Part shown: one piece after another, positions 1 through 64,000 of the stretch | How positions within the stretch are numbered: the first letter of the stretch is position 1 | Layout of the letters: each line of letters begins with the position of its first letter | Origin: Halocatena salina | GTDB lineage: Archaea > Halobacteriota > Halobacteria > Halobacteriales > Haloarculaceae | Direction of reading: 5' to 3' | Assembly: GCF_023115355.1 (NCBI RefSeq) | Contig: NZ_CP096019.1 | Location: 1,922,001-1,986,000 of the forward strand | Length of the DNA stretch: 64,000 nucleotides | Position numbers and translations under genes: made by a program | The notes under the pieces: generated by a model | Told to the model about the DNA's origin: nothing | The model's input: the letters and a program-made list of their open reading frames with translations, nothing else | The model's database searches: none

Positions 1-996
1 GGTCCCAAGTCGACGGAGGATATGACCAGAGAACAGGCCATGGAGGCGTTCCGTCGCATCCTCAATGGCACCCCGGATCCGACGACGTTGGGCGCGTTCT
101 GGTTGGCCAACCGATGGAAACGGAACACGCCCAAAGAGCTTGCGGCCTACATCGACGTGATGGCTGAGGAATCGGTCTCGTTCGGAGTCCCTTCTTGTGA
201 CCCACTCGACTGTGGCGCGAACTACGACGGGAAAAACACCTCGGCGCTGCTCGGCGTCGGCGCGGGTGTCGTCGCTGGCGCGGCGGGGACGCCAGTCGTC
301 GTCCACAGCGGAGAGCGCGTCCCGACACAGAAGGCGTGTGCCTACAAGCACGTGCTCGAAGAACTCGGCGTACGAACGGCGTTCTGCCCCGAAGAGAGCG
401 CCGCGATGACCGACGACATCGGCTTTGGATTCTACTATCAGCCCCACGCCAACCCCGCCGTGCACGCCCTTGGCGATCGGCGCGAGCAGATGGGCGTTCG
501 AACGTTCGTCAACACGATCGAAACGCTCGCCAACCCCGCGCGCGCGAACGCCCATCTCGGGAGTTTCTACCATCTTCCCTACGCCAAACGCATCATCGAC
601 ACGTTCGCCGCCAGCGAACAGTACGACGTCGATCGGATCGTCATGTTCCAAGGGATGGAGGGGTACGACGATATTCGGCCCGGTTCGACCAAAGTGGCCG
701 TCTCGACCGACGGCGAACTCGAAGATTTCGAGATCGAAACCGCTGAGTACGGGATGGACATGACCAGCGACGATCTCGCCGTTCCGGATGTCGCTGCCGA
801 CTCCGCCCGGATCACCGAAGCAGTGTTGACCGGCGATCGCACCGACGAGTTCGCCGATGCGATCGCGCTCAACGCCGCGCTCAGGATCTACGCCCGCGAT
901 GACGCTGACACCATCGATGAAGGACTCGTCATGGCCCGTGAGGCGATCGACGACGGACGTGCCGCGGAGACCCTGGAGATGCTCAAAGCGTTCTGA
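1..996 (+). CDS. Anthranilate phosphoribosyltransferase-like protein (5' truncated)
   Basis: The frame is open to the first base of the window, so the true start lies upstream. An internal ATG at 22 follows residues GPKSTED, which read as normal family sequence rather than leader. The fold expected is the TrpD/nucleoside phosphorylase class: an N-terminal helical part (REQAMEAFRRIL) and then a glycine-rich phosphoribosyl-binding segment. Haloarchaea carry TrpD paralogues outside the trp operon, and no trp gene is adjacent here, so a role in tryptophan synthesis is not implied. A cyclophilin gene follows 66 bases downstream on the same strand. Family fairly sure; substrate unknown. Confidence 0.75.
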   Translation, partial: GPKSTEDMTREQAMEAFRRILNGTPDPTTLGAFWLANRWKRNTPKELAAYIDVMAEESVSFGVPSCDPLDCGANYDGKNTSALLGVGAGVVAGAAGTPVVVHSGERVPTQKACAYKHVLEELGVRTAFCPEESAAMTDDIGFGFYYQPHANPAVHALGDRREQMGVRTFVNTIETLANPARANAHLGSFYHLPYAKRIIDTFAASEQYDVDRIVMFQGMEGYDDIRPGSTKVAVSTDGELEDFEIETAEYGMDMTSDDLAVPDVAADSARITEAVLTGDRTDEFADAIALNAALRIYARDDADTIDEGLVMAREAIDDGRAAETLEMLKAF

Positions 997-1062
997 GTCG
1001 ACACCGGTTGTCAACTCACCGACCGGGAGTCTTTTCCCCGTGCCGGGCAACGACCGATACGC

Positions 1063-1581
1063 ATGAGTGACAATCCGCACGCCCGACTGCACACGAACCA
1101 CGGAACCATCGAGATCGAGTTGTTCGAAGAACGCGCCCCGCGCACCGTGGAGAACTTCGTTGGGCTTGCTACCGGCGAGAAAGAATGGACCGATCCCGAG
1201 ACCGGCGAGACGAAACAGGGTGAGCCGTTGTACGATGACGTGCTCTTTCACCGCATCATCGAGGGCTTCATGATTCAGGGCGGGGATCCGACCGGCACGG
1301 GTCGAGGGGGGCCCGGCTACCAGTTTGACGATGAGTTCCACGAGGAACTGTCCCACGACGGGCCGGGCACCGTGTCGATGGCCAACTCCGGGCCGAACAC
1401 CAACGGCTCGCAGTTTTTCATCACGCTCGACGCCCAACCCCATCTCGACGACAAACACTCCGTGTTCGGTTCAGTGACCGACGGGCTGGACGTTGTCAAC
1501 GAAATCGGCTCAGTCGAGACCGACAGCCAGGACCGACCGGTTGAGGACGTGGTGCTCGAATCCGTCACGATTCACCGGTAA
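1063..1581 (+). CDS. Cyclophilin-type peptidyl-prolyl cis-trans isomerase
   Basis: 172 residues, a complete single-domain cyclophilin that catalyses cis-trans isomerisation of prolyl bonds during folding. Visible signatures are the early HTNHGTIEIELFEE strand, the FHRIIEGFMIQGGDPTGTG active-site segment holding the catalytic Arg, and the SMANSGPNTNGSQFFIT core. There is no signal peptide, so it is cytoplasmic. An insertion around residues 40-55 (EKEWTDPETGET) is common in archaeal members. The start ATG lies 67 bases after the upstream stop. Confidence 0.93.
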   Translation: MSDNPHARLHTNHGTIEIELFEERAPRTVENFVGLATGEKEWTDPETGETKQGEPLYDDVLFHRIIEGFMIQGGDPTGTGRGGPGYQFDDEFHEELSHDGPGTVSMANSGPNTNGSQFFITLDAQPHLDDKHSVFGSVTDGLDVVNEIGSVETDSQDRPVEDVVLESVTIHR

Positions 1582-1697
1582 GAACGGCCGTCTCGGTGAT
1601 TGAATCGGGTCATCAGAGCTCACCGTTTCGACCGGTGCGGATCGGGACGTCTCGTTTCTCGCCCAACGGTTTTGCGGTTCTCCGTCCAATTGACGCC

Positions 1698-3008
1698 ATG
1701 GGCAATAAATTCGGCCTCAGCGAGACGGTCTCGATGATGGTCGGAGGGGTCGTCGGCGGTGGGATCTACGCCGCCCTCGGCGTCGTCGTGTCGATCGCCG
1801 GGCCGGCAGCGTGGACTGCCTACCTCTTCGCCGGTCTCATCGCCCTCTGTGCGGGATACTCCTACATCCATCTGAACCGGAATCTGGACGATGACGGCGC
1901 TTCGGTCACCTTCATCGAATCCTACTGGGGGAACGCCACCGTGGCCGGAATGGTCGGCTGGACTCTCCTCATCGGATACATCGGCACGATGGCGATGTAC
2001 GGCTACGCGTTCGGTGCTTTCAGCCAGCACATGCTCCCTGTAGCGCGCGTCATGGGGATTCAGCTACGACCCGTTCTCTCGACGCTGGTCGTCCTGGTTT
2101 TCATTGGGCTGAACCTCCTTGGTGTGCGGGAGACGGGTATCGCGGAGGACGTTCTCGTCGTGTTGAAGGTGGCGATCATCCTCGTCTTCGGCTTTTGGGG
2201 TGTCTGGTTCGCCGCTCAGCAACGGTCGCTTACCCTGGGAACCACCGATCCCGGATTCAGCCCCCTGATCGGGGCTGCCGTCACCTTCGTCTCCTACGAA
2301 GGGTGGCAACTGTTGTTCTACGATCAGGAGATGATCGAAGATTCAAACGAGACGCTCGGAACAGCCACGTACGTCGCGTTGTCGGTCGCCGTCCTCATCT
2401 ACGTGCTGGTCGCGATCACAACGACGAATCTCCTCCCCCAGCAGGTCGTGAAAAACCAGGCCGATGTCGCATTGATGATCGCCGCCGGGGAGTTCATGCC
2501 GCCAGTCGGGGTGGCCCTGGTCGGCCTCTCGGCCCTCTTTTCGACGGCTAGCGCGATCAACGCGACGCTGTTCAGCAGTGCACTCTACGCAAAGAACATG
2601 TTGACCGATGGGTTGTTACCGGACCAGTTCGGCGACGCGGACAAGAGCGGTGCCCCGGCGCGGACGGTGCTCATCATCGGCGGTCTCACCATTCTTTTCA
2701 CCATCTACGGGAGTCTCGAAGGTATCACCTCCTTCGCCTCGCTTTCGTTTATCGTGGTGTTCGGTGCCATGAACTTCCTCGCGGTTCGAGAGCGGGAATC
2801 CCTCGATGCCAACCGGTACGTTCCGATAGTCGGGTTCGTCGGCTCGCTCGTCTTCCTCCCCTCCATGGTGTATTACCTGTACACGAAAGAACACGCGGTG
2901 TTCAACGCGGTCGTTCTCCTCGCAACCGCCGTGCTTGCGGTAGAAATCCTCTACTTCGAGCGAGAATCGATTGAGGACGGACTCCGAACCGCCAAGAAGA
3001 AACTGTGA
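1698..3008 (+). CDS. APC superfamily amino acid permease
   Basis: 436 residues from the ATG at 1698. The frame opens earlier at 1596, but the extra 34 residues are not membrane-like and the family begins near MGNKFGLSETVSMMVGGVVG. The protein is almost wholly hydrophobic with about 12 predicted membrane segments. The glycine-rich first helix (GGVVGGGIYAALGVV) is the substrate and ion contact segment typical of APC transporters. It probably imports an amino acid or amine; the substrate cannot be read from sequence. It converges on mutL, 83 bases away. Confidence 0.85.
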   Translation: MGNKFGLSETVSMMVGGVVGGGIYAALGVVVSIAGPAAWTAYLFAGLIALCAGYSYIHLNRNLDDDGASVTFIESYWGNATVAGMVGWTLLIGYIGTMAMYGYAFGAFSQHMLPVARVMGIQLRPVLSTLVVLVFIGLNLLGVRETGIAEDVLVVLKVAIILVFGFWGVWFAAQQRSLTLGTTDPGFSPLIGAAVTFVSYEGWQLLFYDQEMIEDSNETLGTATYVALSVAVLIYVLVAITTTNLLPQQVVKNQADVALMIAAGEFMPPVGVALVGLSALFSTASAINATLFSSALYAKNMLTDGLLPDQFGDADKSGAPARTVLIIGGLTILFTIYGSLEGITSFASLSFIVVFGAMNFLAVRERESLDANRYVPIVGFVGSLVFLPSMVYYLYTKEHAVFNAVVLLATAVLAVEILYFERESIEDGLRTAKKKL

Positions 3009-3091
3009 GGCTTTCGTGGGGTAGATGGTGGGTCCAGTACAGAGTTCGGATCGATCGGTTTCAGTGGGCCGATCGAACGTCTCGCTCCCGC

Positions 3092-4729
3092 TCACTCGAA
3101 CCGGATGTCCGATCGCTCGAAGCTCCGGGCCAGCGTCGCCTCGTCGATCGAGAGCACGGTAGGTCTGCCGTGCGGACACGCGTAGGGCTGTTCGCACGCG
3201 CCGAGTTGCTCGATGAGAGTGGCAGCCTCCTCGGTGGAAACCGTATCACCGGCGCGCAGGGAGGGGTGACAGGCGAGTTCGGCCAGCAGCGCATCGCGTG
3301 GATCCTCGGGCTCCTCACCAGCGAGGAACGCATCGAGCACGTCGTGGACCGCATCGCCGTCGGTGACCCGGCCGAGCGGCGCGGGCAGTTCGGTCACTCG
3401 GTACGTGGTGTTCCCGAACGGCTCGACGTGAAAGCCAAGCGCCTCGATGGCGTCGTGGTGTTCCTCGACTGTCGTGGCTTCCGTCGGCGTCAGCGAAAGC
3501 GTCTGGGGCGGATCGAGCGCGACCGATTCGATCGTCTCGCCCGCCCGTTCTCGGAGCCGCTCGTAGGTAATCCGCTCGTGAGCCGCGTGTTGGTCGAGCA
3601 CCAACAGATCGTCGCCGTCCTCACAGAGCAGATACAGCTCACGGAACTGCCCGATGACGGAAACGTCTTCGAACGTCGCTGGGCGTTCGGTGTCGATCGA
3701 GCTGTCATCGAACGAAAACTCGGCTGACCGCGAAAGATCCGTTCCGGAGAGTGTCTCCGAAACCGCCCGCTCGACGGCAGTCGCCACCCGTTGCTCGTCG
3801 GTGAACCGGACGGATTCTTTGGCGGGGTGGACGTTCACGTCGACGCATTCAGGGGGGAGAGTGACGCCGACGACGGCGATCGGATATCGATCGGAAGCGA
3901 GGAGACTGCCGTAGCCCGCGATCGTTGCGTTCCGGATCGTCGTCTCGGAGAGTGCGCGACCGTTGACGGCGGTGTAGACGTGTGTCGGCTTCGATCGCGT
4001 CACGGCTGGATAGACGAGCGATCCCTCAACGCGGAGCACGCCCTCGTTCGTTTCGTGTTCGGAGGCGAACTCGGTACTCTGTCCGGCGACCGACCGATCG
4101 TACACTGAAAGGATGGCGTCCGTGCGCCCGGTTCCCGGCGTGGACAGGACCGTGTTCCCATCGTGCACGAGCCGGAACCGTACGTCGGGGTGACAGAGCG
4201 CGTATCGGGAGACAGCCCGGCTGATGTGGCTGAACTCCTGTGTGGACGACCCGAGTGCCGCCCGCCGCGCGGGAAGCCGAGCGAACAGTTCCGTCACCTC
4301 GACGGTGGTTCCGACGCCATGCCCAGCCGGTTCGACCGTCTTGTCCTCATCGACGGTGACACGCGTTCCGCCGACGGAGCCGGACGGTTTGGTCGTCAGT
4401 TCGAGGCGGGCGACGGCGGCGATGCTCGGAAGCGCTTCGCCGCGAAATCCCAGCGTCTCGACGCTGTCGACATCCGAGGCGTCTTCGATCTTGCTCGTCG
4501 TGTGGCGCTCGACGGCCAGCGCGGCGTCGGCTTCGTCCATCCCATGACCGTCGTCGCTCACTTGGATCCGGTCGAGTCCGCCGTTCTCGACAGTGATCGA
4601 TATCCGAGTCGCAGCCGCATCGAGCGCGTTTTCTACGAGCTCGGTGACGACGTTTGCCGGACGAGTGACCACCTCACCCGCTGCAATGCGTTCGATGGTG
4701 TCAGTATCGAGTGTTCTAACGACTGTCAT
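3092..4729 (-). CDS. mutL: DNA mismatch repair protein MutL
   Basis: 545 residues. MutL couples mismatch recognition by MutS to strand removal. The N-terminal GHKL ATPase shows ENALDA (about residue 33), DDGHGM (about 59) and GFRGEAL (about 93). The C-terminal domain carries a [12 protein letters not shown] motif near residue 378, which fits the endonuclease signature DQHA(X)2E(X)4E, and a late CPHGRP motif. A nicking MutL is therefore expected, as in organisms lacking MutH. The start overlaps the end of mutS by 14 bases, indicating one mutS-mutL transcript. Confidence 0.95.
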
Positions 4730-7391
4730 CGATTCGCCGCTGGAAATCGTTGAGCCTCGTGAGCGCTTCGAGTGGCGTCATATCCGCGATCGAAAGCTCA
4801 CGAATGTCCGATTCGATCCGCTGTAGTGTCTCTTCCGAACCATGTCCGTTCTCACTCGAAGTGAGGGTACGAACAGGGGAATCTCTGTCGGTCTCCGTGA
4901 TCGTGGACTGCCGATCGTGGCCGTTAGACCGCTCTATGCGCTCGGTGTCCGTGTCTTGGGACTGGCGTTGGCTCCGTGGAATGCCCTCCGAAAGCAGTGT
5001 CCGCGACCGTTCGATCACTGGCTCTGGGACTCCTGCGAGCCGCGCTACCTCGACCCCATAGGAAGCTTCCGACGCCCCCGGGACCGCCGTATGCAGAAAC
5101 GTCATCTCTTCGCCGCTCCGGTCGACGGTGAAATGGAGATTCATCACGTCCGATCGACGGTCGGCGATCGCCGTGAGGTCGTGATAGTGTGTGGCAAAGA
5201 GAGTCATCGCGTCGATCTCGTCGTGGATGAACTCGGTGACGGCCCACGCGATCGCACGCCCATCGGCGGTGCTCGTCCCCCGACCGACCTCATCGAGCAA
5301 CACGAGCGAGCGCTCGGTCGCGTCGTGGAGGATATCGGACAGCTCGGTCATCTCGCGCATGAACGTCGACTGTCCCCCAGCAATGTCGTCGCTCGCGCCG
5401 ACGCGGGTGAACACACGGTCGATCACGGGCAGTCGCGCTTCGTCGGCGGGTACGAAACTCCCCATCTGCGCGAGGACAACGACGAGCGCAACCTGACGCA
5501 TATACGTGGATTTGCCGCTCATGTTCGGACCAGTGATGACGGCGATCCGTTCGTCGGTAAGATCGGTGTCGTTCGGAACGAACGACGGTTGGGTCGTCTC
5601 CACAACGGGGTGGCGACCGGCGTCGATGTCGATACCAGTCCCATCGTCGATGAGCGTGGGCCGGGTGTAGCCGCGCTCGCACGCGACATATGCGAGCGTG
5701 GCGAGCACGTCGAGCTCCGCGAGCACTGATGCCACGTGTTGGACGCGTTCGGCCTCCTCGGCGATCTCCGACCGGATACGGGTGAACAGCTGGTATTCCA
5801 ACTCGTCGGCGCGCTCGGCTGCGCCGATGATCTCGTCTTCTCGTCGTTTGAGTTCTGGCGTGTAGAAGCGCTCTGCGTTTTTCAGCGTCTGTCGGCGGGT
5901 GTACTCTTCGGGGACCCGATCGAGATTGGGGTTCGTGACTTCGATGTAGTAGCCGTGTACCTCGTTGTATCCGACTTTCAACGAATCGATGCCGGTGCGT
6001 TCCCGCTCGTGGGCTTCGAGATCGGCCACCCATTCCCGACCGTCGCGCTCGGTCGCCCGTAGCGCGTCGAGTTCCTCGTCGTACCCCTCCCGAATAACGT
6101 CGCCCTCGGTCACTTCGATCGGTGGCTCCGATCGAATAGCTCGGTCGATGAGGTTCCGAACGTCACCGAGCTCGTCGAGTGCCTCACGACGTTCGACGAG
6201 CGGGGTGCGTTCTGCGTCCGCAAGCACTTCTTTGAGTTCCGGCACCACGTCCAGTGTCGATTTGAGCGATCGGAGATCGCGGGCGTTCGCCCGGCCGCGC
6301 GACACGCGGGTGATCAGCCGCTCGATGTCGTACACGTCGTACAGCAACTCTCGCAACTCGTCTCTGAGCAACGACCGATCGCACAGCTCTTCGACGGCGT
6401 TGTGTCGGCGCTTGATGGCCGTGCGATCGAGCAGCGGACGGCGCAGCCAATGGGTAAGGGTTCGCCGCCCGAGCGCACACGCGGTTTCATCCAATACGCC
6501 CAGCAAAGTGTGTTCGTCGCCGCCGTCGCGGTTTTCGAACAACTCGAGTCCCTCCAGCGCAGTCGCGTCCAGCCGCATCGACGCCGCCGGCTCGTAGCGA
6601 GTGATCCGCGTGATGTAATCGAGCCCGCCCGTAGTCTCGCCTTGGGTGTACTCCGCGTACGCGAGCAACGCGCCACACGCCCGACATTCGGTCGTCGAAT
6701 CGAGCACAGCATCTGGCGATGGAACGTACGCCCCGACGCGCTCCTCGGCAGCGCCGATATCGAACGCCCGTTCACGAAACGTCGTTTCCATCCCTGCGAT
6801 GGTGAACGCCCCGGTCTCAGGTCCCGTGATCACTTCCGACGGATCGAGGCGGTCGAGTTCGTCTTGCACCGTGGTCTGCTCCCCACTCGTGACCCGGAAC
6901 TCGCCGGTCGAGAGATCTAGAAACGCCACGGCGTGCGTCGACGAACCGGCGTCGGTCGGCCCGGTCAGACAGGCGAGGTAGTTGTTCGATTCGTCGGCGA
7001 GCAGTTCCTCATCTAGCACCGTTCCCGGCGTGATGACCCGCGTGACCGCCCGATCGACCACGCCCGACGCTTCGGAGGGGTCTTGGACCTGATCCGCGAT
7101 GGCGACCCGGTAGCCAGCATCGAGCAGCGTCTCGATGTAAGAGGCTGCGTTGTCGATCGGGATCCCCGACATTGGGTACGATCCCGAGGAGTCCTCCCGT
7201 TTGGTGAGCGTGATCTCTAACAGCCGCGCGCTGATCTGGGCGGCCTCACAGAACGTCTCGTAGAAATCACCGACCTGAAACAACACGAGCGACTCATCGA
7301 ACTCGGCACACAGCTCGAAATACTGGCTCATCATCGGGGTGAGATCCTCCCGATTCTCGGCCATCTTCGCTGGCGCTCCCGTCCCTTGCAT
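4716..7391 (-). CDS. mutS: DNA mismatch repair protein MutS
   Basis: 891 residues, full length for a MutS1-type protein. The mismatch-binding domain has GDFYETF near residue 41, the Phe-X-Glu wedge that stacks on mispaired bases. The C-terminal ABC-type ATPase shows the Walker [11 protein letters not shown] near residue 620 and the Walker B/D-loop [12 protein letters not shown] near 695. A poorly ordered acidic linker (about residues 790-850) precedes a short helical tail that may act in tetramer formation. It is the first gene of a mutS-mutL operon and is divergent from the NUDIX gene across a 189-base AT-rich gap. Confidence 0.96.
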
Positions 7392-7580
7392 ACCTTACTC
7401 CCGACGATCCAACCATTTAGCCTTCCGGGACTTCTTCTTGGAACGTGGGACATCCCTCGACACCGACGCGCTCCGAACGTCGCTGAGTAGGTGCCAACAA
7501 GCGCAACCGAGCGAACAAAATATTGCTAACGAATACCATACATACATAAATCATTTTGATAAGTGCTTGCTCCCTCTACT

Positions 7581-8024
7581 ATGAGCGACGATCGGGCGTA
7601 CGTTTGCAACGTCGAGGGAGCCGTGAGCAACGGCAGCGCGTATCTCCTCGGAATGCGCTCCCACGAGGAAGAGCATGCCGCCGGCGAACTCAGTTTGATC
7701 GGCGGCACGGTCGACGCCGAGACCGACGGCGACGTTTTACAGGCGACCGTTCGCCGGGAAATCAGAGAGGAAACGACAGTCGAGGTGGGGGAGATGGCCT
7801 ACGTCGAGAGCCACCAGTTTCACACCGACGACGGCACGCCGGTGGTGAACGTCGTCTTTCTCTGTCAGTACGAGAGCGGCACAGCGGTCGCCGCCGAACC
7901 CGAGGAAATCGCGTCGGTACAGTGGATGTCGGCCAAGGAGATCACGAGCCACCCGGACACACAGCCGTGGACGCGCCGAAGCGTCGAAAAAGCCGAACGA
8001 CGACGGCTCGAACTCGGATGGTAG
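7581..8024 (+). CDS. NUDIX hydrolase
   Basis: 147 residues from ATG 7581 (MSDDRAYVCNVEGAV); a GTG/TTG-type extension in frame at 7563 is less likely. The Nudix box is present but irregular: GGTVDAE is followed by an enlarged spacer and then REIREETTV, so the final invariant Gly is replaced by Thr. The expected activity is cleavage of a nucleoside diphosphate linked to another moiety; the substrate is unknown. Upstream 7500-7575 is AT-rich with TATA-like stretches (ACATAAATCA, TTTGATAAG), consistent with a short or absent leader. Confidence 0.8.
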   Translation: MSDDRAYVCNVEGAVSNGSAYLLGMRSHEEEHAAGELSLIGGTVDAETDGDVLQATVRREIREETTVEVGEMAYVESHQFHTDDGTPVVNVVFLCQYESGTAVAAEPEEIASVQWMSAKEITSHPDTQPWTRRSVEKAERRRLELGW

Positions 8025-8093
8025 CCGGTGAGATCGTCATTCCCGCCCACCACGGCCAAACGGCTTACAGTTCAGTGACTCGAACGTGATCGG

Positions 8094-9224
8094 GTGAACA
8101 ACAACGCGAGCACGCCACGCCCGGTGACGACCGCCGCCTCGGTCGTTGGCGGCGGCGAGACGTACGAGCAGGGGGTGGATCCGGGGCGAGCCGACCGGAT
8201 CGTCGATTCGCGGACTGACCTGCTCGCGGCGCTCGATGGATCGTCCGGTATCGTCGTCTACGTCGCTGATGACGCGGAGATCGATCTCACTGGTGAGTCG
8301 AGCATTTCACTCGGGAAGGACGTTACGCTCGCCTCGGGACGCGGCCGGAACGGTTCTGACGGTGGATTGGTGTACACTGACAGCCTCCCCCGCTGGCTGT
8401 TTCGTTCGCGTGCTGCGGGCGTCCGCGTGACAGGACTCCGGCTCCGTGGTCCTCGAACCGACTACTTCGATCCACGAGAGGAATTTTCCGACGCGACAGC
8501 GGCGTACAGCTGCGGGGTTCATCTGTTCGGCGACACCGCCGAGGTCGACAACTGCGAGCTGTTCGGATGGCCACACGCCGCGATCGCGTTCGGAGCGCGC
8601 GAGCAACCCACGGACGGCTTTGCTCACCACAACGCTATCCACCACAACCGAATGGAGACGCTCGGCTACGGCATCGAGATCTATAACGGCTGGAGTCGGA
8701 TCGAACACACGCATTTTGACGCCAACAGACACGCGATCACCGGCTTTGGCTACGACACGAACGGCTTTGTGGCCCAGTACAACCTCATCGGACCGACGCC
8801 CGTCTCACACGCCTTCGACATGCACCGGCTGTCCGAAAACGTATCGTGTGAGGACGATCTCCTCGCCGGAAAGGAAGTGACAATTCAGTACAATACGTTC
8901 GCCTATACTCACGATTCGTTAGGCCGCCCCCAAGAGGCAGTGGACGTTCGTGGGATCCCAGCCGAACAGTCGACTGTCGATCGGAACTGGTTCGCCCACG
9001 AGCGTGAACCATCCGGTAACCGCGGCGAGGCCGTCCGTCAGGGAATAGACGAACCGTTCCGTCGGCTTCGCGTGGGACCGAACAACCACTACGGTCCCAC
9101 GGTCCCCGACGATCCCGACGTCGGCTGTCCGCGTGACAGCGGCCAGTCACGACACACGCCGGAATCAGATTTTACGGTGTTCGATACGCTCATGCGCTTG
9201 ACTGAGGTGCTACGATCACGATAA
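8094..9224 (+). CDS. Right-handed parallel beta-helix (pectate-lyase-like) protein
   Basis: 376 residues starting at GTG 8094. The sequence is a series of short beta turns typical of pectate lyase/polysaccharide-binding beta helices: VTLASGRGRNG, AGVRVTGLRLRG, AEVDNCELFGWPHAAIAFG, HHNAIHHNRMETLGYGIEIYN and IEHTHFDANRHAI. The His-rich rung HHNAIHHN could bind metal or sugar. No Sec or Tat signal peptide is visible at the N-terminus, so export is not supported. A carbohydrate substrate is inferred from the fold only. The start is uncertain because no ATG lies near. Confidence 0.68.
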   Translation: MNNNASTPRPVTTAASVVGGGETYEQGVDPGRADRIVDSRTDLLAALDGSSGIVVYVADDAEIDLTGESSISLGKDVTLASGRGRNGSDGGLVYTDSLPRWLFRSRAAGVRVTGLRLRGPRTDYFDPREEFSDATAAYSCGVHLFGDTAEVDNCELFGWPHAAIAFGAREQPTDGFAHHNAIHHNRMETLGYGIEIYNGWSRIEHTHFDANRHAITGFGYDTNGFVAQYNLIGPTPVSHAFDMHRLSENVSCEDDLLAGKEVTIQYNTFAYTHDSLGRPQEAVDVRGIPAEQSTVDRNWFAHEREPSGNRGEAVRQGIDEPFRRLRVGPNNHYGPTVPDDPDVGCPRDSGQSRHTPESDFTVFDTLMRLTEVLRSR

Positions 9225-9380
9225 ATCACTGTCAGTATTCGATCACGGACAGTCCATCGATACGGGTGAACTGTATTCGCGGTCTGCCGAGAATGCGATT
9301 GCGGGCACGACGACCGTCCCCGGTTCACAGCCGAAAAATATCGTTGCTACAGTACGATACGCACCGCGATACCCTACCGC

Positions 9381-11213
9381 TCACTCGACAGTGACGCTTT
9401 TGGCGAGGTTCCGGGGTTTGTCGATGGGTCGGTCGAGCAACGCGGCGGCGTGGTAGGAGACGAGTTGGAGCTGGACGTTCGCTAGCAACGCGGCGGTCCG
9501 CGGTGTGCTCTCGGGGATTTCGAGGACGTGATCGGCGTAGCGTTCGACATCGGATGCGCCGTCGGTGACAGCGATCACCGGTGCGTCGCGGGCTTCGACT
9601 TCCTTGACGTTGCCGATCGTTTTCCGGGCTTGCTCACCGTCGCCGGTGACCACGGCGAACACGGGCGTGTTTTCAGTGACGAGCGCGAGCGGTCCGTGTT
9701 TGAGTTCTCCGGCGGGGAACCCTTCGGCGTGTTCGTAGCTGATCTCCTTGAACTTCAATGCGCCTTCGAGCGCGACCGGATGATGCAGCCCACGGCCGAT
9801 GAAGAAGTAGGCGTCCGAATCGTGGTATTCCTCTGCGATCTCTCGGGCGTTCGTGTCGTCGAGAATGGCCTGAACGTTGCTCGGGAGATCACGCAGGCCA
9901 GCGATGACGTCGCGGTCGTCCTCCGATCCGTTCAGATGGAGCGTTAGCAACGAGAGCGTGATCAGCTGTGAGGCGAACGTTTTGGTCGCTGCGACACCGA
10001 TTTCCGGTCCGGCACGGATGTACAGCGCCTCGTCACACTCACGTGCCGCCGTCGATCCGACGACGTTCGTGACCGCGAGGGTTTTCGCACCGCGATGGCG
10101 GGCTTCCCGAAGCGCGCTCAGTGTGTCAGCGGTTTCACCGCTCTGGGTGACGCCGATGACCAGATCGTTCTCGATGGGTGGAACGCTGGTGGCGTACTCG
10201 CTCGCGATGAACGCTTGGGCAGGGATTCCGATCGACCGGAACAGCTGTGCGCCGTACAACGCGGCGTGATAGGACGTTCCACACGCGACGAACTGGACGG
10301 TGTCCGGATCGAGCGCACCGAGTTCGTCGAGAAGCACTTCTCCACCGAGTTCATCGACTCGTCCCTGAAGACACTGGCGCAGTGCGCGCGGCTGTTCGTG
10401 GATCTCTTTCAGCATGTAATGGTCGTAGCCGCTTTTGCCCGTCTCCTCGGGATCCCACTCGATCGTGTTGATCGATTTTTCGACCACAGTGCCGTCGACG
10501 TCGGTCACCCGCCAGCCGTTTTTATTGATCACGGCGAACTCGCCATCATCGAGGTAGACGACCTGATCGGTGAACTCCCGGAACGCCGGAACGTCGCTTG
10601 CGAGGAAATACGCCTCCTCGCTGATCCCGAGCACGAGCGGCGAGTCGTTACGTGCGGCAAAGACCCGGTCGACGCCAGCGATAACGGCGCAGATCGCGTA
10701 CGCCCCCTCCAGTCTCGAAACCGCGGAGCGGACGGCTTCCTCGGGGGCCATTCCGGTGTCGAGCGCGGTTTCGATCAGGTGAGGGACAACCTCCGTGTCC
10801 GTGTCGCTGTGGAACTCGTGGCCCTCGGCCGCCAACTCGTCTCTGAGTTCCTGGTAGTTTTCGATGATCCCGTTGTGGATGACTGCAACGCGACCCGTAC
10901 AGTCCCGGTGGGGGTGAGCGTTGTCGTCCGTCGGTGGGCCGTGGGTGCTCCATCGCGTGTGCCCGATCCCGACCGGGTTATCGTGTAGCCCGTCGCCTTC
11001 GACCGTGCTGTCGTCGCCATCCAACAACGTCTGAGACGAAAGCGAAGAGCGCAGCGCATCGAGCGTTCCTGCCTTTCGGCGAACGCTGAGTTCCTCGTTC
11101 GAGAGTGCGACGCCAGCCGAATCGTACCCCCGGTATTCGAGCTTCGAAAGCCCATGCATCAGTGTGTCGAGCGTTTCACCGCCCCGGCCAGCACAGCCGA
11201 TGATCCCACACAT
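9381..11213 (-). CDS. glmS: Glutamine--fructose-6-phosphate aminotransferase (isomerizing)
   Basis: 610 residues. It makes glucosamine-6-phosphate from fructose-6-phosphate and glutamine, the entry step to UDP-GlcNAc. The start MCGIIGC places the catalytic Cys at position 2 of the Ntn glutaminase domain. Two SIS sugar-isomerase domains follow (CGTSYHAALYG near 300; the second from about 460) and the C-terminus ends with the conserved KPRNLAKSVTVE. The start codon shares one base with the stop of the upstream glmU, so the two are translationally coupled. Confidence 0.96.
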   Translation of the reverse strand: MCGIIGCAGRGGETLDTLMHGLSKLEYRGYDSAGVALSNEELSVRRKAGTLDALRSSLSSQTLLDGDDSTVEGDGLHDNPVGIGHTRWSTHGPPTDDNAHPHRDCTGRVAVIHNGIIENYQELRDELAAEGHEFHSDTDTEVVPHLIETALDTGMAPEEAVRSAVSRLEGAYAICAVIAGVDRVFAARNDSPLVLGISEEAYFLASDVPAFREFTDQVVYLDDGEFAVINKNGWRVTDVDGTVVEKSINTIEWDPEETGKSGYDHYMLKEIHEQPRALRQCLQGRVDELGGEVLLDELGALDPDTVQFVACGTSYHAALYGAQLFRSIGIPAQAFIASEYATSVPPIENDLVIGVTQSGETADTLSALREARHRGAKTLAVTNVVGSTAARECDEALYIRAGPEIGVAATKTFASQLITLSLLTLHLNGSEDDRDVIAGLRDLPSNVQAILDDTNAREIAEEYHDSDAYFFIGRGLHHPVALEGALKFKEISYEHAEGFPAGELKHGPLALVTENTPVFAVVTGDGEQARKTIGNVKEVEARDAPVIAVTDGASDVERYADHVLEIPESTPRTAALLANVQLQLVSYHAAALLDRPIDKPRNLAKSVTVE

Positions 11214-12400
11214 CAGCGAACCACCTCCGCCCGCTCGGGGACGTGTCCATCGACGACGACGCCGGTGCCGATCCGGGCGTTCGTCCCGACGAGCGCGCCC
11301 GGCTTACAACGGACACCCCCACCGGACTGCACCCGATCCGCGAACACCGCACCGAGATGTTCGTCCCGGAACAGACTCTCGTTGATCTGGACGTCTGCCG
11401 GCCCACCGGGAACGATCGTTCCCGCTCCGAGCGCTACGTCCTGACCGGTCACGCAGTCGAGTAAGGTACTCCCCGCACCGATTCGCGTATCCGTGTCTAT
11501 GACGCTTGACTCGACCGTCGTGTTCGCCCCGATCGTCACGTTCCGACCCAACGCTACGTTTGGACCGACGACCGAGCCGGGTCCCAGTTCACAGTCCGGA
11601 CCGATGACGACCGGCGGTTGAAGCGTCGCGTTTTCGTTGATGATCGCGCTGTCTGCCACCCACACGTCCGTTTCTGGGTGATCGCCGTCGATGAGTCCGC
11701 GTTCGAGCAATGCGCGCGAAACGGTAAGGAGATCCCACGGATACGTCGCGTCGGCCCACAGCCCTTCGGTCCGAACGCCTCGAACGGTCGCCTCATAGAT
11801 CAGTAGATCGACCGCATCGGTCAACAGCAGGCTCCCGCTCCGGCGGGTCGCCTCCGACAGTGCGTCGAAGATGCGTTGATCGAACACGTACACGCCACCG
11901 TTGACGAGCCGATACTCATCATCCGGTTTCTCGATCAGCTCTACGATGGTCGAATCGCGCATGACGACCGCCCCATACCGGTTTGCGGCCGGTCGTTCGA
12001 GCACCGCGAGCGTCGCCGCGTCGGCGGTTTCGGAAGCTTCGAGCACATCGGTCACGATCGACGGCTCGATCACCCGGTCGCCGTTTACTACCACGAACGA
12101 TCCGTCGAGCTTTTCCTCTACCTGTTGGAGCGCGTGCCCGCTTCCCAACTGCTTGGACTGGACGACGTACTCGATCGGAACGTCCCGGTAGGTGGGTCCG
12201 AAATGCTCCTGGACCCGACTGCGTTTGTAACCGACGACCAAACAGATGCGTTCGATTCCGGCCTCGATGAGCGCGTCTAGAACGTATTCGAGAATTGGAC
12301 GGTTGCCGGCTGGTAACATCGGTTTTGGACGGTTTCGGGTCAGCGGACGCAGACGGGTCCCCTCTCCCGCCGCGAGAACCACAGCGGTGTCAGTTGGCAT
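11213..12400 (-). CDS. glmU: Bifunctional sugar-1-phosphate nucleotidyltransferase / acetyltransferase (archaeal GlmU type)
   Basis: 395 residues from ATG 12400 (the frame opens at 12481, but VVLAAGEGTRLRP starts seven residues after the chosen Met). The N-terminal nucleotidyltransferase has LAAGEGTRLRPLT and RPKPMLP, the NTP and sugar-phosphate binding motifs. The C-terminal third is a hexapeptide-repeat left-handed beta helix (IGPDCELGPGSVVGPNVALG). With glmS it would supply UDP-GlcNAc or a related sugar for glycoproteins. Whether the acetyltransferase half is active cannot be judged by eye. The promoter lies in 12401-12500. Confidence 0.88.
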   Translation of the reverse strand: MPTDTAVVLAAGEGTRLRPLTRNRPKPMLPAGNRPILEYVLDALIEAGIERICLVVGYKRSRVQEHFGPTYRDVPIEYVVQSKQLGSGHALQQVEEKLDGSFVVVNGDRVIEPSIVTDVLEASETADAATLAVLERPAANRYGAVVMRDSTIVELIEKPDDEYRLVNGGVYVFDQRIFDALSEATRRSGSLLLTDAVDLLIYEATVRGVRTEGLWADATYPWDLLTVSRALLERGLIDGDHPETDVWVADSAIINENATLQPPVVIGPDCELGPGSVVGPNVALGRNVTIGANTTVESSVIDTDTRIGAGSTLLDCVTGQDVALGAGTIVPGGPADVQINESLFRDEHLGAVFADRVQSGGGVRCKPGALVGTNARIGTGVVVDGHVPERAEVVR

Positions 12401-12546
12401 AACCAACGCCACAGTCCCCAGTGTTGTGAATGTTCTGACTTTGTCCGTGACTAATAGGGTAATCACACAGATACAAATCATCGATCGCTATAGTTGTCCA
12501 CTGTAAGATCGTTATAACAAATACTGCGGCTGTCGTCTCAAGCGCT

Positions 12547-13224
12547 TCAGTTCGTCGTCGGATGGGAATCCACGCCGTTGTCGGTGACGGTCCCCCCTTC
12601 GACGGTTTCGAGCGCTTCAGTGTCCTTTTCACAGTCGACGTGCCATCGATCGACGGACTGTTCGTAGTCGGCCAACGCGTTCGAGACGCGGATCCGGAGG
12701 TCGTCGTCGTTGATGTTCACTTCCAGTCGGTAGGTCGGTCGGTCGTCAGCAACCTGCTGGAGATTCGCGCTGACGATGTCGTTATCGAAGTAGTACGGCG
12801 CGAGTTGGGTCATGACGTTTTTGTACACAGCCCCTTCGACCGCACGGATCGCCTTCCGTCCTGCCGAGTCGGCCGCGCGTGCGACGTAATCGATCGATTC
12901 GTTCCACTTGTCGACCGCTTCGTCGGTGTCTTCATCGAGTTTTTTATACGATTCCGTGAGCTTCTCTCCTGCCGTTTTGATGTCGTCGTCGGGCTGTTGC
13001 CCGGCTTTTTCTCCAGCGCTTTCGTCGACGCTTGCCTGTCGAGCGGTTTTCTCGTTCACGTCGTCGTCCAAGCGCTCGTGACTTTTCGGTCGCCATTCGT
13101 CCCACTCTTCGAATTCGGAGCCAGAAACGTCGTTATCTCTGAGCGCCCGCGTGATGCGCTCTCCGAATTCGACGATGTCGCCCCACGTCCCCCGGTCGAT
13201 AAACCCGGTCACGCTTTCTTCCAT
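12547..13224 (-). CDS. Haloarchaeal conserved protein, DUF5828-like
   Basis: 225 residues from the ATG at 13224 (MEESVTGFIDRGTWGDIVEFG); the longer frame from 13290 adds basic non-homologous residues. The middle is very acidic and charged, probably helical or coiled (residues about 60-110, ESYKKLDEDTDEAVDKWNES). A compact C-terminal part follows with ITQ/YKNVMTQLAPYYFDNDI and a strand-rich end. It resembles a family restricted to halophilic archaea with no assigned function. It stands alone between glmU and a small ORF on the same strand. Confidence 0.68.
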   Translation of the reverse strand: MEESVTGFIDRGTWGDIVEFGERITRALRDNDVSGSEFEEWDEWRPKSHERLDDDVNEKTARQASVDESAGEKAGQQPDDDIKTAGEKLTESYKKLDEDTDEAVDKWNESIDYVARAADSAGRKAIRAVEGAVYKNVMTQLAPYYFDNDIVSANLQQVADDRPTYRLEVNINDDDLRIRVSNALADYEQSVDRWHVDCEKDTEALETVEGGTVTDNGVDSHPTTN

Positions 13225-13305
13225 CTGCGTTCGGCGATAGGTGTGCAACGGCAAAAACTTCTCCGTTAGCCCTTCGAAACACCGATACACCGTGCTATCC
13301 AGTTA

Positions 13306-13533
13306 CTACCGACCGTGGATGATCGCGTGTCCCACCTCGTCGATGCGTCGTTTCACTCGACCGGCCAGCACCATCGGAAGCGATGCCGTACGGAGTTGGT
13401 CGTCGGTAAGTTCGATCCGGTCGCCCTCGAACGGCGACGAGCCACCGTCTTTTGAACCTTCGGTCATATCGACCACGCTCGTTAGGGCACACCGGCCACA
13501 CGATTCGGTCTTCGATCCATCCATGGGTGTCAT
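13306..13533 (-). CDS. Small haloarchaeal protein of unknown function
   Basis: 75 residues from ATG 13533 (MTPMDGSKTESCGRCALTSV); an internal ATG at 13524 would give 72. The frame is open further upstream but runs antisense-like through crcB. A single CGRC near residue 12 might bind metal or form a disulfide. The C-terminal half (RIELTDDQLRTASLPMVLAGRVKRRIDEVGHAIIHGR) is predicted helical and mildly basic. No function recognised. It is placed 44 bases after the fluoride channel pair on the same strand. Confidence 0.55.
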   Translation of the reverse strand: MTPMDGSKTESCGRCALTSVVDMTEGSKDGGSSPFEGDRIELTDDQLRTASLPMVLAGRVKRRIDEVGHAIIHGR

Positions 13534-13577
13534 TGGCAGTCGGGGAACATGAATCACCCGATCAACGCGGTTCGTTA

Positions 13578-13934
13578 CTACCGCCCTACTGCTAGCCACG
13601 CGAGTCCGATCGCTACGGTTGCTCCGAGCAACGTTCCGACGGCGTTGATCAGCGCCCGGTTCCGGTCGCCGGTCTCCCAGAGGCGGACCGTTTGGACGGA
13701 AAACGACGAAAACGTCGTGAACGAACCACACGCGCCGGTTCCCAGCAACAACACCACCGTTTCCGACGAGCCGGCAAACGTGAGCGCGGCGAGTACGAAG
13801 CTGCCGATGACGTTGACGGCGATCGTGGCCACCGGGAACGCGTCGGCGTCGATCCACTGGCCGAGGAGATACCGCAACAGCGCCCCCAGCGCCCCGCCCG
13901 TGCCGACGATGTGCGCCGGATCGATCCGGGTCAT
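13578..13934 (-). CDS. crcB: Fluoride channel CrcB/Fluc, second subunit
   Basis: 118 residues from ATG 13934. Four membrane segments are visible. The family signature is present: GALLRYLLG, TIAVNVIGSF (the pore Asn), GTGACGSFTTFSSFSVQ with the Phe-box and the Na-binding central break, and a closing helix. Fluc proteins export fluoride as dual-topology dimers; where two adjacent genes exist, they usually encode oppositely oriented partners. Its ATG overlaps the TGA of the upstream crcB by 4 bases. Confidence 0.93.
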   Translation of the reverse strand: MTRIDPAHIVGTGGALGALLRYLLGQWIDADAFPVATIAVNVIGSFVLAALTFAGSSETVVLLLGTGACGSFTTFSSFSVQTVRLWETGDRNRALINAVGTLLGATVAIGLAWLAVGR

Positions 13935-14332
13935 CCGTCGCTCCCCTCGATCGTTCGCGCCAGTTGGCGGCCGACCAGCACACCAGCAAACCCGAGCGCG
14001 TAGTTGGCGAACACGTTCAGAACCATCCACAGCGGCGATTCGAGTAGCGCCGTTTGGACGGCGAACGTGCTGTAGGTGGTAAACGAGGAGAGAAAGCCGG
14101 TCGCGGCGACCAGCCGTGTTCGTTCCCCGAGGAGCCCGCTGTACATCGCTTCATAGAGGATGAATCCCAACGCGATGCTGCCCGCCGCGTTCACCAGTAG
14201 CGTTCCCATCGCTTGTGGTCCCGGCGCAACCCCATCAAGGAAATACCGGAGGTTCGATCCGGCGAAGCCGCCGATCCCGATGAGCGCGGCCGTTTCTAAC
14301 CGAACCAGTGGATGCTCGTTTGCTGTCGCCAT
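13931..14332 (-). CDS. crcB: Fluoride channel CrcB/Fluc, first subunit
   Basis: 133 residues with four membrane segments and the Fluc signatures GGFAGSNLRYFLDG, TLLVNAAGSIALGF and TGFLSSFTTYSTFAVQ. It is longer at the N-terminus than its partner. The two genes are clearly diverged paralogues and overlap by ATGA, fitting an obligate heterodimer with opposite membrane orientations. I looked upstream (14333-14480) for a crcB-type fluoride riboswitch and saw none. Confidence 0.93.
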   Translation of the reverse strand: MATANEHPLVRLETAALIGIGGFAGSNLRYFLDGVAPGPQAMGTLLVNAAGSIALGFILYEAMYSGLLGERTRLVAATGFLSSFTTYSTFAVQTALLESPLWMVLNVFANYALGFAGVLVGRQLARTIEGSDG

Positions 14333-14493
14333 CGTCGTTCCTGGGTTCGTCAGTCATGAAGACCGACGGAGCTGTTGTTCTCGGCCGACGGTCCGAACTG
14401 TGTAGGGATATGCACCCCGGTGTGGACTCGATTCCCCAACACGCCGTTTTGCGGTCGCTAATCGGCGGTTCGCGGCCGTGAAATCTGCTTCTA

Positions 14494-14503
14494 TTTTTAT
14501 ATG
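14494..14503 (+). promoter_or_regulatory. TATA box of the HTH gene
   Basis: TTTTTATATG is centred about 30 bases upstream of the GTG at 14529, the spacing expected when transcription starts at the start codon. This favours the GTG start and a leaderless mRNA over the longer frame that begins at 14478, which would lie inside the promoter. Confidence 0.6.
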
Positions 14504-14528
14504 GGTTCCTGACAGAAGACGAACTACC

Positions 14529-14966
14529 GTGGCCGCCATTCCGAACTGGATCGATGGACGTATCGACCGCAACCTCAGAAACACATTAACCCAAGAGCAC
14601 GTGGTCGAGACGATGCTTGATGCCGAACGGCCGTTCTTTTCGATCCGACAGCTCCAAGCCCGCGTCAAGCCGGAGGTCAGTAAGGCTACGGTTCGTAACA
14701 GATTGAACGAGTTACAGGAGATCAATGTCGTCGCCACCGAGACGTATCCGGAGTCGGTCACGCTGTACTACATCAACCATCCGGAATCGAACTGGCCGCT
14801 GTCACCGGAAGGGAAACGTGCGCTCACGACCGACACCCCGCTGGATCGGCTCTCCACACGCGATTTTCTTACGATGTCGGATACGGCTGGGATTCGTACG
14901 CTCGTGCTTATCATGACGACTCATGCGAATGTCTTCCCCGGTTTGAGCGTCGTGCAGTCGTGTTGA
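14529..14966 (+). CDS. Winged helix-turn-helix regulator
   Basis: 145 residues from GTG 14529 (VAAIPNWIDGRIDRN). The central region FFSIRQLQARVKPEVSKATVRNRLNELQEINVV (shown in pieces: recognition helix SKATVRNRLNEL) is a winged-helix DNA-binding domain; the wing follows at ESVTLYYINHPES. It is short, with no ligand-binding domain, so it may be a simple repressor or an antitoxin-like regulator. It is transcribed divergently from the crcB pair and could control it, which is inference from position only. Confidence 0.68.
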   Translation: MAAIPNWIDGRIDRNLRNTLTQEHVVETMLDAERPFFSIRQLQARVKPEVSKATVRNRLNELQEINVVATETYPESVTLYYINHPESNWPLSPEGKRALTTDTPLDRLSTRDFLTMSDTAGIRTLVLIMTTHANVFPGLSVVQSC

Positions 14967-15508
14967 TCGGAGGAGGCATACGAACCGCTGAAAGCGACTT
15001 TGACGCCGCCAGGCGGCGATTCCGACGGCTTCTAGCGGCGTTATCCCGAAGTAGCGGAGGCGGTAGCGGTCGCGGCGGCGGTGCGGTGACGGATATAACC
15101 CGCAGCACCGCGAGCTTCGCTCACGGCTTTTTTTCGCCCACGTTTTTTGTGGGAGGTGCGCAGAGCGCACCCTCCCAGAAAAAAGGTGGCGGACCAAAAA
15201 GGTGGGTTGAAGTGATGTCCAGGCATACGCGCCGTTAATGAACGTTTCTCGTGGCCCGAATCGGGAACGGCAACCATTGACGCGACAGGTTCGATCCATC
15301 GGCGTCGTCGAACGGTGTCACCCGCGCTCGACTGCCGGGACGAACACAGGCACTATGGCGAGCGTCGCCGGTGGTGGGTCGATTCCCGCCGCGACCGCGT
15401 CGATACGCCGCTATTGGGGGTGTCAGTCGTGATACTGGTGTTCGATCCCCGGTGCTGTATGTACTCATGCCCGAACGATCGGCCGTCTCTCAGGAGTGGT
15501 GAGTGACC
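14967..15508. other. Gene-free stretch with GC-rich and poly-T/poly-A inverted motifs
   Basis: No convincing gene lies in these 540 bases. The first half holds GGCGGT-rich tandem triplets, then GAGCTTCGCTC and the pair CTTTTTTT...GAAAAAAGG around 15130-15190. This is the same style of dispersed intergenic sequence as at 26.6, 29.4 and 30.1 kb. The second half (15240-15500) has short open frames on both strands with proline/arginine-rich translations that look like shadows. The promoter of the next gene probably lies near 15430-15500. Confidence 0.5.
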
Positions 15509-17428
15509 ATGGTCGGACTGTGTAGTGTGATCGGTGCGGGATCGTTGCCGGACGCGATGGCCAACGCCATCGGTTGGGACGATGCGGAGGCATCGATCAC
15601 CTACCGTGACGATCGGTTCGAACTCCGTGCATCGCTGCATACGCTGCTCGCGGGCGAACAACCGGCGGTGGCCGGTGAGGATGTTCTGATCTGGGTGTGG
15701 GGTGACGTGTACGGCTACGGTTCTGAAGGCAACTACGCCCCCCGGAACGGCCCTCCCGACGGAAGCGCAGCCTTCTGTGCTCGACTGTACGAGCTGTTCG
15801 GAATGCGCTTTGTCGAAGGACTGAATGGAAACTTCGCCCTCGTTGTTTACGATCAGGCGACGAAGGAACTGTCGTTAGTCACCGACCGGTTCGCAACCCG
15901 ACCGTTGTACTACGCCCGTCCCACCGAGGAGACGCTTCTCGTCTCGTCGCAGTCCCAATCACTCGTTTCCCACCCCGATCTCGATCCTGAGTTCGAGTTG
16001 CCGTACCTATACGAGTATCTGGAACTCAGACGCGTGTTCGGCGTCGAGACACCGATCAAGGGTGTGCGACAACTGCCGCCAGGATCGATCGTCTCCATCG
16101 ATCTCGACGACTTGGAGATGACGACGGAGACGTACTGGTCGCCAAGCCACGACCCGATCGACAAGCCGTTTTCGTACTTCCGTGATCGGTTCACCGAGAC
16201 GATCCAGCAGGTGTTCGAGGAGTGGACCGACGACGATCTTTCGTACGGACTGTTGTTGAGCGGTGGGAGCGATTCCCGGCTCGCGCTGGGTGCGATCGAC
16301 CAACCGGTCACGGCGTTTCACAACGCCGACTGGATGAGCCGTGAGGCGAAAACCGCCAAACGGTCGGCACAGGCGACGGGGAACACGTTCGAACTGTTGG
16401 AACGAGATCCGGAGTACGACGCCCAACTGCTCGATTGTGCGCCGCCGCTGTCGAACTTCAGTGGCTGGTTCGATCAGGCGTACTTCCTCGGCTTCCACGA
16501 AGAAATTGCCGAGGAGGTTGACGTGCTCGTCTCCGGGTTGTACGCCGACATGCTGCTCGGCGGCGGTCCGCTCGAAACCCGGACGCTTTCGTTGAACTCT
16601 CTGGGTAATCTCACGCTACCGATCGCACAGTCGATTGATTCGATCGACGAGTACGTCTCTGCACAGGTGAACGAAGCGGTCGAGCCGCTGCCGTATTTCT
16701 CCGGGATCGACGATCAGTCGTTGTCGTCTATCATACGGTCTAACATTCACGCCGACGACGAGGGAGTCGTCAGCCACGGCGTTCGGTACGACAGCCTGCG
16801 CGATCTGGCGCTGTATGGCAGTTTCTATCCGATCGGTGCGGATACGGACGCCATCTTTTCGGAGAGTCTCGCGCACATGCGACCGTACCGAACGCCGTTT
16901 CTGGACAATCGGATCGTGGATCTCCAACAACGGATCCCCGTCAAGTACTTCCTCCGGCGCAACTTCGTCAACGAAGCGATCACGGAAATCGAGCCGACGC
17001 TCGCCGAAATTCCCCACGCCCACACCGGCGTTCCCGTCAAATATCATTTCCCGATAGACTATCTTGGGAAGAACATTCACGGGTTTTGGTGGAAGCACAT
17101 CGCTGACGACGATGTTCCGGAACCACATCTCGATCACACGCCGTGGCCGAACAGGACCGAACTCATTCGGACCCAATCGTTCACGACCGAAACCTTGCGC
17201 ACCCACGAATCGACGCTCGCCGCTCTACCGTTTCTCGATCTCGAAGGCGCCTGGGAGTGCTACCAGGACCACCTCGACGGTGCCGACAACACACCGATCC
17301 TCTACTCGCTGTTAACGCTTCTCAAGACGAATGTCACAGATGCGGTGTACACCGCCAATGACGACACGAACACGGACGCGAATCCCGATTCCGTTATCGA
17401 ACCTAGTTCGACCACCCCAGAGGGATAA
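15509..17428 (+). CDS. Asparagine synthetase-like protein (glutaminase-like + PP-loop domains), copy 1
   Basis: 639 residues from ATG 15509 (a GTG two codons earlier is possible). The N-terminal 190 residues have the Ntn glutaminase layout (NGNFALVVYD, DRFATRPLYY), but the start reads MVGLCSV. The nucleophile position 2 is Val, and a Cys occurs only at 5, so glutamine-dependent activity is doubtful. The synthetase domain has the PP-loop LLSGGSDSR near residue 248, which binds and adenylates with ATP. The product is unknown; homologues act in asparagine formation, lasso peptide ring closure and other amidations. It is followed five bases later by a second, divergent copy. Confidence 0.78.
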   Translation: MVGLCSVIGAGSLPDAMANAIGWDDAEASITYRDDRFELRASLHTLLAGEQPAVAGEDVLIWVWGDVYGYGSEGNYAPRNGPPDGSAAFCARLYELFGMRFVEGLNGNFALVVYDQATKELSLVTDRFATRPLYYARPTEETLLVSSQSQSLVSHPDLDPEFELPYLYEYLELRRVFGVETPIKGVRQLPPGSIVSIDLDDLEMTTETYWSPSHDPIDKPFSYFRDRFTETIQQVFEEWTDDDLSYGLLLSGGSDSRLALGAIDQPVTAFHNADWMSREAKTAKRSAQATGNTFELLERDPEYDAQLLDCAPPLSNFSGWFDQAYFLGFHEEIAEEVDVLVSGLYADMLLGGGPLETRTLSLNSLGNLTLPIAQSIDSIDEYVSAQVNEAVEPLPYFSGIDDQSLSSIIRSNIHADDEGVVSHGVRYDSLRDLALYGSFYPIGADTDAIFSESLAHMRPYRTPFLDNRIVDLQQRIPVKYFLRRNFVNEAITEIEPTLAEIPHAHTGVPVKYHFPIDYLGKNIHGFWWKHIADDDVPEPHLDHTPWPNRTELIRTQSFTTETLRTHESTLAALPFLDLEGAWECYQDHLDGADNTPILYSLLTLLKTNVTDAVYTANDDTNTDANPDSVIEPSSTTPEG

Positions 17429-17433
17429 CTGCG

Positions 17434-19161
17434 ATGACACCAACGCTCAGAACCCACGATGAATCAGTTGCTTCGAGCCGACGAATGAACAAGGAGCTGT
17501 TCGGGGTGTTTGGATCCCGATCTACATTCGAACGCCACCGATCCGCTGACGATTTCGATGAGATCCTCACTGGGGAGTCCGTCACCGTCGGCATTCGTGA
17601 CCCCGGTCTCGGCGTTCCCGGACGGAGCGCGAGCTATTCCGGCGATCGTGGCCTCTGTTTACTCTGGGGGGAGATCTATCCGCACACCCGGGACACCACT
17701 CCTTCCCACGACAACCTCGCTCGGTGGCTGTTCGACCGATACGTCGAGAACGGACGGGACGCCCTTTCGGACATCAACGGATCGTATCTCGCCGTGGTCG
17801 AATACGACGGTGAGGCGTTCGTCTCCACGGATCCGATCCGATCGTGGGAATGCTTTTACACTGATGCAGACGGACAGCGGCTTTTCACGACGGACTTATC
17901 AGCGTTGGCCGGTCGCATGGAGCCGATCGAATACTGCCGCTCGTCGCTGCTCGAATACATTCATCTCGGCACCGTCCTCGGTGAACGGACCCTCATAACG
18001 GGCATCGATCGGGTCCCCTTCGACGGCTATCTGACCGCCGATTCCGTCGGGTCGCTTTCCCGGTTCGTCTACGATCCCAAACCGTTCGATTACGTCGGTG
18101 AGCTTACCGAGCGGCTGCTTCGGGCGGTCGATCGTCGTTCGACCCTTCCCGGCCCGAAGGGTGTGCTCCTTTCGGGGGGACACGATTCGCGGATTTTCCT
18201 CACAGAGATACCGGACATCGATCACTGCTACACGATCGGGAATTCGAACTCCCGGGAGGTCACGGTCGCGCGGAAGCTCGCGGTCCAATACGACATCCCA
18301 CACACGGTGTTGACGCCAGACAAACGATATCTGATGCCGATCGACGGAAAGAGCCGGTACAGTCAAGGGATCAAGGAAGCGCTTCACATCCATCAGGCTG
18401 GCTTCGACGACGCCTTCGAGATGCAGACGGTGTATCACGGTACGTTGTTCGATACGCTGCTCAAGGGATATTTCCTCGAACGCGATGGTTTCGAGCTGTT
18501 CGGGACGAAGCTTCCGTCCTCGGAACTGGCTCCGAATCCAAATCCCATCGAGTCGCTCCTTGACACGCTCGGATTCTTCCCCAAAGAGAGTCAGGCCGTT
18601 GAGGAGGCTGTCTCTGGGATTTTCGACGTGGATTTCTCGTTGGATTCTCCCTACGAATTTCTCTCCGAACAGCTCCACACGGAGCTATCGACCTGTTGGG
18701 AGCGCACCGATTCGGTCCACAATGCCATGGACCTTCTCATCATCAAAAACCAGCCGGTGTTGCCGACCCACGCTCATCTCGCGGACAACTATTTCGAGGC
18801 GTTCGTTGCCGTCGACAGTGAACTCCTCGAATGGCACCTCATGACGCCGCCCAAATATCGACGGTACGAAACGTTCCGGAAGGCGGTCGAACGGATCGAT
18901 GAGGATATTCTCAAACATCGACCGCAGAGTCAACCGCTATCTTCCGTTCGTTTGAATCAGATCGAGCGTTTCTTGCGCCGGAAGCTCCCGTTCCTCGAAT
19001 CGTTCGAACCGGCGTGGCCGGATCGAGACGAAGTGTACCAACAGTACGCGATGGATGAGGAGCTGTTCCCCGAGGAGTACGCCGTCAGACAACTGCCTGC
19101 CCGACTCAAGCTCCGCGTCAACGATGCCCGCTGGTGGCGAGGCGACGAAGACGAGCAGTAA
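17434..19161 (+). CDS. Asparagine synthetase-like protein, copy 2
   Basis: 575 residues from ATG 17434, preceded by GAGGGATAACTGCG, which could serve as a ribosome site. An alternative Met at 17485 gives MNKELFGVFG, closer to the family start MCGIFG but again without Cys2. The PP-loop is LLSGGHDSR near residue 244. The C-terminal region (PKYRRYETFRKAVERID) matches the late helices of the synthetase domain. It is five bases after copy 1, so both belong to one operon and probably act on related substrates or together. Loss of the glutaminase nucleophile in both copies suggests ammonia or an amine as nitrogen donor, or another chemistry. Confidence 0.75.
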   Translation: MTPTLRTHDESVASSRRMNKELFGVFGSRSTFERHRSADDFDEILTGESVTVGIRDPGLGVPGRSASYSGDRGLCLLWGEIYPHTRDTTPSHDNLARWLFDRYVENGRDALSDINGSYLAVVEYDGEAFVSTDPIRSWECFYTDADGQRLFTTDLSALAGRMEPIEYCRSSLLEYIHLGTVLGERTLITGIDRVPFDGYLTADSVGSLSRFVYDPKPFDYVGELTERLLRAVDRRSTLPGPKGVLLSGGHDSRIFLTEIPDIDHCYTIGNSNSREVTVARKLAVQYDIPHTVLTPDKRYLMPIDGKSRYSQGIKEALHIHQAGFDDAFEMQTVYHGTLFDTLLKGYFLERDGFELFGTKLPSSELAPNPNPIESLLDTLGFFPKESQAVEEAVSGIFDVDFSLDSPYEFLSEQLHTELSTCWERTDSVHNAMDLLIIKNQPVLPTHAHLADNYFEAFVAVDSELLEWHLMTPPKYRRYETFRKAVERIDEDILKHRPQSQPLSSVRLNQIERFLRRKLPFLESFEPAWPDRDEVYQQYAMDEELFPEEYAVRQLPARLKLRVNDARWWRGDEDEQ

Positions 19162-19308
19162 CGCCCGGTCTGCCGGCACTGTCGGCTAGTCAGCTGAACA
19201 GTCGGCATGGGTGTCGGATGCATGGGGTGCTGTGTCTGAATGCCACAAAATCTTTTATGCTACCACGTGTAGCTCCACTTCTGGAAACTCTCCAGATACC
19301 TCCATCCA

Positions 19309-20058
19309 ATGTTCGAGACAACCACCGAACTCGTGTTAGAACGGCCCGTTGCGGTCGTGGCGCTGTTGCCAGCACTGTACGTTACCGCAACCGTCCTATG
19401 GCGGGTTCGAAGGCCGTTTGCGACCATCTTCGTGAGCTTCGCTACCGTCGCACTCGTTCCGGTGTTTCTGTTGTTCGTGATTGGTGAGCTCACAGGCTCG
19501 TCGACGTGGCTATCGCTCGGTACGACCCTGTTCGAGATCGAGGCTTCGGTGTTGGGTGGTATCGCGCAGTTGTACGACGGCGTGTTGACGGCGTGGCTCC
19601 GTCTCTGTCTGTTGGTGATCGAGGGAGTGCTGTCGATACATCTGCTTCCATCACAGCTCCAACCGGCCGATGGCGCTGTACTGCCAGCGTGGCTCTGGGC
19701 GTTCGTGCTGCATTTCGCCGGTGGGGTGATGTTGGTGTACGGTCTCCACCGCGGTCGATCGGAGTCGATGGTCGATACCCTGTTGCGCGGCGGGGGTGGT
19801 GTGCTCTTGGTTTCGGGGCTGTTCGTGGCAGTGATACAGGGCGGCTCCGTGACGAGCGATGTTTCGGTGACAGTGATGCTGTTGATGGCGGTGATCGGAT
19901 TGGAAATCGGCGTCGCAGCCGTGTTGTTGGGTGTGCAACCCGACTTCTCCGGGTCGGCGAGCGACGAGGAGATCACCATTCAGGAACTCGGACAGTCGAT
20001 GTGGTCCCGAATCACTCGATTGACGCGGACGCTCTCAGATGTGAACGACGATCGATGA
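19309..20058 (+). CDS. Multi-spanning membrane protein of unknown function
   Basis: 249 residues. About six hydrophobic segments are visible (VAVVALLPALYVTATVLW, TIFVSFATVALVPVFLLFVI, LWAFVLHFAGGVMLVYGL and others), with a hydrophilic C-terminal tail (QELGQSMWSRITRLTRTLSD). No family motif recognised. A TATA-like AATCTTTTATGC at 19247-19258 lies about 50 bases upstream. It ends 38 bases from the convergent glycosyltransferase gene. Position between the synthetase-like pair and the glycosyltransferase hints at a cell-surface role. Confidence 0.6.
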   Translation: MFETTTELVLERPVAVVALLPALYVTATVLWRVRRPFATIFVSFATVALVPVFLLFVIGELTGSSTWLSLGTTLFEIEASVLGGIAQLYDGVLTAWLRLCLLVIEGVLSIHLLPSQLQPADGAVLPAWLWAFVLHFAGGVMLVYGLHRGRSESMVDTLLRGGGGVLLVSGLFVAVIQGGSVTSDVSVTVMLLMAVIGLEIGVAAVLLGVQPDFSGSASDEEITIQELGQSMWSRITRLTRTLSDVNDDR

Positions 20059-20095
20059 TTTCCCACGTTATCCCGTCGCCTCGTGCAAAGAAACA

Positions 20096-21583
20096 TCACC
20101 GTACTGATCCCGATCTCGTTCTGTTCTTCCCCGGCAGTCGTCCGAGCGAGCGACCCACAAGGTAGCCCAGAGTTCCGAACGTTCCGCCGTAGAGGAGCGC
20201 CATTTCGAGCGGAAACGTCACTGCATACTGTGGTGCCGTCGTGGGCACTGTCCAGTGTGTGATCGCCCACCCGACGACGGGACCGCTGGCGAGAACCACC
20301 GACGAACTAATGCCAGCGTTCGACCGTGCGCCGATCATTCCGAGCAGGAACACTAGCACGCTCCCAATGAGAAACGGCTCACCGACGGTACCGGCGTAGG
20401 TGGGTAGTGATCGCTCGATCGCAGTGTAGCTGTTGTGTGCGGTAACTCGCTGTGCAACGAGTCCCGCTAGTCCAACGGCACCGATCGTCGCGCCGATCAC
20501 CTGTTTGCCGCGTGCCAGCAACTGCGAGTGGACCGATTCGACGGATGCGTTCGTTTGGGGTGTCGACCAGGACTGCTGCTCGCTGTCGGGTTCCGAGACC
20601 GCTCGATCGGAGGGTGTGGATCGGGTATCCGATTCCTGTAGATCCTCGATCACCGCCGTTGCGATCTCACTCCCGCCGTTGGCGTAGGTGGGCGGTTCCG
20701 GTGGCGATTGCACCGCTGTGAGCACGTCGATAGCGTCGTTGGCGACCGTGAAGCCGGTCACGTCGCTCCGATCGATCCACTCCGCGACGGCTTGTTGTTC
20801 GGTGGTTTCGGGGTGAATCACGCAGGGGGTGCCCGCGACGGCTGCGTCCATGATCGTCGAGTAGCCCGAGCAGACGACCGCGTCGGCTCCTCGGATGTAC
20901 GGCAACAACGACGGGACCGCGTCCCAGTCGTCGGCACCGACGTTCAACACGTCATAGCCCTGTCGTCGGAGTTGGACAGCGATCCGGTCGAAATCGGAGT
21001 ACTGACTCGGAACACAGACGACATCGCCAGCGTCGATCGGATCCCGCTCACCGTCGAGCGCGATCGGTGGAACGCGTGTCACCCCGGTGGGATCGATCTC
21101 CGAAGACGGACACACAACCGGATAGAAGAACTCACGCGCCGTGGCGAGCTGGAATCTCGTGTGGAAGAACGCCCCTGCCCGTTCGAGCGGATCCTGATAC
21201 AACCCGGGCATGTCGTGTTTCACGACGTACAGGGGAACGCCAGCTTTCTGTGCCGCCATCGCTGCGAACATGTCGTCGGTCACCAGGGCGTCAGGATCCA
21301 TCCGGTGGAGCCAGTCGACGTAATCGGCTACCCTTCTGACACTCCCAGGAACGCTCTCGGTGAGGACGTGGCTCATCGATCCGCCCTGATACGTGTCGAT
21401 GTAGTTGACGGTCGTCGGTTCAAACTCGTCGTATCCGTTGAGCTTGACGAACTCGGAGCCGTTTCCGCCACCAGCCATCAACACGTTGGCTCCCAGCTTC
21501 TCGAGTTCCGTTCCGACTGCCAGCATCCGTGTCGCGTGTCCGGCACCTTCCGGATAATGAGCGACTGCGATCGTGGGTTGCAT
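20096..21583 (-). CDS. GT-B (MurG/UGT-like) glycosyltransferase with C-terminal membrane domain
   Basis: 495 residues. The first 330 form a GT28-like fold: an N-terminal AVAHYPEGAGHATRM loop, and a C-terminal nucleotide-sugar site around IRGADAVVCSGYSTIMDAAVAGTPCVIHPE, with QQAVAEW near the end. An acidic linker of about 50 residues follows and then four predicted membrane segments (about residues 365-490), an uncommon addition. It would transfer a sugar to a lipid or other acceptor at the membrane. An upstream TATA-like ACTATATAG lies at 21607-21620 on the minus strand. Confidence 0.75.
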   Translation of the reverse strand: MQPTIAVAHYPEGAGHATRMLAVGTELEKLGANVLMAGGGNGSEFVKLNGYDEFEPTTVNYIDTYQGGSMSHVLTESVPGSVRRVADYVDWLHRMDPDALVTDDMFAAMAAQKAGVPLYVVKHDMPGLYQDPLERAGAFFHTRFQLATAREFFYPVVCPSSEIDPTGVTRVPPIALDGERDPIDAGDVVCVPSQYSDFDRIAVQLRRQGYDVLNVGADDWDAVPSLLPYIRGADAVVCSGYSTIMDAAVAGTPCVIHPETTEQQAVAEWIDRSDVTGFTVANDAIDVLTAVQSPPEPPTYANGGSEIATAVIEDLQESDTRSTPSDRAVSEPDSEQQSWSTPQTNASVESVHSQLLARGKQVIGATIGAVGLAGLVAQRVTAHNSYTAIERSLPTYAGTVGEPFLIGSVLVFLLGMIGARSNAGISSSVVLASGPVVGWAITHWTVPTTAPQYAVTFPLEMALLYGGTFGTLGYLVGRSLGRLPGKNRTRSGSVR

Positions 21584-21648
21584 CGATTAGATCGTCTTTC
21601 TCAATACACCTATATAGTGTATAAAGATGGCTTCATCTCACTGTGCGT

Positions 21649-21915
21649 CTACACCGATCCCGAACGTATCCGACGAGCGGCCACATCCACACCGACCACG
21701 CCGAACCCTGACGCACACAGTCCACCGCCGACCGCGAGCACGAGCGCACCCGCACCGAGATATCGAAGCCGCGTTGTGTGGGCGGGTTCTGCCGCGGATC
21801 GAGCGAGCATGCGACCGGTCCCCGTCGCCACAACAGCGAACAGATAGAACAACACGGCGAACAACAGCACCACGCCACGACCGAGGAGGGAGCGTCGAAC
21901 GCGTTTCGTGTCCAT
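21649..21915 (-). CDS. Small membrane protein
   Basis: 88 residues with two hydrophobic segments (GVVLLFAVLFYLFAVVATG and LGAGALVLAVGGGLCASGFG) separated by a basic loop. Unknown function. Support beyond composition: an AT-rich TATATATAAT block at about 21932-21945 stands 20-30 bases upstream of the ATG, as expected for a leaderless promoter. It lies between the glycosyltransferase and the BtrH-like gene on the same strand. Confidence 0.55.
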   Translation of the reverse strand: MDTKRVRRSLLGRGVVLLFAVLFYLFAVVATGTGRMLARSAAEPAHTTRLRYLGAGALVLAVGGGLCASGFGVVGVDVAARRIRSGSV

Positions 21916-21976
21916 GCCAATAGCAGTATATGTAATTATATATACATTATGGTTGGTGTTGGGTTACAGACGTGGG

Positions 21977-22969
21977 TCACTCCATCGAGCGGATCGTCTC
22001 GTACAGCGCTTTTTCGCGGTCGGCGATCGTCTCGAGCTCGGTGGCTGCTTCCTCCAATCCGTCCCGAAGTCCGTCGTCGTCGGCTTCGCTCGCCTCTTTC
22101 AGGATGGTTCCGACCTCGGTCCAGTCGTCGGCGATGGCGGCCATCCGTTCGGTCACGTCGCTTCCGAACGGATGATCGACGCGTTCGAAGAAGTCCCGTT
22201 GGAGTCCGCGAAACGCGCCGCCACCGGTGCCCCGGCGTTCGACGTTCTGGTAGGCAAAGCGCGTCGTCCACGACGGATCGGGTAACGACAGCCACGTCGG
22301 TAACTCCGCCGCGAGCGCCCGGATGGCAGGGAGTCCGTGCCGTCCTCGACCTAATTCGTTGGAACGCCTTTCGGGATCGATCATAGAGCAAGCCGTCCAG
22401 TGTGTCGCTTCCCGAACAGCGTTCTCAAAGTCGAAATCCACGGGATCCGCATCGGTGACGACCAGATATCGGTTACTCATTGGTACGACGGGATCACAGC
22501 GCCACGCCGACCGCAGGCTAGCAAGCGGCAGCGACTGCAATGTAGGAAACTCACTGTCCGAAAGGAGAACGTGGGTGTCGTCGTAGCCCACCGCGAGCAC
22601 GGCGTGGGGTGCGAAATGGGTGTCCGTCCCGAAGTAATCCAGATCGTAAATGTCGAGGAACAACAGCACGGGTCGCCCTGCCTCCAGATGGGACTGCACG
22701 GCGCTCCACGCTGTTTCCCACTTCTCGCCCTCGCGTTCGGTGTAGTCGACGCCGAGCCGCTGCATGAACGCGCGTTCGAGTGTGAAGGGCCGGCCGAAAA
22801 ACGCACGATGGGGATCCATCGACAGTTCGAAGAACGTGAATCCTAGCCCGCTCGCAAGCCCGAAACAGGTCGGCTCATCAAAACCCCAGCCATAAAACTC
22901 CGAAAGGTTCCGGAGCGACACCGATCCGCAGTGGCGTCCGGGGCTGTGGTCGTAGCCTGAAAGCTGCAT
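21977..22969 (-). CDS. BtrH-like protein (BtrH N-terminal domain and DUF4872-like C-terminus)
   Basis: 330 residues from ATG 22969 (MQLSGYDHSPGRHCGSVSLRN); the longer frame from 23011 is unlikely. The N-terminal half matches the BtrH domain: an early Cys in RHCGSVS, the segment EPTCFGLASGLGFTFFEL, and HFAPHAVLAVGYDD with a His and an Asp, as in papain-like folds. BtrH in butirosin biosynthesis moves an acyl-peptide unit from a carrier protein to an amine. The C-terminal helical part ends with ETIADREKALYETIRSME. No carrier protein is nearby, so the substrate is unknown. A role with the two synthetase-like proteins at 15.5-19.2 kb is conjecture. Confidence 0.72.
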   Translation of the reverse strand: MQLSGYDHSPGRHCGSVSLRNLSEFYGWGFDEPTCFGLASGLGFTFFELSMDPHRAFFGRPFTLERAFMQRLGVDYTEREGEKWETAWSAVQSHLEAGRPVLLFLDIYDLDYFGTDTHFAPHAVLAVGYDDTHVLLSDSEFPTLQSLPLASLRSAWRCDPVVPMSNRYLVVTDADPVDFDFENAVREATHWTACSMIDPERRSNELGRGRHGLPAIRALAAELPTWLSLPDPSWTTRFAYQNVERRGTGGGAFRGLQRDFFERVDHPFGSDVTERMAAIADDWTEVGTILKEASEADDDGLRDGLEEAATELETIADREKALYETIRSME

Positions 22970-23060
22970 GATCGGGTTACGACTCGGGAGTACACAACCA
23001 GTTCGGTCCACAGCCGACGCTTTATTTCATGCGTCTTGGGAGTGGGTATCAGCGGAGTTG

Positions 23061-24197
23061 TTACCGACTGAACTCGATCGCAGCACCCTGTCCGAACCCG
23101 ACGCATTCGGTGGCGATCCCGCGCTCAGTTCCACGCTTTTCCATCTCGTGGAGAAGAGTGACAGGCAACCGCGCGCCGCTGGCGCCCAGCGGGTGACCGA
23201 TGGCGATCGCGCCGCCGTTGACGTTGAAGATGTCGTCGTCGATGCCGAGTTGTTGCTGACAGTAGACGGTCTGGCTGGCAAAGGCCTCGTTCAACTCGAC
23301 CAATCCGTACTCCTCGATCGAACGGCCGTTGCGTTCGAGCATGCCTTCGACGGCGGGCACCGGACCGATACCCATCACGGTGGGATCGACGCCTGCGACG
23401 TTGTTGGCACCGATCTCGGCCATGATGTCGAGACCGTGATCGTTCGCGAACGCTTTGCTCGTGACCAGCAGGGCGGCCGCGCCGTCCGAAACCTGAGAAG
23501 CGTTGCCGGGCGTGACCGTTCCGTCTGCTTTGAACACCGTCGGCAACTCCGCCAGTTTGTCAGCGGTCGTCCCCGGCCGGAGTCCCTCGTCTTCGGTGAT
23601 CGTTTCGTCTTCCGTTTCGATCGGAATGATCTCGTCGTCGAACCGACCTTCCTCGGTCGCCGCACACGCTCGCTGTTGGGACCGAGCGGCGTACTCGTCT
23701 TGAGTCTCCCGGGAGACGTCGAAGCGCTCGGCGACTTCTTCGGCCGTCATCCCCATCTGGAGCTGTGCGACGTTGTACTCGTCGTTCATACGGGGATGGA
23801 CGTTCTGGCTGTTCTGGCCCATCTTCACCCGAGACATGTTCTCGACGCCACCGGCGATGATCACGTCGCGCTGCCCGGCACGGATCGCGTCGCTCGCGCT
23901 GATGATCGACTGAGCCGACGACGCACACCATCGGTTGATCGTCGTTCCCGGAACGTTCTCCCCGAGATCGGACAACAGCGTGATGACACGCGCGAGATTG
24001 TTACCCTGTTCGCTGCGCTGTTGGGCACAGCCCCACATCAGATCGTCGACGTCCTCACCGGACAGTCCGGTCTCCGTGAGAATCTCGTTGATGAGTGGAA
24101 TCGAGAGATCTTCGCTCCGAACATCGGCAAACACACCGTCTTCTTTTCCCTGTGGGGTACGGTACGCCTTCACTACGACTGGTGTCGTCTCCACCAT
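23061..24197 (-). CDS. Acetyl-CoA C-acyltransferase (thiolase)
   Basis: 378 residues, full length. The acyl-accepting Cys is in INRWCASSAQSI near residue 89. The His motif NEAFASQ lies near 303 and GGAIAIGHPLGASGAR near 335. The last motif reads ECVGFGQGAA where most thiolases have CxGGG, so the second active Cys is kept. It either degrades 3-ketoacyl-CoA or condenses acetyl-CoA; the operon gives no hint because neighbours are unrelated. It may feed the mevalonate route with the HMG-CoA synthase at 33 kb. Start at ATG 24197, divergent from the AAA+ gene. Confidence 0.92.
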   Translation of the reverse strand: MVETTPVVVKAYRTPQGKEDGVFADVRSEDLSIPLINEILTETGLSGEDVDDLMWGCAQQRSEQGNNLARVITLLSDLGENVPGTTINRWCASSAQSIISASDAIRAGQRDVIIAGGVENMSRVKMGQNSQNVHPRMNDEYNVAQLQMGMTAEEVAERFDVSRETQDEYAARSQQRACAATEEGRFDDEIIPIETEDETITEDEGLRPGTTADKLAELPTVFKADGTVTPGNASQVSDGAAALLVTSKAFANDHGLDIMAEIGANNVAGVDPTVMGIGPVPAVEGMLERNGRSIEEYGLVELNEAFASQTVYCQQQLGIDDDIFNVNGGAIAIGHPLGASGARLPVTLLHEMEKRGTERGIATECVGFGQGAAIEFSR

Positions 24198-24365
24198 ACC
24201 CTCACATTACGCTTCGTCGTGTTAAAACAGCCTACTAACAACTTTCTACACCCTGTTTACGGTTCCACCGTCCCGTGGTTTATTCCTGTGTGTTCACATA
24301 CCATATTTTGCGATGTAAGCACACTCCGACGGTCTTATACGCGTTCCGCGACAACTGTTTGGGGA

Positions 24366-25796
24366 ATGACTGGCCCGGCGCTTGACGTCATAGAACTCAT
24401 GCTTACCGCCCGCGTCTACAACGAGGACACCGATCGTGACCCGGGCGATCTTCCACCGTCATACCGTCGTGCGTTCTGGCGCACTGCCGCTACCGCCGAT
24501 TCGGATGCCGACGCTGAGAACTCGACACCGGAAGACGCTTCGGGAGCCGGTGACCGTCGTGCTCCTGGCAGTATCCAACGACCTCTGACCGTTACCGATA
24601 CTCGGATCTCCGAGGCGACGGGAATCGCTCATCCGTGGGATACCGTCTCCGAGCTGTTGTTCACCCAGCGTGAGGAGTTCACGGGGGAACTCTCCTTCAG
24701 CGACGTTGAGATGGCAGAGCAGTGGTATCTCAAACGAACCGATGCGGACCGTCTCATGACCAATCCGACGCTCGCGGGATATTTCGAGTCGGACGTCGAA
24801 AACGTCGATTACGAGGCGGCACGCTCGATGAACCGTCCGATCCACGCCGATCGGGTGTGGATCGATAGCCTGCTCGAACAGGTGTTCGACGAGGAGGACG
24901 AGGAGATGCTCGATCTCGTCGAGGTTCGTGCCCCCCAAGAGATGGAGATGACGCTCGACGACCTCGTGCTCACGACGGATCAGGAGGCCGAGATTCAGAA
25001 GATCGTGAAAGCGATCGAGCATCGCGAATATCTCGCAGAAATCGGGTTGCGAGAGATCGGGAAGCTGCTGCTCGTTGGCCCACCGGGAACCGGCAAAACG
25101 TCGGTCGCTCGGGCGCTAGCTCACGGTCTCGAGCTGCCGTTCGTAGAGGTCAAACTCTCGATGATCACGAGCCAGTATCTCGGTGAGACTGCCAAAAACG
25201 TCGACAAGGCGTTCGAGGTGGCAAAGCGACTCGCACCGTGTATCTTTTTCATGGACGAGTTCGATTTCGTGGCGAAAACGCGCTCTAGCGACGAGCACGC
25301 CGCGATCAAACGCGCCGTGAACACGCTGCTCAAATCCATCGACGAAGTCAGTCTCATCCGAGACGACGTGTTGCTCATCGGCGCGACGAACCATCCCGAC
25401 CAGCTCGACGCTGCCGCGTGGCGGCGGTTCGACGAGATCGTCAACTTCCCAAAGCCCGATTCTCCGATGCGGGCGGACATTCTCCGGGTCATTACGCGGA
25501 AGATGGATATCGAGAACTTCGATCCCGTGGAACTCGCGGACAAGACTGAAGGGTTGACCGGCAGCGATCTCCGGTTGGTGCTTCGAGAAGCCGTGTTGAA
25601 CGCGCTCACGGAAGAACGCACGACACTTACACAGAACGATCTCCTCACTGCCGTCGAGGGCTTCGAGGAACGTGACAACCTCAAGAATATGGACATGATC
25701 AACGGTGACGCCGACGCGCTCATCGCCGGCTCGGGTGCACCCAACGGCGGCCACGATCATGATCACGTCCACGACCACAGCTCCAACGGCGACTGA
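24366..25796 (+). CDS. AAA+ ATPase
   Basis: 476 residues from ATG 24366. The same frame is open from 22968, but that extension runs antisense through the thiolase. The N-terminal 190 residues are acidic and unique (ELMLTARVYNEDTDRDPGD). The AAA core shows Walker A GPPGTGKTS near 237, Walker B FFMDEFDF near 296, sensor-1 GATNHPDQ and an arginine finger WRRFDE. The tail is His/Asp-rich (HDHDHVHDHSSNGD), possibly metal-binding. Only one AAA domain is present, so it is not a Cdc48 protein. Its stop overlaps the next start by one base. Confidence 0.85.
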   Translation: MTGPALDVIELMLTARVYNEDTDRDPGDLPPSYRRAFWRTAATADSDADAENSTPEDASGAGDRRAPGSIQRPLTVTDTRISEATGIAHPWDTVSELLFTQREEFTGELSFSDVEMAEQWYLKRTDADRLMTNPTLAGYFESDVENVDYEAARSMNRPIHADRVWIDSLLEQVFDEEDEEMLDLVEVRAPQEMEMTLDDLVLTTDQEAEIQKIVKAIEHREYLAEIGLREIGKLLLVGPPGTGKTSVARALAHGLELPFVEVKLSMITSQYLGETAKNVDKAFEVAKRLAPCIFFMDEFDFVAKTRSSDEHAAIKRAVNTLLKSIDEVSLIRDDVLLIGATNHPDQLDAAAWRRFDEIVNFPKPDSPMRADILRVITRKMDIENFDPVELADKTEGLTGSDLRLVLREAVLNALTEERTTLTQNDLLTAVEGFEERDNLKNMDMINGDADALIAGSGAPNGGHDHDHVHDHSSNGD

Positions 25797-26617
25797 TGCG
25801 AGTCACACTGCTCGGGACTGGCGACACCACGGGCACACCGACACCGGGCTGTGAGTGTGCGACGTGCCAAGCAGCCGTCGATCGGGACGTCGAGCGCACC
25901 CGGTTTTCGATCCACGTCGAGAACGAGGCGACGGGTGAGTCGCTGCTCGTGGACACGAGTCCCGACGTTCGGTATCAACTGCTCCGCGATGAGGTGGCGC
26001 TTCCGGACGCGATCGTCATCACGCATATCCATTTCGACCATTTGGACGGACTGGGCAACGCCTACCGGCTGTTCGAATCGCTCCCGGTGTACGCGGCAAA
26101 CGAAACCGACCCGACCACTGGTGAGAGTGTCGCTGAAACGATCGATCGAAAGTATGACTACCTCGATCGGATCGACGTGTGTCCTCAACCGCCACTCGAA
26201 CCGTTCGAGACCTGTGGGTTCACCGTGACGCTCCTGCCGGTCGAACATCCGCCGTTTCTCTGTTATGGGCTGACGATCAAGGATGAGACAGGAGCGAAGC
26301 TCTCCATCACCGGCGATACTAACTTCGCTATTCCCGATGCCACTCGGGACCAACTCGCCGATCCGGATCTGCTGCTCGCCGACGCCATCGTTCCGGCGCG
26401 GCTCTGTGAACACCATCCACTCGGGGGCCGCCACGAAAACGACGCGGGCGTTCCGCGAACCGTCGGAACCAAGCACATGACGATGGAGGGGGCGCTCTCG
26501 CTTGCCGAGGAACTGAACGCCGCCCGAACCCGTCTCGTTCACATTTCACACTTCCCGATGCCCGAAGAGGCGTTCGGTGAACACGCCGCCGTCGACGGCG
26601 AGCGGTACGTGCTCTAA
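25796..26617 (+). CDS. MBL-fold hydrolase, PhnP-like
   Basis: 273 residues. Zinc-binding motif HIHFDHLDG near residue 78, SITGDTN and a late HISHFPMP provide the metallo-beta-lactamase ligands. An N-terminal GCECATCQAA cysteine cluster is the feature that sets PhnP-like phosphodiesterases (which open cyclic ribose phosphates) apart. The start ATG shares a base with the TGA of the AAA+ gene, so expression is coupled; the pairing suggests a joint but unknown task. Confidence 0.85.
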   Translation: MRVTLLGTGDTTGTPTPGCECATCQAAVDRDVERTRFSIHVENEATGESLLVDTSPDVRYQLLRDEVALPDAIVITHIHFDHLDGLGNAYRLFESLPVYAANETDPTTGESVAETIDRKYDYLDRIDVCPQPPLEPFETCGFTVTLLPVEHPPFLCYGLTIKDETGAKLSITGDTNFAIPDATRDQLADPDLLLADAIVPARLCEHHPLGGRHENDAGVPRTVGTKHMTMEGALSLAEELNAARTRLVHISHFPMPEEAFGEHAAVDGERYVL

Positions 26618-26703
26618 CCACTTTTTTGCGCTCGGGTAGCTTCGCCACCACTCGCCTGGCGAGCCGGTCACTCACCCCAACCGCACACCCCCGACACAGT
26701 GAT
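26618..26703. repeat. Dispersed intergenic repeat between convergent genes
   Basis: This 86-base gap contains CCACTTTTTTGCGCTCGGGT and then a GGCGAGCC/CTCGCC-rich part. Read on the minus strand, it matches 30196-30252 over about 55 bases with few changes. It sits between two convergent genes, and the T-run could end transcription of the plus-strand operon. Confidence 0.55.
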
Positions 26704-27696
26704 TCACCACCGGTGGTGAACGTGTTCGCGGACGTGTTCGTCGTACGCGTCCGTGACCGCGCCGTGGGTTTGGTGCGAAAGCTCCGGATAGTCGGCGGCG
26801 TCGGCGTTCTCTTCGATGTGGGACGGCGAGGTCGATCCCGGGATCACGGTCGTGACGGCCTCGTGATCGAGGATCCACCGGAGTGTGAACTGCGCCATCG
26901 ACAACTCGCTCGGAACGTGCGGACGGAGGTCCTCGACCGCTGCGATACCGGCGTCGAAGGGGACTCCGGCGAACGTTTCGCCGCCTTTCGCGCCAACCCC
27001 AGCCGCAACGCCGTCCTCGATCGCTACACGGCGATGGTCGCCTTCAGGGAAGTCGGTCGTCTCATCGAACGCGTCGGCGAGCAGCCCCGAGGCGAGTGGC
27101 ACCCGAACGATGATCCCTACGTCGTGGCGTTGGGCCGCCTCGAACAGCCGTTCGCGGGGGCGCAGCCGGAGCGGGTTGAAGATGATTTGCACCGACTCGA
27201 CCACGTCGTATTCGATGGCCTTCTGTGCCTGCTCGACGAGTTCGACGCTGACGCCAGCGTGGTCGATCAACCCCTCCGCGCGGAGGGCTTCGAGCGCGTC
27301 GAACACCGCGGGATCGTAGAACGCGGACGTATCCGGGCAGTGCAACTGGACGAGATCGAGGCTGTCCACCCCGAGCCGGTCGATCGATCCGGTGACGGAC
27401 TCACGAAGCCCCTCGGGTGAGTGGCCACCATCAGGATCCGGTTTGGCTTTCGTCACGACATCGATCACCTCGGCGTCGTCTCGCTCTGTGAGTACCTCCC
27501 CGATGAGCCGTTCGGCGCGACCGTCGCCGTACACTTCCGCGGTGTCGATGAACGTGATTCCCGCATCGATCGCGGTGTGGATGGCGTCTCTGATCTGGGT
27601 GTCGCTCACGTCGCCCCACACCGGCCCGACGTTCCACGTTCCGAGTCCGATGGCCGTCGCGTCGATGTCCGTGCTGCCGAGTTTACGCGTCTCCAT
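26704..27696 (-). CDS. Aldo/keto reductase
   Basis: 330 residues from ATG 27696 (METRKLGSTDIDATAIGLGTW); the longer frame to 27828 adds a Ser/Thr-rich non-family leader. Catalytic tetrad segments are visible: DTAEVYGDG (Asp and Tyr), a Lys in VTKAKPD and LVQLHCPD (His). The NADPH pocket is at the VIPGSTSPSHIEEN end. It belongs to the AKR11/YajO-type branch with unknown physiological substrate. The gene is upstream-flanked by a PIN/HTH pair on the same strand, 128 bases away. Confidence 0.9.
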   Translation of the reverse strand: METRKLGSTDIDATAIGLGTWNVGPVWGDVSDTQIRDAIHTAIDAGITFIDTAEVYGDGRAERLIGEVLTERDDAEVIDVVTKAKPDPDGGHSPEGLRESVTGSIDRLGVDSLDLVQLHCPDTSAFYDPAVFDALEALRAEGLIDHAGVSVELVEQAQKAIEYDVVESVQIIFNPLRLRPRERLFEAAQRHDVGIIVRVPLASGLLADAFDETTDFPEGDHRRVAIEDGVAAGVGAKGGETFAGVPFDAGIAAVEDLRPHVPSELSMAQFTLRWILDHEAVTTVIPGSTSPSHIEENADAADYPELSHQTHGAVTDAYDEHVREHVHHRW

Positions 27697-27824
27697 GCCG
27701 AACGGTTCGGTCGATCGACCAAAAACACTGCGAGCCGGGGCACCGCTTGCCGGTGTCGGGGTGGATAGACTCGTGTGCTCGTGTTGCCCGCTATCTGTCC
27801 GGCGGTCCACGTCGTTGATTGGGA

Positions 27825-28403
27825 TCATTCCCGCCAGAGTCGACGAAATTCCTCGACTGCGATTCCATTATCGAGATGTGGAACACAGTACTCGACGACG
27901 ATCCGATCGTCGTACCGCTCCCCAAGGAGATCCATCGCTGTCTCGCTTTGGGCTTTGTCGGTCGTGTAGATGATACACTGATCGGTCTGCTCTGTTTCGA
28001 TCAGCTGTGTGGCGATCGCAAGTAAAGAGGCATCCGCTCGCGCGTCGGCTGCCGTCTGGTGGTGTTTGTCACGTTGGGTGATCAACTGCTCGGCTCGGTT
28101 CAGGACGGTTGAGACGGGACCAATGGTGAAATCCAGCGGCTCAGCGACCGTGACCCAACCATCTTCGATCGCTGTCTCGATGAACGATCCCCGCATCTCA
28201 TAATCCGAATCAGTGTTTTCGGTGAGCTCCTCGTGAGCCTGCTGCGAGATCGTGAACACGATTCCCTCGGTCGCAGCGAGCTGTTTGAACGTCTCGAACT
28301 TCGACGGACCCGGTCTGTCGGGTTGTGGTCCGCCGATCCAGACGAACACACCCGTATCTGCAACGTGACCAACGCGTTCATCATCAACTTCGACCGTCGT
28401 CAT
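27825..28403 (-). CDS. PIN-like protein, probable partner of the upstream HTH protein
   Basis: 192 residues. The N-terminal VADTGVFVWIG supplies the first acidic residue of a PIN nuclease. The middle segment DARADASLLAIATQL and YTTDKAQ resemble the second and third acidic motifs of VapC-type ribonucleases. Start ATG overlaps the TGA of the HTH gene by 4 bases. Such HTH/PIN pairs recur in haloarchaea and may act as toxin-antitoxin units; nuclease activity is inferred, not shown. Alternative: a non-toxic PIN domain RNA processing factor. Confidence 0.65.
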   Translation of the reverse strand: MTTVEVDDERVGHVADTGVFVWIGGPQPDRPGPSKFETFKQLAATEGIVFTISQQAHEELTENTDSDYEMRGSFIETAIEDGWVTVAEPLDFTIGPVSTVLNRAEQLITQRDKHHQTAADARADASLLAIATQLIETEQTDQCIIYTTDKAQSETAMDLLGERYDDRIVVEYCVPHLDNGIAVEEFRRLWRE

Positions 28404-29011
28404 TCTGCTCTGGTATCCGCTGCATCGAGTGGAATATCAAGTAATTGGGGTGTGATGTGACTCTGGTTCAGGTCGCTGAGGATACCAACGATCGCCTGAA
28501 AGATCGATTCGGTCTCAACCACTGGCAGATCGAGTTCTCGGGCCATCGATCGCAGTGTCGTTTGTCCCTTGAGTCGAGTAAGCGTGTACTCGATCGCGTC
28601 CGCTAGCGTTTCGACGCCGTGGCGATCGATGAACGTTTCTACTGTCTGGTTCTCTGCCTTTCGAGCGACTGCGACTACGAGAGCAAGATAGTACGTTCGC
28701 TCACGTGGTCCCATCGTCTGCCATGGTGACAGCGACAAGGCTTGTGGCGTCGCTTGATAACGATGTGGTCGTCCAGTCTCACTACGCGCGGCGAGCCCCT
28801 CCTCCACCAACCAACTAAGATCGTCATAGATCGTTGCGCGTGGAACCGCGGTAGAATCACAGATCTCCTGTGGGGTTAGCTCACCGTCTTCAGCAAGCAA
28901 AAGCGCCGTATAGACGCGCGCACGGTGATCCGGCTCGATCAGTGCCGCGAGCGAGCGAATCGTGGCGATCGGATTCGACCGCGTTGGGGAGGAAGTGACG
29001 TTGCCAGCCAT
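28400..29011 (-). CDS. HTH transcriptional regulator coupled to the PIN gene
   Basis: 203 residues. An N-terminal winged helix (residues about 25-95) includes LTPQEICDSTAVPRATIYDD as the helix-turn-helix and a wing ending with HRYQATPQAL. A helical C-terminal domain (VETFIDRHGVETLADAIEY, TLRSMARELDL) may oligomerise or bind the PIN protein. A perfect 7-base inverted repeat lies one base upstream of the start codon, pointing to autorepression of the two-gene operon. Confidence 0.72.
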   Translation of the reverse strand: MAGNVTSSPTRSNPIATIRSLAALIEPDHRARVYTALLLAEDGELTPQEICDSTAVPRATIYDDLSWLVEEGLAARSETGRPHRYQATPQALSLSPWQTMGPRERTYYLALVVAVARKAENQTVETFIDRHGVETLADAIEYTLTRLKGQTTLRSMARELDLPVVETESIFQAIVGILSDLNQSHITPQLLDIPLDAADTRAE

Positions 29012-29012
29012 A

Positions 29013-29029
29013 ATCTATATTCTATAGAT
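29013..29029 (-). promoter_or_regulatory. Palindromic operator at the HTH/PIN start
   Basis: ATCTATA-TTC-TATAGAT: two perfect 7-base arms around a 3-base centre, directly before the ATG at 29011. A protein bound here would block transcription start of a leaderless mRNA. It is the likely binding site of the HTH protein encoded next to it. Confidence 0.65.
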
Positions 29030-29124
29030 CTCGTATTAAGCGTTCCGACGAGCCAGCTGTTTCTCGCAGTGAATGATGTGGGATAAATAAATAACTTTAT
29101 AAGTAATGGAGGTGCCAAAACGAA

Positions 29125-29244
29125 ATGGAGGGCGCAGCCACGTGTTGCGCGCGTTCGGAAAGCGCGCCGGGTGCCGTGAACACCCGACGCTGGGTCCTCT
29201 GTGATGCAAGAACCCATGATTGGGAACGAATCAGAGACATGTAA
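29125..29244 (+). CDS. Possible 39-residue protein with its own promoter
   Basis: ATG 29125 opens a 39-codon frame (MEGAATCCARSESAPGAVNT and on to a basic/aromatic C-terminus RRWVL...WERIRDM) ending at TAA 29244. TTTATAAG at 29096-29103 is placed for a leaderless start. The composition is basic, unlike haloarchaeal average, and there is no known motif. It is divergent from the HTH/PIN operon. It could also be an untranslated RNA. Confidence 0.42.
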   Translation: MEGAATCCARSESAPGAVNTRRWVLCDARTHDWERIRDM

Positions 29245-29384
29245 CGGTGTCGAATCGTATCAGAAATCATATCGGAAAACCAAACAGCGCCAGCGGTGTC
29301 TTCGGTGCGGGCGTCCGGTTCGGTCGCAGTATGAGCACCGTGTTGGCTGTCCACTGCTGGAGGGTCGTCGATGACCCTCCACCT

Positions 29385-29471
29385 TTTTTCCGCTCGGGTG
29401 AGCTTCGCTCACCCTCACGCAAAAAACGTGGGCGAAAAAAGGCCGCTCACTTCGTTCGCGGGGGGAAGGAA
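29385..29471. repeat. Dispersed intergenic repeat with poly-T and poly-A arms
   Basis: The stretch contains CACCTTTTTTCCGCTCGGGT, then GAGCTTCGCTC, CAAAAAACGTGGGCGAAAAA and GCTCACTTCGTTCGC. Pieces recur at 15.1, 26.6 and 30.1 kb. It stands just upstream of the gene at 29472 and could form paired stems in RNA. Confidence 0.5.
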
Positions 29472-30023
29472 ATGACGTTGCCGGTGTTTCAGTTCTGGGA
29501 TCGACTGGGCGAGTCGGTGAACATCTCGACCCTCGATGATCGAGCGACGATCTCGAAGGCTGAGCTGTACTACGTCGTGGACGTGGGCACAGGAACGTGG
29601 TGCAAACCCTGTCGGAGCACGGGCTGTGCACACGCCACGCAGATCGAGGAGATCTTAGCAACCGCCGGACTCGGTCGGTCACAAGTGAACTACGACGACC
29701 TGCCCGGCATTGCGAACATCACGCGCTACGAGGCGACCGGGGAGCTGGTCACCACCGGGTGGTTCGGGAACGGCGGCCAGGTCCGCTACCACGAACAGCG
29801 CGACGGAACGGTCGTCCAGTCGGTGTACACGCCCGAGGACGAGCAGGATCCGACTGCGATAACCGAACAACCCGACGCGACGAGTGTGCCAGCCGCGTTG
29901 GTAGGGATGCTGGCGGAGTACTGCCACTATCGCCAGCGCGGCGATCTCGACGGATTGAGACAGCAGTATCCCGACGTGGCTCGTGTCGTGAGCGAGCCGC
30001 CAGCCGTCCACGCTGACGATTGA
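29472..30023 (+). CDS. Haloarchaeal conserved hypothetical protein with a Cys cluster
   Basis: 183 residues from ATG 29472 (MTLPVFQFWDRLGESVNIS). The open frame extends to 29220, but that part crosses the repeat. WCKPCRSTGCAH near residue 44 looks like a metal site (CxxC plus Cys-Ala-His). A TRYEATGELVTTGWFGNGGQVRYHE segment (two strands) follows. The C-terminal quarter is helical (ALVGMLAEYCHYRQRGDLDGLRQQ). Function unknown. GGGGGAAGGAA just before the ATG may be a ribosome site. Confidence 0.6.
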   Translation: MTLPVFQFWDRLGESVNISTLDDRATISKAELYYVVDVGTGTWCKPCRSTGCAHATQIEEILATAGLGRSQVNYDDLPGIANITRYEATGELVTTGWFGNGGQVRYHEQRDGTVVQSVYTPEDEQDPTAITEQPDATSVPAALVGMLAEYCHYRQRGDLDGLRQQYPDVARVVSEPPAVHADD

Positions 30024-30033
30024 GTACAACAGA

Positions 30034-30254
30034 GTCGGTGGAGGCGGAGGCGGTCGCGGGGCGGTCGCGGTCGCGGAGCGGGGCGGGCAAGACCCGGCAC
30101 CGCGAGCGCCAGCGAGCGGCTTTTTTGGTCCAGATTTTTTGCGTTCCCGCGAGCGCCAGCGAGTGGGAACCAGCGAGTCGCAGCGCGAACGAAGTGAGCG
30201 ACCGGCTCGCTAGGCGAGTGGTGGCGCAGCCACCCGAGCGGAAAAAAGGTGGTT
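30034..30254. repeat. Long GC-rich repeat tract between convergent genes
   Basis: It begins with GGTCGCGG triplet-like repeats and continues with CGCGAGCGCCAGCGAG twice (about 30099 and 30147). It ends with GTGAGCGACCGGCTCGC...CACCCGAGCGGAAAAAAGG, the last 55 bases matching the complement of 26.6 kb. T-runs CTTTTTTGG and ATTTTTTG, and the A-run near 30241, could terminate both convergent genes. Confidence 0.6.
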
Positions 30255-31061
30255 TTAGAGCTCAATCCGTTCGAGCAGATCGTCCTCACGGGTGTTCATG
30301 GCGACGATACGGATGTGCTCCTCGAGTCCCGAACCGTTCAGCTTGGATTTCAGGAGTTCGTCCACCTGATAGACGCCGGCGGCGTCGGTCATGGTGATCT
30401 CGACGAGCACCGGAAATTCATCACCTTCCAACAGCGCCACCTGCGTGATGGCCTGACTAGAGAGGGTATCGATGCCCCGGCCACCCTGTCTGTACGGCAT
30501 CCGCGAGCGGCCGCGTTCCATGTCCAGCGCGTCCGCAACCCGCATCACGCCGGCCTCGGTGGTAAGCGGCTCTTCGACGGTGTGGTGACAGAGGATGGCG
30601 TGTAGGATCTCGCCTTTGATGCGAATACGCGCCTCGGTGTCGTAAAACGCCGGGAGGATGCGATCGAGTACGTCCGCAGCCAGCGGGATGGAGTAGTAGG
30701 CGTGGCTGTCGCGGTGGACGATGTGCCCGATGTCGTGCAGCACGGCCGCCAATCCGATGATCACCGGCTCGTCGGCTTCGTCGAGACCCTGCTGTCGCGC
30801 TCCATTGAACGCCACCCCGCCGGCTTTCAGAAGATCGTACAGACAGAGCGCGCGATTGCGGACGATACTGACGTGTTTCGACCCGTGGTCGTTGTACCCC
30901 TTTCGCTGGACTGGATTGACGTTTTGGGCGTCGAGATACGCGGCGATCTCCTCATCGTCGTCCACGTACTCGAGGATCGCGTTTACCCGTTCGTCGGGAA
31001 ACGCGTGGTCAGCCTCCGGATCGTACGTGCGTCCGCCGTTATCCAGCAGGTCGTCTGCCAT
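30255..31061 (-). CDS. HD-domain metal-dependent phosphohydrolase
   Basis: 268 residues. The HD motif is AAVLHDIGHIVHR near residue 108; an upstream His in NDHGSKHVS and a later LCHHTVEEP complete the usual metal ligands. The C-terminal part (VLVEITMTDAAGVYQVDELL) is a small alpha/beta domain found in archaeal relatives. A nucleotide or cyclic-nucleotide substrate is typical of the superfamily; the actual one is unknown. It converges on the gene at 29472. Confidence 0.85.
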   Translation of the reverse strand: MADDLLDNGGRTYDPEADHAFPDERVNAILEYVDDDEEIAAYLDAQNVNPVQRKGYNDHGSKHVSIVRNRALCLYDLLKAGGVAFNGARQQGLDEADEPVIIGLAAVLHDIGHIVHRDSHAYYSIPLAADVLDRILPAFYDTEARIRIKGEILHAILCHHTVEEPLTTEAGVMRVADALDMERGRSRMPYRQGGRGIDTLSSQAITQVALLEGDEFPVLVEITMTDAAGVYQVDELLKSKLNGSGLEEHIRIVAMNTREDDLLERIEL

Positions 31062-31146
31062 AGTAGTCTACCCGTCCGCAAAAACGAAAAGAATTCTCGT
31101 TGATACTCAGTGGCAGTTGCTGGCACCACGGTTTTGATGCTGTCGT

Positions 31147-31160
31147 CAGTACATGTACTG
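31147..31160. promoter_or_regulatory. Perfect palindrome abutting a start codon
   Basis: CAGTACATGTACTG, a 14-base perfect palindrome, ends at the base before ATG 31161. Its position suggests an operator or a translation-blocking hairpin for the DUF5789-like gene. No regulator is adjacent. Confidence 0.4.
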
Positions 31161-31583
31161 ATGACCGACGACGAACGGACACCGGACCGAGAGACGTCCG
31201 ACCCGGATCCGGAACGGGTGCAAGAATCCGCCGAGAATCGTCGTCGAGAGCGCGCAGAACACGCCGAACACGCGTCTCGTCAGCTGGAGGGGCGGTTTGA
31301 GGAGTTCAAATATCCCGTTTCGAGCGAGGAGCTTGCGACCGAATACGGCGACGAGACGATCGATCTCGCCAACGAGACCGAATCGTTGGGGAGCGTCTTC
31401 GACCGCCTCGCCGATGAGCAGTACGAGACACCGACGGAGGTCAGAGAAGCCGTCTATAGCGAAATCACGGGCGAAGCAGCGGGAATGGAAGAATACAACG
31501 TCGAGCGCGATATCGACGCTGTCGACGCTGTCAATCAGTACGACGAGGAAACGAACGAGAACGAGAACGAACGCCAGCGGTAA
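31161..31583 (+). CDS. DUF5789-like haloarchaeal protein
   Basis: 140 residues from ATG 31161 (MTDDERTPDRETSD); the frame from 31110 would add a hydrophobic stretch across the palindrome. After a very acidic, charged N-terminus comes a helical core: EELATEYGDETIDLANETES and VFDRLADEQYETPTEVREAV, typical of a small halophilic DUF related to DUF2795. The end (YDEETNENENERQR) is disordered. Function unknown. Confidence 0.7.
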   Translation: MTDDERTPDRETSDPDPERVQESAENRRRERAEHAEHASRQLEGRFEEFKYPVSSEELATEYGDETIDLANETESLGSVFDRLADEQYETPTEVREAVYSEITGEAAGMEEYNVERDIDAVDAVNQYDEETNENENERQR

Positions 31584-31619
31584 CGAACGATTTTGGTTCC
31601 GATCGGCTGGCTCGAACGT

Positions 31620-32102
31620 CTATTCCGCCGCTCGGACGGCGTCTTCGACTTCCTCGTAGTCAGGTTCGACGCCGGGATCGTCGCTGACCCACGTGTATGT
31701 AATCTCGCCATCGGAATCGATAACGAACACGGAACGCTTTGCCACCCCGTACACACCGAGGTTATCGAAGTCCATCGACACGTCGTAGGCCTCGACGAGT
31801 TCGTCGTTGGCGTCGCTGATGAGTTCGAATTCCAAGCCCAACTCATCCCGGAAGGCGTTCTGTGCGAACGGCGAGTCGACGCTCACGCCGTACACCTCTC
31901 CACCAGCGTTCGTGAACTCTTCGAGTCGGTCGTTGAACGTAGACATCTCGTGTGAGCAGACGCTCGTAAACGCACCGGGGAAAAAGGCGAGCACGATCGG
32001 TCCGCCTTCGGCTTCAAGCGTCTCGGAAAGCGTGATCGAATCGACGTCACCGTTTGCGAGCGGTGCAGTGAAATCAGGTGCAGTATCGCCAGTTTCTGGC
32101 AT
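31620..32102 (-). CDS. Peroxiredoxin (AhpC/TSA, bacterioferritin-comigratory type)
   Basis: 160 residues from ATG 32102 (a GTG one codon earlier is in frame). The peroxidatic Cys lies in FFPGAFTSVCSHEM near residue 48, with the conserved Pro/Thr arrangement. No second Cys is visible, so this is a 1-Cys enzyme that needs an outside thiol. It reduces peroxides in the cytoplasm. Converges on the DUF5789-like gene. Confidence 0.93.
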   Translation of the reverse strand: MPETGDTAPDFTAPLANGDVDSITLSETLEAEGGPIVLAFFPGAFTSVCSHEMSTFNDRLEEFTNAGGEVYGVSVDSPFAQNAFRDELGLEFELISDANDELVEAYDVSMDFDNLGVYGVAKRSVFVIDSDGEITYTWVSDDPGVEPDYEEVEDAVRAAE

Positions 32103-32257
32103 CACGTCGGGCTACAACTGACAGGTGTAAATACCTCCCGTCCTAGTGTCTTGCTGTTCGGCCGTTCTCACTGTGTATACCCGCCGGTGAATCATGTGGA
32201 CTGTTTAATGGACGAGCAAAAGGCCTATAGTTCGGAATTCACAACCGTGTAGTAGTG

Positions 32258-32716
32258 ATGCCAACCAGCTTAGTACCCCTGTTCCCGGGGCTTCCTGGCG
32301 GGCCGGAGATGATCGTCATCCTGCTCATCGTAGTCTTGCTGTTCGGAGCCAACAAACTCCCCAAACTAGCGCGTTCGAGTGGTCAGGCGATGGGTGAGTT
32401 CAAAAAAGGTCGAGAGGAGATCGAGGACGAACTCCAGGAAATGCGAGGGAGCGATTCGCACAAAGACGACGACTCGTTCGACAAGGATAAAGACGAGTCG
32501 TTCAGCAACGATACCAACGACTCGTTTAGTAACGAAGGCGGGTTCGAACAGGCGAACGCACAGGGGCAACCCCAACAAGGTCAACCCCAACAAGGTCAAC
32601 CCCAGCGCACCCAAAACCAGAATCAGCGCACCCAAAACCAGAACCAGCGTTCGGGCCAATCGAACGCTGGATGGGGCACCTCGACCGAAGCAGGACGAGA
32701 GCGAGATCGACGATAA
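32258..32716 (+). CDS. tatA: Twin-arginine translocase subunit TatA/E
   Basis: 152 residues from ATG 32258. Typical TatA: one N-terminal membrane helix (MIVILLIVVLLFGANKLPKL), the hinge, and an amphipathic helix (ARSSGQAMGEFKKGREEIED). The remainder is unusually long, polar and repetitive. DDSF/DESF/NDSF units are followed by GQPQQ repeated three times and QRTQNQNQ twice, so the tail is disordered and probably slippage-grown. Tat is the main export route in haloarchaea; tatC is not in this window. Confidence 0.92.
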   Translation: MPTSLVPLFPGLPGGPEMIVILLIVVLLFGANKLPKLARSSGQAMGEFKKGREEIEDELQEMRGSDSHKDDDSFDKDKDESFSNDTNDSFSNEGGFEQANAQGQPQQGQPQQGQPQRTQNQNQRTQNQNQRSGQSNAGWGTSTEAGRERDRR

Positions 32717-32859
32717 TCAAAATCACTACTCGCGGCCATTCCTGTCCCGATCGTTCGGGACACAGAGCGTACCGGGAACATCACGCCCGTCGTGACAGGG
32801 TCTCCCTTGAGCGTCCGCATTCGTAATCGTTTTTCACCCCCTACACGACGATTGGTTGG

Positions 32860-32932
32860 GGGCGTGTGGCCTAGTGGACAAGGCGAGAGGTTCCTAACCT
32901 CTCGATCGCGGGTTCGAATCCCGTCACGCCCG
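32860..32932 (+). tRNA. tRNA-Arg (anticodon CCT)
   Basis: A 73-base cloverleaf: acceptor GGGCGTG (32860-32866) pairs with CACGCCC (32925-32931), with discriminator G at 32932. The anticodon stem GAGAGG/CCTCTC encloses TTCCTAA, so the anticodon CCT is at 32893-32895. The T-arm is GCGGG-TTCGAAT-CCCGT. No intron and no encoded CCA. Confidence 0.95.
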
Positions 32933-33021
32933 TGCAGCGAACGCAGTGAGCGAACCGGAACGGGATTCGAAGTAGGGAGTACGCAGGCCCGCGAGCACAG
33001 CGAACTGGAACATGTGACTGA

Positions 33022-33045
33022 GGTTCGAATCCCGTCACACCCGTG
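33022..33045 (+). repeat. Duplicated 3' end of the tRNA-Arg gene
   Basis: 24 bases repeat 32911-32934 (T-arm plus acceptor 3' strand) with one change (CACACCC for CACGCCC), 111 bases downstream. Such a partial tRNA copy is the usual mark left at the far end of an element integrated by a tyrosine recombinase. Here only about 90 bases lie between the copies, so no element remains. The intervening sequence carries CAGCGAACGCAGTGAGCG, the style of the dispersed repeats. Confidence 0.75.
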
Positions 33046-33158
33046 TAGGCGATCGCTACTAGTACCTCACACGAGTTGTCACTCCCACGATATGGAGTTC
33101 GACGATCGACGAAGTTTCTGTCGTCAAACACTTATGGTAGCCGTTCATTGGGAGGGAT

Positions 33159-34496
33159 ATGGTTAGTGTCGGGATCGACGCGATCGAAATTCACACTGGT
33201 AAGTTGTGCCTAGATCTGGCGGAAACGTTCGCTCCCGCCCACGATGAGGATCCGGATAAGTACCGAAAAGGACTCGGGTTGTATACGAGTTCGTTCCCTG
33301 ATTCGTATGAGGACATCGTGACGATGGGGGCCAACGCTGCCTATCGGCTGCTCGAACGAACCGGTCACACGCCAGCGGACATCGGACGGATCGATGTGGC
33401 GACCGAAAGCGCGTTCGACAACTCGAAACCCGTCTCGACGTACATCGCGGGCTGTTTGGAACAGGTGTTCGACACCACGTTTCACCACGCCAACAAGGGG
33501 GAGCGGAAGTTCGCCTGTATCGCCGGAACCCAGAGTTTGAACGATGCGTACAACTGGATCCGTGCGGGACGCAACCGCGGCCGGTCGGCGCTCGTGATCG
33601 CCACGGACACGGCGCTGTACGCCCGGGGTGACGCGGGCGAAGCGACTCAGGGCGCCGGCGCGGTGGCGATGCTCATCAGCGAGGACCCATCGCTCGTGGA
33701 GCTAAGCCCCCAGCAGGGGTACGGCAGCGCGGACGAGACGGACTTTCTCAAGCCGAACCAACAGTTCCCGAGCGTGGACGGTAAGCGCAGCGTACAGGTG
33801 TATCTCGCCCGGATGCGAGAGGCGCTTTCCGATTATGCGTCCGTCGCTGGCCGCATGCACCCGGATGATTTCGCGTACATCCCGTTCCACACGCCGTTCC
33901 CGGGAATGGTCCGGAAGGCCGGGCTGTTGGGCTATCGCCACGTGATCCGCGATACGGACATCGAAGAGGAACTCGCCAGCGAAATCGGACGCCAGCCCCG
34001 AATGGAAGCGTTCGACGACGAGGAGGCGTATCTCGACGCCGTGAGTGAGTACACTGACAAGCTAAAAGGTACTGAGAACTACCGCGAGTGGTACGAACGC
34101 GTTATCGAGCCAACGCTCGACATCTCTCGGTACGTCGGCAACTGGTACACGGGTTCTGTCCACATCGCGCGTGCGAGCGCACTCAAACACGCGCTCGAAA
34201 CGGGACGGGACCTGACCGGAAAACGCCTGCTCGTCGCCTCCTACGGCAGCGGTGCTCAGGCGGAAACCCACACGGAAACGGTCCAGCCCGGCTGGAAAGA
34301 CGAGATTGCCATGCTCACCATCGACGAACAGCTCGAAGCGCGCCACGACATCACGTTCGAAGAGTACGAACACATCCACGACGTTCACAACCACGACATC
34401 AGCGCAGACGACACTGAGGAGTTCACGACGCCCAAAAACGAGTTCGTGTTCGACGGTTGGGGACGGATGGGTGAGCGACAGTACCGGTTCGTGTAA
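33159..34496 (+). CDS. mvaS: Hydroxymethylglutaryl-CoA synthase
   Basis: 445 residues. It condenses acetyl-CoA with acetoacetyl-CoA to HMG-CoA, the first committed step of the mevalonate pathway to archaeal isoprenoid lipids. The catalytic Cys is in RKFACIAGTQSLNDA near residue 119. FHTPFPGMVRKAG carries the catalytic His, and SYGSGAQAE is the late glycine motif. Length and motifs match the haloarchaeal enzyme. ATG 33159 is 8 bases after GGAGGGA, a good ribosome site. It converges on gdh. Confidence 0.94.
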   Translation: MVSVGIDAIEIHTGKLCLDLAETFAPAHDEDPDKYRKGLGLYTSSFPDSYEDIVTMGANAAYRLLERTGHTPADIGRIDVATESAFDNSKPVSTYIAGCLEQVFDTTFHHANKGERKFACIAGTQSLNDAYNWIRAGRNRGRSALVIATDTALYARGDAGEATQGAGAVAMLISEDPSLVELSPQQGYGSADETDFLKPNQQFPSVDGKRSVQVYLARMREALSDYASVAGRMHPDDFAYIPFHTPFPGMVRKAGLLGYRHVIRDTDIEEELASEIGRQPRMEAFDDEEAYLDAVSEYTDKLKGTENYREWYERVIEPTLDISRYVGNWYTGSVHIARASALKHALETGRDLTGKRLLVASYGSGAQAETHTETVQPGWKDEIAMLTIDEQLEARHDITFEEYEHIHDVHNHDISADDTEEFTTPKNEFVFDGWGRMGERQYRFV

Positions 34497-34529
34497 CGCA
34501 CTGCGTGTTCGCTGCGTCTGCCAACTCGA

Positions 34530-35792
34530 TTACGGCCAGCTTCCGGCCTGTTCGAACGCACGGGCGACGCGTTCGAGCGCTACGACGTAGGCGGCGACCC
34601 GGAAGGTCGGGAGATCCTTTTCTTCGTAGGCCGATACGATGCTGTCGAACGATTCCGTGATGATCCGTTCGAGTTCGTCGTTAACCCGTTGTTCGGTCCA
34701 GTAAAAGCGCTGTCTGTTCTGCACCCACTCGAAGTACGAAACTGTGACACCGCCTGCATTCGTGAGGATGTCCGGGAGCACGATGACGTCGCGTTCGGCG
34801 AGTACGTCGTCGGCGTCCGGCGTGATCGGACCGTTCGCGGCTTCCGCGATGACGTCCGCTTGGACATCGGACGCGATGTCAGCATCGATGGCGTTTTCGA
34901 GTGCGGCTGGCACGAGCAAATCGACATCGAGCGTCAACAGCTCACCGTTGGTGAGCTCGTCGGTCGCCCCCTCATAGCCAGCGACACTGCCCGTTTCGTG
35001 TTTGAAATCTTTGACCGCGGTGGCGTCAAGTCCATCCGCGTTGTAGATCCCTCCGCTCGAGTCTGACACGGCGACGATGGACGCATCCAGTTCCTCAGAG
35101 AGGAGTTGTGCGGTGATCGCTCCCGCGTTGCCATAGCCCTGCACGGCGACAGTGGCGTCACTGATGTCCCGGTCGAGATACGAGAATGCTTCTCGGGCGG
35201 CGAGCATCGTCGAGCGCCCGGTCGCCTCGACGCGGCCCTCACTGCCACCGCTGTCGAGCGCCTTTCCAGTGACGACCCCCGGCTCAGTGGTTCCTTCGAG
35301 CATCTCATAACTGTCTTTGATCCAGTTCATCTCCCGTTGGCCCGTGTTGACGTCCGGAGCTGGAATGTCCTTGTCTTCCCCGATGAGCGGCCGCAACTCC
35401 GAGGCAAACGAGCGAGTAATGCGCTCTAATTCGGTCTCGGAGTACTCTTCCGGATCGATGACGATGCCGCCTTTTCCACCGCCGTAGGGAATATCGACCA
35501 CCGCACACTTGTACACCATCCACCCCGACAAGGCCTTCACTTCATCTCGAGTGACGCCCGGGTGGTATCGAATCCCACCCTTGTACGGTCCTCGGTCGCC
35601 GTTGAACTGCGACCGGAAAGCTTTGAAGACTTCGAGGCTCCCATCGTCCATCTCGACCGTGAGATTCGTTTCGAGAACACGCTCTGGGTGTTTCAACCGT
35701 TTGAGAACGTCTTCGTCGATTCCGGATACGTACGCACCAGCGTCGTCCACCTGCTCTTGAAGACTCGAGAAGGGATTCGTAGATCCCGGCAT
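34530..35792 (-). CDS. gdh: Glutamate dehydrogenase (Glu/Leu/Phe/Val family)
   Basis: 420 residues. The substrate domain has [11 protein letters not shown], the catalytic Lys in [20 protein letters not shown] (about residue 104-123) and APDVNTG. The Rossmann domain starts at [16 protein letters not shown]. It interconverts glutamate with 2-oxoglutarate and ammonia using NAD(P). Haloarchaea often carry several paralogues; cofactor preference cannot be read by eye. Start ATG 35792 is followed by [18 protein letters not shown], the family start. Confidence 0.93.
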
Positions 35793-35868
35793 GGTTCTAC
35801 CTTAGCAACTCAGCCGTTAAACGTGTCGAATCAGGAGATATCCATACGTCGAACGTTCAGATCACGCG

Positions 35869-36702
35869 TTAGCCGCGCTGACTGTGAGGTGTACGTTCGA
35901 GAATGTTCTCGGCCCGAGCGACGAGTGGCGCGTCGATCATTTCGTCGTCGAGGCGAAAGACGCCTCCCTCGCGTTCGTCGTATGCGTCGAGCACCCGCTG
36001 CGCCCACTCGATCTGTTCGTCACTCGGGGTGAAGGCGTCGTTTATCACCGAAACTTGGTCGGGATGAATCGCCATTTTACCCGTGTAGCCCAGATCGCGG
36101 GCGGTTTCGGTCGCTGTCGCGAGTCCTTCGGTGTCGCCGATGTCGGTAAACACGGTATCGATCGCGTCGACGCCCGCTGCACTCGCTGCGAGGACCACGT
36201 GCTCGCGGGCGTACAACACCTCTGTTCCCTCGTCGGTCCGATTCGCACCGATGTCGGCCGCGAGATCTTCCGCGCCGAACGCGATCGCAGCTGTCGGCTC
36301 GGCGGCAGCTATCTCCGGGGCATTGAGGACGCCCTGTGCGGTTTCACACAGCGCGCATACGGGGACGTCGATTCCGAACTCCGAACTCGTCGCGGCGAGT
36401 TCGGTCACATCGGTTGAGGTTTCGGTTTTTGGGAGCATGAGGAGATCCAACCGAACCGAATTCTCGGCGAGTCTCGTGAGATCCTCCTTCGCGTTGCTGG
36501 TGACACGGACACACACCGCACAGTCGGGATCGAACGTCGGATCCGTCACCACGGAAGCGACCGCCTCACGACCGACGGATTTGTGCTCCGGCCCAACGGC
36601 GTCTTCGAGATCGAACACGACGATATCCGCGCCCGATTGAGGCGCTTTTCGCATCAGCTCCGGTCGATCACCCGGGGAAAACAGCACGCTTCGTCGGGGC
36701 AT
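35869..36702 (-). CDS. HpcH/HpaI aldolase / citrate lyase beta-like protein (CitE-like)
   Basis: 277 residues from ATG 36702 (MPRRSVLFSPGDRPELM); the frame opens at 36798 but the family starts at RRSVLFSPGDRP. Mg-binding and CoA-site motifs: VFDLEDAVGPE near residue 34, LLMLPKTET and IAFGAEDLAADIG. CitE-like proteins outside citrate lyase cleave malyl-, methylmalyl- or citramalyl-CoA. No mcl/mct partners are adjacent, so the substrate stays open. C-terminus KMAIHPDQVSVINDAFTPS is conserved in the family. Confidence 0.87.
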   Translation of the reverse strand: MPRRSVLFSPGDRPELMRKAPQSGADIVVFDLEDAVGPEHKSVGREAVASVVTDPTFDPDCAVCVRVTSNAKEDLTRLAENSVRLDLLMLPKTETSTDVTELAATSSEFGIDVPVCALCETAQGVLNAPEIAAAEPTAAIAFGAEDLAADIGANRTDEGTEVLYAREHVVLAASAAGVDAIDTVFTDIGDTEGLATATETARDLGYTGKMAIHPDQVSVINDAFTPSDEQIEWAQRVLDAYDEREGGVFRLDDEMIDAPLVARAENILERTPHSQRG

Positions 36703-36865
36703 GCTCCTCCTATGGAAACGGACGGTCTTGAATCCACAGAGTTCATCCTGCTGGATTTTGCCACCACATACTCCTGCGTACTCTACCGATACCAACAAAG
36801 CTACAAGCCAGAAGTGTGATCACCGGATAGAGGCACCGTTAACGGTTATTATTTGGTGGATTGGA

Positions 36866-37654
36866 ATGATTGGAACAAAATCGGTCACCGTTTCTCGAAT
36901 TACAGTGATGACGCTCGTACTCCTACTCGTGTTGGGATCGAGTGGGATCGCGCTCGCGTCAATAGCGCCCGCCCAGGACGACGATACAACAGAGCGGATG
37001 GGATCGTGTACGTTGCCCACGCTCGATATCGAGCATTTCGGTCCGAAAACGGTTACCACTGATGATCGGGTTGGTTCGGTGATCGATCAGCCATCACTTC
37101 TCGTCCACGAACTCTCGGGGAATGGCAACACCGTTCCGCCGCTGTGGACGGTGTTGCTCCGGTACAGTCGGTATGACAACTCGGATCCGCTGGAAAACGA
37201 TGTTCGTAGTCGGGTGTACGGCATCATCGAGCAGTCGCCGGGAACCTACATCTCGGAGGTGAGCGAACAGGTCTCTGCCTCCCGTTCAACGGTTCGGTAT
37301 CACGTCCGCATCCTCGAGGACGAGGGGCTCATCGTCGGTGATGCAGACGGTGGGAAACACCGGTTCTATCCGGTCGGAAGCGACGACCCGGCGTTGGAAG
37401 CCGCCATGAACGACGACGCGACTGCCCGAGTACTCGATTCGATCGCTCGACTCGAACCGGCGGCGGTTTCGGCTCTCGCTGAGGATCTCGATCGCGCTCC
37501 GGGAACGGTCTCGTACCACCTCGATCGGCTCGCGGAGGATGATCTCATCGAGCAAGAACGGGCCGGAAACTCGGTGGTGACGAGCCTCGCCGATGGAATC
37601 AAGATCGATGCGACGCTCGGCGAGACGGAGCTTGCACCCACCAACGCCGACTGA
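36866..37654 (+). CDS. Signal-peptide-bearing protein with two winged-helix domains
   Basis: 262 residues from ATG 36866; TTATTATTT at 36845-36853 fits a promoter for a leaderless start. The N-terminus is a hydrophobic helix with basic residues before it (SRITVMTLVLLLVLGSSGIALA), like a signal peptide or anchor. Two winged-helix domains follow: about residues 115-170 (GTYISEVSEQVSASRSTVRY) and about 190-245 (VSALAEDLDRAPGTVSYHLD). By the positive-inside rule the DNA-binding part would end up outside, which is odd. Several haloarchaeal regulators share this layout. Either the hydrophobic segment is not translocated or the topology is inverted. Confidence 0.75.
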   Translation: MIGTKSVTVSRITVMTLVLLLVLGSSGIALASIAPAQDDDTTERMGSCTLPTLDIEHFGPKTVTTDDRVGSVIDQPSLLVHELSGNGNTVPPLWTVLLRYSRYDNSDPLENDVRSRVYGIIEQSPGTYISEVSEQVSASRSTVRYHVRILEDEGLIVGDADGGKHRFYPVGSDDPALEAAMNDDATARVLDSIARLEPAAVSALAEDLDRAPGTVSYHLDRLAEDDLIEQERAGNSVVTSLADGIKIDATLGETELAPTNAD

Positions 37655-37664
37655 ACCGGCGTGA

Positions 37665-37883
37665 TCACGCCCACTGTTTACACGCAATACACACCAACTG
37701 GTCGCTATCACCGTCCGCGTCGCGCCACCGCCGCTGTACGTTCTCACCACAGTCAGAACAGGCTGCTCCCTCGGGGGTCCAGTCCATAGTCAACTCGATA
37801 CCCGCAACTGTCGTTTCGGCCGCTGCCTCGGCGTCATATCGTGGCTTCTCAGTTTGGAAGTCCGACAACGATCGATCCTCCAT
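37665..37883 (-). CDS. Small zinc-ribbon protein (DUF7573-like)
   Basis: 72 residues. Two CxxC pairs (CSDCGENVQRRW and LVCIACKQWA) form a likely zinc ribbon in the C-terminal half, preceded by an acidic N-terminus MEDRSLSDFQTEKPRYDAE. Small one-domain zinc proteins are common in haloarchaea and mostly uncharacterised. It converges on the winged-helix gene with only 10 bases between stops. Confidence 0.7.
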   Translation of the reverse strand: MEDRSLSDFQTEKPRYDAEAAAETTVAGIELTMDWTPEGAACSDCGENVQRRWRDADGDSDQLVCIACKQWA

Positions 37884-37958
37884 ACTGACCGGTATCTCCG
37901 ATCGTCAATAGCGTTGGCGGACAGACACGCACAAGTACTCCCGGGCGAACGTATCAGT

Positions 37959-38171
37959 ATGGCACGTATCCTTCCGGAACTGCTCGAAAGCATCCCCGAG
38001 ATGGTGCAAGCGTTCGCGACCATCCTGGAAGCGAGCGTTCCACAGGCGGTGTTGGTGCTCTGTGGTGCGGTCCTGATCGGCTTCTCAGTACTGATCATGG
38101 GCTATCTCACCGCAGGAGCGATCGTCTCTCCAGTGGTGTCGGCCTCGCCGCGTGGCCGTGAGTATCAGTAG
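37959..38171 (+). CDS. Small single-span membrane protein
   Basis: 70 residues from ATG 37959 (MARILPELLESIPEMVQAF). One strong membrane segment (AVLVLCGAVLIGFSVLIMGYL) is preceded by an amphipathic helix and ends with SPVVSASPRGREYQ. No family recognised. The longer frame upstream crosses the divergent zinc-ribbon gene and is rejected. Confidence 0.5.
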   Translation: MARILPELLESIPEMVQAFATILEASVPQAVLVLCGAVLIGFSVLIMGYLTAGAIVSPVVSASPRGREYQ

Positions 38172-38183
38172 TCAGTGTGTGCG

Positions 38184-39161
38184 TTACCTGTCGGCTTGAT
38201 CGACGGCCGTCTTAGCGAGTTCGATCGCGGTGTCGAGATCCGGCCCGAGCGGAGCCGAGACGACGATGCTATCGACGTGATCGAACACGGCATTCAGTCG
38301 TCGAGTGACCGTTTCGGGCGTCCCAGCGATACAGAACGCCTCGATCATCGACCCCGTCACTGCTTCGAACGCCGTCGAAAACGCGCCCTCACTGATGGAC
38401 TCACCGATCGTCGCCGCACGTTCCGCGTCGATCCCGTGGCGGTCCAGTACCGACTCGGGTGCGCCTGCCGTGATGAACGCGACGGGGGGCCGGGCAGCCT
38501 CGCGCGCCGCATCGGCGTCACGGGCGATCGACACGCTCGTGTACGCCGCGAAGTCGAACGCACCGCGGTCGGCTGGGCGGTCGTCCAATCCATGTTCGAC
38601 CTGTTCGCGCGCCCACGCAACGTCGTCTGGGTGTGAACCGTTGAACAACAGTCCGTCGGCGTGTTTTGCGGCCATCCGGCACATGTGTGGTCCCTCGCCG
38701 CCGACGTACACCGGGCTTTTCTCGGCGGTGTAGTTCAACTGCGCGTCCCGCGCCCGAAACGTTCCCTCGTGGTCAACACGCTCTCCCCTCCAGAGTTGCT
38801 GTGTGACTTTGATCGTCTCTAACACCGAACGTAGTCCTCGCTGGTCCGCCAGCCCGAGATTCCGAAGCGTCGAGCGATCGCCCGCTCCAACGCCCAGGAC
38901 GGCCCGGCCGTCGCTAGCTTCAGAGAGAGTTCCCATCGTAGAAGCGAGCCTGACCGGATGGATCTCATAGGGATTCATTACGCCCGGTCCCAGTCGGATC
39001 GTCTCGGTTTCATTAGCGAGTCGTGTGAGAACGACGAACGGATCGCGGTTGTTGTAGTGACAACTCGTAAACACAGTGTCGAAGCCAACCCGTTCGGCAG
39101 CGGTGCCCAATTCGACGACGCGATCGACGGGATGTTCGGGTGTGAGTTCGATCCCGATCAT
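38184..39161 (-). CDS. mer: F420-dependent LLM-class oxidoreductase (Mer-like)
   Basis: 325 residues from ATG 39161, whose ATGA overlaps the cofE stop; a Met five codons earlier is possible. The bacterial-luciferase TIM barrel is clear: IGIELTPEHPVDRVVELG, VFTSCHYNNRDPFVVL, RLGPGVMNPYEIHPVRLAS, VLGVGAGDRSTL and PVYVGGEGPHMCRMAA. This matches methylenetetrahydromethanopterin reductase-like enzymes, which use F420H2. In non-methanogenic haloarchaea the physiological substrate may be methylene-tetrahydrofolate. Coupling with cofE, a cofactor-making gene, supports F420 use. Confidence 0.86.
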   Translation of the reverse strand: MIGIELTPEHPVDRVVELGTAAERVGFDTVFTSCHYNNRDPFVVLTRLANETETIRLGPGVMNPYEIHPVRLASTMGTLSEASDGRAVLGVGAGDRSTLRNLGLADQRGLRSVLETIKVTQQLWRGERVDHEGTFRARDAQLNYTAEKSPVYVGGEGPHMCRMAAKHADGLLFNGSHPDDVAWAREQVEHGLDDRPADRGAFDFAAYTSVSIARDADAAREAARPPVAFITAGAPESVLDRHGIDAERAATIGESISEGAFSTAFEAVTGSMIEAFCIAGTPETVTRRLNAVFDHVDSIVVSAPLGPDLDTAIELAKTAVDQADR

Positions 39162-39910
39162 CCTCGGTACTCCCATTCTTCGAGTGCTTGCCTGACGAGA
39201 TCACCGTCGTACGCCCGAAACAGTTGGTTGCTGCCACCGTGGTCGCCGAACTCGAAGTCACGAATCACGACGGCGGGCGTGCCACCGTCGCCTTCACCGC
39301 TCAGGAGGTTCGCCGCCGCCGCGAGTTCGTCGACGATCGCCTCAACGGTCACTTCGAGTTCGTGGCCGTCCCGGTCGTGCTCACCGCGCCAGTCGCGGCT
39401 GGCTGGCAGTCCTGCCCATCCGATCGCCACACCGCGCTGGCCATGCCGGAACGGTCGCCCACACGTGTCGGTGACGATGACCGGCGCGCCGAGCGTTGAC
39501 GAAAGCGCCTCGGCGTTCGCGCTCGGATCGGACGGAAGCAACACCAGATCCGCATCGGGCACGTTCGAGCGATCGATCCCGGCGTTGACAGTGATGTGGC
39601 CGAACGGCGTTCGTGTGAGCAAAAACGGCGCGCTCAACAGGAGATCTGTGGACTCATCCAGTACGACCTGTGCGAACCGAGGGTCTTTCTCCTCGTCAGT
39701 CAGGGCTGCGATCCGCTCAGCGATCTCGATGGCCCGAGGCCCGGCCGTCACGTCCTTGAGATCGACTGTGCGCCCGTTAGCCTTCGAAACGACGGTGCTC
39801 GCAACGCAGATAACGTCGTCGGCCCGTACGTCGACGCGTTCGTCGATCATCACCCCGAGATCGTCACCGGCTCGAACCTCCGGGAGATCGGGCACCGCAA
39901 ACACGTTCAT
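39158..39910 (-). CDS. cofE: Coenzyme F420-0:L-glutamate ligase
   Basis: 250 residues. CofE adds glutamates to F420-0 with GTP. Visible motifs: VRAGDDLGVMI, ICVASTVVSKANGRTVDL, the NAGIDRSNVP segment, LLPSDPSANAEAL and VIVTDTCGRPFRHGQRGVAIGWAGL. Length is as for archaeal CofE. It forms a two-gene operon with the Mer-like reductase (4-base overlap), linking synthesis of the cofactor with an enzyme that uses it. Confidence 0.92.
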   Translation of the reverse strand: MNVFAVPDLPEVRAGDDLGVMIDERVDVRADDVICVASTVVSKANGRTVDLKDVTAGPRAIEIAERIAALTDEEKDPRFAQVVLDESTDLLLSAPFLLTRTPFGHITVNAGIDRSNVPDADLVLLPSDPSANAEALSSTLGAPVIVTDTCGRPFRHGQRGVAIGWAGLPASRDWRGEHDRDGHELEVTVEAIVDELAAAANLLSGEGDGGTPAVVIRDFEFGDHGGSNQLFRAYDGDLVRQALEEWEYRG

Positions 39911-39961
39911 GTCACGCCGAACGGACGGCGCGGGTATAAACGGACGCGATACCGGAGCTTC

Positions 39962-40450
39962 TCACCCCTCCTGAACCGTTACTTTTACCGCTCCATCGTC
40001 CACGTCGGCGACAAGCATCGACGGTTTCGACGCCGGTGAAGCTCCCGTTGCGCTCCCCGGATTCAACAGCCGCACACCTTCGACGGTCGTGTCCATGAGC
40101 TGATGGGTGTGGCCACACACGCCGACCGTCGGTCCGTCTGCGTGTTCCGTCACTGTCGTGGCGACCCGCGTTTCGTACTCCTCGATCGATCCAGTTCCGT
40201 GAGTAACGACGAATCGGACTCCACCGAGATCGACAGTCTCGACCGCCGGGAGATCGAGGCGTCGGTCCATGTTCCCGCCGACTGCGGTCAACGAATCAGT
40301 CAACTCCTCGATCGAGCCGAACGCGTCGGGTGAGTCGAAATCACCCGCGTGGATGGTGTGGTCGGCCCGTTCGATCTCCTCACCCACCCAGTCCGGAAGC
40401 CTTCGCGCGCGTGAAGGGATGTGTGTATCGCTGAGGATTGCAACACGCAT
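39962..40450 (-). CDS. YfcE/MJ0936-type metallophosphoesterase
   Basis: 162 residues from ATG 40450 (MRVAILSDTHIP); the frame upstream is non-family. Metal ligands follow the calcineurin-like order: LSDTH, AGDFDS, GGNMDRR, THGTG and CGHTHQ, then LLNPGSAT. This class is Mn/Ni-dependent and cleaves phosphodiesters in vitro; the in vivo substrate is unknown. It lies 51 bases downstream of nothing co-oriented except cofE beyond its own stop, so it may be transcribed with cofE-mer. Confidence 0.9.
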   Translation of the reverse strand: MRVAILSDTHIPSRARRLPDWVGEEIERADHTIHAGDFDSPDAFGSIEELTDSLTAVGGNMDRRLDLPAVETVDLGGVRFVVTHGTGSIEEYETRVATTVTEHADGPTVGVCGHTHQLMDTTVEGVRLLNPGSATGASPASKPSMLVADVDDGAVKVTVQEG

Positions 40451-40550
40451 GCGTGCGAAACATCCACCTGTGCACATAAATCCCCCGGCCACGGCTCATT
40501 CGCGCCTGTCGGTGGTCGTGAGGTGTGTTGATAGGTTCCGGGAGCGAACG

Positions 40551-41816
40551 ATGTGTATGGACAACACCCACGTCGTGACGTGTTTCCTCCGGTACCGTGC
40601 GTCGATACTGTTGCTCCGGCGCAGCGATACCGTCGGTTCGTATTCGGGTCTATGGGGCGGCGTGTCGGGGTACGCCGAGGGAATGCCCTCCAAGCAAGCC
40701 CACAATGAGATCGACGAAGAAACCGGTCTCACGTCTGCCCGGCTCGTGCGGTCTGGGGAGCCGCTATCGGTCGTTGATGACCGCTACGACACCGAGTGGA
40801 TCGTTCATCCGTATCTGTTCGACTGTGACAGTCCGACTGTCGATCCGAACGAAGAGATCGCCGAGTACGAGTGGGTGTCTCCCGTCGAGATCCACCGCCG
40901 TGAGACGGTACCCGGTCTCTGGACGGCTTACGAACGAGTGGCTCCGACGGTCGACACCATCGCTACGGACGACAAACACGGCGCGGAGTACCTCTCGCTG
41001 CGTGCGCTCGAACTACTCCGGGATACGGCCAGTGCTAAAGCGTACGGGACCACCGATAGATCGCTTCCCGCGCTCGCGCGTCAGTTGCAAACGGCGCGTC
41101 CGAACATGTCGGTCGTCGCCAACCGCATCAACCGGGCAATGTACGACGCCAGCGAGGATGGATCGGTGTTGGCCGCCGCTGAACACGCAATCGATCGAGC
41201 ACGTTCCGCACGCGAGCGGGTCGCGGCGGCCGGCGTCGATCAGCTGCCCGAAGAGCCAACTGTCCTCACGCTTTCCCGGTCTGGCACTGTCCGGCGGACG
41301 CTCGAACGACTCGGGCCGGATCTGACCGTCTATGTCGCTGTGTCACGTCCCGGTGGCGAAGGGATCACGACCGCGGAATCGCTCTCGACGACGGCCGATG
41401 TGACACTCTTTCCCGATGGAGCGATCGCCCACACGCTTTCGACCGTGGGCGTGGATGCCGTACTTCTCGGCGCGGACACCGTACTGGCTGATGGCCGCGT
41501 CGTGAACAAGGTCGGAACGCGCACAGCTGCGATTGCCACCGCATACGAGCGAATCCCGGCGTACGTCGTGACGACCGAAGATAAGATCCATCCCGAGCAG
41601 CAACGGGCTGATCCACCACTGGATCAGCCCACCGATCCGGGAGACAACGAAGCGACCGTCTACGACGGAACCGCGGATGCCGACGTGTGTGCGCCCACCT
41701 TCGACGTAACACCTGCCGACCTGCTCACAGTCGTCACCGAGAACGGCCCACAATCGGTGGCCGACATCGAACACACCGCAACGCGTCACCGCGAGTACAC
41801 TACTTGGGACAAGTAG
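40551..41816 (+). CDS. NUDIX domain fused to an eIF2B/ribose-bisphosphate-isomerase-like domain
   Basis: 421 residues from ATG 40551 (a second Met two codons on). Residues 1-140 are a NUDIX domain: GGVSGYAEGMPSKQ then NEIDEETGL, in which the usual Arg before Glu is Asn. Residues about 150-420 resemble the eIF2B alpha/ribose-1,5-bisphosphate isomerase fold: LTLSRSGTVRRTL, VAVSRPGGEGI, DAVLLGADTVLADG and VVNKVGTRTAAIA with the nucleotide/phosphate-binding Lys and Gly. Such isomerases take part in archaeal nucleoside salvage, so a dinucleotide or NMP-ribose substrate for the NUDIX half is a reasonable guess. Fusion is complete and in frame. Confidence 0.8.
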   Translation: MCMDNTHVVTCFLRYRASILLLRRSDTVGSYSGLWGGVSGYAEGMPSKQAHNEIDEETGLTSARLVRSGEPLSVVDDRYDTEWIVHPYLFDCDSPTVDPNEEIAEYEWVSPVEIHRRETVPGLWTAYERVAPTVDTIATDDKHGAEYLSLRALELLRDTASAKAYGTTDRSLPALARQLQTARPNMSVVANRINRAMYDASEDGSVLAAAEHAIDRARSARERVAAAGVDQLPEEPTVLTLSRSGTVRRTLERLGPDLTVYVAVSRPGGEGITTAESLSTTADVTLFPDGAIAHTLSTVGVDAVLLGADTVLADGRVVNKVGTRTAAIATAYERIPAYVVTTEDKIHPEQQRADPPLDQPTDPGDNEATVYDGTADADVCAPTFDVTPADLLTVVTENGPQSVADIEHTATRHREYTTWDK

Positions 41817-41907
41817 ATCCACATTACAGTTTCATAATTTCATAGTTACAGGAAATAACTAACTCTCCTACAGTGAATTATCGAACACACATCCGTTCCG
41901 AAACTTG

Positions 41908-41915
41908 TTTTATAC
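41908..41915 (+). promoter_or_regulatory. TATA box of the GT-C gene
   Basis: TTTTATAC is centred 25 bases before ATG 41936, in a strongly AT-rich 119-base gap, consistent with a leaderless transcript. Confidence 0.6.
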
Positions 41916-41935
41916 AGTATGGGTAAACCGGCTGT

Positions 41936-43699
41936 ATGCTTCGGTCCTTCAGGGAGTTACCGGTCCGGGCGAAACGCCAATTCGTCCGTGACCTCCGGGT
42001 GGATCCGTATCTCCGTTACATACTGGTAGTATCGGTTTTTCTCACCGGGTTTTGGTTTTGGCACCGAATTCCCAACTTTGCTACACGGGACGAACGTGCC
42101 CGCGTCTTGGACGTGCTCGTCGCCTACGGCACGGTGTTCTCCGATCCGAGTATCGACTCGTTCAGGACGGGCATCGAATGGGGTCGACCGTACGGCGCGA
42201 CGTTCTACCTCTATGCCATCGTACTGTTTCCGGTCGTACTGCTCACGGTCCTTTTCGGCACATCCGACGTGGTCCTCGCGTTCGACAGTCCCACTGCAAC
42301 GTTCGGTTACTGGCCGGTATGGAACACGGTTCCCGAATGGTTCTGGATGGTGTGTTTGTCACTCGTTCGGCTCACATCAGTGGTGTTCGCCGTCGGTTCG
42401 GTGTATCTCACCTACCGGATTGGGACGCTTCTCCGCGATCGAATGTCTGGTCGGCTGGCTGCGACGATGCTGACGATCACGTTCGGCTTTCTCGTCGTGG
42501 CTCACGAAGGTGGCGAGGACGTTCCTTCGTTGTTTTTCATATTACTCACGTTGTATCTCGCGCTCAGATACATCGACACCGGCGACGAAGCGGTGTATCT
42601 GGCCGGGTGTGTGGTCGGCGGCATCGCCATCGCGTTCAAGTTCACGGCAGCTCCGCTCGTCGTCCTGCTCGGTCTGGCGTTTTTCCTGCGTGCACGTCAC
42701 GTCGAAGACCGATGGGCTACACTCGTCCGTCCGAAAACGATCGTGGCCGGTGCCGGGCTGGGTGCGGTAACGATCGTTCTCGGCTTTCCATCCGTGTTCG
42801 TCTCAGGATTCGATCCACTCATCGAACGAATCACACAAGGAATGGGGCGATCGGAGCAGTCCCACGGACCGACTGCACCGATCTGGTGGTGGTATCTTCG
42901 GAGCTACGCCAACGGACTCGGACTCCCGCTGTCGATTGCCAGCGTTCTCGGCGTTCTCGGGAGTGTTTTGCGGCTGCGCGATCGATCGATCGAAACCAGC
43001 GGTGTATTACTGTTGTTGGGAGGCATCGGTTCGTATCTGGTGCTCTTTTCCTCGTGGCAGAACTTCCGCGTGCACCATCTCCTCCCGACGTTTCCAATGC
43101 TGGCGATTCTGGTGGGGGTGACGGTATCGCGTCTGTTCGCTCGATCCCAGCGGCTCGCCCGTCCCATCCTCGCCGTCCTCCTCGTGACGGGCGGCGCGTA
43201 CGCCGTTGTCGGGGATCTGGGCTACGCTACCCAGCCGATGGACGACGCGACGACGTGGCTTGATCGGAACGCCTCCGAGAACGCATCGATGGAGGTGTAT
43301 CGGGCTGACATGCACGATATCGCAGTGCCCCACGGTATGACGGTCCACCACCCCAACGCTCGCGCCCAGAACAATGATGACAACGCTGATGCGCGGTGTC
43401 CGGAGTATCTTCAACTCGGCTACAGGGATCTCTACTTCCTCAATCCGGAGACCCCCGGCCGTACCAACCCCTCTCGGGCGGCGTACATCCGTTCACTGCT
43501 CAATGGATCACGAAACTACGAGATCGCCGCGGAGTTCGGACGACGACCGGACGACTACGCAGCCAATCCTTCGTCACCCGGATCGGTTCGGGATGCCCTT
43601 TGGGTCGGCCTCGTTCCACGGGTTCCACAGTACGGCGACGAGCAGGATCTCGGTCCCGATCAGTTCACGGTCGTTCTCCATCGGACCGGTCCGTGCTGA
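41936..43699 (+). CDS. GT-C superfamily (PMT/ArnT-like) membrane glycosyltransferase
   Basis: 587 residues. About ten or eleven membrane segments follow a basic N-terminus. The first external loop has RIPNFATRDERARVLD, where the acidic DE pair takes the place of the catalytic Asp/Glu of PMT-type enzymes. A soluble C-terminal portion (residues about 440-587) follows the last helix, with a Cys near NADARCPEYLQLGY. Such enzymes move sugars from dolichyl phosphate to protein or lipid acceptors at the outer membrane face. It ends exactly where the convergent MATE gene ends (no gap). Confidence 0.78.
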   Translation: MLRSFRELPVRAKRQFVRDLRVDPYLRYILVVSVFLTGFWFWHRIPNFATRDERARVLDVLVAYGTVFSDPSIDSFRTGIEWGRPYGATFYLYAIVLFPVVLLTVLFGTSDVVLAFDSPTATFGYWPVWNTVPEWFWMVCLSLVRLTSVVFAVGSVYLTYRIGTLLRDRMSGRLAATMLTITFGFLVVAHEGGEDVPSLFFILLTLYLALRYIDTGDEAVYLAGCVVGGIAIAFKFTAAPLVVLLGLAFFLRARHVEDRWATLVRPKTIVAGAGLGAVTIVLGFPSVFVSGFDPLIERITQGMGRSEQSHGPTAPIWWWYLRSYANGLGLPLSIASVLGVLGSVLRLRDRSIETSGVLLLLGGIGSYLVLFSSWQNFRVHHLLPTFPMLAILVGVTVSRLFARSQRLARPILAVLLVTGGAYAVVGDLGYATQPMDDATTWLDRNASENASMEVYRADMHDIAVPHGMTVHHPNARAQNNDDNADARCPEYLQLGYRDLYFLNPETPGRTNPSRAAYIRSLLNGSRNYEIAAEFGRRPDDYAANPSSPGSVRDALWVGLVPRVPQYGDEQDLGPDQFTVVLHRTGPC

Positions 43700-45142
43700 T
43701 CAATCGCTGCTAGGGCTGGCTGACGGCCGGTGTGAGCGGCTGATCTCTTTCCACTTGCCTGCCGAAAACCGATAGTAGTTGACGACCGCGGGCACGAACA
43801 TCTCCGTGATGAGGGCGAGACCGAGACCGAGTAACCCAAGCGGCGTGACCGCTCCCACGTACGCCAGCGGGATGGCGATCGTGTAGCCGAGTACCTGCCC
43901 GTAAAACGGCCAGCGCGTGTCTCCACTCGCCCGCAGCGGTCCCGTCGCCGTCCGCGAAAGGCCACGGAACACGATTCCGATGCATGTAGCGTAGATCAAC
44001 CACACTGCAACCGGAAGCGACGGATCGGTGGGACTGCCGACGAACACGGTTGCGATCGGTTCGGCGAAGACGAGTACGATCGCCGAGGAAACCACATACA
44101 CCGCGGTTCCAAACTGCATCACGTCGTATCCGTACGCTTCGGCCGTCTGTTCGTCGCCCTGTCCGAGCTGTTGGCCCACGAGACTGCTCGAAGCGAGGCT
44201 GAATCCCCATCCGGGGGTGTTCATCAAGTCTCGAACCCGCTGGGCGACGACGAAGGCCGCGACGACTGTGGTCCCGAACATCCCGACGATCGCCATCAGC
44301 GGGAATTCGCCCAACCGCCACGCGAGGTTCTTCCCGACCATCGGCGATCCGATTTTCACTAGCTGTCGCACCGTTGGGCCATCGTAGTAGGAGCTCCGGG
44401 GTGAAACGCTCACGGGCAGCTCGCCAATGCCTGGAAGGTATCCCACCACCAGTCCCGTCGTGAACGTCGCCGTGACGACGATGTTCGCCAGCACCGTGCC
44501 GATCGCTGCACCGGTTACACCGAGACTGAGACCGAAGATCAACACCGCATTGGTCCCGATGTTCAACACTGCCCCGCCTGCTCGGATGACCATCGGTGTC
44601 CACGCGTCGTCGGCACCGACGAGCGTGCGGCTTCCGATGAGGTTCAGTCCGGCGAACGGCACGCCGAGGGCGACGACCTGCAAGTACTCCGCACCCAGCG
44701 CGATCGTTGCCGGATCGTTGCTCAATAACCCGATGAACGTCTCGGCAAACGTCCAAAAGACGATTGCGACTGGGATCGTGAGCGCGAGTACGATCGTAAC
44801 GCTGGATCGAACGGCCTGCCCGATCCCCGACGACGCGTCAGCGCCGTATCGCTGGGAGACGAGCGCGATCGTTCCGCTGGCGACACCACCACCCAGCGCG
44901 AACGCGATCCCCCAGTACGGTGACGCGAATCCGACACCAGCGATCCCCGCCGTCCCGACGGCAATGCCGACCATCGCCACGTCGACCGCGTTTTTCGACA
45001 TCCGAGCCACGCCAGTAACGATACGTGGCCACGCCAACTCCGTCGTGCGCCGTGCTCTACCACGCTCGATCACGCCCGCACGAACGAGTGCGAGACCTAC
45101 CCAGTACACCACGAGTCGAATCGGATTCGGAATACGTCCCAC
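43700..45142 (-). CDS. MATE family exporter
   Basis: 480 residues with twelve predicted membrane segments in two homologous halves. The MATE signs are VDVAMVGIAVGTAGIAGVGFASP in the first helix, ALVSQRYGAD after helix two, and LVGQQLGQGDEQTA in the second half. It uses an ion gradient to expel drugs, toxins or metabolites. It starts at ATG 45142 and shares no close identity in its N-terminus with the second MATE gene at 61387. Confidence 0.9.
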   Translation of the reverse strand: MGRIPNPIRLVVYWVGLALVRAGVIERGRARRTTELAWPRIVTGVARMSKNAVDVAMVGIAVGTAGIAGVGFASPYWGIAFALGGGVASGTIALVSQRYGADASSGIGQAVRSSVTIVLALTIPVAIVFWTFAETFIGLLSNDPATIALGAEYLQVVALGVPFAGLNLIGSRTLVGADDAWTPMVIRAGGAVLNIGTNAVLIFGLSLGVTGAAIGTVLANIVVTATFTTGLVVGYLPGIGELPVSVSPRSSYYDGPTVRQLVKIGSPMVGKNLAWRLGEFPLMAIVGMFGTTVVAAFVVAQRVRDLMNTPGWGFSLASSSLVGQQLGQGDEQTAEAYGYDVMQFGTAVYVVSSAIVLVFAEPIATVFVGSPTDPSLPVAVWLIYATCIGIVFRGLSRTATGPLRASGDTRWPFYGQVLGYTIAIPLAYVGAVTPLGLLGLGLALITEMFVPAVVNYYRFSAGKWKEISRSHRPSASPSSD

Positions 45143-45466
45143 AGAAACCAGTTGGTGCTACAACAGTCAGCCCAAAAACGCTTCTGCAACCGGAACCTAC
45201 AGCCAGAGAACGTCTCACAAGCTATCTGAATGGTAATTACTGATGGTCTCGGTGTGGAAGTATCTCCGTGGATCGGACAGAACCAACGAGGTCTTTTGGT
45301 ACCGGGTGTTCTACTCCGTCACGGTGGTGATGACGAGGCGTTACCCCCGCTGAGCCCCTTGTGATGAGGGTTTCGAAACGACCGAGCCACCATTTCTCAA
45401 CTGTGATCCCGGTCCGGGAGCGTCGGCTCCGGCGGTGTTTTGTACGCGCGCACTGACTGATCACCT
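45143..45466. other. Gene-free region
   Basis: 324 bases between the start of the MATE gene and the dehydrogenase. No plausible ORF. A GAGGGTTTCGAAACGACC block (GTTTCGAAAC palindrome at about 45370) and a CCGGTCCGGGAGCGTCGGCTCCGG stretch that could fold are visible. Divergent promoters for both flanking genes must lie here. Confidence 0.4.
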
Positions 45467-46384
45467 ATGCAGATCGGCGTTCACGACTCCATCGCGTTCA
45501 GCTTCGACCCCGAACGGATCGCCGGATTTCTCGAATCGCACGGCCACCAGTGTGCGGTGCTCGAAGCGGGCAGCTCAGTCGAAGAATACGACTGTGTCGT
45601 CACGTTCGGCCACGAAGATGTATTGCTCGATGCGCCGTGGGTGCACTGCATCCGCGCCGGTGTCGATGCGTTTCCGTTCGAACGATACGCCGAGACGGGA
45701 ACGGCGCTCACCAACAGCCCGGGGATTCACGCCACGACCATCGGGGAGACGGTGCTGGGGATGCTGCTGTCGTTCGCCCGCCGACTCCACCGGTATCGGG
45801 ATCGCCAACACGCAAACAGCTGGGAAGTCGAGCCGTACGACGCGACGTTCACGGTGCAAGACGAGACGGTCTGTGTGGTGGGACTCGGTACGCTTGGCGA
45901 GGGCGTGGCACTCCGGGCCGACGCGCTCGGGATGACGGTTCGTGGCGTCCGCCGAGAGCCCAAACCCGTGCCGGGAGTTGATGAGCTGTTCCGTCCGGAC
46001 GAACTCCACGACGCGGTGGCTGGCGCTCGGTTCGTGGTGCTGTGTGTGCCGTTGACCGAGGATACTGAGGCGATGATCGACGCTGACGTGTTCGCGGCGA
46101 TGGATGATGACGCGTATCTCATCAACGTCGCTCGGGGTGGGGTTGTCGCGGAGGACGCGTTGCTCGACGCGCTCGATGGGAACGAGATCGCCGGCGCGGG
46201 TCTCGACGCCCACGCCGAGGAGCCACTTCCGGCCGACTCGCCGCTGTGGGAGTACGACGACGTGATCGTCACGCCCCACGTCGGCGCACTGTCGAACACG
46301 TATCACGAATCTGTCGGGAAGCTGGTGGTTGCCAACGCCGAGCGCCTCGAAAACGGCGAGTCGCTGTCGGATCGGGTGGTGTGA
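45467..46384 (+). CDS. D-2-hydroxyacid dehydrogenase
   Basis: 305 residues. Rossmann motif VVGLGTLGEGVALRADALG near residue 143; catalytic Arg in INVARGGVVAED, Glu in DAHAEEPLPADSPLWE and His in VTPHVGALS. This is the order expected of NAD(P)H-dependent 2-ketoacid reductases, and the sequence resembles the haloarchaeal D-2-HDH group. The metabolic role is probably 2-ketoacid reduction in redox balance. Confidence 0.92.
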   Translation: MQIGVHDSIAFSFDPERIAGFLESHGHQCAVLEAGSSVEEYDCVVTFGHEDVLLDAPWVHCIRAGVDAFPFERYAETGTALTNSPGIHATTIGETVLGMLLSFARRLHRYRDRQHANSWEVEPYDATFTVQDETVCVVGLGTLGEGVALRADALGMTVRGVRREPKPVPGVDELFRPDELHDAVAGARFVVLCVPLTEDTEAMIDADVFAAMDDDAYLINVARGGVVAEDALLDALDGNEIAGAGLDAHAEEPLPADSPLWEYDDVIVTPHVGALSNTYHESVGKLVVANAERLENGESLSDRVV

Positions 46385-46391
46385 TCGGTCG

Positions 46392-46631
46392 CTACTGTAA
46401 CCCGATCTCGATGTCGTCCGCCACGTCCCGCATGATCGCGTCGCACAACGGACAGTCGGGCACCGCGACGGCCGACTCATCGCCCGTCTCCACGCCGATC
46501 AGGAGCGATGACTCACAGTCACACGCCGGACACGAGTCCGCCCGACGCCAACCGTACAGCAGGATGGCTTGCTCGATGCCGTCGTTGATATCAGCGATAC
46601 CTTCAAGGTCGTTTGGATCAGAATCGAACAT
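46392..46631 (-). CDS. Small CxxC/CxxC protein next to CRISPR array, copy A
   Basis: 79 residues from ATG 46631 (MFDSDPNDLEGIADINDGIE). It shares M-D-S-PNDLEG, helix, CPAC and then CPLCDAIM with copies B (50476) and C (57432). It lacks the 15-residue SREERSSASRRS insert of those copies. The CPACDC...CPLC arrangement suggests a zinc ribbon; the protein is acidic. It ends 8 bases after the dehydrogenase stop (convergent). Its 5' region has three hairpins, described separately, and the decayed end of a CRISPR array lies 258 bases away. No function recognised. Confidence 0.7.
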   Translation of the reverse strand: MFDSDPNDLEGIADINDGIEQAILLYGWRRADSCPACDCESSLLIGVETGDESAVAVPDCPLCDAIMRDVADDIEIGLQ

Positions 46632-46756
46632 GGTCTCGATTGCGTTACGGAGACCACAGTCGGGTGGTAGTGGCACCCGGCACCCACACAATCCGTGTGG
46701 GTACTTTCAGCGTGTGCGGCCTCCGATCTGATTCTTGCTCCGTTATGGTATAAAAC
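46632..46756 (-). promoter_or_regulatory. Promoter and three-hairpin 5' leader of copy A
   Basis: Reading the minus strand from the TATA box (TTTTATA, 46749-46755), the leader holds three stems. Stem 1 is CCCACAC (46683-46689 / 46695-46701). Stem 2 is CGGGTG/CACCCG (46661-46666 / 46674-46679). Stem 3 is GGTCTC/GAGACC (46632-46637 / 46650-46655), which ends at the base before the ATG. The same plan occurs in copies B and C. Confidence 0.65.
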
Positions 46757-46888
46757 TCTAGGCTATTGGTTGAATCGTGTCGCTGGGTTGGCTTGTCTGG
46801 AGTTTCGAGAGCGGCGGCTCTCGGTTGGGTGTGGCGGCAGAACTGATACGTTTGGTCGGATGGGTGTGGATGTGACTGGTTGGGTTAG

Positions 46889-47359
46889 ATTTAGATGCCT
46901 TGGTGGGTGGCGCAGCTGAACAGTCGGTATACTAGCAGTAGACGGTGACAGTGATCCGCTTCAATGCCTTGGTGGCTGCTGGCACAGTTGAAAGAAACGT
47001 ATCCAATGCGCCGAGGAACAACTATCCATGAGTTGCAATGCCTTCGTCGCCGCTGGCACAGTTGAAAGTCATGGGCGAGATTCGGAGCTGATCGAGCAAG
47101 TCGTTGCAATGCCTTCGTCGCCGCTAGCACAGTTGAAAGACGACAACAATATTGACAATATCGCAACCCTCCATGCGTTGCAATGCCTTCGTCGCCGCTG
47201 GCACAGTTGAAAGAGGACAATGTCTCGATCTACCTCGAGGACGATATCGTTGCAATGCCTTCGTCGCTGCTGGCACAGTTGAAAGGAACGATATCGTGGC
47301 TGTCGCGGAGATCCTGGCCCAAGTTGCAATGCCTTCGTCGCCGCTGGCACAGTTGAAAG
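46889..47359 (-). CRISPR. CRISPR array 1: six repeats plus a decayed terminal repeat
   Basis: 37-base repeats start at 46958, 47032, 47103, 47177, 47249 and 47323, with spacers of 37, 34, 37, 35 and 37 bases. A decayed repeat (about 46889-46923) lies 34 bases before the first. The plus-strand form starts GTTGCAATGCCTTCGTCGCC and ends GGCACAGTTGAAAG. On the minus strand it starts CTTTCAACTGTGCC and ends ATTGCAAC. The decayed end at left means the leader end is at right. The first repeat (46958) has CTTCAATG and GGTGGCTG, closer to array 3. No leader like that of array 3 is seen at 47360-47427. Confidence 0.93.
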
Positions 47360-47427
47360 GAATTCCCACGACCCTGTCGGGGTTAGGTACCCATCGAATT
47401 ATTTGTGTGGAGAAAAATATAGCTCCC

Positions 47428-47760
47428 ATGCTCGACGGACAGCTCACAGTCGACGCCGACCAGCCGGTTCAGTTCACCTTCACGGTACGGAACGGGGGCG
47501 ACGAGCCGGTCACGCTCGAATTTAGCGATGCTTGCAAGGCTGATTTCGTCGTATCGGACGACGCCACACAACAAGAACGCTGGCGGTGGAGCGAGGGGCG
47601 GATGTTCGCCCAAGTCCTCAGCGATCTCACCCTGACGCCGGGCGATACCGAAACGTTCGAAGCCGCGTGGGACGATCCCGCCCCCGGCACCTACACCGCT
47701 CGCGCGGAACTGACTTCAGACGAATCGTGTGCGGCGGCAGCCTCGTTTTCGATCCCATAA
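47428..47760 (+). CDS. BsuPI-like (intracellular proteinase inhibitor domain) protein
   Basis: 110 residues from ATG 47428 (MLDGQLTVDADQPVQFTFTV), the first Met after the array in a frame that also reads through the repeats. Beta-rich single domain: VRNGGDEPVTLEFSDACKADFVV, RMFAQVLSDLTLTPGDTETFE and GTYTARAEL match the BsuPI fold. No signal peptide, so it is cytoplasmic or the name is only structural. It lies 69 bases right of array 1 and on the opposite strand. Confidence 0.72.
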   Translation: MLDGQLTVDADQPVQFTFTVRNGGDEPVTLEFSDACKADFVVSDDATQQERWRWSEGRMFAQVLSDLTLTPGDTETFEAAWDDPAPGTYTARAELTSDESCAAAASFSIP

Positions 47761-47771
47761 GCTCATGATGC

Positions 47772-48692
47772 TCACCGCGCGCTGCTGACGACGGAGATCC
47801 CCAGCGCCATCACGATGCCGCCGATCACGAACAGCGGGCTGACTGCCTCGCCCAGAAAGACGACGCCGAACGCGACGCCGACGACCGGCTGGGCAAAGAA
47901 AAATACCGCAACCGTGCCGGCGTCGACGTACTCCAACCCTTTGTACCAGAGATACCACGCGAGAGCCGTGCTGAAAACGCCGAGATACACCACCGCTCCG
48001 AGTACTGTCGGCTGTTCCAGAACCCCGACCGGATCGATCGAGACTGACGCCAGCTCGATCGGCACCAAAACAGTCATCAAGGGCACTGCGAGGATCGTCG
48101 AATAGGTCGCCGTCTCCAGTGCGGAGTACCGACGCACCAGCGGCTTGCCGTACACCGTGTACGCCGCCCAGCCGAGGCTTGCAAGCAACAACAGCCCGAT
48201 CCCGTGGAGTTGCCCACCGGCGACGCTGACACCGTACCGATCACCGACGACGATCACCGTGCCGACCGTTGCGAGAGCCATCCCGAACAGCTTCTGACGA
48301 GTCAGCGACTCATCGAGAAGACTCACTGCCAGTACCAACGTGAAAACCGGGGTCAACACTGTCAACAGCGCACCTTGGCTCGCGGTCGTGAGTGCCGTAC
48401 CGAGAAACTGTGTTGCCATCGTCACTGCGACCCAAACGGCGAGCACTCCGAACCGATACCATTCCACCCGGCTGAACGACCGTTGGGGCTTCGTGAGCCG
48501 AACGAGCACGAACAGCGTTGCCGCGCCGAGAACGACGCGGACGAACGCCAGCGTCAACGGCGGAATCGCCCCGAATCCCCATTTGCTGACGACGTACATC
48601 CCACCCCACAGCGCGGCTGCGAGCAGCGGGGCGAGGAGATAGCGCTTGGTGTTCGTCTCACTCCGAACATGCTGCGTCGAGCGATCACCCAT
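47772..48692 (-). CDS. EamA/DMT-family membrane transporter
   Basis: 306 residues with ten predicted membrane segments in two EamA repeats: LLAPLLAAALWGGMYVVSKWG starts the first and LLLASLGWAAYTVYGKPLVR the second. Drug/metabolite transporters move small solutes such as nucleotide sugars or amino acids; the substrate is unknown. ATG 48692 is the first Met; the hydrophilic N-terminus is 20 residues. Confidence 0.87.
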   Translation of the reverse strand: MGDRSTQHVRSETNTKRYLLAPLLAAALWGGMYVVSKWGFGAIPPLTLAFVRVVLGAATLFVLVRLTKPQRSFSRVEWYRFGVLAVWVAVTMATQFLGTALTTASQGALLTVLTPVFTLVLAVSLLDESLTRQKLFGMALATVGTVIVVGDRYGVSVAGGQLHGIGLLLLASLGWAAYTVYGKPLVRRYSALETATYSTILAVPLMTVLVPIELASVSIDPVGVLEQPTVLGAVVYLGVFSTALAWYLWYKGLEYVDAGTVAVFFFAQPVVGVAFGVVFLGEAVSPLFVIGGIVMALGISVVSSAR

Positions 48693-48750
48693 TACTGAAA
48701 CCGAAGTTTTCGAACACCCTCAGATACAGGATTCGTATTGCTCGGCGGTT

Positions 48751-49683
48751 TCACTCCTGTCGATCGATCAACTGCCGAGCGACCTTCCGAACGGATTCAT
48801 CGCTCGATAGTTCGTTCTCCCAGCCCAGATTGAGCAGTTCATCGATCGGAAGCAACACGGTCGACACGTCGCCCTCCCAGCCGCGCTCGCCACCGGTGTA
48901 CTCGTAGTCAGGATCGAGACCCATCTCCTCGCTCACGATGTCCGCGATGCGGTCGACCGATGTTGTCGACTGCGTTGCGAGGTTGAACGTGTTGACCGGC
49001 TCGTCGGTGTGTTCGACTACGTGGCACATCGCGTCGACGCACTCGGTGACGTGCATGTAGGATTTCGTCTGTTTGCCGTTCCCGAGGATGGTGAGCGTCT
49101 CTGGATCTTCAGTCAGCTTCTCGACAAAATCGGGCACGACGCCAGCACCGAACCGGGGACCGACGATGTTGGCAAACCGGAACGTCCAGACGGTGAAATC
49201 GTGGGTGTGGCCGTACACCGAGAGCAGTGCCTCTTCACCGAGTTTGGTCGCGCCGTAGACGCTGATCGGTTCGAGCGGACCGTACGTTTCGGGTGTCGGC
49301 TCGCCCGCTTCTCCGTACACCGTACACGAGGAGGTAAACGCGACGTTCGAGACGCCGACTTCCTGCATCCGTTCGAGGATGGTGTGGGTCATCCGGCTGT
49401 TGGTCTCGAACTGTTCGCGTGGCTCGTCGGTGTCGACGTATTTGTCGGCGGCTGCGAGATGAAACACCGCGTCGACATCGGGGGTGATGACGTCAGCGAC
49501 GACCGCCGGATCGGTCAGATCGCCCTCCATGAACGTCGCGGCGTCGGGCACTGATTCGCTAACGCCGTTTGATAGGTCATCGACCACGAGCACGTCGTTG
49601 TCGTCGGCGAGCCGTTCGGCAAGCACCGAGCCGATCAGTCCTGCGCCACCAGTGACGACGAGGCGCTTTCCGCTGAGATCCAT
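48751..49683 (-). CDS. NAD-dependent sugar epimerase/dehydratase (extended SDR)
   Basis: 310 residues from ATG 49683 (MDLSGKRLVVTGGAGLIGS). The NAD motif is TGGAGLIGS; catalytic residues lie in SSCTVYGEAG and SVYGATKLGEE (YxxxK near residue 150). The closest match is the UDP-glucose 4-epimerase-like group. Likely acts on nucleotide sugars for surface glycans. A Met seven codons upstream is in frame but is outside the family start. Confidence 0.88.
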   Translation of the reverse strand: MDLSGKRLVVTGGAGLIGSVLAERLADDNDVLVVDDLSNGVSESVPDAATFMEGDLTDPAVVADVITPDVDAVFHLAAADKYVDTDEPREQFETNSRMTHTILERMQEVGVSNVAFTSSCTVYGEAGEPTPETYGPLEPISVYGATKLGEEALLSVYGHTHDFTVWTFRFANIVGPRFGAGVVPDFVEKLTEDPETLTILGNGKQTKSYMHVTECVDAMCHVVEHTDEPVNTFNLATQSTTSVDRIADIVSEEMGLDPDYEYTGGERGWEGDVSTVLLPIDELLNLGWENELSSDESVRKVARQLIDRQE

Positions 49684-49788
49684 ACCGGGTGTGGTAGCGA
49701 TCACAGTAAGTGTATTCCGATACGTAGCAGCTCTGTTCGAACAGCCGATACGATTACGGTGGTATCGATCAGGGCTGCTGATTATTGG

Positions 49789-50376
49789 TCAGTCACTCGT
49801 CTGTGGCGTCGGGTCCGCTCGGGTGCGGCCTGGAACCTGAGCGACGTCAGCGTAGGCCACGAGTTCCCGGCCCAGTCGGTCGAGCCGGTCGGCTACCTCC
49901 GGGTCCTGAACGTCGTCGTCGGTGATCCGTGTAGGGGACTCGGGGATCGCCACCTCTGTCGGCAGGGTCCACGCGTGCAGCGTCCGACAGACCGCCCGGA
50001 GGTGGGCGAGCGCCGTCCCCGGAAACTCCCCTCCGGCCACCTCGAGCAACCCGACGGTCGTGTCCGCCAGCTCTTCGCGCCCACAGTGATCGAGGGCGTT
50101 TTTCAGTGCTCCCGAATAGGAGCCGTGGTAGTTCGGCGTGCCAAGCACCACGCTGTCCGCTTCAGCGATCGTCGCCGTGAGGCGTTCGGTGTCCTCGCTT
50201 CCAGCCTCGGTCTCGGCGTTCAACATCGGTAGCTCCAGAGCACGGAGATCTAGCAGCGTCGTCGTTCCGCCGGCCCCGGCTGTCGCCGACAGCACCCGAT
50301 GGAGGGCGATCCGAGTCCGGCTCTCATCCCGGAGGCTCCCACAGAGGGCGACGACGCGGGGCTGTGTGCCAGTCAT
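49789..50376 (-). CDS. NADPH-dependent FMN reductase family protein
   Basis: 195 residues from ATG 50376 (MTGTQPRVVALCGSLRDESR). The flavodoxin-like fold shows the FMN phosphate loop CGSLRDESRTRIAL and VVLGTPNYHGSYSGALKNALDH, the signature of NAD(P)H:FMN/quinone reductases such as chromate reductase. Electron acceptor unknown. An alternative Met at 50397 is less likely. Confidence 0.9.
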   Translation of the reverse strand: MTGTQPRVVALCGSLRDESRTRIALHRVLSATAGAGGTTTLLDLRALELPMLNAETEAGSEDTERLTATIAEADSVVLGTPNYHGSYSGALKNALDHCGREELADTTVGLLEVAGGEFPGTALAHLRAVCRTLHAWTLPTEVAIPESPTRITDDDVQDPEVADRLDRLGRELVAYADVAQVPGRTRADPTPQTSD

Positions 50377-50475
50377 CGCTATCGAGTAGGTGATCAAATC
50401 AGTAAAACGTTCCCTGAAACAATATTTTGGAAGGGAGGTTACAGGACCGTTGGCGGCCGCCCGTGGGGAGCCGGG

Positions 50476-50760
50476 TCAGGTGAGGTCGAAGTCGACGCCG
50501 TCGGCGATCGTCCGGACTACAGCATCACACAACTGGCAGTCCGGGGCTGCCACGGTCTCCTCGTTCTCAGTTTCGACACCGATGCGGAGCGCCGAGTCAC
50601 AGCCACACGCCGGGCACTCGTCGGTCTTGGCCCAGCAGTAGCGCAGGATCGTCTCTTCGATATCGTCGACGGTCTGCGACCGTCTGCTTGCGGAACTTCG
50701 TTCCTCTCTGCTCGTGAGCGCGTCGGTACCTTCAAGGTCGTTTGGGTTAGAATCGTACAT
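50476..50760 (-). CDS. Small CxxC/CxxC protein, copy B
   Basis: 94 residues from ATG 50760 (MYDSNPNDLEGTDALTSREE). A polar insert SREERSSASRRSQT precedes VDDIEETILRYCWAKTD, then CPACGCDS and CQLCDAVV. Four or five cysteines suggest a zinc-binding fold. It is almost identical to copy C; differences are a handful of residues such as SQT for SAT and ETVAA for EAVSA. Part of the segmental duplication; next to it lie a decayed CRISPR repeat and a toxin-antitoxin pair. Confidence 0.72.
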   Translation of the reverse strand: MYDSNPNDLEGTDALTSREERSSASRRSQTVDDIEETILRYCWAKTDECPACGCDSALRIGVETENEETVAAPDCQLCDAVVRTIADGVDFDLT

Positions 50761-50885
50761 GGTCTTCAGCCTGCGATTGGAGACCTTTACCGGGTGTTCC
50801 TGCACCCGGGTCCCACACGGTGACCCGTGTGGAACTTACTCGTGTTCAGCCTCCGATCTCATCGTTGTCCCGTCATATTATAAAA
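50761..50885 (-). promoter_or_regulatory. Promoter and three-hairpin 5' leader of copy B
   Basis: The TATA box TTTTATAATAT lies at 50875-50885, so transcription should start near 50850, leaving an untranslated leader of about 90 bases. Stem 1: CCACACGG (50813-50820) with CCGTGTGG (50825-50832). Stem 2: CCGGGTG (50790-50796) with CACCCGG (50803-50809). Stem 3: GGTCT (50761-50765) with AGACC (50781-50785), abutting the ATG. Confidence 0.68.
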
Positions 50886-51145
50886 CACTAGGTATCGCGT
50901 TCGTACTGTCGTCGTAGTGATCTTCATCGTGAGCGTCGTTACTCTGGGATCGTATCGATGTCGATCGGGTTCTCCGGTTCACGCCGCCTCGTGATCGTAC
51001 GTCGATCGTATCGGATAGCTATTTGTCATATTCGTCATGCTGTCGAGGTAAGTTCATGCTCGTCTGGACGGTGGTCGGCTTTGGTGTGGCCACGAGCGCG
51101 ACAACTTCGAGAGCAACAGCTTCGAGAGCAAATCCGGAGCGGTCA

Positions 51146-51182
51146 GTCTGGGTGTTTCGGTGGGTGTTGATACAGTTGAGAG
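51146..51182 (-). repeat. Decayed solo CRISPR repeat
   Basis: 24 of 37 positions agree with the array-3 repeat, with the end ACAGTTGAGAG almost intact. It closes the duplicated segment after the copy-B gene; the paralogous site is at 58087. No spacer or second repeat is recognisable. Confidence 0.5.
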
Positions 51183-51218
51183 ATAACGGTGGCGGACTCG
51201 ATGGCGAAAAAAGACAGT

Positions 51219-51620
51219 TCACGCAACCGCGTGGTTGCGATTGTTTTCATGATCTCCGGAGAGATCGATGTCAAGCCGGATGTCGTCGTACGGGACGACC
51301 GGCCGTTTGGAGCGCCCATCTTGCTCGAACTGGATAAGCCCGAGCGTTTCCAACTCGTTCGTATTCCGATGGACTTCTTTAACATCCCGTTCGACGAGTT
51401 CAGCCGTCTCACGGATGCTTGATGGTTCTTCCTCCGAGATAGTCCGGAGAAGTTCGAGATTCACCGCGCTCAGGATGCGTGCAACATCCTCTTCACGTTC
51501 GATATTGAGGACTCGGTGAGGTTCGACATCCTCCCCTCGTTCAACTGCTGCAATCCATTCACGGGTCTCTTGTCGTGTTCGGTCGTCTTCCCCGACCCGA
51601 ACGATCAGTGTGTCTGTCAT
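51219..51620 (-). CDS. HVO_A0114-type HTH protein, probable antitoxin
   Basis: 133 residues. The N-terminal 45 residues (MTDTLIVRVGEDDRTRQETR, then REEDVARILS) lead to a winged-helix core ELLRTISEEEPSSIRETAELVERDVKEVHRNT, quoted in part as SSIRETAELVERDVKEVHR. A wing FEQDGRSKRPVVPYDDI follows. This family, named from a Haloferax gene, typically follows a DUF6516 gene and is proposed to be its antitoxin and repressor. It lies 76 bases downstream of the DUF6516 gene on the same strand. Confidence 0.78.
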   Translation of the reverse strand: MTDTLIVRVGEDDRTRQETREWIAAVERGEDVEPHRVLNIEREEDVARILSAVNLELLRTISEEEPSSIRETAELVERDVKEVHRNTNELETLGLIQFEQDGRSKRPVVPYDDIRLDIDLSGDHENNRNHAVA

Positions 51621-51696
51621 TGCCGGTTTCTTTTACTTCATCACGCTGTTTCATTGTTCTGTGCGCGTGCAGATGGCCAACTGACTTAGTGGGTCA

Positions 51697-51993
51697 TTAT
51701 TCGTTTTGTTCCCACCATTCATCAACTTCCCGGAGGAATCGGTCGTGGAGGACCATCATCCCTGGAAAGTCAATGATTTCGACACCGTCTGTAGTGTGAC
51801 GTTCATGGCCTTTTTCGAGTTCGTGTGAGTTATCGTACCGCAGAATCGTGTTGCCATTAGTATCGCCAAAGTGCAGGCGGTATTTCCACCCACAGGGATA
51901 GGTATCGGACTCGGTCGGTCGCATGGTAATCGACCGAACCATCCCGTCCTTGTAGGTCGTTTGTTCTTTGACTACATCACTCTCATCTGCCAT
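51697..51993 (-). CDS. DUF6516-like probable toxin
   Basis: 98 residues from ATG 51993 (MADESDVVKEQTTYKDGMV); another Met two codons upstream (51999) is possible and lies at the edge of the operator. A beta-rich body (GWKYRLHFGDTNGNTILRYD) and a helical end (MMVLHDRFLREVDEWWEQNE) fit DUF6516, which is linked to toxin-antitoxin pairs in archaea and bacteria. Its activity is not established. It is the first gene of the pair. Confidence 0.72.
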   Translation of the reverse strand: MADESDVVKEQTTYKDGMVRSITMRPTESDTYPCGWKYRLHFGDTNGNTILRYDNSHELEKGHERHTTDGVEIIDFPGMMVLHDRFLREVDEWWEQNE

Positions 51994-51999
51994 CTGCAT

Positions 52000-52047
52000 A
52001 TGTTGGTAATAGGCCCAACATCTATAGTGTTGGGGTAAGGCCCAACA
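52000..52047 (-). promoter_or_regulatory. Tandem operator palindromes of the toxin-antitoxin operon
   Basis: Two inverted repeats with ATGTTGG/CCAACAT-type arms: 52000-52021 (ATGTTGG and CCAACAT, 8-base centre) and 52028-52047 (TGTTGGG, six bases, CCCAACA). They are about 27 bases apart centre to centre, on one helix face within error, between the start codon and a TTATATG TATA-like box at 52046-52052. Cooperative autorepression by the HTH protein is likely. Confidence 0.72.
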
Positions 52048-52096
52048 TATAACGGTGCACCATCTCGGAAGCAACGTTCCCTACAAGGTCTATCGC

Positions 52097-52133
52097 GTTT
52101 CAATGCCTTCGTCGGTGCTGGCACAGTTGAAAG
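52097..52133 (-). CRISPR. Solo CRISPR repeat with both trailer and leader flanks
   Basis: One intact 37-base repeat (GTTTCAATGCCTTCGTCGG...CACAGTTGAAAG on the plus strand). Left of it, 52063-52096 matches the 34 bases left of array 3 (GGAAGCA...CTACAAGGTCTATCG). Right of it, 52134-52265 matches the array 3 leader. Thus it has the whole outer frame of an array but no spacer. Confidence 0.85.
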
Positions 52134-52265
52134 AGGGGGTGGAAATCTGTCCAGAGGTCCAATAAAGCTTTCTCCATCGGTCTCATCGCCCACCGTCTTC
52201 GTGGACCCCCCCTGTACACGAACTTTATAAAGGTCCACGAAGGATAACGGCAACACGTTCCGCAA
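52134..52265 (-). promoter_or_regulatory. CRISPR leader with promoter (at the solo repeat)
   Basis: Nearly identical to 60045-60175. TATA box TTTATAAA at 52224-52231, flanked by the inverted repeat CTTCGTGGAC (52197-52206) and GTCCACGAAG (52233-52242). Transcription on the minus strand would start near 52200 and run into the repeat after about 65 bases. Confidence 0.75.
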
Positions 52266-52503
52266 CAGGTGACCTCCCACCGAGTCCCACACCCAGATGA
52301 TGCACGTGGTCCGATACAGTATTTTCGTCTGTGGATGGTACTCCGACCCTAAATCACCGCCGGACTAGCCGACCGGAGTACGACGGCAATCACCCGCTGG
52401 CAGGCGGAGAACGCCCGCCCACTGCGTTCGTATCGACTACAGCGACCCATCCACCACTTTAATTTCCTCAGACTTTTATTTTATTCTAAAACTATATGCA
52501 TAT
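52266..52503. other. Gene-free stretch right of the solo-repeat leader
   Basis: 238 bases with no supported gene. The middle is GC-rich with no recognisable repeat. The last 35 bases turn strongly AT-rich and hold the promoter of the small zinc protein at 52504 (CTTTTATTTTA at 52473-52483). Confidence 0.4.
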
Positions 52504-52611
52504 ATGGGGAAGGAAGTGCAATGTCACAACTGTGGTTTTTGGACGGAGATCGAGCCACACAGGAACGGCGAAAACATTTGCAAGCGGTGTGAAGAGAAGT
52601 TACGATACTGA
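52504..52611 (+). CDS. Zinc-ribbon microprotein (35 residues)
   Basis: ATG 52504 to TGA 52611. The sequence starts MGKEVQCHNCGFWTEIEP and contains a second pair ICKRCEEK, a complete CxxC...CxxC ribbon spaced by 16 residues. An AT-rich promoter is placed about 25 bases upstream, so a leaderless mRNA is likely. Convergent with the gene at 52613, with one base between stops. It is of the type of the haloarchaeal zinc-finger microproteins. Confidence 0.68.
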   Translation: MGKEVQCHNCGFWTEIEPHRNGENICKRCEEKLRY

Positions 52612-52612
52612 C

Positions 52613-53287
52613 TTACTGAGATGACGTGACGGTGTGTTTCGCTTCCTCGAAGACATCGTCTGCGATGGCCGCGAGCGCGGGGAGATGCCACATCTCAGCC
52701 AGTTCCGTGAATCGCGCCCGAACGGCTCGGCCTGTCTCGATGGCGCGCTCGTAGCCGTTGATCGAATCGTCGTGGATGTAGAAGACGAACCGCGTGTACG
52801 CCAGTTCCTCCGGACTGAACACGCCACGTTTGAGGAGATCACGCGGTCGCGTTCGCTCCGTTCCATCGGTGTCAATGAAAAAGTCGATCGCTTCGGGAGG
52901 GTAGCCGAGAACGACGCCTAAGCGGCGGTGCCACGCCCGATTACGGTCGGCTTTCTCGCTCGATGGCAGCAGATCTAAACGACCGTCCGTCGGGGCGATG
53001 AACCAGTCGTTTCCGGTTCCCTGTCCGATCCGCCGATACGATAGCTCGAACAGCTCGCACAGCGCTATCAGTCCTCGATGAGGTGTCCAAGGATGCTCCG
53101 GAAAGGCGAACTCTGTGGCAGAGATCTCCGCCGCTGGCTTGTCGCCAGCCACCACGAGCGCAAGCAACAATGGATCACGGTAACACGCGTCGTTTTCGGC
53201 GTGTCGCTCGAAATACCGACCCAACTCGCATCGCTGTCTCTCCGTCAGGGTTTCCGCGCATGGCGGGACTGGTGACGGAACGAGCAT
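52613..53287 (-). CDS. Unknown protein, paralogue pair member 1
   Basis: 224 residues. No family recognised. It shares with the 53549 gene the ordered motifs LALVVAGDKP, HRRLGVVLGYPPEAIDFFI, RTRP, GVFSPEELAYTRFVF, GYERAIETGR and LAEMWHLPAL. A cytoplasmic mixed alpha/beta protein is expected; no signal peptide or membrane segment. Base composition is as in neighbours. A long AT-rich upstream gap contains a decayed CRISPR repeat (53468). Confidence 0.6.
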   Translation of the reverse strand: MLVPSPVPPCAETLTERQRCELGRYFERHAENDACYRDPLLLALVVAGDKPAAEISATEFAFPEHPWTPHRGLIALCELFELSYRRIGQGTGNDWFIAPTDGRLDLLPSSEKADRNRAWHRRLGVVLGYPPEAIDFFIDTDGTERTRPRDLLKRGVFSPEELAYTRFVFYIHDDSINGYERAIETGRAVRARFTELAEMWHLPALAAIADDVFEEAKHTVTSSQ

Positions 53288-53467
53288 ATATTTTCTATAA
53301 TGTCTCTTGGTGAATATAGATGGTGGTTAGGTCCTTTCGACTCGCGTGGACTGCTCACGGGGTCATGGAAGTGGTGAGATGACACTCGACGATGCTCGGT
53401 GCTCGTGTTCGGCAAATCGATCACCGTCCCTCCTGCCAGCGGACATCGTTGTCGATTTCGTCGGTGT

Positions 53468-53504
53468 GTCTCAGGTCCTTAGTCGATACTGGTACAGTCG
53501 AAAG
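53468..53504 (-). repeat. Decayed solo CRISPR repeat
   Basis: 28 of 37 positions agree with the array-3 repeat, including the end ACAGTCGAAAG and the inner CCTTAGTCGATACTGG. It lies in the gap between the two paralogous unknown genes, 44 bases from the stop of the second. Confidence 0.6.
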
Positions 53505-53548
53505 ATACACTCGGATAGTGTGAGTAATATTTTATAATTACTACTGTT

Positions 53549-54187
53549 TCAGCGAGTCGCGCGGTGCAGTTGATCGACGAGAAAGCGATAGACGATCTCG
53601 GTTTGGTGTTCGAGCGCCGGTAGCTCCCATCGGTCGGCGAGTTCGAGCAACAGATCACGGTTGGCCTTCCCCTGTTCGATGGCCCGCTCGTAGCCGTGGA
53701 CGGAATCGACCGGGACGTGGAAGACGAACTGGGAAAACGCCAGTTCGTACGCGGAAAATTGTCCACTCGCGATGAACTCTGCTGGCCGCGTTCGGTCGGA
53801 GAGTTCCTGTTCGATAAAATGGTCGATCGCCGCCCGTGGATAGCCAAAAAACCACCCCAACCGACGATGATACTCCGGGCGATCGTGCACTTTTTCGGGC
53901 AGATAGCTGATTCGCAAGGGGTCCCGCGCCACATACCACGACGACGATGGCGCAACGCGCCCGTATGCAAGACCTAACCGGTCAAAAAAATCGATCGGGG
54001 AGCGAGCCAGACACCTCCACGGCTCCGTCGAAACGATCGTCCCCGGCTTCTCACCAGCCAGAACCAACGCCAACCGAAGCGGCTCCCTGTCGTCTTCGAT
54101 CCCCTCGAAATAGCTGAGAAAGTCCGCGACTGCCACCCGCTGGGTGGACGTGAGATCGATCTGTCCGATCGCCTGATTGGTCGCCAT
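53549..54187 (-). CDS. Unknown protein, paralogue pair member 2
   Basis: 212 residues. It matches member 1 in LALVLAGEKP, HRRLGWFFGYPRAAIDHFI, RTRP, GQFSAYELAFSQFVF, GYERAIEQGK and LADRWELPAL; the N-terminal third is less similar (IDLTSTQRVAVADFLSYFEG). Same strand and order, so a tandem duplication followed by divergence. No function known; presence amid CRISPR remnants and a toxin-antitoxin pair suggests an accessory, perhaps defence-linked, role, which is only inference. Confidence 0.6.
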   Translation of the reverse strand: MATNQAIGQIDLTSTQRVAVADFLSYFEGIEDDREPLRLALVLAGEKPGTIVSTEPWRCLARSPIDFFDRLGLAYGRVAPSSSWYVARDPLRISYLPEKVHDRPEYHRRLGWFFGYPRAAIDHFIEQELSDRTRPAEFIASGQFSAYELAFSQFVFHVPVDSVHGYERAIEQGKANRDLLLELADRWELPALEHQTEIVYRFLVDQLHRATR

Positions 54188-54263
54188 ACTTCTTAGTTCA
54201 CATCTGATTGATGAAATAAAATTCGAAATCGGTAACGCAGATTACTTATTGTGATATATTAAT

Positions 54264-54377
54264 TCAAATGTATTTGAACGGTTTATCGCCGCAGTACGGG
54301 CACATGCCCATCCGCTTGCCGTCTTCGATGTCTTCGTTTTCCAGCTTGACGTTGCAGCTGGCACAGAAGTTCGTCAT
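54264..54377 (-). CDS. Zinc-ribbon microprotein (37 residues)
   Basis: ATG 54377 to TGA 54264. MTNFCASCNVKLENEDIEDG is followed by MCPYCGDK: two CxxC pairs separated by 18 residues, a minimal zinc ribbon. CTGGAGGAGAGTGC precedes the ATG and provides a strong ribosome site. Flanks are AT-rich. Different sequence from the 52504 microprotein. Confidence 0.66.
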   Translation of the reverse strand: MTNFCASCNVKLENEDIEDGKRMGMCPYCGDKPFKYI

Positions 54378-54509
54378 GCACTCTCCTCCAGACGTTTTCT
54401 CACCTCCTATGTCTATAATAGTATTGTATATTAAAAAATAAATTCGATAATGTAGATTTTATTATTGATACGATGTGATATTGGCTTGGCTCGTCTTCGG
54501 GAGTGATAG

Positions 54510-54546
54510 CCACCATGGCCGTGCTAGTTGCTGGCACAGTTGAAAA
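54510..54546 (-). repeat. Decayed solo CRISPR repeat
   Basis: The last 18 bases (TTGCTGGCACAGTTGAAA) differ from the array-3 repeat by one base; the first half is eroded apart from ATGGCC. Situated between the zinc microprotein and the CPBP protease gene. Confidence 0.6.
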
Positions 54547-54645
54547 ATGTCAACAACTATGAGGATAAGCGATTCAGGCAGCACGATCAATACGGGGAAC
54601 TCCTCTATAACGCTACCTTCCCGTCTTCAACCTCATCGGAGAGGA

Positions 54646-55404
54646 TTAGAGAAACGGTAGCAGGGTCAGATTCGTCCACGAGAGCGCGTGTACCGTCGCC
54701 ACGACGAGGACACCCTGTGTTCGGTCATAGACCGTGCAGAACACGATACCCTGTGGAAACAGGTACGCGAAGTACGGAACAAGGAACGCAGCACCGCCGC
54801 CGAGTCCGTACAGTCCGTGTGCGAGGGTGAAGCAGACTGAACTGAGGACGATCGCCGTCACCGGATGGAATCCATCGAGCAGGCGTTCTTGGATGAATCC
54901 GCGGAAGAATTGTTCTTCGGCCATCGCTGGAAGGAGATACAACCCGAGAAAGACGAACGGTGCGAGTGACGGCCACGTCATTAACCCGACATCCATACTC
55001 CCAGTTATCGGATCGATTGGTATGCTCATAGTCGTCAAAACCCAAGTCGTCCCTTCGGCAGCGATCTCCAACCCGACAGTCCCCAGAACGACCCACACGA
55101 GATCACGGACGCTCGGACGACTGAACTGGAGGCGGTCCCACCGGCCTGTGAGAAACACGTAGCCCCCCACGAACAGAAAGAATCCGATCTGCGTTGCTTT
55201 CGACACGGCTAGGGAGGAGAAATTTGGGGACACAGGCTCTAGCATCCCTATCACCGTCGGTCGGTAAATCAAGAAGACGAGGAAGCTGAACACTGCACCA
55301 CCGACTGTCAGCCCGAGTGCTTCCACAAGTGCACGGAGTCGTGTGGTCTGCTGGTTGTCGTCGGTGCGACTCAACCGCAGTCTGTCGCGGAGTGTATTCG
55401 ACAT
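54646..55404 (-). CDS. CPBP family intramembrane metalloprotease
   Basis: 252 residues, about seven membrane segments. The CPBP/ABI motifs are AEEQFFRGFIQERL (EExxxR) near residue 163 and FTLAHGLYG near 193, with a third motif HALSWTN at the end. Such proteases can mature prenylated or small peptides, and in bacteria often accompany bacteriocin immunity. Substrate unknown. A Met start at 55404 with a short hydrophilic N-terminus. Confidence 0.85.
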   Translation of the reverse strand: MSNTLRDRLRLSRTDDNQQTTRLRALVEALGLTVGGAVFSFLVFLIYRPTVIGMLEPVSPNFSSLAVSKATQIGFFLFVGGYVFLTGRWDRLQFSRPSVRDLVWVVLGTVGLEIAAEGTTWVLTTMSIPIDPITGSMDVGLMTWPSLAPFVFLGLYLLPAMAEEQFFRGFIQERLLDGFHPVTAIVLSSVCFTLAHGLYGLGGGAAFLVPYFAYLFPQGIVFCTVYDRTQGVLVVATVHALSWTNLTLLPFL

Positions 55405-55607
55405 TCGTGTCTTGGCAACCCTCCGTGCCTACATATTACCTGTAGACCTTTGTCGCCATTTTTTGAGGGTGTGACGCCGTCCATGGAGTGATCTCGTTTC
55501 CCTGTACACCGTCTTCCTCCAACCCGTAACCGGGTGGACGACCGTACAGACAGGACTGCCCTCGCTGAGACAGTAGAGTCAAGTGAGTGAAAAGCCAGCG
55601 AAAACCT

Positions 55608-56267
55608 GTGACAGACCGATCGAGTTCTCTGCTTACACCGGCTCAGCGCGACCGTCTCGGGCGGAATTTCGACGACGTGGATGCGGCGAAACGTCGACGT
55701 GACCAACAGAGGATCCGACAGCGACTCAACGCTGGTATCGAAGATTACGAACTCTTAGCGGAACTCCCTGACCGGCAGTTCGAACTGGCATTCAAGGATC
55801 GTCAGGAAGACCACATCCGCCGGGGGCTTGCCGATGCATATCGGACTCTGGAACGGATTCGCACCGTTCATGAACTCGATCGGGATAAGATCCTCCAATT
55901 GGCGCGTGAACGGGACCGAGATCGAACCGATGACAGCGCTCTCACACTGCGGACACGCGCCGACTGGCGATGCGAATTCGAGGACGAAATCGCGTCCCAA
56001 TATCAGCCAACCCGATGGAAACGGCTCTCTGACGTGCTGCTGAAGATCGGTCTCGCACTACTGATATTTGTCAGCTTCCTCGCTGTTATTGCACCGGATT
56101 TCACGAACGGCCTCGGAAGCATCCCTGGGATCGTGGGTGCGGGCGTTCTGGCGGTGGGACTACTTATCGTTGGCCTTCGTTCGGTGAAATACGACGTTGT
56201 CCCAATGGTGCGAGCTCTTTATGAGGATCCACGGAGATCTCTTCGAACTGTTTGGGAGCAAATGTGA
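55608..56267 (+). CDS. Haloarchaeal coiled-coil membrane protein of unknown function
   Basis: 219 residues from GTG 55608 (VTDRSSSLLTPAQRDRLGR); a GTG at 55587 adds seven residues. The N-terminal half is charged and helical (KRRRDQQRIRQRLNAGIEDYELL), a pattern seen in many haloarchaeal hypothetical proteins often on mobile elements. Two membrane segments follow near residues 140-190 (IGLALLIFVSFLAVI and GIVGAGVLAVGLLIVGL). Function unknown. Confidence 0.62.
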   Translation: MTDRSSSLLTPAQRDRLGRNFDDVDAAKRRRDQQRIRQRLNAGIEDYELLAELPDRQFELAFKDRQEDHIRRGLADAYRTLERIRTVHELDRDKILQLARERDRDRTDDSALTLRTRADWRCEFEDEIASQYQPTRWKRLSDVLLKIGLALLIFVSFLAVIAPDFTNGLGSIPGIVGAGVLAVGLLIVGLRSVKYDVVPMVRALYEDPRRSLRTVWEQM

Positions 56268-56684
56268 AGTGTCACTTGCGGCGCAACGACCTCTCACTAT
56301 TGTGACCGACGGTGAAACAGATCAGAGCGAGGGATACCGGGCCTTGTGAATTGTTCTATGACGCCCTAGTATCCAGCAAATCGCTCCGTGATTTGTGAGA
56401 CAGGGAGGCACTCTGCTTTGAGTTCTGTAGATCCCTGAGTCCTGCATCGCCGCCGAGTCAGACAAACGGACTGTGGCGACCATCCCACAGGATAACGGGA
56501 AACCAGTATTCGAGATCGGTACACGGCGATCCCACCACCGTTGCATTCGGTCGATAACACAACGATGGGCAGCAATGGCTCTGTTGAAGATCTCAGTAAC
56601 TCGACGCCTGTGTCGCTGCAACAGCGGTTAGGTAGTCCGCGACCTAATCGGTATAATTACGTTCACTGAAGGACCCGTTCGGTT
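56268..56684. other. Gene-free stretch, possibly a decayed gene
   Basis: 416 bases with no intact ORF of supported origin. On the minus strand, frames of 70 and 99 codons overlap across 56322-56621, which could be a frameshifted remnant, but I cannot identify a family. The last 40 bases (TAATCGGTATAATTACG) provide the TATA box for the methyltransferase at 56685. Confidence 0.35.
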
Positions 56685-57299
56685 ATGGAGTTCGCCAACC
56701 GAGAGCGAATGTACGGACAGGAGGAGTACTACTGGGGTACGGAGCCAAACGAGATGGCCAAAAAGACGGTGGAACTCGCTCCAGAAACCGAATCTGGTGT
56801 CACGGCGATCGACATTGGTGCTGGCGAAGGTCGGGACGCGGTGTTTTTCGCTGAACACGGATGGAGTGTGTACGCGCTGGAGGTTTCTCCCAACGGGTTG
56901 CTGAAGGCCGAACGCCTCGCAGAGCAGCGCGGGGAGAGCATTCAGACTATTGAAGCGGATGCAAACGACGCCACCCTCCCAGAAACGGTTGACGTGGTTT
57001 ACTCGGCTGGTGCGATTCAGTATATTCGCCCCGAGAATCGGGAACGTCAGTTCGACCATTTCAAGCAGAAGACGGCTTCTGTGGGTGTTCATGCTCTGTT
57101 CGCGTTCGTCGACCACCCCGATGTTCCGACAGCGCCGGACTGGACAGAAAACGAATACTTCTACGCACGAGGTGAGCTGATGGAGTACTATCAGGATTGG
57201 AACGTCATCGAGTTTGAAGAGGTGATCTTTGACGACGAATCGTCTGGAGAATCACACCAACACGCGGCCGAGATACTATTCGTACGGAAACCGAACTAG
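56685..57299 (+). CDS. Class I SAM-dependent methyltransferase (TehB/Tellurite-resistance-like)
   Basis: 204 residues. SAM motif I is AIDIGAGEGRDAVFFAEHGW near residue 42. Motif II is EADANDATLPETVDVVYSAG, and YYWGTEPNEMAKK precedes the core as in TehB-like enzymes. Acceptor unknown. TATA-like TATAATTA at 56652-56659 is about 30 bases from the ATG. Confidence 0.83.
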   Translation: MEFANRERMYGQEEYYWGTEPNEMAKKTVELAPETESGVTAIDIGAGEGRDAVFFAEHGWSVYALEVSPNGLLKAERLAEQRGESIQTIEADANDATLPETVDVVYSAGAIQYIRPENRERQFDHFKQKTASVGVHALFAFVDHPDVPTAPDWTENEYFYARGELMEYYQDWNVIEFEEVIFDDESSGESHQHAAEILFVRKPN

Positions 57300-57431
57300 A
57301 TGGTCTGTACCTGTCCCTTTGACATCTGATACATAAATTACGTACTGTGTGTCTACTGCCGTAATCCTCCGGCCCACAGATGGGATGAAAATTCGTGGAG
57401 GGAACCACTCCTGTCCGTCTTCGGGATCGGC

Positions 57432-57716
57432 TCAGGTGAGGTCGAAGTCGACGCCGTCGGCGATCGTCCGGACTACAGCATCACACAGCTGGCAGTCCGG
57501 AGCACTCACGGCTTCCTCGTTCTCAGTTTCGACACCGATGCGGAGCGCCGAGTCACAGCCACACGCCGGGCATTCGTCGGTCTTCGCCCAGCAGTAACGC
57601 AGGATCGTCTCTTCGATATCATCGACGGTCGCAGACCGTCTGCTTGCGGAACTTCGTTCCTCTCTGCTCGTGAGCGCGTCGGTACCTTCAAGGTCGTTTG
57701 GGTTAGAATCGTACAT
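57432..57716 (-). CDS. Small CxxC/CxxC protein, copy C
   Basis: 94 residues from ATG 57716, almost identical to copy B (MYDSNPNDLEGTDALTSREE, CPACGCDS, CQLCDAVV). DNA differences are mostly at third positions, so the coding sequence appears under selection since the duplication. Likely zinc-binding; function unknown. Confidence 0.72.
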   Translation of the reverse strand: MYDSNPNDLEGTDALTSREERSSASRRSATVDDIEETILRYCWAKTDECPACGCDSALRIGVETENEEAVSAPDCQLCDAVVRTIADGVDFDLT

Positions 57717-57838
57717 GGTCTTTGCCTCTATGTGGAGACCATCTCCGGGTGTCCTGAGCACCCGGCCCCACACGATCCGTGTGGGTACTGTAACGCGTGC
57801 AGCCTCCGATCTCATCGTTGTCCTGTCATATTATAAAA
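57717..57838 (-). promoter_or_regulatory. Promoter and three-hairpin 5' leader of copy C
   Basis: TATA box TTTTATAATAT at 57828-57838. Stem 1: CCCACACG (57767-57774) with CGTGTGGG (57778-57785). Stem 2: CCGGGTG (57745-57751) with CACCCGG (57759-57765). Stem 3: GGTCT (57717-57721) with AGACC (57736-57740), abutting the ATG. Loops differ from copy B while the arms are kept. Confidence 0.68.
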
Positions 57839-58086
57839 CACTAGGTATCGCGTTCGTACTGTCGTCGTAGTGATCTTCATCGGGCGTGTCGTTACTCTGG
57901 AATCGGGTCGCTGTCGATCGGATCCTCCGGTTCACGCCGCCTCGTGGTCGTGCGTCGATCGTATCGGATAGCTATTTGTCATATTCGTCGTGCTATCGGA
58001 GCAGATTAATACTCGTCGCCGGGTGATAGTCGGATCTGGGATGGTTACGAGCGTGTCTAGCTTCGAGAGCGGAGACGGAGCGGTCA

Positions 58087-58123
58087 GTCTGGACGTTTCG
58101 GTGGGTGTGGATACAGTTGAAAG
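58087..58123 (-). repeat. Decayed solo CRISPR repeat
   Basis: About 24 of 37 positions agree with the array-3 repeat, and the end ATACAGTTGAAAG is well kept. Paralogous to 51146-51182 at the end of the duplicated unit. Confidence 0.5.
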
Positions 58124-58203
58124 ATAACAGCAGCGGACTCAACAGAACAAACTTCTGCACGACGAACGTAGAATAAGGTGGCCGGGGGCACCTTGGCTCT
58201 ATC

Positions 58204-58767
58204 TTAGAGCCACCACAGGTCCCGGCCACGGTCCTTCAACCACTCTTTCGCGTCCGGGATGCTCGTCAACTTCACGGTGTCTCGTGCGCCGCCACCAACC
58301 GCGATGACTGGCGCGTCTGTGTCGCGGCCTAACTCGCGGATTAAGTCCTCGAAGCGGTCTTGGTCCGACGATTTGAACCAGTTTTTCACGGTGGCCACTT
58401 GCTTCGAGTGGCTTCCCGTGACCTTTTCTCGTGCGAGCTTTTCCACGATGTCCAGCTTGAGTTCGTCGTTTGCTTTCAGTGAAAGGAGTTCAGATGCACT
58501 CAGACCGAATTCAAGAGGATTATTTTCCGGCTCTGCTTGATTCAACAGGCGATGTTGCTTCTTCTCATCTTTTCGTTCCATCTTTCGGTGGCAGCCAACG
58601 CATAACGTGACCAAATTCTCCGGTTCGTGAGAGCCACCTTCCACACGAGGGATAATATGGTGAACATCCAGTTTCACACCATCTTCGAAACATATCCGGC
58701 ATTTATACCCACCCCGTTCAACAATCTGATTTCGGATCTTTCGCCCCTCCTTACTTCGGAATCTCAT
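58204..58767 (-). CDS. HNH endonuclease
   Basis: 187 residues. The HNH domain is N-terminal: CRICFEDGVKLDVHHIIPR, then NLVTLCVGCHRKME, giving two zinc CxxC pairs and the catalytic HH. The remaining 110 residues (PLEFGLSASELLSLKANDEL and on) contain a helical segment and a GGGARDTVKLTSIPDA patch of unknown role. Could be a free-standing homing, defence or restriction nuclease. Just right of the duplicated unit. Confidence 0.82.
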   Translation of the reverse strand: MRFRSKEGRKIRNQIVERGGYKCRICFEDGVKLDVHHIIPRVEGGSHEPENLVTLCVGCHRKMERKDEKKQHRLLNQAEPENNPLEFGLSASELLSLKANDELKLDIVEKLAREKVTGSHSKQVATVKNWFKSSDQDRFEDLIRELGRDTDAPVIAVGGGARDTVKLTSIPDAKEWLKDRGRDLWWL

Positions 58768-58881
58768 CGATTAGTCAAACGAGCCATAGATGTATAAGAG
58801 AATTGTGGGATTGAGGAATGATCTCTGTTGTTCTCAAACAACACCTTGAATGCTTATATTCGTCGGAACGTATCATGATCT

Positions 58882-59226
58882 ATGGAAACCGAGTGTTACG
58901 CCGAAGGAACAGCATTTGAGGAAGTCCTCGGGAATCGCTTCAAAGTCAAAATCTTGGCCGTCATGCTCGGAGACCACACCTAGGACCTCACCGCTAGCGA
59001 CATCGCGCGCATGGCCGGTATCGAACGATCGACGTTCTACGACCACATCGACACGCTGCTCGACTACGGACTCATCAAGATCACGCGCGACGCTGGCAAC
59101 AGCACGATGTACAAGATCAACAAGGACAGCGAGGCCGCGCAGGCGATCGCAGAGTTCGAATGGAAACTGCTCGACGCCCTCAACGAAGACGGCGAGCCGG
59201 ACGCCCGCGTGGACGAACGCGAGTAG
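58882..59226 (+). pseudogene. Winged-helix regulator interrupted by an in-frame TAG
   Basis: From ATG 58882 (METECYAEGTAFEEVLGNRF) the frame meets TAG at 58981-58983 and continues without shift through DLTASDIARMAGIERSTFYD, a clear helix-turn-helix, to TAG at 59224-59226. One substitution (for example from CAG, GAG or AAG) would explain it. Restart at the internal ATG 59011 gives 71 residues with only part of the DNA-binding helix. The gene ends 55 bases before array 3. Confidence 0.75.
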
Positions 59227-59280
59227 AAGACTATTTTCATATTTTCATCTCGGAAGCACGTTCTCTACAAGGTCTATCGA

Positions 59281-60044
59281 GTTTCAGTGCCTTCATGGCT
59301 GCTGGCACAGTTGAAAGCCAGCCAAGTGGACCTCAGAGAAGCCCGAATGCTCCGTTTCAATGCCTTGGTCGCCGCTGGCACAGTTGAAAGGATGACCAAT
59401 TCCTCGCTCAGTAGTTATCTGAGTCGTTTCAATGCCTTGGTCGCCGCTGGCACAGTTGAAAGATCTCTATCCTCTGGATAAATCATAGATTCACAGGCGT
59501 TTCAATGCCTTGGTCGCCGCTGGCACAGTTGAAAGGGTCGTCGAGATCATGGTCGAAGGTGGAGATGGGCGGTTTCAATGCCTTGGTCGCTGCTGGCACA
59601 GTTGAAAGCTGTTCCTGTTGACTGGTAGTAGTTGCCTGAAATTTCGTTTCAATGCCTTGGTCGCTGCTGGCACAGTTGAAAGACACGAGGTTTTCTTCAG
59701 CGATCTCCCAGAGTCGATGTTTCAATGCCTTGGTCGCTGCTGGCACAGTTGAAAGCGTTGATACGGATACGGCAGCGCGGACGATTGCAGTTTCAATGCC
59801 TTGGTCGCTGCTGGCACAGTTGAAAGCACAAATCCATCGATCCGCGACAGCAACGTGGAGGTGTTTCAATGCCTTGGTCGCTGCTGGCACAGTTGAAAGC
59901 GACGGAGTTCAGAGAGCGCAGAGCCGTCATAACTGTTTCAATGCCTTGGTCGCTGCTGGCACAGTTGAAAGTGACGGCCATTAGCGGTTCGGGCGATCCG
60001 AAGATCCGTTTCAATGCCTTGGTCGCTGCTGGCACAGTTGAAAG
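59281..60044 (-). CRISPR. CRISPR array 3: eleven repeats, ten spacers
   Basis: 37-base repeats start at 59281, 59354, 59426, 59499, 59572, 59646, 59719, 59790, 59863, 59935 and 60008, with spacers of 34-37 bases, all different. The plus-strand form begins GTTTCAATGCCTTGGTCGC and ends CTGGCACAGTTGAAAG; read on the minus strand it ends with ATTGAAAC, the classical repeat end and crRNA handle of type I systems in archaea. The repeat at 59281 is decayed (GTTTCAGTGCCTTCATGGC), marking the old end. Repeats 2-4 have GCCGCTGG and 5-11 GCTGCTGG. The leader is at right. Confidence 0.97.
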
Positions 60045-60175
60045 AGGGGGTAAAAATCCGTGGAGCGATCCAATAAAGCTTTCTCCATCGGTCTCATCGC
60101 CCACCGTCTTCGTGGACTCCCCCTGTACACGGATCTTATAAAGGTCCACGAAGGATAACGGCAACACGTTCCGCA
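60045..60175 (-). promoter_or_regulatory. CRISPR leader with promoter of array 3
   Basis: Contains TATA box CTTTATAAG (60135-60143, minus strand) enclosed by the inverted repeat CTTCGTGGAC (60108-60117) and GTCCACGAAG (60144-60153). An AATAAAGCTTTCTCC tract lies about 30 bases from the first repeat. Start of the pre-crRNA is expected near 60110. The same sequence adjoins the solo repeat at 52134-52265. Confidence 0.8.
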
Positions 60176-60314
60176 TCCGGATTCAGTCCCGCCGGGAGCA
60201 GCGCGCCTCTACCCACAGCATCGCTGCCCATCGGGGTATAGCCACCGATCGCCTACCGCCGAGAACACAACCGGACAGCGAAACCGCCTAACCCGTCCCG
60301 GCGTTAGGCGCGGT

Positions 60315-60851
60315 ATGTTCGAACGCGAGGTAACCGTGCTCCGGCTCGGGCACCGACCGGGGCGCGACGACCGGATGACCACCCACGTCGGTCTCACCGC
60401 CCGGGCGCTCGGAGCCGACCGGGTGGTGCTCTCGACGGACGCCTCCCACTCCCGGGACACCATCACCGACATCACCGACCGGTTCGGCGGCCCGTTCACC
60501 GTCGAAACGACTGACAACCCAAAGCGGCTGGTGAGCAGCTTCGAGGGAACGATCGCGCATTTGACGATGTACGGGCTGCCGGTCCAGTCCGTCGAGGACG
60601 ACCTCCGAGCGACGACCGACCCGCTGCTCGTCGTCGTGGGAGCCGAAAAGGTCCCCTTCGACGTGTACGACCGGGCGGACTTCAACGTCGCCGTCACCAA
60701 CCAACCCCATTCTGAGGTCGCCGGACTCGCCGTCTTCCTCGATCGGCTGTTCGACGGCCGCGAACTCGAACAGGAGTGGACCGACGCCGACCGGCGCGTG
60801 ATTCCAAAAGAAACCGGCAAGAAGGTCGTCCCTACCTCCGACGCCGAGTGA
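60315..60851 (+). CDS. trm56: tRNA (cytidine(56)-2'-O)-methyltransferase, archaeal Trm56
   Basis: 178 residues. It methylates C56 in the T-loop of tRNA. The SPOUT fold is visible with VTVLRLGHRPGRDDRMTTHVG at the N-terminus, the SAM knot LLVVVGAEKVPFDVYDRADFN and VAVTNQPHSEVAGLAVFLDRL. Length and motifs match the archaeal family. Start ATG 60315 follows a GGCGTTAGGCGCGGT leader. Confidence 0.93.
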   Translation: MFEREVTVLRLGHRPGRDDRMTTHVGLTARALGADRVVLSTDASHSRDTITDITDRFGGPFTVETTDNPKRLVSSFEGTIAHLTMYGLPVQSVEDDLRATTDPLLVVVGAEKVPFDVYDRADFNVAVTNQPHSEVAGLAVFLDRLFDGRELEQEWTDADRRVIPKETGKKVVPTSDAE

Positions 60852-61045
60852 GCGCTCCGACCATGAACACGGTCTCTTACGGCGCTCGATCCGGATCCCG
60901 GAGCCGGTAACCGACGCAAGCTGTCGGACCCGCTGGAAACGACCAATCACGCTAGCTATCATTTTCCGTACGCGACGACCTCTCGGAGGACATACTTTCA
61001 CGGGAACTAACAACAGGGGATATCATTCTATTCCAACAGCTATTT

Positions 61046-61091
61046 AACTGACTGGACAGTCAGTTATGATACGGGCTGACTGGACGGTCAG
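61046..61091 (+). promoter_or_regulatory. Two TetR-type palindromes before the small ORF/MATE operon
   Basis: AACTGACTGGACAGTCAGTT (61046-61065) is a 9-base inverted repeat around GA. CTGACTGGACGGTCAG (61076-61091) repeats the half-sites with one mismatch. Centres are 28 bases apart. Such sites fit TetR/QacR-like repressors controlling exporters. No tetR gene is next to it in the window. Confidence 0.65.
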
Positions 61092-61111
61092 TTTCTACTT
61101 ACTAATAATAC

Positions 61112-61390
61112 ATGACTGACGAGACGACTGACGAACTCGAAGGGGTGGCCAACCTGGCGTGGTCCACACGCCGGCGAAGGGCGCTCCGTATCGACGCAGA
61201 CGAATCGACCGAGAGTTGGGTTACCCCCGAGGAATGTGAGTTCTCGCTTGCATCCCTCGGACGAGGAATCGGCCGGAGCGACAGCGCGGGTGTTTCCTAT
61301 CCCACCGGCAACGCCTATCGGCTGTCGTTCAGTGCTGGACGGTCTCACATGGGTAGCGATCCCGTGGCTGTGGAGGTGATCTCGAAGTGA
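61112..61390 (+). CDS. Small protein encoded upstream of the MATE exporter
   Basis: 92 residues, no recognised family (MTDETTDELEGVANLAWSTR). It has a Trp/Arg-rich first third and a mixed C-terminus ending VAVEVISK. Evidence that it is real: it begins 20 bases after the operator and its TGA overlaps the GTG of the MATE gene by 4 bases (GTGA), typical of coupled genes. Confidence 0.5.
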   Translation: MTDETTDELEGVANLAWSTRRRRALRIDADESTESWVTPEECEFSLASLGRGIGRSDSAGVSYPTGNAYRLSFSAGRSHMGSDPVAVEVISK

Positions 61391-62892
61391 GTATTCGATC
61401 GGTGTTCAACAAGGTGTTCAAGTCCAAAGATGAGTTCGATCTGACCGGCGGTGGTATCGGCTGGCCACTGTTCTATCTCTCTTTGCCGATCATCATCACG
61501 AACCTCTTTCAGACCGCGTACAATCTCGCGGACACCTTTTGGCTCGGGCAGTACAGCACGACCGCGCTCGCGGCGATCAGCTTCGCGTTTCCGATCGTCT
61601 TCTTGCTGATCTCGTTGGCACTGGGTCTTTCGGTAGCTGGCAGTGTGCTCGTCGCCCAACACATCGGTGCTGGTGAGGAACGGAAAGCCGAATACGCCGC
61701 CTCCCAGACGATCACCTACGCGGTCGTCGCGTCACTCGTTCTTGGAGGCGCCGGGTACTTCCTCGTTGAGGACTTCCTCGCCCTCCTCGGGGCCGCGCCG
61801 GACATTGCGGCCCAAGCGACCGGCTACATGCAGGTGTTCTCGGCTGGACTGGTCGCAGTCTTCGGGTTTGCGGTGTTCATCTCGCTGATGCGGGGGTATG
61901 GCGACACGATCACGCCGATGCTCGTGATGTTCGGATCAGTCGTACTCAACATCGTGCTCGATCCGCTTCTCATCTTTGGCTTCGAGAGCAATCCGTTGTT
62001 CGGTTATCTCGGTATGCGCGGTCTCGAAACGTGGCTGTTCGAGCTGACGGGCTACGCCGGATCGGGCATTGAGGGTGCTGCTATTGCGACGGTGTTCTCC
62101 CGTGTCCTCGCGTTCGTGGTCGGTCTGTGGATCATGTTCCGTGGAACGCGTGGTGTGCAGATCCGGCTCTCCCAGATGACGCCAAACCTTTCGTTCGCCC
62201 GTCGGGTGTTCGACATCGGCGTCCCGGCCTCGATCGAGGGAACTACCCGTTCGCTTTCGATCAATCTGCTGATGTTCATCATCGCTGCGTTTCCCGAGAC
62301 CGTCGTTGCCGCCTATGGTATCGGCACGCGGGTGTTCTCGGTGATCTTCTTACCGGCACTCGCCCTCTCACAGGGCATCGAGACGATGACCGGCCAGAAC
62401 ATCGGCGCGAAGAAACAGGACAGAGCGGCCGAAACCAACCATTTCGGTTCGCGGATCATGCTGATCGGTCTCACTGCGTTCGGCGTCATCGTGTGGCTGG
62501 CTGCCGCCCCGGTCGCCGCCGTCTTCACGAACGATCCCGCTGTCGTCGATGCGACCGCGACCTTCCTTCGGTATGCGGCACCGACGTTCGGGTTCATCGG
62601 CGTCATGCGGGCGTACACCGGCGGGCTCCGCGGGGCTGGTAAGACGTTGATTGCTGCGGTCATCTCGCTCATAGCGCTCGGGATCGTTCGGCTGCCGGTC
62701 GCGTGGATCGGAACCAACGTACTCGCACTCGACGCCACCGGGCTCTGGATCGCCTTCCCTGTCTCCAACATCGCGGGCGGCGTCATCGCGTATCTCTGGT
62801 TCAAGCGGGGCACGTGGCGCGAGGCGGACCTCACCGACTCGGAGTTCGGGAGCGATGTCCCGAGCACTGAACACGCATCGACGGACGACTGA
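61387..62892 (+). CDS. MATE family exporter
   Basis: 501 residues from GTG 61387 (MSIRSVFNKVFKSKDEFDLT). Twelve membrane segments in two halves; WPLFYLSLPIIITNLFQTAYNLADTFWLG (key residues N, D, W of helix 1) and LVAQHIGAGEERKA, then GAKKQDRAAETNHFGSR in the second half. A drug/metabolite exporter, likely induced when the palindrome-binding repressor is released. C-terminus is acidic (EFGSDVPSTEHASTDD). Confidence 0.92.
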   Translation: MSIRSVFNKVFKSKDEFDLTGGGIGWPLFYLSLPIIITNLFQTAYNLADTFWLGQYSTTALAAISFAFPIVFLLISLALGLSVAGSVLVAQHIGAGEERKAEYAASQTITYAVVASLVLGGAGYFLVEDFLALLGAAPDIAAQATGYMQVFSAGLVAVFGFAVFISLMRGYGDTITPMLVMFGSVVLNIVLDPLLIFGFESNPLFGYLGMRGLETWLFELTGYAGSGIEGAAIATVFSRVLAFVVGLWIMFRGTRGVQIRLSQMTPNLSFARRVFDIGVPASIEGTTRSLSINLLMFIIAAFPETVVAAYGIGTRVFSVIFLPALALSQGIETMTGQNIGAKKQDRAAETNHFGSRIMLIGLTAFGVIVWLAAAPVAAVFTNDPAVVDATATFLRYAAPTFGFIGVMRAYTGGLRGAGKTLIAAVISLIALGIVRLPVAWIGTNVLALDATGLWIAFPVSNIAGGVIAYLWFKRGTWREADLTDSEFGSDVPSTEHASTDD

Positions 62893-62912
62893 TTTGAGTG
62901 ATCGTTTCCTCG

Positions 62913-63659
62913 CTATCCGATACCGGTGAGCGACACGTACAGGGTGCCGAACAGGATTGCGTTGTACACACCGTGCGCGAGCGCCGGGACGAGGAGATTG
63001 TCCGTATGCTCGTACAACCCTCCGAGTACCACCCCGAGAACGAAAGTGGTGAGGACGTAGCTCCCGACACCAACGGGACTGCTTGCGACCACTGCCGGAA
63101 CGTGCACGAGTCCGAACAGCGCGCTTGCCAGCCCGATCGCCGGAAGCGCCGAAAACGACCGGCGAAGCCGTCCCTGAACCGCTCCACGAAACAGCAGTTC
63201 CTCTCCCGGTCCGATCAGCACGATCGCAAGCGGTATCAGATACAGCAACAGTTGTGGACGTACACGAGCGAACCGTTCGATCTGGTTGGTTCCCCCCATG
63301 ATGCCGCCGTAGTGGAACAATATGCTAACGAGCTGTGCGATACCTAACAGCAACCCCACACCCACGACGACCCAGCCGATACTCCAACCCGTTGGCCGTC
63401 GAACAGCGATGAGATCTGGATCGGTGTAGATCGCATACACCACGGTCACGAGGGCGAACACGAACTGCTGTTCGACGAGCAGGACGACGTAGCCGACGAC
63501 GCTGTTCGAAGCGATTCCGACTGCCGACAGTGCGAATAACAACGGTACCACGGCCACTCCCGCAAGCAGCAGGGCGCTGATAACGAGGAGCACCACCACA
63601 CCAATGGATCGGAGTCGGTCGTACGTACCGACCCAATGATAAATGTTGTTTGGTACCAT
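62913..63659 (-). CDS. CPBP family intramembrane metalloprotease
   Basis: 248 residues, about eight membrane segments. Motif 1 GPGEELLFRGAVQGRL near residue 152, motif 2 ALFGLVHVPA near 183, motif 3 ALAHGVYNAILFG near 228. A second member of the family seen at 54646, with different sequence. It converges on the MATE gene with 20 bases between them. Confidence 0.87.
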   Translation of the reverse strand: MVPNNIYHWVGTYDRLRSIGVVVLLVISALLLAGVAVVPLLFALSAVGIASNSVVGYVVLLVEQQFVFALVTVVYAIYTDPDLIAVRRPTGWSIGWVVVGVGLLLGIAQLVSILFHYGGIMGGTNQIERFARVRPQLLLYLIPLAIVLIGPGEELLFRGAVQGRLRRSFSALPAIGLASALFGLVHVPAVVASSPVGVGSYVLTTFVLGVVLGGLYEHTDNLLVPALAHGVYNAILFGTLYVSLTGIG

Positions 63660-63808
63660 TGTTCACTATTAGCTTCGAGAGCGGATCGAATACGTCCATC
63701 GATACGTGCTCCTATCCGCTTCGAAACTCCCCGTGGAGGACGGAATGTATATAGGTATTAATTATTATGAAAACGAGTATACTTACCGATCGGAAACGAA
63801 GCTACGGT

Positions 63809-64000
63809 ATGAGCTTTGCCGATCGAACGGAGGCAGGCCGCCGACTCGGCACAGAGCTGATCGAACGGGGTGTTGCGGGCGATATCGTGCTTGCGATTCC
63901 GAGGGGCGGGCTACCGTTGGGTCGTGCAGTGGCTGACACGCTTGATCGTCCCCTTGATGTCGTCGTCGCCAAGAAGATCGGTGCGCCGCACAACCCGGAG
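63809..64000 (+). CDS. Phosphoribosyltransferase domain protein (3' truncated)
   Basis: 64 residues before the window ends. MSFADRTEAGRRLGTELIER is followed by VLAIPRGGLPLGRAVADTL, the start of a type I PRT-like domain of the DUF-style proteins often fused to a dienelactone hydrolase or erythromycin esterase. KKIGAPHNPE at the end is the diagnostic next motif. AT-rich upstream region 63740-63800 contains TATA-like TATATAGGTATTAAT. Confidence 0.75.
   Translation, partial: MSFADRTEAGRRLGTELIERGVAGDIVLAIPRGGLPLGRAVADTLDRPLDVVVAKKIGAPHNPE

Follow-up and report, generated by a model that had tools for sequence, protein, structure and literature searches.

A candidate RNA element upstream of many haloarchaeal genes, often encoding zinc-finger proteins

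Leaders and genes in the Halocatena salina window

The window, that is, the whole 64-kb stretch of Halocatena salina DNA that was analysed, contains three genes encoding CxxC/CxxC proteins on the minus strand (copies A, B and C; Table 1). By inspection of the sequence, all three are preceded by hairpins 1 and 2 and stem 3 in the same order. The final base of stem 3 is 46632 in A, 50761 in B and 57717 in C, and the ATG follows directly (46629-46631, 50758-50760 and 57714-57716, respectively). The coordinates thus confirm what a sequence-only reading of this DNA had described: three stems in this order, the last of them ending at the start codon, and TATA boxes upstream of the stems in all three copies. 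A fourth leader, on the plus strand, was found by covariance models.

The hairpin 2 pattern GGGTG-N7-CACCCG has six strand-matches in the window, at three loci (A, C and 29169), versus 0.03 expected from shuffles; copy B falls outside this count, as its hairpin 2 loop is 6 nt long. In folding, copies A, B and C have z-scores of -3.7, -4.0 and -2.6, and the fourth copy a weaker one of -1.8. Stem 1 in the form CCACAC/GTGTGG characterises the close copies; loci L015, L017, L021 and L022 do not show it in this form.

Table 1. Coordinates of the leaders and genes in the window
Feature	Position	Strand	Basis
Copy A, TATA-like box	46748..46755	-	sequence; spacing statistics
Copy A, P1 5' arm (CGGAGGCCGCA)	46715..46725	-	MFE fold
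Copy A, hairpin 1	46681..46703	-	fold
Copy A, hairpin 2 (CCGGGTG..CACCCG)	46661..46680	-	pattern count; fold
Copy A, shared strand: P1 3' arm, containing stem 3 5' arm (46650-46655)	46648..46658	-	fold
Copy A, stem 3 AUG-side arm (GAGACC), adjoining the ATG	46632..46637	-	sequence
Copy A, CxxC/CxxC protein, 79 aa	46392..46631	-	
Copy B, TATA-like box	50878..50885	-	
Copy B, P1 5' arm (GGAGGCT)	50848..50854	-	fold
Copy B, hairpin 1	50813..50832	-	
Copy B, hairpin 2	50790..50809	-	
Copy B, shared strand (GGTCTCC)	50779..50785	-	fold
Copy B, stem 3 AUG-side arm	50761..50765	-	
Copy B, CxxC/CxxC protein, 94 aa	50476..50760	-	
Copy C, TATA-like box	57831..57838	-	
Copy C, P1 5' arm (GGAGGCT)	57801..57807	-	
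Copy C, hairpin 1	57768..57784	-	
Copy C, hairpin 2	57745..57765	-	
Copy C, shared strand (GGTCTCC)	57734..57740	-	fold
Copy C, stem 3 AUG-side arm	57717..57722	-	fold
Copy C, CxxC/CxxC protein, 94 aa	57432..57716	-	
Fourth leader, TATA-like box	29095..29102	+	
Fourth leader	29123..29218	+	covariance models R1 (E 2.6e-5) and R2 (E 1.2e-10)
Fourth leader, P1	29127-29138 with 29189-29199	+	
Fourth leader, hairpin 1	29147-29167	+	
Fourth leader, hairpin 2	29168-29186	+	
Fourth leader, AUG-side arm; ATG	29210-29215; 29216-29218	+	
C-x2-C-x9-H-x3-C protein, 52 aa, downstream of fourth leader	29216..29374	+	
183-aa protein, second gene of the dispersed unit of the fourth leader	29472..30023	+	

By protein search, the 94-aa protein and its relatives occur in six of 146 genomes of the family, all within the genus. 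Among 392 genomes sampled from the order, five of the genus were recovered together with six weak matches, which on reading proved to be parts of other proteins or to lie in other frames. The same search found no match in plasmid and phage records or in IMG/VR. Pfam and NCBIfam gave nothing above the cut-off for the family members tested, and AlphaFold models of the A, B and C protein were uninformative (mean pLDDT 54). Thus on protein evidence alone the leader would have seemed specific to the genus.

Distribution, promoters and downstream genes

Covariance models matched the architecture in 152 of the 392 sampled genomes and in 51 of their 95 genera (E 0.01 or below), with 24 matches in the Halocatena salina genome. 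Model R1 gave ten loci outside the genus at E 1 or below; on reading, eight have the architecture and two (L064, L068) do not. The 62 loci inspected outside Halocatena are high-scoring matches and not a random sample. Halocatena has one dispersed, multi-copy unit that bears the leader. From the assembled leaders, L086 and L091, where the start codon lies further downstream, and L103, which has ACG instead of ATG, were left out by hand; L092, L095 and L096, situated at contig ends by our reading, were also lost, which leaves 126 leaders.

The genes behind the leader belong to unrelated families. Many encode predicted zinc-finger proteins (SWIM, CxxC, C2HC), others an OB-fold-like protein or, in a viral contig, an HNH-like protein. 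Only some SWIM genes carry the leader. Seven SWIM genes on named plasmids other than those of Haladaptatus (two in Haloferax, the others in Halorubrum, Haloarcula, Haloprofundus, Halorussus and Natrinema) lack a leader match at E 1 or below, as do two more, one of them cut, in the Haladaptatus stretch L294. Behind one strong match (L308, 1109-1194), the PLSDB table lists no gene.

Of 86 leaders, 69 have a TATA-like box, versus 26 of 86 control windows. Where there is one, its first T lies upstream of P1, the helix at the 5' end of the leader described below, at a median distance of 31 nt in each of three groups. This position predicts a transcription start at the leader 5' end, and not inside or downstream of the stems, which the sequence-only reading would have taken as refutation. 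Palindromic operators between the TATA-like box and P1 were seen in six of 86 leaders and three of 86 controls. A leaderless start was considered and rejected, as a TATA-like box 15-40 nt upstream of the ATG occurs in only one of the 126 leaders. At the other end, in five annotated Haladaptatus stretches, a leader stops exactly at the annotated start codon, and in the leaders inspected the AUG-side arm is followed by ATG immediately or one base later.

Competing helices and covariation

The 5' arm of stem 3 is also complementary to a strand at the predicted transcript 5' end. The resulting helix, P1, encloses hairpins 1 and 2 and competes with stem 3 for the shared strand. The minimum-energy folds of A and B have the long-range P1, which uses the stem 3 5' arm; only C folds into stem 3. 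The three-hairpin form proposed earlier therefore holds in that the stems exist, but stem 3 is one of two states, the other being P1. The occurrence of both states as minimum-energy folds among the three copies was counted in favour of a switch.

Both helices, of at least 5 bp with one mismatch allowed, can form in 123 of the 126 leaders, and in 110 of these 123 they overlap by at least 3 nt. Nearest-neighbour energies favour P1 in 93 of the 123, so stem 3 may seldom form unaided. Imperfect stem 3 helices are frequent (e.g. GGCCTTC with GAAAGCC, six of seven pairs). The sequences of hairpin 1, the junction and the loops differ widely from group to group, and a tightly conserved unpaired core typical of ligand-binding riboswitches was not identified in the leaders. 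Hairpin 2 was located by pairing, 22-38 nt from the ATG, so that its spacing range is bounded by the finder. Its stem is kept, and there are 81 distinct loops in the 126 leaders, many of them among paralogues of the same genome. A pseudoknot involving this loop was rejected, as the loops find no longer complements in their own leader than in swapped ones.

In a swap test, 30 leaders were used, one per distinct shared 7-mer, because Halocatena paralogues are over-represented. The observed total pairing was reached by none of 2000 permutations for stem 3 and P1 alike, whereas for decoys it was reached by 1767 of 2000 (coding positions +4..+17) and 962 of 2000 (the region upstream of the leader). 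The test is less sharp per leader than summed: own pairing exceeds 90% of swaps in 14 of 30 leaders for stem 3, in 9 and 16 of 30 for P1 of 7 bp and 10 bp, respectively, and in 1 of 30 for a decoy.

Among 104 distinct rows, with the register fitted, P1 is paired in 88.7% versus 68.6% in shuffles and stem 3 in 85.9% versus 66.1%, none of 500 shuffles being as high in either case; hairpin 2 is 100% paired here by construction, having been located by pairing. One measure is less favourable: for the number of pairs with any change on both sides, 55, 30 and 46 of 500 shuffles do as well. In the set of nine close Halocatena copies, which by itself would not support an RNA, no pair has two-sided changes; thus the compensatory evidence comes from distant members only. 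By these computations, both stems and compensatory changes exist outside the Halocatena salina genome, the absence of which had been named as the other ground for refutation.

Candidate mechanism and alternatives

The leader is probably a cis-acting translational switch operating by strand exchange. The P1 5' arm, comprising roughly the ten initial bases of the transcript, would pair with a strand lying some tens of bases further downstream and close a junction holding hairpins 1 and 2. With P1 formed, the bases before the AUG would be single-stranded and translation could start. Off P1, the shared strand would pair with the bases directly before the AUG, and the resulting stem 3, a helix against the start codon, should block the ribosome. 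A binder at the conserved hairpin 2 and junction region is assumed to tip the balance. We infer that P1 is the ON state and stem 3 the OFF state, and that there is an effector. Since unrelated protein families share the leader, one common effector is likelier than self-regulation by each product. The strand-exchange reading is supported by sequence statistics: two competing pairings, covariation, promoter spacing and start-codon position. The earlier suggestion of a regulatory leader whose stem 3 may hide the start codon likewise appears well supported by cross-genus covariation and by the promoter and start-codon positions.

In general kind, the leader resembles bacterial translational riboswitches with mutually exclusive helices. 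By computation, the leaders likewise have two such helices, one of them at the translation start, with a P1-closed 5' structure competing against it. However, the leader is archaeal, has no strongly conserved aptamer core that we could find, masks the AUG side and not a Shine-Dalgarno sequence, and often precedes genes for small zinc-finger-like proteins. No Rfam 15 family was found at the leaders at the gathering score; the window and 20 loci gave tRNAs only. Low-threshold scans of 6 and 12 loci gave at leaders only mir-7927 (22/75 bits, L246) and CRISPR-DR29, the latter antisense (20/39 bits, L115). Within Rfam 15 and the literature searches made, the statement that no leader of this form has been described thus holds.

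According to PMC8241225, the fluoride riboswitch of Thermococcus kodakarensis was, as of 2021, the only experimentally determined natural archaeal riboswitch. It, too, is a natural leader of an archaeon with a presumed effect on translation, but it has another architecture and other genes, and no Rfam family matched the scanned leaders. The same paper describes synthetic theophylline riboswitches in Haloferax volcanii, where masking of both the Shine-Dalgarno sequence and the AUG is functional. Although these are man-made, respond to theophylline and contain Shine-Dalgarno sequences, they share the burial of the AUG and indicate that a switch of this type can work in haloarchaea, which was counted for the switch reading. 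Structured leaders of Halobacteria also include the S15 leader, one of the archaeal ribosomal-protein leaders, which precede ribosomal-protein operons (PMC7247131); no ribosomal-protein gene was recognised behind the leaders inspected here.

It is possible, though rather doubtful, that each product controls itself as in ribosomal-protein leaders, binding its own leader at hairpin 2 or the junction and stabilising stem 3. Many downstream products are predicted to bind zinc and could bind RNA, and the variable loops on a constant hairpin 2 stem could provide copy-specific recognition; however, the same leader stands before unrelated folds, from SWIM, CxxC and C2HC to the OB-fold-like and viral HNH-like proteins. 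A riboswitch for a ligand or metal, for example zinc or another thiophilic metal, governing a zinc-finger protein regulon would suit the occurrence of a single RNA class in front of several unrelated families, many of them predicted to bind zinc, and the P1-closed junction overlapping an expression platform is riboswitch-like. Such a ligand-binding element is nevertheless unlikely, since hairpin 1, the junction and the loops are far more variable between groups than in most known aptamers, and the downstream genes inspected include no recognisable transporters or enzymes of a single pathway.

The location of the weak stem 3 at the AUG would also suit a thermo- or salt-sensor without a dedicated effector, and both salt and temperature alter the output of a synthetic riboswitch in H. 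volcanii (PMC8241225). This explanation is improbable: the computed energy gap between P1 and stem 3, which concerns temperature only, is nearly flat, with a median of -3.9 kcal/mol at 37 C and -4.7 kcal/mol at 60 C, and lends no support to the simple thermosensor suggested earlier; P1 covaries too, while a competing helix would be superfluous in a plain RNA thermometer. Finally, an inverted repeat is flanked by the P1 5' arm and the AUG-side arm, which form direct repeats of nearly the same sequence, and this, like the dispersed multi-copy unit of Halocatena, could point to a DNA element mimicking RNA hairpins, either an operator with repeated half-sites or a recombination site before mobile cassettes. 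However, there are 30 distinct shared 7-mers whose two partners change along with them, which is unsuited to one DNA-binding protein, and the spacing to the TATA-like box is constant, so that a DNA element is the least probable of these explanations.

The sequence data indicate that the three hairpins belong to a candidate RNA element, not described before, in front of many haloarchaeal genes, often those of zinc-finger proteins. Tentatively, it may represent a new class of natural RNA switch across Halobacteriales, a shared signal-responsive valve of a zinc-finger-rich regulon that extends over chromosomes, megaplasmids and viruses; it could be a riboswitch responding to zinc or another metal, or an element read by one common RNA-binding protein. 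A structured and covarying leader at the start codon would also offer a first way into the regulation of many haloarchaeal zinc-finger-like proteins that are still uncharacterised.

Predicted competing helices in the leaders of the CxxC/CxxC genes

The paralogous minus-strand genes A, B and C are each preceded, in 5' to 3' order, by a TATA-like box, a GGAGGCY strand, hairpin 1, hairpin 2 (CGGGTG-loop-CACCCG), a GGTCTCC strand and an arm ending in AGACC that directly abuts the ATG. The three stems claimed for each copy in the sequence-only reading are present in the window sequence. However, a leader of three hairpins is not the complete picture: the GGTCTCC strand may pair either with the AGACC arm beside the start codon, giving stem 3, or with GGAGGCY near the predicted transcript start (helix P1), and stem 3 is one of two predicted competing states. 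The predicted minimum-energy fold of A and B is P1 enclosing hairpins 1 and 2, and that of C is stem 3.

A search of 146 genomes of the family recovered the CxxC/CxxC protein from six, all within the genus Halocatena; the named matches are from Halocatena pleomorpha and Halobacteriales archaeon YIM A00010. No pair is changed on both sides among the nine close leaders. In four diverged relatives the sequences differ, yet P1, hairpin 2 and stem 3 can all still form.

Pairing strands of the diverged relatives
Locus	P1 5' arm	Shared strand	AUG-side arm
L015	GAAGACC	GGTCTTC	AAGACC
L021	GGAGGCC	GGTTTCC	GGAAACC
L017	GGGACCG	CGGTTCC	GAACC
L022	GGAACCG	CGGTTCC	GAACC

In the family copy L006, compared with L022, the ATG is gone (CATGG to CACAG) and one base of the shared strand is missing, which suggests joint decay of leader and gene. 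At L025 a 3' remnant of a CxxC gene is fused to CRISPR-flanking sequence, possibly by recombination.

Coordinates of the leaders and associated features
Feature	Coordinates	Remarks
Fourth leader	window 29123-29218 (+)	model R1, E 2.6e-5
Dispersed unit	window 29095-30023 (+)	also L155-L168
CRISPR arrays, plus a lone repeat with array-flanking sequence	window, about 46960-47360, 52096-52269, 59280-60180	among the A/B/C genes
Degenerate CRISPR-repeat-like sequences	window 51138-51181, 58079-58122	upstream of B and C, in stretches common to both
CxxC family copy L006	G000:C1:1784877-1788098	
CxxC gene remnant L025	G042:C28:18432-21503	
Haladaptatus leader match	L308 1109-1194 (NZ_CP085340.1)	strong match

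Distribution of the leader and the genes behind it

A covariance model built from nine close copies (R1) also found leaders before other genes, including the fourth leader of the window. Among 142 genomes of the family, 17 had a match at E 1 or below, namely all seven of the genus, which have between 1 and 17 matches, and ten others with a single match; by eye, the architecture is present in eight of these ten outside loci and absent in two. The second model, R2, built from 27 diverse leaders, was run on 392 genomes sampled evenly across the order, with ten candidates scored per genome. By rough E-values it matched 152 of them, in 51 of 95 genera, at E 0.01 or below; provided that these E-values hold, about four genomes would be expected by chance. 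Six genomes of a 148-genome sample of the phylum matched R2, this genome among them, and all six are Halobacteriales, the share of the sample outside the order not being given. This genome has 24 matches (28 candidates scored). Within the window, A, B, C and the fourth leader score E 1.2e-10 or better, and the next match has E 0.18.

Most of the new Halocatena leaders examined precede a protein of 45-52 aa with the pattern C-x2-C-x9-H-x3-C. It has at least 12 to 18 matches per genome, partial ones counted, in five genomes of the genus (best 18 per genome), and elsewhere one match in each of 29 genomes at E 4e-4 or worse. In 15 copies examined in this genome, a 183-aa protein or its remains lies downstream. 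Leader, C2HC protein (48-52 aa) and 183-aa protein form a dispersed unit about 1 kb long. Among 59 relatives searched, the 183-aa protein occurs only in the seven genomes of the genus, with between 1 and 41 matches per genome when fragments are counted (20 in this genome, 41 in one relative). In L165-L168 a short dispersed repeat seems to have displaced the zinc-finger part. In a third type of leader (L169, L170) stem 3 is GGTGTT/AACACC, one base ahead of the ATG of another Cys-rich protein.

The repeat of the CRISPR arrays among the A, B and C genes begins CTTTCAACTGTGCCAGC. Of 18 CxxC-family loci, remnants counted, 8 have such a repeat no more than about 1.5 kb away, as against none of the 16 loci that belong to the dispersed unit or to the third type of leader.

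Outside the genus, the genes behind 62 high-scoring loci were sorted by simple motifs. A SWIM-type zinc finger is in frame in 25 and in another frame or past a stop in three; PC..C or C2HC motifs were seen in five, an OB-fold type in two (a label assigned by eye and unsupported by Pfam or NCBIfam searches), a short K/R-P-rich ORF in eight, and 19 were classed as other. Several members of the last two groups have Cys-pair motifs in another frame, and many look truncated. The K/R-P-rich ORFs (31-70 aa) stand behind L196, L203, L208, L226, L236, L240, L244 and L249, several of which have a CPRCG-type zinc-ribbon-like stretch in another frame. Three of ten downstream proteins tested matched Pfam SWIM (PF04434) above the cut-off, and the other seven had no Pfam match at E 0.01 or below; for proteins without a Pfam match, "zinc finger" is our reading of the Cys/His spacing.

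Each of five Haladaptatus stretches (L294, L305-L308) has a leader match, with E between 0.0045 and 6.7e-9, that runs exactly up to the annotated start codon of a SWIM gene. Two further SWIM genes in L294 and seven of other named genera had no leader match. A single Haladaptatus megaplasmid can have as many as 24 matching SWIM places; the 24 and 23 places per plasmid (e.g. NZ_CP085339.1, NZ_CP085302.1) constitute an expansion. Behind one leader match in L308 the PLSDB table has no gene, and the corresponding L215 runs into a SWIM-like ORF.

Among 37 IMG/VR stretches picked by the exact hairpin 2 pattern, R2 gave E 2.8e-7 and 1.5e-6 for two, and 0.0007 and worse for the rest. Six were inspected by eye: the AUG-side arm is present in L252, L263, L267 and L269 and absent in L259 and L255. 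The former four are viral contigs that carry the leader as well, once before an apparently HNH-like protein.

Geometry and covariation

A TATA-like box (7 of 8 positions or better) was found in 69 of the 86 leaders, out of 126, that had enough upstream sequence, compared with 26 of 86 control windows. From its first T to the 5' arm of P1 the median distance is 31 nt in each of three groups (box present in 10/13, 34/35 and 25/38). Since archaeal promoter spacing generally puts the start at such a distance from the box, transcription would begin at or just before P1. Only one of the 126 leaders has a TATA-like box near the ATG. Hairpin 2 stops 23-36 nt short of the ATG, with mode 29 (search range 22-38), and has 81 distinct loops among the 126 leaders, of length 5-7, which is the range searched. 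Of its 56 six-base loops, 43 start with C and finish with A, 10 start with U and finish with G, and none has a Watson-Crick pair at these positions; similar wobble pairs replacing one another would account for this.

By a count uncorrected for chance, with one mismatch permitted, P1 and stem 3 each reach 5 bp or more in 123 of 126 leaders, and in 110 of these 123 they overlap by at least 3 nt. The leaders were reduced to one per distinct shared 7-mer (n=30), and partners were permuted 2000 times. Pairing between the shared strand and the AUG-side arm of the same leader summed to 419, above all permutations (mean 325, sd 13, max 374), and pairing with the P1 arm of that leader to 501, likewise above all of them (mean 435, sd 9, max 466). 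For decoys from the coding region and from DNA upstream of the leader, 1767 and 962 of 2000 permutations were at least as high. The signal is weaker per leader: the true partner outscores 90% of swapped ones in 14/30 (stem 3), 9/30 (P1, 7 bp) and 16/30 (P1, 10 bp), and in 1/30 for a decoy. An energy-based swap on 83 less redundant leaders agrees with this test (stem 3 30/83, P1 53/83; three control pairings 9, 8 and 6 of 83).

Among 104 distinct rows, 88.7% of P1 cells and 85.9% of stem 3 cells are paired, versus 68.6% and 66.1% after shuffling (none of 500 shuffles as high), although these column counts are biased towards pairing, as the register was fitted. Cells changed on both sides number 178 and 163, versus 38 and 55 in shuffles. 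How many pairs show any such change is a saturated measure, which 55 (P1) and 30 (stem 3) of 500 shuffles reach. Hairpin 2 is 100% paired versus 80.9% shuffled; since it was found via its pairing, only its changes on both sides (62 versus 6) are informative.

Possible mode of regulation

No Rfam 15 family matches the leaders scanned. No such leader is named in the titles and abstract openings of the literature found on haloarchaeal riboswitches, UTRs and structured RNAs, in a search that covered few subscription papers and no preprints. A Halobacteria S15 leader is listed in PMC7247131, the main text of PMC2864571 does not mention Halobacteria, haloarchaea or Haloarcula, and Rfam families are reported from a halite community in PMC7002113. 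The Haloferax SWIM zinc-finger gene HVO_0362 (provirus) is among the genes up-regulated without Cas11b, according to PMC11899642.

In 93 of 123 leaders P1 has the lower predicted energy, with a median difference of -3.9 kcal/mol at 37 C and -4.7 at 60 C under standard 1 M NaCl parameters rather than molar KCl. As for what acts on the leaders, the occurrence of one RNA ahead of unrelated families points to a shared factor or signal, and the loops of hairpin 2, variable among paralogues, could speak for copy-specific products. In haloarchaea, masking of the Shine-Dalgarno box and AUG by a synthetic riboswitch regulates translation, according to PMC8241225. Most likely the natural leaders have a two-state arrangement. 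P1 would form first as the RNA emerges and is taken as the ON state because it leaves the bases ahead of the AUG unpaired; release of the shared strand would allow stem 3 to form up to the AUG and thus hinder initiation.

Follow-up and report, generated by a model that had tools for sequence, protein, structure and literature searches.

As cas genes decay, CRISPR arrays dwindle to a handful of repeats while keeping their leader (PMC2886076); recombination between repeats, or their misalignment, removes repeat-spacer units, and terminal spacers are the most stable (PMC8047081). The degraded or orphan arrays of Escherichia and Salmonella are of this kind, with few repeats and a persisting leader, and operate in trans with distant cas genes (PMC2886076). 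In CreTA, a minimal CRISPR, creA, adjoins a toxin gene (PMC8501985, PMC9458426); ten guide seed nucleotides (nt 1–5 and 7–11) pair with the toxin promoter beside a PAM (PMC8501985), and the mini-CRISPR guide has degenerate repeats (PMC9458426). Also comparable are the type III-A (Csm) satellite arrays A3, B1, B2, C1 and C2 of Halocatena, which share their leader type with type I-D arrays.

Here we describe a solo-repeat locus within a 64,000-nt stretch of the Halocatena salina chromosome (NZ_CP096019.1, positions 1,922,001–1,986,000; hereafter the window, to which coordinates refer unless stated). The locus has the same leader, repeat stem and 5' handle as the Halocatena satellite arrays, but a single repeat where the others carry 2–11. 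In contrast to the Escherichia–Salmonella orphan arrays, it retains exactly one intact repeat, lies in a genome where type I-D adaptation genes and a type III-A effector are still encoded, and has a toxin-antitoxin cassette inside the former array. It differs from creA in its non-degenerate repeat, its full leader, its lack of promoter seed complementarity, and a protein toxin with its own antitoxin gene. We assign a probability of roughly 0.78 to the reading that the solo locus is a minimal satellite CRISPR array of the type III-A-linked family, produced by contraction or non-expansion; it is a tidy case of known CRISPR decay and not a new system.

A single intact repeat behind a full leader

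A complete 37-nt CRISPR repeat is located at 52097–52133 on the minus strand (plus strand, GTTTCAATGCCTTCGTCGGTGCTGGCACAGTTGAAAG). Read on the minus strand, a leader of ~136 nt (52269–52134) is followed by the repeat CTTTCAACTGTGCCAGCACCGACGAAGGCATTGAAAC (52133–52097) and a 36-nt segment (52096–52061), after which come at once the promoter region of a TumE gene, then TumE, an HVO_A0114-type partner, a degenerate repeat and a small gene that we term gene X. The paralogous unit used for comparison is array 3 (11 repeats, 59281–60044), which together with its leader and a shared 35-nt terminal segment spans 59246–60180 on the minus strand; seven of its repeats are identical and three have one base different. 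The solo repeat differs from the commonest array 3 repeat at 2 of 37 positions, and its hairpin arms are identical to those of the array repeats. Against a profile built without it, the solo repeat scores 64.5 bits, compared with a maximum of −2.3 over 254,110 positions of the same genome, and is therefore not a chance occurrence. The right flank (52096–52264) matches the leader side of array 3 (60007–60175) with 92% identity, and the left flank (52061–52133) matches 59246–59317 with 90% identity, the likeness breaking off abruptly 36 nt from the repeat. The original prediction placed a single repeat at 52097 between array 3-like flanks, with an array 3-like leader to its right, and both the profile score and the flanks bear this out. 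Its anatomy of leader, one repeat and old array end also stands, but the ~34 bases on the left, which it took for an intact trailer, are spacer-long.

With conserved stem arms, an intact ATTGAAAC 5' handle, a family leader directly abutting the repeat, and effector and adaptation genes in the genome, the locus resembles a member of the local III-A-linked family. Such members have at least two repeats with spacers between them; here only one good repeat is present, so that we class the locus as a minimal or contracted array, not as a regular one. Towards the trailer, repeat-like sequence reappears only ~900 nt on, at 51146, in degenerate form. Terminal repeats are degenerate in most other arrays of the family, whereas the solo repeat is intact.

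The segment that follows the repeat measures 36 nt at the solo locus (52061–52096) and 35 nt at array 3 (59246–59280), and the likeness then stops; spacers of the family are 33–37 nt long. Between this genome (G000) and a relative, G004, the orthologous arrays A1, B1 and C1 have only the old-end segment in common, and the other spacers all differ. In array A1, the equivalent 36 nt are succeeded by a decayed repeat that can still be recognised. Because the shared 36 nt are spacer-long, because old-end segments are common to the two species in orthologous arrays and because a decayed repeat follows at array A1, we read them as the oldest spacer of the array rather than as trailer. The true old end of the solo array probably lies beyond the toxin-antitoxin genes, at the degenerate repeat 51146–51182 (minus strand), which scores 2.4 against the null maximum of −2.3; the array 3 unit has a homologue of it at 58087. 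Both scores barely exceed the null sample, and we therefore hold this placement to be likely, not certain.

Searches with the 36-nt segment against viral contigs, and with the window array spacers against phage records, returned no targets. Within its own genome, the 20-nt core of the segment occurs exactly only at itself and at the array 3 copy, and allowing 3 mismatches yielded three sites, the level of a reversed-pattern control. Among known RNA families, a single sub-threshold match was found in 50400–53400.

Leader and promoter elements

The leader (52134–52269, minus strand), 92% identical to that of array 3, is predicted to be transcribed towards the repeat. It contains an inverted repeat, CTTCGTGGACC ... 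GGTCCACGAAG (52197–52242), that encloses a TATA-like CTTTATAAAG (52223–52232) and recurs in most leaders of the genus; this conserved leader core is perhaps a site for a regulator or for adaptation. A second TATA-like box, GCTTTATTGG (52159–52168), lies 26–35 nt before the repeat, is conserved in nearly all aligned leaders and is the likely core promoter of the array. Within the window, the leader core is found at the solo locus and array 3 and nowhere else. The repeat-proximal part of the solo leader carries five unusual bases that are otherwise present only in the array A1 leader of G004, which we take as a trace of exchange between arrays.

The array family and its cas genes

The solo locus belongs to a family of small type III-A-linked arrays, with three in the window and four elsewhere on the chromosome. 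Six loci in the genome combine leader and repeat, carrying 1–11 repeats; the four chromosomal arrays outside the window, with a leader and repeat of the solo type, have 3, 5, 6 and 2. Array A1 (46958–47388; repeats 46958–47359) shows the opposite condition to the solo locus: it has six repeats and has lost its leader, which G004 still keeps there. Upstream of the solo leader, two more degenerate family repeats (53468–53504 and 54510–54546) may be relics of other array pieces. Two proteins are also encoded just upstream of the leader (52613–53287 and 53549–54187, minus strand), which share a paralogous stretch of 80% DNA identity over 77 nt and have no Pfam, PADLOC or NCBIfam match.

The type III-A operon, on contig C1, directly adjoins array B2 and comprises csm5, csm4 and csm3 (PADLOC models) as well as csm2 and Cas10 (Pfam). 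GGDD is present as a motif in the Cas10, and the operon also gave a weak CARF match of Csx1 type. No cas1 match was obtained on this contig; intact full-length cas1 genes are present on contig C5, one of them within a complete type I-D operon (cas1/2/3/4/6/7/10). The type I-D arrays, those of this operon included, lie on contigs other than that of the solo locus; their leaders are 77–78% identical to the solo leader, and their repeats share its ATTGAAAC at the 3' end. It is therefore plausible that adaptation functions are supplied in trans from the type I-D genes. Separately, L013 (~10761–10900; G000:C1 near 1196761) holds a type I-D-style leader with one degenerate I-D-type repeat that has lost the ATTGAAAC end.

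A duplicated unit with differing cargo

The original prediction would have been undermined by flanks belonging to a wider duplication unrelated to arrays. A wider duplication is present, pairing 50472–51199 with 57428–58140, and what it duplicates is the array unit itself. The solo and array 3 units share one layout, in which a cassette is followed by a homologous block that begins with the degenerate repeat and includes gene X; the leaders of the two units have diverged by 8% and the gene X blocks by 14%. The cassette is TumE-TumA in the solo unit and an HNH gene in the array 3 unit. The TumE-family toxin gene (51697–51999, minus strand; Pfam PF20126, E=1.5e-11), the only copy found in the genome, is the gene nearest the repeat on its downstream side and runs in the same direction as the leader, with its ATG at 51999, ~97 nt from the repeat end. 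It is followed by an HVO_A0114-family winged-helix protein (51219–51620, minus strand; Pfam PF25212, E=3.5e-31), the presumed antitoxin TumA.

Gene X (50476–50760, minus strand) encodes a small zinc-ribbon protein of ~90 aa and recurs beside family arrays and leaders, with further copies at 57432–57716, L009:10068–10331, L010:10831–11112 and L103:6001–6237. Across Halocatena it is found repeatedly between arrays and leaders, in G005 next to a solo repeat, and it is possibly CRISPR-associated. The HNH protein adjoining array 3 (58204–58767, minus strand; 187 aa) matches the HNH part of the NCBIfam IscB model (E=2e-17), below the curated cut-off and with no RuvC-sized remainder, and is possibly an IshB-like protein inside a CRISPR unit.

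Decay in relatives

Relatives were compared with one genome per species. G004 is ~87% identical in DNA over the window region, and in its ortholog of the solo locus only the final 12 nt of the repeat survive between the leader and gene X, which were joined by a deletion at a CACA microhomology. A longer orthologous array was sought among the relatives, and this repeat-deleted locus of G004 was the only match. Elsewhere, G004 has csm3, arrays of 3–7 repeats and two single repeats with shortened leaders. These single repeats (L048:10319–10375; L053, reverse strand, 1504–1560) lie directly behind the leader TATA box, so that a transcript could start near the crRNA 5' handle without Cas6 cutting. 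All three leader-repeat loci of G005 have a single repeat, and this genome gave no csm3 match; G006 has csm3 and arrays of 2, 9 and 6 repeats. We considered whether csm3 of the relatives might be a pseudogene and rejected this, as the apparent stop codons arose from a query frame that extended too far at its N terminus. A close type I-D Cas1 is found only in this genome and in G003. The single-repeat leader loci of the genus agree with the observations on shrinking arrays and on unit loss cited above (PMC2886076, PMC8047081).

Probable contraction or non-expansion of a minimal array

Anatomy, kinship and decay elsewhere in the genus are observed; transcription, processing and the ability to acquire spacers are what we infer. 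The solo locus would have originated as one half of a duplicated gene X–array unit. Array 3 now has ten further spacers; in the solo copy, younger repeat-spacer units were either never gained or all lost again when repeats recombined or slipped. The minus strand would be transcribed from the leader through the repeat, and Cas6 could cut the solo repeat to give one crRNA with the old spacer, beginning ATTGAAAC-GCGATAGACC. New spacers could be integrated by Cas1–Cas2 where leader and repeat meet, since the leader served by the type I-D adaptation genes is similar and the repeat 3' end is the same. The solo locus is thus probably an array that lies dormant and could still be renewed, not a dedicated device, and most likely has no role beyond that, save perhaps yielding one crRNA and taking up spacers. 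Several points weigh against this reading: csm and type I-D adaptation genes are still encoded, so that decay through the absence of cas genes is not forced; an intact repeat in a terminal position could reflect selection for function; and none of the spacers searched matched a known virus. Loss at the solo locus is itself something we infer, from a comparison that covers one genome per species.

The original prediction of a collapsed array or a spacer-free seed fits a minimal array, but the recombination between terminal repeats that it proposed is not demonstrated, because the near-identical repeats of array 3 look younger than leaders that have diverged by 8%. A true collapse, in which homologous recombination joined the leader-proximal repeat to the oldest one and removed the rest of a multi-spacer array, is a sub-case of the minimal-array reading to which we give even odds. 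It would account for an intact solo repeat where terminal repeats are otherwise mostly degenerate, since fusion with a leader-proximal repeat should give an intact chimera, and accords with the retention of old-end spacers between sister species while others turn over. Moreover, the solo repeat is identical in its left half to the leader-proximal repeats of arrays B2, C1 and C2 and in its right half to the terminal C1 repeat, and the A1-type bases in the repeat-adjacent leader tract are a sign of recombination. The variable positions are few, however, which leaves the chimera unproven, and the apparent youth of the array 3 repeats relative to the duplication means that the ancestor may have been short.

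That same apparent youth favours a seed that never expanded, duplicated at one repeat, with array 3 then taking ten spacers and the solo copy none. Seven identical and three one-base-different repeats in array 3, set against leaders and gene X blocks that are 8% and 14% apart, suggest that the array 3 spacers probably post-date the duplication. Yet copying during acquisition and recombination both homogenise repeats within an array, making identity a weak clock, and the degenerate repeat past the cassette implies an earlier state with at least two repeats. We therefore regard an unexpanded seed as possible but the less probable course.

Regulatory readings and assembly

The neighbourhood invites a CreTA-like reading, in which the repeat and 36-nt segment would form a guide that represses TumE, or the leader and repeat would serve as a Cas6-processed 5' UTR of TumE-TumA. 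Both genes lie directly downstream and co-directional, at the ~97-nt distance given above, and haloarchaeal creA genes descend from minimal CRISPRs (PMC8501985, PMC9458426). However, within the TumE-TumA region the longest seed match to the segment measures 6 nt and the highest total match 19/36, neither exceeding what shuffled sequences give (95th percentiles, 7 and 20), so that the guide pairing with the toxin promoter that characterises CreTA is missing. The degenerate repeats of creA are not seen here either, the stem arms being identical to those of array repeats. TumE has a candidate protein antitoxin, G003 has a TumE-TumA pair without such a repeat nearby, and G004 lacks the pair at its solo-locus leader. 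We accordingly consider a CreTA-like regulator very improbable. A simple effect of the repeat as part of the 5' UTR of the operon is conceivable. The further proposal that the TumE-TumA operon has recruited the leader and single repeat as its Cas6-dependent promoter and 5' UTR is as improbable as the CreTA-like regulator; if true, a protein toxin-antitoxin pair would be coupled to whether the CRISPR processing machinery is present.

Least credible of all is an assembly artefact that reduced a longer array to one repeat: such collapse is a known assembly error in general, but no tool result indicates it here, the same assembly resolves 3–11 copies of the 37-nt repeat with unique spacers, and one-repeat loci recur in independent genomes.

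Implications

As a minimal satellite array, the solo locus captures a CRISPR array that has only the minimum needed for renewal. One-repeat loci recur in this genus, and orthologous arrays have only their oldest spacer in common, which makes array contraction and regrowth directly testable. It also illustrates how cargo, here a toxin-antitoxin pair and in the paralogous unit an HNH nuclease, comes to sit inside decaying arrays.
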